DNA of 64,000 nt, taken from contig NZ_CP144555.1 of assembly GCF_036607905.1 (NCBI RefSeq), forward strand, positions 930,001-994,000. Reading direction: 5' to 3'. Under the pieces are notes generated by a model, which worked only from the letters and a program-made list of their open reading frames with translations, made no database searches and was not told the DNA's origin. Every line of letters begins with the position of its first letter. The stretch's first letter is position 1. The position numbers were made by a program, and so were the translations under genes. This DNA is from Streptomyces sp. SCSIO 75703. Its GTDB lineage: Bacteria; Actinomycetota; Actinomycetes; Streptomycetales; Streptomycetaceae. Below, piece by piece: positions 1-64,000 of this stretch.

Positions 1-756
1 CACCACCGACACCTCGGCACCCAGCCCCTCCAGCCCCTCCACCAGCACATCCACGCCGGGAGCATCCGGCCCACGACGCCCCGCCAACACCAGACGCCGC
101 ACCCCCCGCACCTCCACCAGATGCCGGGCCACCAGACCACCCAGACCACCCGTACCACCCGTCACCAACACCACACCATCCGGCACCACGTCGGCGACAG
201 CCGAAGCCCCCACCTCCACCAGACGCGGAACCAGCACCTCACCACCCCGCACCGCGACCTCAGGCTCACCCGACGCCAACACAGCCGCCGCCACATCCCC
301 GAAGACCCCACCCCCAGGATCCACATCCACCAGCACAAACCGACCCGGATTCTCCGCCTGCGCCGCCCGCACCAGACCCCACACCGGAGCCTGGCACACA
401 TCCACCCCCTCCCCCTCACCCACCGACACACCACCACGCGTCACCACCACCAACGGACCCTCACCCTCAGCCCGCAACCACCCCTGAACCGCCTCCAACA
501 CCCCACCCAACACCGACCGCACACCCCGCACCGGATCCACACCCACCGACAACAACGGCACCTCGAACACCGCCGGCACCACAGCAGACCCAGACCCAAA
601 CCCAGACCCAGACACAGACACAGACACAACAGCCTCAGACACCGAGGCAGACGCAGAGACAGACGCAGAGGCAGACGACCCCAAAGGCCGCCACACCACC
701 TCATGCAGACCACCCACCCCAGCCGAACCACCCAACTGCCCCACCGACACCGGACG
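1..756. repeat. KR-linker tract shared with PKS B, copy in PKS F
   Basis: Near-identical to 39224-39973 from the KR nucleotide-binding fold back to the DH-KR linker; the match may continue past the window edge. The two differ in length within a Ser-Ala/Ser-Val coding repeat at about 595-675. Confidence 0.85.
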
Positions 757-3700
757 CGACACCAGTGCCCCGACGCTGAGCACGGGCTGCCCTGCCCCGT
801 CCGCCACCAGGACCGACACGCTGTCCGGCCCGGCCGGTGCGATCCGGACGCGGAGTGCGGATGCCCCCGCCGCGTGCAGGGCGACGTCGGTCCAAGCGAA
901 CGGCAGGACGGTCGACTCGTCGGTCCGTGAACCGTCGTCGATGAGCGCCACGTGCATCGCCGCGTCGAGCAACGCGGGGTGCAGGCCGAAGTGCTCCGCA
1001 TCCTGGTGGACGGATTCGGGCAGCGCGACCTCCGCGTACAGCTCCTCCCCGGAGGTCCAGGCGGCCTTGAGACCCTGGAAGACCGGGCCGTAGCCGTATC
1101 CACGCTCCGACAGCAGGTCGTAGGCGCCCGTCACGTCCACCGCCGTGGCCCCGGCCGGGGGCCACTCGGTCAGACCCGAGGCCGGTGTGCCCGCCCCTTG
1201 CGCCAGGATCCCTTCCGCGTGACGTGTCCACTGTCCGGGGCCGGCGTCCTCACTGTGCGAGTGGACGCTGACCGAGCGGCGTCCAGCCGAGTCGGCGGCG
1301 CCAACGGTCACCTGTATCGCGATGCCGCCTTGCTCGGGCACCACGAGCGGTGCCTGCAACGCGAGTTCTTCCAGCAGAGCGCATCCGACTTCGTCGCCCG
1401 CTCTGATGGCCAGCTCGACGAAGGCCGTGCCGGGCAGCAGCACGCTGCCCAGGACCCCGTGGTCGGCGAGCCATGCCTGATTCGCCAGAGAGAGCCGTCC
1501 GGTCAGCACCATCTCGTCGGCCTCGGCCAGCGCGACGGCCGCGCCGAGAAGGGGGTGATCGGTGGTTTCCAGGCCGAACGAGCCGGCGTCGCCGCCGCCC
1601 GCTTCCGCTTCCGCTTCCAGCCAGTACCGCTCACGCTGGAACGCGTAGGTGGGCAGATCGACACGCCGGGCGCCGGAGCCGTCGAAGTACCGGGCCCAGT
1701 CGACCCCCACCCCCGCCACATGCAGCTCACCGAGAGCGGAAACCACCGTCGGCACCTCGTCACGGCCCTTACGCATCAACGGAACGAACAGCGCGGACTC
1801 CGACTCCGTCGACTGCCGTGCCATCGCGCTCAGCACACCATCCGGACCCACCTCGACGAACGACGTCACACCACGCGACTCCGCGAACGCCACCGCGTCC
1901 GCGAACCGCACCGCCTCCCGCACATGCCGCACCCAGTACTCCGCCGAACCCCACCCCTCGGACACCTCACCCGACACCCCCGACACCACCGGAACCGAAG
2001 CAGCACCGAACGACAACCCGGCCACCACCTCACCGAACTCCGCCAGCATCGGCTCCATCAACGGCGAATGAAACGCATGCGACACCCGCAGCACACTCGT
2101 CCGCCGACCCCGCCCCTCGAACACCGCCACCACACCAGAAACCGCGGCCTCCGCACCCGACACCACCACCGAACGCGGACCATTGACCGCCGCAATCCCC
2201 ACCCCCGCACCCAGCAACGGAAGCACCTCAGCCTCCGACGCCTCCACCGCCACCATCACCCCACCCGCAGGCAACCCCTGCATCAACCGCCCACGAGCCA
2301 CCACCAACACAGCCGCATCCCGCAACGACAACGCACCCGACACATGCGCCGCCACAACCTCACCCACCGAATGACCCACCAGGAAGTCCGCACGCACCCC
2401 CCACGACTCCACCAACCGGAACAAAGCCGTCTCCACCGCGAACAACCCCGCCTGCGCGAACAACGTCCCACTCAACAAGTCCGCGTCCGCACCCCACACC
2501 ACCTCCCGCACACCACACCCCAACAACGCATCCAACTCCGCGACCACACCATCAAACGCCGCCGCGAACACCGGAAACGCCCCATACAACTCCCGGCCCA
2601 TCCCCAACCGCTGCGCACCCTGCCCCGTGAACAGAAACGCCGTCGCCCCCGCCGGCCGCACCACCCCACGCACCACCGAAGCATCCCGCTCACCCCCCGA
2701 CAACGCCCCCAGCCCCCGCACCAACTCCCCACGGTCCGCCGCCACCACCACCGCACGATGCTCCAACACCGCACGCGACACCACCGACGAAAGCCCCACA
2801 TCCACCAAACCAACACCAGCACCAGGGACCGACCCCTCCAGCCGGTCGAGCAACCGTGCCGCCTGACCCGACAAACCAGCCCCACACCGCGCCGACAACA
2901 CCACCGGAACCACCGGCAGCCCAGACCCCTCATCCCCCGCCGGGCCCTCATCCCCCGCCTGGGGCTCTTCCACGGTTGGGGCCTGCTCCACGATCACGTG
3001 CGCGTTCGTCCCGCTCAGACCGAACGACGACACCCCCGCACGCCGCGGACGACCCCGGTCCGGCCACACCCGCGACTCCGTCAACAACTCCACCGACCCC
3101 GACGCCCAGTCCACCTCCGGCGTCGGCACATCCACATGCAACGTCTTCGGCAGCACACCATGACGGATCGCCTGCACCGCCTTGATCACACCACCCACAC
3201 CCGCGGCCGCCTGCGCATGACCCAGGTTCGACTTCAACGACCCCAGCCACAACGGATCACCCACCCGACCCTGCCCATACGTCGCAAGCAACGCCTGCGC
3301 CTCGATCGGATCCCCCAACCGCGTCCCCGTACCATGCGCCTCCACCAGATCCACCTGATCCGACGAAACCTGCGCATCCGCCAACGCCGCGCGGATCACC
3401 CGCTGCTGCGACGGACCATTCGGAGCTGTCAGCCCGTTGCTCGCACCGTCCTGGTTCACCGCACTGCCCCGGATCACCGCGAGCACCGGGTGCCCGTTGG
3501 CGCGGGCGTCGGAGAGCTTCTCCAGGAGCAGGACGCCGGCCCCCTCCGACCAGCTGGTGCCATCGGTGGAGCCCGCGAACGACTTGCACCGGCCGTCCTT
3601 CGCCAGCCCCCGCTGCCGGCTGAACTCCACGAAGACCTCAGGCGTCGACATGAGGGCCACACCCCCCGCCAGCGCCATCGAGCACTCGCCCGAACGCAGC

Positions 3701-4317
3701 GCCTGCGCCGCCAGGTGCAGGGCGACCAGCGACGACGAACAGGCGGTGTCCAGCGTCATCGAGGGCCCCTCGAAGCCGAAGACGTACGAGACCCGGCCGG
3801 AGGCGATGGAGCCCGTGGCGCTGTTGTGCTGGTAGTCGTGGTACATCATCCCGGCGAACACACCGGTCTTACTGCCCTTCAGGGTGGTCGGGTCGATTCC
3901 CGCCCGCTCGAACACCTCCCACGAGCATTCCAGCAGGAGCCGCTGCTGCGGGTCCATGATCAGAGCCTCGTTCGGGCTGATGCCGAAGAAGGCCGGGTCG
4001 AACATGTCCGCGGCGTGCAGGAACCCGCCCTGGTTGACGTAGCTGGTGTTCTGTCGTTCGCCCTCCGGATCGTAGAGGTCCTCGACGTTCCAGCCGCGGT
4101 TCCCGGGGAATGCGGAGATGGCGTCCACGCCGTCGTCCACCAGCTTCCACAGGGCCTCAGGGGACGCGACGCCTCCCGGGAAGCGGCAGCTCATCGACAC
4201 GATCGCGATGGGCTCGCGGGCCACGGAAGACAGCTTCCGGTTCTGAGCGCGCAGACGGTCGTTCTCCTTGAGCGACGCCCGCAGCGCGGCGACAAGCTTC
4301 TGCTCGGAATTACTCAT
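1..4317 (-). CDS. Type I PKS, module 10 (KS-AT-DH-KR...), cut by left window edge
   Basis: This is the N-terminal 1439 codons of a modular PKS; the frame is open to base 1. An N-terminal docking helix ([16 protein letters not shown]) precedes KS, with active-site Cys in TACSSSL near residue 188. AT carries GHSVG near 650 and HAFH near 750, the malonyl-CoA signature. DH has His in [12 protein letters not shown] near 953 and Asp in [13 protein letters not shown] opens with GGTGGLG near 1390, and the window ends inside its Rossmann fold, so KR type, ACP and any later module are unseen. The ATG lies 8 bases after the PKS E stop. Its docking helix matches that of PKS B, and PKS E ends in the same tail type as PKS A, which supports the E-to-F handover. 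Much of the KS end, AT and KR linker is near-identical to PKS B, C and E. Confidence 0.93.
1528..3474. repeat. Homogenised KS-end/linker/AT tract, copy 1 (PKS F)
   Basis: This stretch is near-identical at DNA level to 7108-8966, 27878-29795 and 40828-42640, and in part to 51876-52728. It covers the DH start junction, AT, KS-AT linker and the KS C-terminal third. The left end of the match to copy 3 extends to about 1528. Ends are by eye. Confidence 0.85.
2814..2825. repeat. CACCAG hexanucleotide run, 2 units (PKS F)
   Basis: Encodes the Gly-Ala run of the KS-AT linker. Equivalent runs in the other tract copies are longer. Confidence 0.9.
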
Positions 4318-4325
4318 CGGGGCTC

Positions 4326-15080
<10,755 letters not shown>

Positions 15081-15128
15081 ATCGGTCTCACCGAGTCCTT
15101 AGGGTCAGATGCCGGCAGCGTGCCCGTG

Positions 15129-19979
<4,851 letters not shown>

Positions 19980-20079
19980 CTGTACCTCTACCAATCTCGG
20001 AGCGTGCGTCAGCGGTGCCGGGTGGGAGCCGGTGCCGTGGCCGGCCGTGTGCGAGGGGGTGGTGCGTGCCGCGGGGGCG

Positions 20080-30696
<10,617 letters not shown>

Positions 30697-31260
30697 CGAG
30701 CATGCCCTCCTGTGTCGTGACGTTCAGCGGACCGCCGACGCGGTGGCGGAAATGAAGAGTGGGTCACTTGGAAAATTACGGCGTCGGCCGACGGCTGCCC
30801 ACCCCTTAGTCGGGCGCCGGGTCCCCACAATCGCGCCCCTGCCCCACCCCGACGACCCCAGAGCCGGGACGCGCCGGCCCGTCCCGCGACAGGGCCGCCA
30901 CGTGGCGGTCGCGGGCACCTCTCCCCCCGGCCCCACCTGCGGTTCCGTGTGCGGTGGTGGGGGGCGAACGCTCTGCCCCGCGGCCGGGGGGGTTCGTCGC
31001 GGCGCTTTCATAGGGGCGGGTAGGGGTAGGGAATCAGGCGCGCCGGGACTAGCGTCTGGCTCCGGGGACCCCTCTCGCCGGGCAGGTGGGCGAGCGGCTG
31101 TTTTCCCGTCCTGTTTCCGCCCGTCCCCGTTCGTTGTCCGCACTGGCGCCTCGGTCGGCCTGCTCGTCTTTCCGTCGCTGTCCGCAGTGCGGTTCCGCGT
31201 GCCGGCATCGGTGCGGAATCCCGGCGTCATCATCCACCTTGCGTCTGAACCGGAGTCATC
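30697..31260. promoter_or_regulatory. Divergent intergenic region between PKS C and the starter ACP gene
   Basis: These 564 bases separate two divergent transcription units and hold no convincing gene. They must contain the promoter of the PKS C-F run (minus) and of the ACP/ligase run (plus). Visible elements are the PKS C ribosome site AGGAGGG (30705-30711), an AT-richer patch around 30766-30780, a perfect 12-base palindrome CGTCGGCCGACG at 30782-30793, and a larger nested inverted repeat centred near 30901, listed separately. The ACP start has a GGAG about seven bases ahead. I could not assign -10/-35 hexamers with confidence. Confidence 0.6.
30883..30915. promoter_or_regulatory. Nested inverted repeat around CACGTG, candidate operator
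   Basis: A perfect 14-base palindrome CCGCCACGTGGCGG (30895-30908) lies inside outer arms CCCGCGAC (30883-30890) and GTCGCGGG (30908-30915) that are exact reverse complements. The element sits in the middle of the divergent promoter region, so a regulator bound here could act on both the PKS C-F run and the ACP run. No matching regulator gene can be named from the window. A hairpin in RNA is an alternative reading. Confidence 0.4.
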
Positions 31261-31497
31261 ATGTGGGATGAGCAGTTCGACATTCTCCTGCGGAAGCAGC
31301 TTTCCTTTCTTCCGCCGGGCGAGCCGATCACCGGCGACATGCGGCTGCGCGATTTCGGACTCGATTCGCTCGGCATGATCGAGCTGCTCGCGGGGCTCGA
31401 ATCCGCCTACGCCGTCCACTTCCGCGATGAGGCGCTCTCCCTGGAGATCTTCGAGACGCCGGACGCTCTCTGGAACTCGCTGCAGCGCCTGCGCTGA
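31261..31497 (+). CDS. Free-standing acyl carrier protein for the beta-amino acid starter (VinL-like)
   Basis: The 78-residue protein is one ACP fold with the phosphopantetheine Ser at residue 36 in the motif FGLDSLGM. Its length is normal for a discrete carrier. In the vicenistatin route the equivalent, VinL, carries 3-methylaspartate, the decarboxylated 3-aminoisobutyrate and then the dipeptide made by VinM, before transfer to the first PKS. Here the ACP heads a plus-strand run with the transposase relative (11 bases downstream) and an adenylating enzyme, while the mutase, decarboxylase and first ligase lie some 29 kb away. The family call is firm; the substrate is inferred from neighbours. 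Confidence 0.88.
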   Translation: MWDEQFDILLRKQLSFLPPGEPITGDMRLRDFGLDSLGMIELLAGLESAYAVHFRDEALSLEIFETPDALWNSLQRLR

Positions 31498-31508
31498 GGG
31501 CCGCGACC

Positions 31509-32570
31509 ATGCGACGCGTCCCGACGCTGTGCCTGCGGGAGGGTGACCGAGCACGTCTGGAGACGCTCACCCGTATGACGACCGCGCCCGCCGGTCTCGT
31601 GCGGCGGGCGCGGATCGTCCTCCTCGCCGCGGACGGCGTCTCCAACACGGAGATCGCCGCCGCGCTGCGGGTCTCCCGCCCCACGGTCATCAAGTGGCGT
31701 GCCCGCTATGCGGAGTCGGGGATGGCCTCACTGGGTGACCTGCCGCGTCCGGGCCGTCCTTCGACGGTGGACGAGGTGGCGGTCCTGGTGGCCACGCTCG
31801 CCGACGGTGGTACGCCGCCGGCCCGGTTGCGGGCCCGGTACTGGACGTCGCGGCTGCTGGCGGGTGAGTTGGGGATCGCCCACTCCACGGTCTCGCGCGT
31901 GTGGCGCAAGTGGAGCGTGCAGCCCCGGCGTCCCGAGTCCTTCCAGTTGCCCGCCGTCCCGCCGCTGGGCCCCGGCGCCCAGCGCGGTGTCGTCGGGGTC
32001 TGTCTCACTCCGCCGTGGAACGCCGTGGTGCTCAGGGCGGACGACGGGCACGGCTCCCGGACCGAAGAGCGGCTCCGGCCACTGCTGTTCGGTCGTACCC
32101 GGCCGGGGACCTCCCGGGCGTACGCCCTGCCCGCCTTCCTGAACTTCCTGAACGCGGTCGCCCGGACGCACCCCTATCCGCGACTGCACGTCCTCACGGA
32201 CGGGGAGGGCCCCGCGCCTTCCCGGGAGGTGCGGGCGTGGCTGGCGAGGAACCCGCAGGTCACCCTGCACCACGCGCCGGCCGGCTGTCGCTGGAGCGAT
32301 CTCGCCGAAGTCCTGCTGCGGGTCGGTGGCCCGGCGGCCACGCTCCACGGTGCGTTCACCAGCGTCCCGGCTCCGGGCCTTTCACTGCACGCCCTGGTCG
32401 AGGCCCAGTCTCCGCACGTCCTGACCGAGCCCCGTCGAAGCTCCCGGCACGGGCCTCTCGTCCTGGGGTCCGGCGAGGGGCTCGCGCGCGACAGGAACAG
32501 CTCCACCTCACTCATCCACCGCCACCCGGGGACCACTCATGGACCAGACACCGGCCCACGCCCTCTATGA
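31509..32570 (+). CDS. IS630/Tc1-type transposase relative, probably domesticated or decayed
   Basis: The 353-residue protein begins with two helix-turn-helix units (about 15-75, with VSNTEIAAALRVSRPTVIKW, and about 85-137), as in IS630-family proteins. A shortened DDE-like domain follows: an acidic pair at 178-179 (NAVVLRADDG), Asp231 (LHVLTDG) and Glu267 (RWSDLAE). The second and third acids are 36 residues apart, near the family norm. Only about 50 residues separate the first two acids, whereas I recall roughly 85-90 in intact IS630 proteins; the strand that normally reads like GTTTLFAAL is missing. I see no terminal inverted repeats or target duplication. It starts 11 bases after the ACP stop, and its last 32 bases overlap the next gene, so it is built into the operon. 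It may serve as a DNA-binding protein. Loss of transposase activity is inference. Confidence 0.75.
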   Translation: MRRVPTLCLREGDRARLETLTRMTTAPAGLVRRARIVLLAADGVSNTEIAAALRVSRPTVIKWRARYAESGMASLGDLPRPGRPSTVDEVAVLVATLADGGTPPARLRARYWTSRLLAGELGIAHSTVSRVWRKWSVQPRRPESFQLPAVPPLGPGAQRGVVGVCLTPPWNAVVLRADDGHGSRTEERLRPLLFGRTRPGTSRAYALPAFLNFLNAVARTHPYPRLHVLTDGEGPAPSREVRAWLARNPQVTLHHAPAGCRWSDLAEVLLRVGGPAATLHGAFTSVPAPGLSLHALVEAQSPHVLTEPRRSSRHGPLVLGSGEGLARDRNSSTSLIHRHPGTTHGPDTGPRPL

Positions 32571-34095
32571 CCGTTTCCTGCGCGGACTCGCGCGGTCACC
32601 CCACGGAGTGGCGATTCGCGCGAACGGCACGGCGCTGACGTACCAGGAGCTGTACGACCGGGCGCTGACCTGGGCGGGCTCGCTGCTGGCCGCGCTCCCG
32701 GAGCGCCCCGCGGCGGTGGGTGTGCTGGCGGGCAAGAGTGTCGACGCGTACACGTCCATCCTGGCCTGCCTGTTCACCGGGGTGCCGATGGTGCCCTTGC
32801 AGCCTTCCTTTCCCGTGCTCCGCACCCGTCGGATGCTCGAAGCCGCCGGCGTCGAGGCGCTGATCGTGGACGGCGAGGCCGCCACGGTACTGGGAAAGCT
32901 GCGCGCGGACGGGGTCGCCCTTCCCGCGCTGCTGGACGGGGACGGCGACGATCCGTCCGGCGAGGGGCTGATCGCGCCGGATCCGGCGCGGCGCCTGCCG
33001 CGTCCCCACCCGGTCGCGGCCGACGACATCGCCTACGTGCTGTTCACCTCCGGGTCGACGGGCCGCCCGAAGGGGGTACCGGTCACGCACGCCAACGGCG
33101 CCCACTACTTCGGTCTGCTCGACGAGCGGTACGACTTCGGACCCGACGACGTGTTCTCGCAGAACTTCGACCTCAACTTCGACTGCGCGATGTTCGACCT
33201 GTTCTGCGCGTGGGGGGCGGGCGCCACACTGGTGGCCGTGCCGGCGGCCGCCTATCGGGATCTGCCCGGGTTCGTCGCCGAGCAGGGCATCACCGTGTGG
33301 TTCTCCACCCCCAGCGTGGTCGGCCTGCTCCGGCGCACGGGCGGACTGACGGACGGCGCGCTGCCGTCCCTGCGCTGGAGCTTCTTCGCCGGTGAGGCGG
33401 TGACGTGCCAGGACGTGACGGACTGGCGGCACGCGGCGACGGGGTCGGTGGTCGAGAACCTCTACGGGCCCACGGAGCTGACCATCACCATCACCCGGCA
33501 CCGCTGGTCGTCCGAGTCCTCGCCTCGGATCGCGGCCGCGGGTGTCGTACCGATCGGGCCGGTGCACGCGGGCCACGCGTGGCTGTTGCTCGGCGCGGAC
33601 GGGGAACCGGACCCGGAGGAGGGTGAGTTGTGCGTCGCCGGTCCGCAGCTCATGGCCGGCTACCTGGACCCGTCCGACGACGTGGGCCGGTTCCTGGAGC
33701 GGGAGGGCACGCGCTACTACCGGACGGGCGACCGGGTCCGGCTGGGCCGGGACGGCCAGTTGCTCTACCTCGGACGGCTGGACCAGCAGGTCCAGGTGCG
33801 GGGCGTGCGCATCGAACTCGCGGAGATCGACGAGGCGTTGCGCCACTGCCGGGGGGTGGACGACGCCGTGACGGTGCCGCTGCCGTCCGAGCAGGGCATC
33901 AGCCTGGCGGCGTTCCACACCGGGGACCGCGTCCCGCCGGTCACCCTGGCCCGCGAGCTGAGCCGCACGCTCCCCCGGGCCGTGCTCCCCCAGCACTTCT
34001 TCCACCTCGCGGAGTTCCCTCTCAACGCCAACCGGAAGATCGACCGCCGAGCCCTGCTGCGTCGCGCGCTCGAGTTGCTCGACGACGGGCACTGA
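32539..34095 (+). CDS. Stand-alone amino acid adenylating enzyme (VinM-like capping ligase)
   Basis: The 518-residue ANL-superfamily enzyme has the A3 loop FTSGSTGRPKGVPVTH (about 173-188), an Asp in NFDLNFDCAMFD near 210-220 at the usual amine-binding place, NLYGPTE near 311, YYRTGDRVRLG near 394, and the C-terminal catalytic Lys in NANRKIDRR near 503. It has no attached carrier domain. VinM of the vicenistatin pathway adds alanine to 3-aminoisobutyryl-VinL, masking the amine until cyclisation. Position beside the ACP, and a second ligase beside the decarboxylase, suggest this one is the VinM equivalent. The ATG follows GGGGA at good spacing and overlaps the upstream gene by 32 bases. The amino acid used cannot be read from the sequence. 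Confidence 0.82.
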   Translation: MDQTPAHALYDRFLRGLARSPHGVAIRANGTALTYQELYDRALTWAGSLLAALPERPAAVGVLAGKSVDAYTSILACLFTGVPMVPLQPSFPVLRTRRMLEAAGVEALIVDGEAATVLGKLRADGVALPALLDGDGDDPSGEGLIAPDPARRLPRPHPVAADDIAYVLFTSGSTGRPKGVPVTHANGAHYFGLLDERYDFGPDDVFSQNFDLNFDCAMFDLFCAWGAGATLVAVPAAAYRDLPGFVAEQGITVWFSTPSVVGLLRRTGGLTDGALPSLRWSFFAGEAVTCQDVTDWRHAATGSVVENLYGPTELTITITRHRWSSESSPRIAAAGVVPIGPVHAGHAWLLLGADGEPDPEEGELCVAGPQLMAGYLDPSDDVGRFLEREGTRYYRTGDRVRLGRDGQLLYLGRLDQQVQVRGVRIELAEIDEALRHCRGVDDAVTVPLPSEQGISLAAFHTGDRVPPVTLARELSRTLPRAVLPQHFFHLAEFPLNANRKIDRRALLRRALELLDDGH

Positions 34096-34157
34096 GAGGC
34101 GGGGCAGCCCCGCGGCGACCGCGCGGAGGCACCCGCGGACGCGGCGCACATCTCGTT

Positions 34158-34227
34158 CCGAGTACGTGACACGCGATGCGTATGCGATACGCGCGTACCT
34201 GGTACGCTCAGCGTGTTACGTACTCGG
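34158..34227. promoter_or_regulatory. 70-base nested palindromic operator upstream of the MFS exporter
   Basis: Two adjacent 15-base inverted repeats with perfect arms abut each other: GCGTAT-GCG-ATACGC (34178-34192) and GCGTAC-CTG-GTACGC (34193-34207). They are flanked by outer arms CCGAGTACGTGACACGC (34158-34174) and GCGTGTTACGTACTCGG (34211-34227), reverse complements at 16 of 17 positions. All parts are symmetric about 34192/34193. The element lies 33 bases ahead of the exporter ATG, the classic place for a TetR-family operator. The half-site GCGTAT recurs upstream of the tetR gene. Binding by that regulator is inference. Confidence 0.7.
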
Positions 34228-34259
34228 CGACATGACGCAGGAAGGCATGGACGTTCGCC

Positions 34260-35852
34260 ATGACAGAAAACAAGCCCCGGGCGGGGATCAAGGAATGGCT
34301 CGGCCTCGTGGTGATCGTCCTGGTCACCCTGCTGATCGCCGTTGACATCTCGGTACTCGGTTTCGCGCTCACGCCCATCAGCGAGTCGCTGAAGCCGAGC
34401 GCCACCCAGCTGCTGTGGATCATGGACACCTACAGCTTCGTGCTGGCCGGCGCGCTGATCACGATGGGCTGGGTGGGCGACCGGTTCGGCCGCCGCAAGC
34501 TCCTGATCATCGGCGCCCTGGTCTTCGGCGTCGCCTCCGCGATCGCCGCGACGGCGGAGAGCGCCGAGATGCTGATCGGCGCGCGGGCCCTGCTGGGGCT
34601 CGGCGCCGCGACGCTGACGCCGACCTCGCTGGCCCTGATCCGCAACATGTTCCAGGACTCGAAGCAGCGCAAGTCCGCCATCGCGGCCTGGAGCGCCACG
34701 CTCGCCACCGGGGCGGCCCTCGGCCCGGTCGTCGGCGGCCTGCTGCTGAACCACTTCTGGTGGGGCTCGGTCTTCATGATCAACATTCCGGTGATGGTGC
34801 TGGTGCTGATCCTGGCCCCGATCCTGCTCCCGGAGCGGCGCGACTCCTCCCGCGGCAAGCTGGACGTACTCGGCGCGGTCCTGTCGATGGCCGGCATCAT
34901 GCCGTTCATCTACGGCCTCAAGGAGCTGGCCGTGGACGGCTGGGCCCGCGACTCCGCGATCTGGGCCGCCGCCGGCGCCGTCCTGCTCGTCGCCTTCGTG
35001 CAGCGCCAGCGCACGTCGCCCCACCCGCTCATCGACGTCTCGCTGTTCCGCTACGGCGGCTTCACCGGGGCGATCCTCACCAACCTGATGGTGATGTTCT
35101 CGTTCATGGGCGTCAGCATCCTCACCAACCAGTTCCTCCAGATGGTGCTGGGCATGACCCCGTTCCGGGCGGCCCTGTGGTCCATGGCCGTGATGCCCGC
35201 GATCGGCATCGCGGTCGGTCTCGTCTCGGCCCTGTCCCGCAAGATCAAGCCGGTCCACCTGGTCGCCGGCGGCATGCTCACGATGGCCGTCGGCTTCGGT
35301 GTCCTGAGCCGTCTCACCGTGGAATCGAACGTCGCCCTCCTGCTCACGGGCGTGGGTCTGATGGCGGCCGGCATGACCGCCTCGAAGACGCTCACGGCGG
35401 AGATCGTGGTCACCTCGGCGCCGAAGGAGCACGCCGGGTCGGCCACGGCCACCTCGGAGACCTTCACCGAGTTCGGCAGCGCGTTCGGCTTCGCGGTCAT
35501 CGGCAGCATCGGTTCCGCCATCTACCGGCATGACATGAACGCGGTAAGTCCGGCCGGTCTCGGCGGCGAGGCGCTGGGCGCGGTGCGCAACACCATCGGC
35601 GGTGCCCACACCATCGCCTCCCAGCAGCCGGCCGCGATCGCCGCCGAACTGCTCTCCGCGAGCCGGGCTGCGTTCACCCACGGTCTCCAGGTGGCCGCGC
35701 TCTCCGGGGCCGCCGCCATGGTCGTGGTGGCCGCGATCGTCGCGATGCTGCTGCGCAAGGTGCCGATCGAGACGGGTGAGCGGGTCGACCCGTACGACAT
35801 CGACGCACCGGCGACCGTCCCCGCCTCGGGACACGTGCAGTCCACCGTCTGA
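34260..35852 (+). CDS. DHA2-family MFS exporter, 14 transmembrane segments
   Basis: The 530-residue membrane protein resembles the EmrB/QacA proton-driven drug exporters. The first helix is near residue 15 (LVVIVLVTLLIAVDISVLG), a GDRFGRRK loop follows helix 2 near residue 75, and a motif-C-like segment (ALGPVVGGLLL) is near 155. Length and hydrophobic pattern fit 14 helices. It probably exports the macrolactam and gives self-resistance. It is the last gene of the plus-strand run, 164 bases after the ligase, with the nested palindrome in that gap, so it likely has its own repressed promoter. The ribosome site is poor: AGGAAGG lies about 17 bases ahead of the ATG, and no better in-frame start is seen. 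It converges with tetR on a shared terminator. Confidence 0.9.
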   Translation: MTENKPRAGIKEWLGLVVIVLVTLLIAVDISVLGFALTPISESLKPSATQLLWIMDTYSFVLAGALITMGWVGDRFGRRKLLIIGALVFGVASAIAATAESAEMLIGARALLGLGAATLTPTSLALIRNMFQDSKQRKSAIAAWSATLATGAALGPVVGGLLLNHFWWGSVFMINIPVMVLVLILAPILLPERRDSSRGKLDVLGAVLSMAGIMPFIYGLKELAVDGWARDSAIWAAAGAVLLVAFVQRQRTSPHPLIDVSLFRYGGFTGAILTNLMVMFSFMGVSILTNQFLQMVLGMTPFRAALWSMAVMPAIGIAVGLVSALSRKIKPVHLVAGGMLTMAVGFGVLSRLTVESNVALLLTGVGLMAAGMTASKTLTAEIVVTSAPKEHAGSATATSETFTEFGSAFGFAVIGSIGSAIYRHDMNAVSPAGLGGEALGAVRNTIGGAHTIASQQPAAIAAELLSASRAAFTHGLQVAALSGAAAMVVVAAIVAMLLRKVPIETGERVDPYDIDAPATVPASGHVQSTV

Positions 35853-35871
35853 GCCGCCGGGCACGGACGGA

Positions 35872-35917
35872 AAGGGGGCCGGTTCCCCACCCCGCGGGGT
35901 AGGGAACCGGCCCCCTT
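35872..35917. terminator. Bidirectional terminator between the exporter and tetR
   Basis: A perfect 16-base stem has AAGGGGGCCGGTTCCC at 35872-35887 and its reverse complement at 35902-35917. The enclosed 14 bases contain a further perfect palindrome ACCCCGCGGGGT (35889-35900). It sits between the stop of the MFS gene and the stop of the convergent regulator gene, so it can end transcripts from both sides. A T-run is lacking, which is common in high-GC actinomycetes. Confidence 0.9.
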
Positions 35918-35936
35918 CGCGTAGGCCCCGACCGTG

Positions 35937-36698
35937 TCAGGTCAGGGGCTCCTCGCCGTCGCGGGTCCGCACGAGCACCTCGACCCCGTCCAGCACGCGT
36001 TGGAGGCCGAAGGCGAAGTCGTCCTCGGGCTCCTCGAACGCCCCGGCCTCCAGCAACTCCGCGAGCGCGGGGAAGGAAGCGGAGTCGACGTACTTGGCCA
36101 ACGCGCGCACGTAGTTGGCCATCAGGTCCTCCTCGCTGACGCCATGGGTGACCACGCCGAGCGCCAACTGCACGTTGTTGCGGACGTAGCCGATCATCAG
36201 CATCATCACGGAGAGCTTCTCGTCCGGCCTCAGGCTCGTGCCCCCCAAGGTGCGCAGGCCGCACTCCAGCCAGCTCAGCTGGCCTGGCTCCAGGGGCGGG
36301 CCACTGACCGAGATCTGGAGCATCCACGGGTGCCGGCGGAAGACCTCCTGGAAGGCGCGGGCCCACTGCTCCAGGCCGGCCCGCCAGTCCCCCTCCACCA
36401 TGTCGATGTGCGGCGGGGTGCCGTAGGCCATGTCCAGCATCAGCTGGCACAGCTCGTCCTTGCTCGACACGTGCCGGTAGAGCGACATGGTGCCGAAGTC
36501 GAGGCTCTTGGCGACGCGGGACATCGACAGCCCGGCCAGACCGTCGGCGTCCGCGGACTCGATGGCGGCCGCCACGATCCGCTCGACGCTCAGTCCGATC
36601 CGCGCGGTGCGCTGTTCGCGGTTACGCAGCTCCCACAGCACCTCGATACTGTTCGGCAGGCCAGCGCCTTCCTTGCTCGTTCCTTCACCAGTACTCAT
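35937..36698 (-). CDS. TetR-family repressor, likely controlling the exporter
   Basis: The protein is 253 residues when started at the ATG at 36698 (MSTGEGTSKEG). A GTG at 36743 would add 15 residues but would overlap the candidate operator. The N-terminal helix-turn-helix spans about residues 38-85 (LSMSRVAKSLDFGTMSLYRHVSSKDEL), and the C-terminal helical domain (GDWRAGLEQWARAFQEVFRRHP onward) is of the TetR class C-terminal type. Such proteins repress an exporter gene until the drug or an intermediate binds. The nearby exporter has a compound palindrome in its promoter, and a related half-site lies ahead of this gene, which suggests control of both. Confidence 0.88.
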   Translation of the reverse strand: MSTGEGTSKEGAGLPNSIEVLWELRNREQRTARIGLSVERIVAAAIESADADGLAGLSMSRVAKSLDFGTMSLYRHVSSKDELCQLMLDMAYGTPPHIDMVEGDWRAGLEQWARAFQEVFRRHPWMLQISVSGPPLEPGQLSWLECGLRTLGGTSLRPDEKLSVMMLMIGYVRNNVQLALGVVTHGVSEEDLMANYVRALAKYVDSASFPALAELLEAGAFEEPEDDFAFGLQRVLDGVEVLVRTRDGEEPLT

Positions 36699-36728
36699 CT
36701 CGTGCCTGTCTTCATCGGAAGCCTTCCC

Positions 36729-36747
36729 ATGCGTATGACGCACGCAT
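36729..36747. promoter_or_regulatory. Candidate autoregulatory operator upstream of tetR
   Basis: Arms ATGCGT (36729-36734) and ACGCAT (36742-36747) are exact reverse complements, 7 bases apart. Within them, 36731-36745 reads GCGTAT-GAC-GCACGC, sharing the left half-site and the 6-3-6 layout of the exporter operator; the right half matches at 4 of 6 positions. It lies 33-47 bases ahead of the chosen tetR ATG. The rest of the 313-base gap up to the reductase gene (36699-37011) holds a 14-base palindrome GCGATCCGGATCGC (36934-36947) and a terminator hairpin; I see no gene in it. Confidence 0.5.
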
Positions 36748-36983
36748 AGAGCATCGTATTCGCCCGGAGGGCCGCCGTGTGCGAAGTGGGGGTGACACTG
36801 AGGTGGGGAGACGGTGTAGCACCGCGCTCGGTGAGGTCCGGTGTGCCGCGTGCCCGCTCCGGACCTTGAGGGGAATGGAATCGTACTCCGGCGTCCCCTG
36901 GTTCTCCGCGGAGGCGACGCCTCCTGGTTTCACGCGATCCGGATCGCCGCCCTCTCCCAGCCCGATGAGCACCGGATCCTCGG

Positions 36984-37005
36984 GGGGCCGGTCCGTACCG
37001 GCCCC
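36984..37005 (-). terminator. Terminator hairpin after the reductase gene
   Basis: GGGGCCGGT (36984-36992) and ACCGGCCCC (36997-37005) form a perfect 9-base stem with a 4-base loop, starting 7 bases past the reductase stop. It probably ends the long minus-strand unit that begins with the starter genes to the right and isolates it from tetR. Confidence 0.7.
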
Positions 37006-37011
37006 GGGTTC

Positions 37012-38214
37012 TCAGACGCCTGCCGCCGCGGCGGCGAGTTCGGACGACGGAAGGCCGACCAGGAGCCTGCACCGCCGCAGGCCGCGCGCGCTGTTCCAGC
37101 CCAGCGCGCCGACCAGCATCCCGCCCCGGTGATACGCCGCGACGAACTCCCGGTCGGCCGTCGACCCGCTGATGATCTCCGTCCGCGCGTCCGGCGGGCA
37201 CCAGCCGATGGTCTGGATCTTCGCCCCGAACTGCTGGGTCCAGCCGAACGGCACCGGCGCGTACGGCCGGCCGCCGGCGTCACCCGCGAGCAGGTTGGAG
37301 ACGACCGCCATGGCCTGCTGGGAGGCGTTGGTCCGCTGTTCCAGCCTGACCCGGGCCCCGGCCAGCATCGAGTGGGGCCAGTTGGCGACGTCGCCGGCCG
37401 CCCATACGCCGGGGGCGGCGCGACAGTAGGCGTCACACAGGACGCCGTCGCCCAGCGCCAGTCCGGAGTCGGCGAGCCAGTCCACGGCCGGGACGGAGCC
37501 GATCGCGACGACGACCAGATCGGCGTCGATCCGGGTGCCGTCGGCCAGCAGGACGGCGCGGACGTCACCCCGGTCCTGGGCCGTGCCCACGACCTGGGCA
37601 CCCAGGACGAGCCGTACTCCGTGGTCCCGGTGCAGGCCGGCCACCAGTTCGCCGATTCCGGCGCCCACCTGGCGCTCGAGGGGCTGGTCGTGGGCAGCGA
37701 TGAGGGTCACGTCGAGCCCGGCCTCACGGGCGGTGGCGGCGATCTCCGTACCAAGGAATCCGGCCCCGATCACCGCGACTGTGGGTGCCGTTGCGAGCGC
37801 CCGGCGCAGGCGGACGGCGTCGTCCAGCGAGCGGAGCACGTGGATGCCCCGCAGGCCGTCCCCGTACGGAAGCCGGCGCGGGCGGAGTCCGGTCGCGATG
37901 ACGGCCGCGTCGTAGGGCAGCCGCTCACCGGTGGAGAGGGTGACGTGCCGGGCCGCCTGGTCCAGGCCGGTGGCCCGGCAGCCGAGACGCAGATCGACGT
38001 CGACGGCGGCGAGCGCGTCCTCCTGGCGCAGCCAGGTGCTCGACGGCTCCCACCTCTCGCCCAGCAGCTCTTTGGACAGGGGCGGCCGGTCGTAGGGCGG
38101 ATGGCGCTCGGCACCGACGAGTGTCAGGCCGCCCTCGTACCCCTTGGCCCGCAGCGTCTCCACCGCGGTCAGCCCTGCGGCCGCCGCGCCCACGACGACT
38201 ATCCGGTTCAGCAC
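37012..38214 (-). CDS. FAD-dependent NAD(P)H-ferredoxin reductase
   Basis: The 400-residue protein has two dinucleotide folds: an N-terminal FAD loop (IVVVGAAAAGLTAVETLR, about 5-22), an NAD(P)H loop (VAVIGAGFLGTEIAATARE, near 145), and a second FAD contact GVWAAGDVANW near 270. This is the layout of putidaredoxin/rhodocoxin-type reductases, which pass electrons through a ferredoxin to a cytochrome P450. Start is GTG at 38214, chosen because GAGGAG lies at 38220-38225. It sits 28 bases after PKS B and is probably cotranscribed. No P450 or ferredoxin gene is visible, so its partner must be outside the window. A tailoring oxidation of the macrolactam is inferred. Confidence 0.9.
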   Translation of the reverse strand: MLNRIVVVGAAAAGLTAVETLRAKGYEGGLTLVGAERHPPYDRPPLSKELLGERWEPSSTWLRQEDALAAVDVDLRLGCRATGLDQAARHVTLSTGERLPYDAAVIATGLRPRRLPYGDGLRGIHVLRSLDDAVRLRRALATAPTVAVIGAGFLGTEIAATAREAGLDVTLIAAHDQPLERQVGAGIGELVAGLHRDHGVRLVLGAQVVGTAQDRGDVRAVLLADGTRIDADLVVVAIGSVPAVDWLADSGLALGDGVLCDAYCRAAPGVWAAGDVANWPHSMLAGARVRLEQRTNASQQAMAVVSNLLAGDAGGRPYAPVPFGWTQQFGAKIQTIGWCPPDARTEIISGSTADREFVAAYHRGGMLVGALGWNSARGLRRCRLLVGLPSSELAAAAAGV

Positions 38215-38242
38215 ACTCGCTCCTCATGCGGTCGGTCGGCCC

Positions 38243-41200
38243 TCATGCCCATGCCTCGGCCCCGCCGTCGAGAATGTCGAACAGCTCATCCGCGGTCGCC
38301 GCGCTCAGGTCGTCTGGGGATGCGTCCTCGCCGAAGAGCGTCAGCCTCAGGTGCGTGGCGAGCTCGGCGGCCGAGGGGTAGTCGAAGATCAGGGTCGGCG
38401 CGAGCCGGCAGCCGGTGACCTCGTTGAGCCGGTTCCTGAGTTCCAGCGCGGTCAGCGAGTCGAAGCCGATGTCGAGGAATCCCCGCTCGGCCGCGATGTC
38501 TTCGGCACCGGAGTGACCGAGGACGGCGGCGGCGTGACCGCGTACCAGGTCCAGCAGGGCCCGTTCACGGTCCTCGGTGCTCAGTCCCGTGAGGCGGGCC
38601 ACCAGCGCGGCGGGGTCGGAGCCCTTGGTGCGGGTGCGCTCCACGGTCCTGCCCTCTGTGGGCACCATGTCCCGCAGGAACGCGTGCAGTTCGCCGGGCT
38701 TGGCCCTGAGTGCCGGTACGTCGACGGCGAGGGGCACGAGCGCGGCGCGACCGGAGTCGATTCCGGCGTCGAAGAGGCGGAGGGCGTCGGCGACACCGAG
38801 CGCGGGGAGACCGCGCGCCGCCATGAGGCGGACGTCCTCGTCGAGGGCTTCGGTCAGTCCGGTGGCGACGTCCCACAGGCCGTAGGCGAGCGAGGTGGCG
38901 GGCAGACCCAGCGAACGCCGATGCACGGCAAGAGCGTCCAGGAACACATTGGCCGCCGCATAGTTGGCCTGCCCCGCCGCGAGAACCGAACCCCCCGCCG
39001 ACGAGAACATCACGAAGAACGCCAGATCACGCTCACACGTCACCTCATGCAAATACCACGCCGCATCAGCCTTCGGCCCCAACACCCCATCCAGACGCGA
39101 CACGTCCATCGACCCGATCAGACCATTGTCACCCGCACCCGCCGCATGAACCACACCCACCAGATCCGCACCCACACCCTCCACCAACGCCGCGACCGCA
39201 CCACGATCCGACACATCACAGGCCACCACCGACACCTCGGCACCCAGCCCCTCCAACTCCCCCACCAGCACATCCACGCCGGGAGCATCCGGCCCACGAC
39301 GCCCCGCCAACACCAGACGCCGCACCCCCCGCACCTCCACCAGATGCCGGGCCACCAGACCACCCAGACCACCCGTACCACCCGTCACCAGCACCACACC
39401 ATCCGGCACCACGTCGGCGACAGCCGAAGCCCCCACCTCCACCAGACGCGGAACCAGCACCTCACCACCCCGCACCGCGACCTCAGGCTCACCCGACGCC
39501 AACACAGCCGCCGCCACATCCCCGAAGACCCCACCCCCAGGATCCACATCCACCAGCACAAACCGACCCGGATTCTCCGCCTGCGCCGCCCGCACCAGAC
39601 CCCACACCGGAGCCTGGCACACATCCACCCCCTCCCCCTCACCCACCGACACACCACCACGCGTCACCACCACCAACGGACCCTCACCCTCAGCCCGCAA
39701 CCACCCCTGAACCGCCTCCAACACCCCACCCAACACCGACCGCACACCCCGCACCGGATCCACACCCACCGACAACAACGGCACCTCGAACACCGCCGGC
39801 ACCACAGCAGACCCAGACCCAAACCCAGACCCAGACACAGACACAACAGCCTCAGACACCGAGGCAGACGCAGAGGCAGAGGCAGAGGCAGACGACCCCA
39901 AAGGCCGCCACACCACCTCATGCAGACCACCCACCCCAGCCGAACCACCCAACTGCCCCACCGACACCGGACGGAAGGTCAGGCCACCGATCGTGGCCAC
40001 CGGTGAGCCATCCTGGTTCGCCAGGCTCAGCGTGCGGCCGTTGACGCCCTGGGGCGAGATCCGAACCCGAAGCGCGCGGGCACCGGCGGCATGCAGGGAA
40101 ACGTTCGTCCAGGAGAAGGGCAGCTCGGTCGGTTCGTCGCCCGTGACGTCCTCGCCGACTCCCAGGGCGTGCATGGTGGAGTCGAGGAGAGCGGGGTGCA
40201 GACCGAAACGCTCGGCGTCGGCATGCGCCTGCTCGGGCAGTTCGACCTCGGCGAAGATGTCGTCCCCGCGCCGCCACACGGCTTTCAGCCCCTGGAAGAC
40301 GGGCCCGTAGGCGTAGCCCTGCTTCCGGAGCAACGCGTAGGAGTCCTCGGTCCGTACGGTTTCGGCGCCCGGTGGGGGCCATGCGCTGAGGTCGAAGGCC
40401 GGCGCCGCCTGAGCCGAACCAGCGCCCAGCACACCATCCGCGTGGAGCACCCACTCGGCCCCCGCACCACCACTCTCCGGCCGCGAATGCACCCGCACCG
40501 AACGAGACCCCACCTCGTCCCGACCACCGACCACCACCTGCAACGCCACCCCACCACGCTCCGGAAGCACCAACGGAGCCTGCAACGTCAACTCCTCCAC
40601 CACCCCACAACCCACCTCATCAGCAGCCCGCACCACCAACTCCACAAACGCCGCACCCGGCAACAACACCGAACCCAGCACATCGTGATCCGCCAACCAC
40701 GACATCCCCTCCACCGACAACCGACCCGTCAACACCACACCACCCGAATCAGGCAACGCCACCGCCGCACCCAAAACCGGATGATCCACCCCCACCTGAC
40801 CCAGCCCACCAGCATCCCCAGCACCCACCGACTCCAGCCAGTACCGCTCACGCTGGAACGCGTAGGTCGGCAGATCCACACGCCTGGCACCCGAGCCGTC
40901 GAAGTACCGGGCCCAGTCGACCCCCACCCCCGCCACATGCAACTCACCGAGAGCGGAAACCACCGTCGGCACCTCGTCACGGCCCTTACGCATCAACGGA
41001 ACGAACAGCGCGGACTCCGACTCCGTCGACTGCCGTGCCATCGCGCTCAGCACACCATCCGGACCCACCTCGACGAACGACGTCACACCACGCGACTCCG
41101 CGAACGCCACCGCGTCCGCGAACCGCACCGCCTCCCGCACATGCCGCACCCAGTACTCCGCCGAACCCCAATCCTGCGATACCTCACCCGACACCCCCGA

Positions 41201-43543
41201 CACCACCGGAACCGAAGCAGCACCGAACGACAACCCGGCCACCACCTCACCGAACTCCGCCAGCATCGGCTCCATCAACGGCGAATGAAACGCATGCGAC
41301 ACCCGCAGCACACTCGTCCGCCGACCCCGCCCCTCGAACACCGCCACCACACCAGAAACCGCGGCCTCCGCACCCGACACCACCACCGAACGCGGACCAT
41401 TGACCGCCGCGATCCCCACCCCCGCACCCAGCAACGGAAGCACCTCAGCCTCCGACGCCTCCACCGCCACCATCACCCCACCCGCCGGCAACCCCTGCAT
41501 CAACCGCCCACGAGCCACCACCAACACAGCCGCATCCCGCAACGACAACGCACCCGACACATGCGCCGCCACAACCTCACCCACCGAATGACCCACCAGG
41601 AAGTCCGCACGCACCCCCCACGACTCCACCAACCGGAACAAAGCCGTCTCCACCGCGAACAACCCCGCCTGCGCAAACAACGTCCCACTCAACAAACCCG
41701 CGTCCGCACCCCACACCACCTCCCGCACACCACACCCCAACAACGCATCCAACTCCGCGACCACACCATCAAACGCCGCCGCGAACACCGGAAACGCCCC
41801 ATACAACTCCCGGCCCATCCCCAACCGCTGCGCACCCTGCCCCGTGAACAGAAACGCCGTCGCCCCCGCCGGCCGCACCACCCCACGCACCACCGACACA
41901 TCCCGCACACCCCCCGACAACGCCCCCAGCCCCCGCACCAACCCCTCACGGTCCGCCGCCACCACCACCGCACGATGCTCCAACACCGCACGCGACACCA
42001 CCGATGAAAACCCCACATCCACCAAACCAACACCAGCACCAGCACCAGCACCAGCACCAGGAACCGGCTCTTCCAACCCCTCCAGCCGGTCCAGCAACCG
42101 CGCCGCCTGACCCGACAAACCACCCCCACACCGCGCCGACAACACCACCGGAACCACCGGCAAACCCAGGCCCTCATCCTCCGCCGGGTCCTCTTCCACC
42201 ACCGGGGCCTGCTCCACGATCACGTGCGCGTTCGTCCCACTCAGACCGAACGACGACACCCCCGCACGCCGCGGACGACCCCGGTCCGGCCACACCCGCG
42301 ACTCCGTCAACAACTCCACCGACCCCGACGCCCAGTCCACCTCCGGCGTCGGCACATCCACATGCAACGTCTTCGGCAGCACCCCATGACGGATCGCCTG
42401 CACCGCCTTGATCACACCACCCACACCCGCGGCCGCCTGCGTATGCCCCAGATTCGACTTCAACGACCCCAGCCACAACGGATCGCCCACCCGACCCTGC
42501 CCATACGTCGCAAGCAACGCCTGCGCCTCGATCGGATCCCCCAACCGCGTCCCCGTACCATGCGCCTCCACCAGATCCACCTGATCCGACGAAACCCGCG
42601 CGTCCGCCAACGCCGCGCGGATCACCCGCTGCTGCGACGGACCGTTGGGGGTGGTCATGCCGCTGGAGGCACCGTCCTGGTTGATCGCGCTGCCCCGGAT
42701 CACGGCGAGCACCGGGTGGCCGTTGCGCTGGGCGTCGGAGAGGCGTTCCAGCATCAGGACGCCGACGCCTTCCGAGCAGCCGGTGCCGTCGGCATGGGCG
42801 GCGAAGGACTTGCACCGGCCGTCCTTGGCCATGCCCCGCTGGTGGCTGAAGTAGAGGAACATGTCCGGCGTCGTCATCACGGTCACGCCACCGACCAGCG
42901 CCATCGCGCAGTCGCCCTTGCGCAGTGCCTGGCCGGCCCAGTGGAGGGCGACGAGCGAGGACGAGCAGGCGGTGTCGACGGTGACGGCGGGGCCCTCGAG
43001 GCCGAGGGTGAAGGCGACGCGGCCGGAGACCAGGCTGCCGTCGCTCGTTCCGGGCCCGTAGTCGTGGTACATGACGCCGGCGAAGACGCCGGTCCGGCTG
43101 CCCTTCAGCGACAGCGGGTCGATCCCCGCGCTCTCCACGGCCTCCCAGGACGTCTCCAGCAACAACCGCTGCTGCGGATCCATCCCCAACGCCTCACGCG
43201 GTGAGATACCGAACGCACCCGCGTCGAAATCAGCCGCGTCGTACAGGAACCCACCCTCACGCGTCACCGTGCGGTTCGGCTTCCCCGGCTCCGGATCGTA
43301 GATCCCGTCCACGTCCCAGCCACGATCCACCGGAAACGCCGACACCCCGTCCCGGCCCTCGACCACCAGATCCCACAACTCGTCCGGAGAAGCCACCCCA
43401 CCCGGATAACGACACGCCATCCCCACGATCGCGATCGGCTCGCCGGCGTCCTGGGTGAGGCGGTCGTTGTGCGAGCGGAGGCGTTCGTTCTCGACCATGG
43501 CCGCCCGGAGGGCGGCGACGAGCTGCTCTACAGATGCTTCCAT
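38243..43543 (-). CDS. Type I PKS, module 4 (KS-AT-DH-KR-ACP)
   Basis: This is a single-module PKS of 1766 residues. The N-terminal docking helix is [16 protein letters not shown], unlike the DYLxxxTADL helices of PKS C-E. KS Cys is in TACSSSL near 193; AT (GHSVG near 653, HAFH near 751) is malonyl-type; DH has [12 protein letters not shown] near 951; KR has GGTGGLG near 1389, Ser in MFSSAGG and Tyr near 1527, but GDN in place of LDD. ACP Ser is in GFDSL near 1696. The tail [13 protein letters not shown] is the acidic type expected to dock onto PKS C. The ATG is 8 bases after the PKS A stop, and GAGG (43550-43553) overlaps that stop, a coupled arrangement. Expected product is another alkene in the polyene. 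Much of KS, AT and the KR linker duplicates PKS F and PKS C. Confidence 0.95.
39224..39973. repeat. KR-linker tract shared with PKS F, copy in PKS B
   Basis: Partner of 1-756; the simple repeat within it lies at about 39826-39895. Confidence 0.85.
40828..42640. repeat. Homogenised KS-end/linker/AT tract, copy 4 (module 4)
   Basis: Same tract as copy 1, from the AT-DH junction to the KS C-terminal third of PKS B. Differs from the others by scattered single bases and one small patch near 41169 (codons for SQDWG instead of SEGWG). Confidence 0.85.
42031..42060. repeat. CACCAG hexanucleotide run, 5 units (module 4)
   Basis: Same linker position as in PKS F, with three more units. Confidence 0.9.
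43058..43444. repeat. KS N-terminal tract, copy in module 4
   Basis: Partner of 30211-30597. Confidence 0.85.
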
Positions 43544-43551
43544 GATGTTCC

Positions 43552-59910
<16,359 letters not shown>

Positions 59911-59915
59911 CTGCA

Positions 59916-59919
59916 CTCC
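59916..59919 (-). promoter_or_regulatory. Ribosome binding site deciding the PKS A start
   Basis: GGAG on the minus strand lies 5 bases ahead of the ATG at 59910 and favours that codon over the GTG at 59925. The 111-base gap between the mutase E stop and this start is the only break in the otherwise overlapping starter-gene run, so an extra promoter for PKS A may lie there; I cannot point to its hexamers. Confidence 0.6.
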
Positions 59920-60021
59920 ACACACTTGTCGCCCGTCGCTGGACGGAAGTCACCAAGAAACCGCAGCACTTGCGGGTCACGCTATGAAGGCGAAAGGCCG
60001 CGCACAGCCCCTATCGCCCCC

Positions 60022-61407
60022 CTAAGACCTCTTCTGCCGTCCGCCGGACGGAAACGCCCGGTATCCGGCCGGGCCGATGCCCGCACCGTCGGGGTCCGGG
60101 GCCTGCCCGGCTCCCCTCGCCCGCTGGTCGAACGCCCTCTGTACGTAGGAGAGATCGGCGAGCAGCCCCGCCGAGGTGACCTCCCGGGCAGGGGCCCGGT
60201 CCACGAGCCCGCCCAGGGGCAGCCGCCCGATGCCGGCCCAGCGCAGTCTCCCGTCGCCGTCGATGTAGCTGCGGGCCCGGCCGTGGTTGTCCGGGTGGAG
60301 ACAGTAGGGGATGTCCAGGACGCCCTGTCTGAAGGCGAGCCCGAGAGCGCGTCCGATGTCCGGGGCCAGTTCGAGTACGCCCTCGACCAGCGCCCTGGCC
60401 TCCAGGTACGTCTGCGAGTCGGCTTCGGCGGGGACCGCGCCGGCGGGTGGGCCGCTGCGGGCGGTCCGGGCCGCCGACTCCAGCGCGGCGACGTTCTCCG
60501 CGACGGTCGGGATCCGGCGGGACTCCGCCACCGTCTTGACGATGAGCCGCTCCGAGCCGGAGTCCACCGCGAGGCGGGTCGCCTGGTCGAGCAGCAGGTA
60601 GGCGCCTTCCTCCGTGGTCGGGTAGACGCCCATGTAGGCGTAGATGACCACGTGCCAGTTGGGCGTGGGAAGCAACTCGCCGCACAGCCGCCGCAGCGCC
60701 GCGACCGCTTCCCGGTCCTGCTCCGGGTGGGTCTGCTGGGCGTAGCTGAGCGAGACGCTGCGCATTCCGTGCTGACAGAAGAACAGCGCTTCGAGGACGC
60801 TGATCGCCACCAGTTGGCTCGGTGGGCACAATTGGCCGAGCATGCATCCGCCGAATGTCTCCAGATGCGGTTCCACACCGGATTCCCGCAGCAGGGCGAA
60901 ATCCTCGGTGCAGCGCACCCAGTTCCGTACGGACTCGTCCAGCGGAGTACGTCCGTAGGGGAGGCAGTACGAGACGGGGCCGCCCTCGGTGGCGTTGATC
61001 AGCGTCCTGCGCAGCGCGGTGAAGATGTCGTGGGGGACGGCCGATCCGTGACGGACCTGCACCGGGAACGTCTCGTCCCGGATGCCGGCCAGCACCTGCC
61101 CGGTCACGGCCGGGTCGTAGCTGACGATGGGGTAGCCGTTGAGATCGGTCCCGGCGCGCAACGCGTCCTTTACGGAGCCGAGTTCACCGATCCGGGTGTA
61201 GCTGTCGAGGGTCAGGGTGCCGACCGTCGCGGCGTTGGCGGCACGGGTGGCGGCCAGCCCGGCGCGCATGGTGCCGGGGTCGCTGAACCCCATGCGGGGT
61301 TGCACCACCAGCTCCCCTGACCGGCGTCGGGCTCGTACGAAGGCTCCGAAGTCCACCGGGCGCGCCCCCTCGGCCGGCCGCCGGGACAGGCGCGCGCCCG
61401 GTCTCAC
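60022..61407 (-). CDS. Glutamate mutase (methylaspartate mutase) large E subunit, VinI-like
   Basis: The 461-residue protein matches the TIM-barrel subunit of B12-dependent glutamate mutase. Recognisable segments include VQPRMGFSDPGTMRAGLAA (about 31-49), the substrate-side stretch VRHGSAVPHDIF, GGPVSYCLPYGR, LETFGGCMLGQLCPPSQLVA and SVSLSYAQQTHPEQD. It rearranges L-glutamate to (2S,3S)-3-methylaspartate, the precursor of the 3-aminoisobutyrate starter. I chose GTG at 61407 because it overlaps the S-subunit stop as GTGA and keeps the conserved N terminus. A longer frame upstream only runs opposite to the S subunit's sequence logic. TAG stop at 60022-60024. Confidence 0.92.
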   Translation of the reverse strand: MRPGARLSRRPAEGARPVDFGAFVRARRRSGELVVQPRMGFSDPGTMRAGLAATRAANAATVGTLTLDSYTRIGELGSVKDALRAGTDLNGYPIVSYDPAVTGQVLAGIRDETFPVQVRHGSAVPHDIFTALRRTLINATEGGPVSYCLPYGRTPLDESVRNWVRCTEDFALLRESGVEPHLETFGGCMLGQLCPPSQLVAISVLEALFFCQHGMRSVSLSYAQQTHPEQDREAVAALRRLCGELLPTPNWHVVIYAYMGVYPTTEEGAYLLLDQATRLAVDSGSERLIVKTVAESRRIPTVAENVAALESAARTARSGPPAGAVPAEADSQTYLEARALVEGVLELAPDIGRALGLAFRQGVLDIPYCLHPDNHGRARSYIDGDGRLRWAGIGRLPLGGLVDRAPAREVTSAGLLADLSYVQRAFDQRARGAGQAPDPDGAGIGPAGYRAFPSGGRQKRS

Positions 61408-61904
61408 GCCACGACCTCGGTGCGCTGCGGGGAGCGCCTGCCCGTGGGCAGTGCGCCGACGAACCGGCTGAATGCCCGTGTGGCGGTCGACGCGTCGTCG
61501 AAGACGGCGTCGAACCCGGCGGTGAGCAGTTCGTCGATCGCCGCGTCGCTCTGCTGCCCGGCGACGCCCAGCTTGCCGCCGATGACCACCGGGGTCGCGG
61601 CGAGTTCCGCGCAGGCGCGCAGGGCGCCGATGACGCGCTGTCCGTCCTGGTGGCCGTGGCCGTTGACGCTGCTGATCGCCACCAGGTCGGGCCCGACCTC
61701 CCGGCAGACGTCCACGAGGACCCGGTCCGGCACGCACGGGCCCAGGTTGATCACCTCGTAGCCCAGTTCCTCGACGAGCAGTTGGAGGAAGACGAGGTTC
61801 CAGGTGTGGGAGTCGGAGGCCACGGTCGTGACGACGACGGTGCCGCGCCGGCCGTCGACCGGGCGCACGGCGCCCGTGGGGCGGTGGCTGAGGTCGGCGC
61901 TCAT
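61404..61904 (-). CDS. Glutamate mutase small S subunit, B12-binding, VinH-like
   Basis: The 166-residue protein has a Rossmann-like cobalamin-binding fold: VVVTTVASDSHTWN (the cobalt-binding His in D-x-H), ISSVNGHGHQDG in the middle and VIGGKLGVAG toward the end. It carries adenosylcobalamin and pairs with the E subunit made from the next gene. In the usual D-x-H-x-x-G motif the last position is Asn here; relatives in antibiotic clusters may share this, which I could not check. The ATG overlaps the decarboxylase stop as ATGA and the stop overlaps the E start, so subunit synthesis is coupled. Confidence 0.92.
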   Translation of the reverse strand: MSADLSHRPTGAVRPVDGRRGTVVVTTVASDSHTWNLVFLQLLVEELGYEVINLGPCVPDRVLVDVCREVGPDLVAISSVNGHGHQDGQRVIGALRACAELAATPVVIGGKLGVAGQQSDAAIDELLTAGFDAVFDDASTATRAFSRFVGALPTGRRSPQRTEVVA

Positions 61905-63163
61905 TCGGCTGCTCCCGTGACGGTGCGGGCGGACGGTTCGTCCACGGCCGCGTAGCTGCGGCTGTGCTCGATCCGGGAGACGGACAGCACCGTGTCGCCC
62001 CGGACCACGACCTCGACGGGGGCCGGGCGCCCCAGGAACATCAGCAGGCTGGCGGTCGGCCCGTACGCTCCGGCGTTGGGAATCGTCACCAGGTCGCCGG
62101 GGGCGAGCGCGGGCACGTCGATCTCGCGGCCGAGGATGTCACCGGGGGTGCACAACGGGCCCACCAGGGTGGCCGATTCGACGCACTCCCCCGTTTCGGG
62201 GCCGACGGCGACCGGCAGCAGGCGGCCGAGGCCGGACATACCGCCGAAGGTGTTGATGCCCGCGTCGAGGATGACGAACCTGCGGCCCCGGCTGACCTTG
62301 ATGTTGCTGACGGAGGCGACCAGGGTGCCGCTCGCTCCGACGAGGTAGCGGCCCGACTCGCAGGCCACCTCGGGGCCGTCGGTGCGCCACCGCGGGAAGT
62401 GGGTGTCCAGTGCGTCCGCGAGTTCGCCGCGCAGTCCGGGGTACGAGCCCCGGCTGCCGGGCACGGCGTACGGCACCGCGAAGCCGCCGCCGATGTCGAG
62501 GAAGCGCAGGGGGAGGTCCAGTTCGCGCTGGAGGCGGGCGGCCAGCTCGATGGTGTGCCGGAACTCGCCGACCAGGCTGTCCTCGTCCTTGGCGTTGCTC
62601 AGCGGGAAGAAGTGCATCCCGGCGACGCGGACACCGTCCACCGTCCGCAGTTCGGGCAGGATGTCGGCCAGCGTCTCGCTGTCGAAGCCGAACTGCGAGG
62701 GCGTGCCGGTCATCCGGATGCTGCTGGTGGCGCTGGCCGTGGCGCTGTTGACGCGCAGCAGGCAGTCGGCGCTCACACCGTGCGCCAGGGCGGCGTCGGC
62801 GACATGGCGGACGTCGGAGACGGAGTCGGTGGAGAAGAGGCGGACGCCCCGGCGGATCGCCTCGTCCAGTTCACCGGCGGTCTTGCCGGGGCCGGTGTAG
62901 AGGCAGTCGGCGCCGTCGAAGCCCGCGGCGAGGGCGGACTCCAGCTCGCCGGTGGAGCTGATCTCGGGCCGGCAGGGGCGGCCCTCGCCCTCCCGCAGCG
63001 CCCGGACGAGGCCGGGATGGGGGTTGGCCTTGAGGGCGTAGAAGAGGGTGAACTCCTCGGGCAGCGCGTCGAGAAGCTGCTGTCTGGCCGCGTCGATCTC
63101 GTCCAGGTCGTAGACGTACAGCGGTGTGCCGAAGCGTTCGGCCAGTGCCTTGTAGCGGCTCAT
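61901..63163 (-). CDS. PLP-dependent decarboxylase, fold type III (VinO-like)
   Basis: The 420-residue enzyme belongs to the ornithine/diaminopimelate decarboxylase group. Lys45 in FYALKANPHPG is the PLP-binding lysine; DIGGGFAVPY is the phosphate loop; ESGRYLVGASG replaces the usual EPGR; CTPGD supplies the active-site Cys/Asp from the partner subunit; NAGAYGP holds the C-terminal Tyr. In the vicenistatin pathway VinO decarboxylates 3-methylaspartyl-VinL to 3-aminoisobutyryl-VinL; the gene order here supports the same role. Start is ATG at 63163, overlapping the ligase stop by four bases. Action on an ACP-bound rather than free substrate is inferred from the homologous route. Confidence 0.9.
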   Translation of the reverse strand: MSRYKALAERFGTPLYVYDLDEIDAARQQLLDALPEEFTLFYALKANPHPGLVRALREGEGRPCRPEISSTGELESALAAGFDGADCLYTGPGKTAGELDEAIRRGVRLFSTDSVSDVRHVADAALAHGVSADCLLRVNSATASATSSIRMTGTPSQFGFDSETLADILPELRTVDGVRVAGMHFFPLSNAKDEDSLVGEFRHTIELAARLQRELDLPLRFLDIGGGFAVPYAVPGSRGSYPGLRGELADALDTHFPRWRTDGPEVACESGRYLVGASGTLVASVSNIKVSRGRRFVILDAGINTFGGMSGLGRLLPVAVGPETGECVESATLVGPLCTPGDILGREIDVPALAPGDLVTIPNAGAYGPTASLLMFLGRPAPVEVVVRGDTVLSVSRIEHSRSYAAVDEPSARTVTGAAE

Positions 63164-64000
63164 CTCTCTTCCCCGTCGATCATCTCGGCCAGGACCTGCC
63201 GGGCGTTCTTCCCGTGCAGGCTCAGCGGCAGTTCGCCCAGGACCCGGCACAGGGCGGGCACCTTGGCCGGCTCGAGGCGCTCGGCCAGCTCCTTCAGGAC
63301 GGTGTGCGGGGCGAGTTCGGTCTCGGCGAAGACGATCAGGTCGTGGGTTTCGGTGGGCGGCAACGCGGTGGCGGTGCGCACACCGGGGATGTCCATGGCG
63401 GCGGCCTCGATCTCGACCGTGCTCATCCGGATGCCCTTGCGCTTGAACATGTCGTCGCGACGGCCCTCGAAGTAGAGGTAGCCGTCCTCGTCGAGCCGGC
63501 CGTAGTCGCCCGTGTGGAGCCGGAGGGCCCCGGTGGCGGGGTCGCGGCGGAAGGTGCGCGCGCTCAGTTCGGGGCGGCGCCAGTAGCCGGGCATGACGTG
63601 CGGTCCCACGGCCACGATCTCGCCGGTCTCGCCGGCCGGGAGGGGGCGGCCCTCGGCGTCGAGGATCAGGACCGTGGTACCGGGCAGCGGCAGGCCCACC
63701 GAGTGGGGACGCTCGTGCTCCTGCCCGGGCGGCATGATGGTGACGCGCTTGCACTCGGTCTGCCCGAACTGGCGGACCACCCGCGCGCCGGGGAACGCCT
63801 CGCGCAGCGCGGTGACCGCGTGGGCGGGCAGGGCGGCGCCGGTGTTGGTGAACATCCTCACCGGGGGCGGGTCCTGGGTGTCGCGCCGGGCGAGGGAGCC
63901 GATCATCGTGGCCAGTGAGGGGACGATGGGCACCACGGTGGTGCCGGTCTCGCGCATGCGCCGCAGCAGGACGAGGTCGGACTCGCCGCCGTCCAGGACC
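63160..64000 (-). CDS. Adenylate-forming ligase for the starter amino acid (VinN-like), cut by right edge
   Basis: Only the C-terminal 280 codons are present; the frame stays open to 63999, so the start lies outside. ANL motifs are FGQTECKR (A5), LHTGDYGRLDEDGYLYFEGR (A7 into A8), RKGIRMSTVEIE and the C-terminal catalytic Lys in SLHGKNARQ. VinN activates 3-methylaspartate and loads it on VinL; here the gene is fused by overlap to the decarboxylase and mutase genes, fitting that role. The specificity residues of the first half are missing, so the substrate is inferred from context only. It is the first visible gene of the minus-strand starter/PKS A-B unit. Confidence 0.85.
   Translation of the reverse strand, partial: VLDGGESDLVLLRRMRETGTTVVPIVPSLATMIGSLARRDTQDPPPVRMFTNTGAALPAHAVTALREAFPGARVVRQFGQTECKRVTIMPPGQEHERPHSVGLPLPGTTVLILDAEGRPLPAGETGEIVAVGPHVMPGYWRRPELSARTFRRDPATGALRLHTGDYGRLDEDGYLYFEGRRDDMFKRKGIRMSTVEIEAAAMDIPGVRTATALPPTETHDLIVFAETELAPHTVLKELAERLEPAKVPALCRVLGELPLSLHGKNARQVLAEMIDGEER

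Follow-up and report, generated by a model that had tools for sequence, protein, structure and literature searches.

A very probable piceamycin/bombyxamycin/weddellamycin-type macrolactam cluster in Streptomyces sp. SCSIO 75703 and its transposase-like gene

Macrolactams with 26-membered rings and 11-module clusters of the type discussed here are already published (bombyxamycins, piceamycin, weddellamycin), and 26-membered macrolactams built on a 3-amino-2-methylpropionate starter are likewise known (PMC10662134). As described for weddellamycin, the assembly line consists of a loading module and 11 modules, with a YASH motif in AT8, a KR6 devoid of the tyrosine and no DH in module 7, and tailoring is assigned to a P450, a ferredoxin and an isomerase (PMC11051340). 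In piceamycin and weddellamycin the final lactam is reported as 23-membered, after further ring closure (PMC7889971, PMC11051340). Strain AmelAP-1 is described as a piceamycin producer with a 12-module cluster (PMC7889971), so a product cannot be told from the number of modules. Weddellamycin, a C27 macrolactam given at m/z 432.2166, has reported MICs against Gram-positive bacteria of 0.10-0.83 ug/mL (PMC11051340).

The DNA analysed here, called the window, is a stretch of 64,000 nucleotides (C1:930001-994000) from a 6.89-Mb single-contig genome (G000). It very probably holds the starter end of a complete cluster of the piceamycin/bombyxamycin/weddellamycin type, and macrolactams of this class, which are antibacterial and cytotoxic, thereby have a full cluster placed in a finished genome. 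Ten further clusters of the same type were set beside it for comparison. The only unexpected part of the cluster is a transposase remnant kept between the genes for VinL and VinM. Positions below are those of the window unless they are prefixed with C1.

Assembly line and ring size

The DNA shows directly which genes are present and in what order, the number of modules, the motifs of the AT and KR domains and the homologies. Six PKS genes lie on the minus strand, their modules assigned from Pfam families and motifs. PKS A (43552..59925, 5457 aa) comprises a lone loading ACP at its N-terminus (approximately 59551..59808; PP-binding family, GLDSV motif) and modules 1-3, each KS-AT-DH-KR-ACP, with neither KS nor AT found ahead of module 1. 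It is followed by PKS B with module 4 (38243..43543) and PKS C with modules 5 and 6 (20080..30696). The second KR of PKS C, that of module 6 (approximately 20830..21350), is classed as inactive, having GDLSARG at the site of the GGTGxxG nucleotide motif and no YxxxN. Module 7, which makes up PKS D (15129..19994), is KS-AT-KR-ACP with a PKS_DE match and no DH family. PKS E (4326..15080) carries modules 8 and 9, and PKS F begins within the window (1..4329, module 10 up to its KR) and extends past it to C1:922912, giving modules 10 and 11 and a terminal TE. The genome thus has 11 KS domains in the line (PKS A 3, B 1, C 2, D 1, E 2, F 2), and ten of the 11 AT domains show HAFHS; the remaining one, the first AT of PKS E (module 8), shows YASHS, read as methylmalonyl.

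From these 11 modules, one nitrogen, three starter carbons and 22 further atoms give a 26-membered macrolactam precursor. The original prediction, made from the window alone, had called for a bare ACP as loading module, for at least 10 visible modules and for a ring larger than the 20-membered vicenistatin. All three hold, with the ACP standing alone, 10 KS in the window, 11 modules in the whole genome and 26 ring atoms by the module count; the prediction is supported for both pathway and ring size.

The weddellamycin compound came from a piceamycin-like cluster (PMC11051340) and AmelAP-1 has 12 modules (PMC7889971), and these two cases indicate that end products can depart from a simple reading. 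It is nevertheless improbable that an extra module elsewhere, or module skipping, gives this cluster a ring unlike those of the known piceamycin-type compounds, as a single gene region holds every one of the 11 modules together with the TE, and the AT, KR and DH choices agree with the published line as described (PMC11051340). A cluster of the sceliphrolactam/streptolactam type, with which the starter set and the 26-membered ring agree, has a slighter chance still. In the sceliphrolactam cluster as described there are 10 modules and two P450s, two of the ATs are of the methylmalonyl type and all KRs are predicted to be active (PMC5785472); the present line counts 11 modules, with a single methylmalonyl AT, a dead KR and, within the annotated ORFs, one P450. 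This type was rejected on the counts of modules, methylmalonyl ATs and P450s. The cluster stretches of S. filamentosus, CB01881 and Kutzneria 744, covered in part, do not look sceliphrolactam-like.

Starter genes and their relatives

Four genes on the minus strand form the starter block. The 3' part of a VinN-type 3-methylaspartate ligase gene (63160..64000; AMP-binding) is cut by the window edge, the gene being whole in the genome from C1:993160 to about 994695, and its best solved relative is 3wvn (E 1.7e-193). In the alignment to 3wvn the SWD and ECKR segments are kept and FTNT stands in place of FTNS; these three segments of 3wvn presumably take part in 3-methylaspartate binding. Next come a VinO-type PLP decarboxylase (61901..63163), assigned as VinO by its Orn_Arg_deC families (Pfam) and by neighbourhood, and the two glutamate mutase subunits, MutS (61404..61904; B12-binding domain; 1be1, E 4e-6) and MutE (60022..61407; Pfam Met_asp_mut_E, E 4.9e-76; glutamate mutase 1cb7_B, E 1e-30). 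Both subunits score below the NCBIfam methylaspartate mutase equivalog cut-offs (MutE 138 bits against 390, MutS 60 against 110), as is expected of a distant branch. The usual B12-binding motif of MutS is DxHxxG. DxHxWN is complete at 73 of the 77 MutS-matching loci, partial at three and absent from one; the view of DxHxWN as an oddity of the present gene was accordingly rejected, since it is the rule among these loci.

The free ACP and the protecting ligase lie 26-29 kb from the starter block, on the plus strand: a VinL-type ACP (31261..31497; 5czd_B, E 1.9e-24) and a VinM-type protecting amino acid ligase (32539..34095; 8k4r, E 4.1e-189). Two more starter proteins are encoded outside the window, namely VinK (VinK_C family, E 4.5e-32; best solved match 5czc, E 1e-130) and a VinJ-type peptidase of the proline-iminopeptidase family (best solved match 3wmr, E 3.5e-143), whose gene is the next one after the end of PKS F. 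Judged by sequence, the matches of the starter set to solved structures are far beyond chance. The depositors' names of these structures are generic, and we take 3wvn, 8k4r, 5czc, 5czd_B and 3wmr to be the Vin proteins themselves (VinN, VinM, VinK, VinL and VinJ, respectively). The predicted vicenistatin-type starter, together with its distant free ACP and second adenylating enzyme, is therefore borne out, as a counterpart of each Vin starter protein is present, VinK and VinJ included. The predicted overlaps of 4 bases were confirmed at the three VinN/VinO/MutS/MutE junctions (ATGA, ATGA and GTGA); MutE and PKS A do not overlap. The MutE stop lies at 60022 and PKS A starts at GTG 59925 or at an ATG five codons on, which leaves a gap of about 100 bases.

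Beyond the window, upstream of VinN, a ferredoxin gene (C1:994974-995168; Fer4_13, E 2.4e-11) lies between VinN and the P450 gene and is followed by genes for a TIM-barrel isomerase and VinK. After VinK the plus strand encodes a carboxyltransferase, then a type II thioesterase and a LuxR regulator; a TetR gene on the minus strand separates these last two. Inside the window a ferredoxin reductase (37012..38214, minus strand; Pyr_redox_2, Reductase_C), a TetR regulator of the same type as WdlO (35937..36743, minus strand; TetR_N, TetR_C_1) and an MFS transporter (34260..35852, plus strand; MFS_1) are also encoded.

Relatives were collected by a MutE scan, in which the best 80 of 98 named loci were kept and VinO or VinN was counted as present at 55% identity or more. 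Among these best 80, VinO and VinN are both present at 17 loci and not at the other 63, five of which have a decarboxylase at 34-38%. The seven closest loci of the best 80, all from Streptomyces (RKAG290, S. laculatispora, S. poriferorum, S. atratus JCM 3386, A0642, 130 and ATexAB-D23), have the starter genes in the same order as the present cluster, at 80-87% for MutE, 74-80% for MutS, 83-92% for VinO and 82-91% for VinN. Five of the seven also have the P450 (92-94%), isomerase (77-83%), VinK (86-92%) and carboxyltransferase (91-92%); the contigs of the other two stop at VinN. MutE identity is 62-70% at the ten other loci of the best 80 with VinO and VinN and 46-69% at the 63 without, and given this overlap MutE alone does not discriminate outside the closest seven. 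The gene order of the present cluster recurs in genomes G164 and G012, both with 11 KS, and G012 has its first PKS split; RKAG290 has 10 KS in its listed frames, which are broken where module 10 is expected.

Lipopeptide-type closest homologues had been named beforehand as the refuting test, and the seven closest loci carry VinO and VinN instead. That the mutase genes come from a lipopeptide-type (NRPS) methylaspartate pathway and lie beside the PKS by chance is next to negligible in probability and was rejected, for although 42 of the 63 loci lacking the close VinO and VinN pair have a weak ligase match, as from NRPS adenylation domains, here VinO and VinN adjoin the mutase genes and VinL, VinM, VinK, VinJ and the loading ACP are all present.

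What follows on the chemistry of the piceamycin-type pathway is a prediction, as are the sequence in which the PKS proteins act and the precise product. MutS and MutE would convert glutamate to 3-methylaspartate, which VinN would load on the free ACP VinL and VinO would decarboxylate to 3-aminoisobutyryl-VinL. VinM would then attach an amino acid to the amine as a cap, and VinK would pass the unit so protected to the lone loading ACP; this starter mechanism follows the description given in a review (PMC11284099). The 11 modules in six PKS proteins would use ten malonyl units and one methylmalonyl unit (module 8), with module 6 expected to leave a ketone and module 7 a hydroxyl. Removal of the cap would fall to VinJ and closure of the 26-membered lactam to the terminal TE. 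The P450, ferredoxin and TIM-barrel isomerase may carry out oxidation and possibly a second ring closure as in piceamycin.

Transposase-like gene between VinL and VinM

The genes for VinL and VinM are separated by a degenerate transposase gene of the IS630 type (31509..32570, plus strand), which encodes a protein of 353 aa and at its 3' end shares 32 bases with VinM. It scores 102.1 bits with the IS630 model (cut-off 100), the best stretch covering model positions 1-119 of 299, the helix-turn-helix (HTH) half; the HTH is conserved and the catalytic part degenerate. A homologue is found between VinL and VinM in all seven named relatives (59-72% over the aligned stretch) and also in G172, G164 and G012, by which 11 of 11 piceamycin-type clusters have the gene, the present copy included. 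Among 392 sampled genomes of the genus, VinM relatives at E <= 1e-150 are present in 50 and the isomerase at 67% or more in six, own genome included. With the cluster type defined independently in this way, the six genomes with the isomerase are the same six that have the transposase-like gene beside VinM. In a check of 30 VinM loci of this sample (21 further VinM matches were left out) the gene occurs in those six and in none of the 24 others, where VinL adjoins VinM.

Multi-copy relatives without VinL or VinM were found in G086 (three copies) and G307 (two nearly identical copies), and these look like live insertion sequences. In three of three insertion-sequence copies, one each of G086 and G307 and one paralogue from the own genome, the D, D and E residues are kept with 82 residues between the first two. 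In the present copy D, D and E can be aligned, but 52 residues separate the first two, and in nine of the 11 cluster copies this spacing is 50-52 residues; in G164 and G012 it is 113 and 91, with other sequence. The triad is broken in six of the 11 cluster copies and aligned intact in five, the present one among them. The cluster copies form one clade (tree of 14 sequences, ultrafast bootstrap 99; two own-genome paralogues, L095 and L097, having been read in a wrong frame, were left out of the tree and of the triad count). A search for terminal inverted repeat ends in C1:960001-965000, allowing up to 6 mismatches of 20, found none. As a separate observation, the PKS C/VinL promoter holds a conserved CTAGCGTC-like block similar to the beginning of the repeats of the live copies (CTAGTGT), a likeness that is unusable because the match is so short.

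The mean pairwise dN/dS of the transposase-like gene is 0.18 in the HTH half, 0.39 in the middle and 0.87 in the tail (0.32 overall), compared with 0.20 for VinM and 0.11 for VinL. These are Nei-Gojobori means over 35 pairs of nine clusters, the pairs not being independent, with G164 and G012 excluded and the L098/L114 pair left out because their DNA is nearly the same. The HTH half is under purifying selection. According to a rival explanation the gene is in slow decay and is kept only through its frame overlap with VinM; the low dN/dS of the HTH half speaks against this. Taken at the level of protein and codon comparison, the gene fits a candidate domesticated DNA-binding protein. It can tentatively be proposed, as a possibility rather short of a firm expectation, that an IS630-type element entered the ancestor of the piceamycin-type clusters at a site between VinL and VinM, lost its catalytic core and repeats, and left a domesticated HTH protein that is encoded in line with these two genes and is probably a cluster regulator, perhaps acting at the divergent PKS C/VinL promoter. 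Should the remnant act as a regulator, it would offer a clear example of an insertion sequence recruited into an antibiotic pathway. None of the terms "transposase", "helix-turn-helix" and "IS630" occurs in the main texts of PMC11051340, PMC7889971 and PMC10662134, and the first two are absent from that of PMC5785472; the literature searched, supplementary tables and bombyxamycin papers aside, has nothing relevant on such a gene.

Comparison with described clusters

Like the present cluster, that of vicenistatin (vin) is described as having the full starter set and a loading module that is an ACP alone (PMC11284099). The vicenistatin ring needs eight modules, in contrast to the 11 of the present line; unlike in vin, a transposase-like gene separates VinL and VinM here, and there are no sugar genes among the annotated ORFs of the cluster. 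Sceliphrolactam (sce) shares the 3-amino-2-methylpropionate starter and the 26-membered ring, as far as its cluster is described, however its methylmalonyl ATs belong to modules 3 and 8 and its modules are split differently over the genes (PMC5785472). The sce gene table lists neither an isomerase nor, next to the ACP, a transposase (PMC5785472).

The closest likeness is to the wdl (strain DSS69), piceamycin and bom (Streptomyces sp. SD53) clusters, where the match is one of described architecture. In common with them, as they are described, the present cluster has the loading ACP, 11 modules in six PKSs and the starter enzymes (PMC11051340, PMC7889971). The YASH motif of AT8, the inactive KR6 and the DH-less module 7 recur in the present line (PMC11051340), and so do the P450, the ferredoxin, the isomerase, one LuxR and two TetR regulators (PMC11051340, PMC7889971).

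Transposase gene between VinL and VinM

In all 11 clusters found of the piceamycin/bombyxamycin/weddellamycin type, the interval between VinL (free ACP) and VinM (protecting amino acid ligase) holds a degenerate IS630-type transposase gene (31509-32570 in the window), the helix-turn-helix (HTH) half of which is under purifying selection. Such a gene was not found at any of the 24 other VinM loci checked.

Divergent promoter of PKS C and VinL

Short conserved blocks are present in the divergent promoter between PKS C (modules 5 and 6) and VinL (30697-31260): TAGGGGTA together with TAGCGTC is kept in all aligned clusters (11/11) and TGCCCACCCCT in 10 of the 11. These blocks are candidate regulator sites. 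In the corresponding cluster of Streptomyces sp. RKAG290 (L124-L127) several PKS frames are broken, which may reflect sequencing error or real decay.

Region beyond the window on the VinN side

In L011, the stretch of the same genome reaching past the window end, the gap between ferredoxin and VinN (3-methylaspartate ligase) carries a 9-base unit repeated in tandem 12.7 times with 98% matches (L011 1773-1886, C1:994773-994886 on the same contig). A carboxyltransferase gene (L011 5776-7398) adjoins VinK (acyltransferase). The gene is kept at 91-92% in five of the seven named relatives, the contigs of the other two stopping before it, whereas no such gene turned up in the retrieved stretches of two further genomes with a cluster of this type, G164 and G012. 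The carboxyltransferase might be a source of malonyl- or methylmalonyl-CoA.
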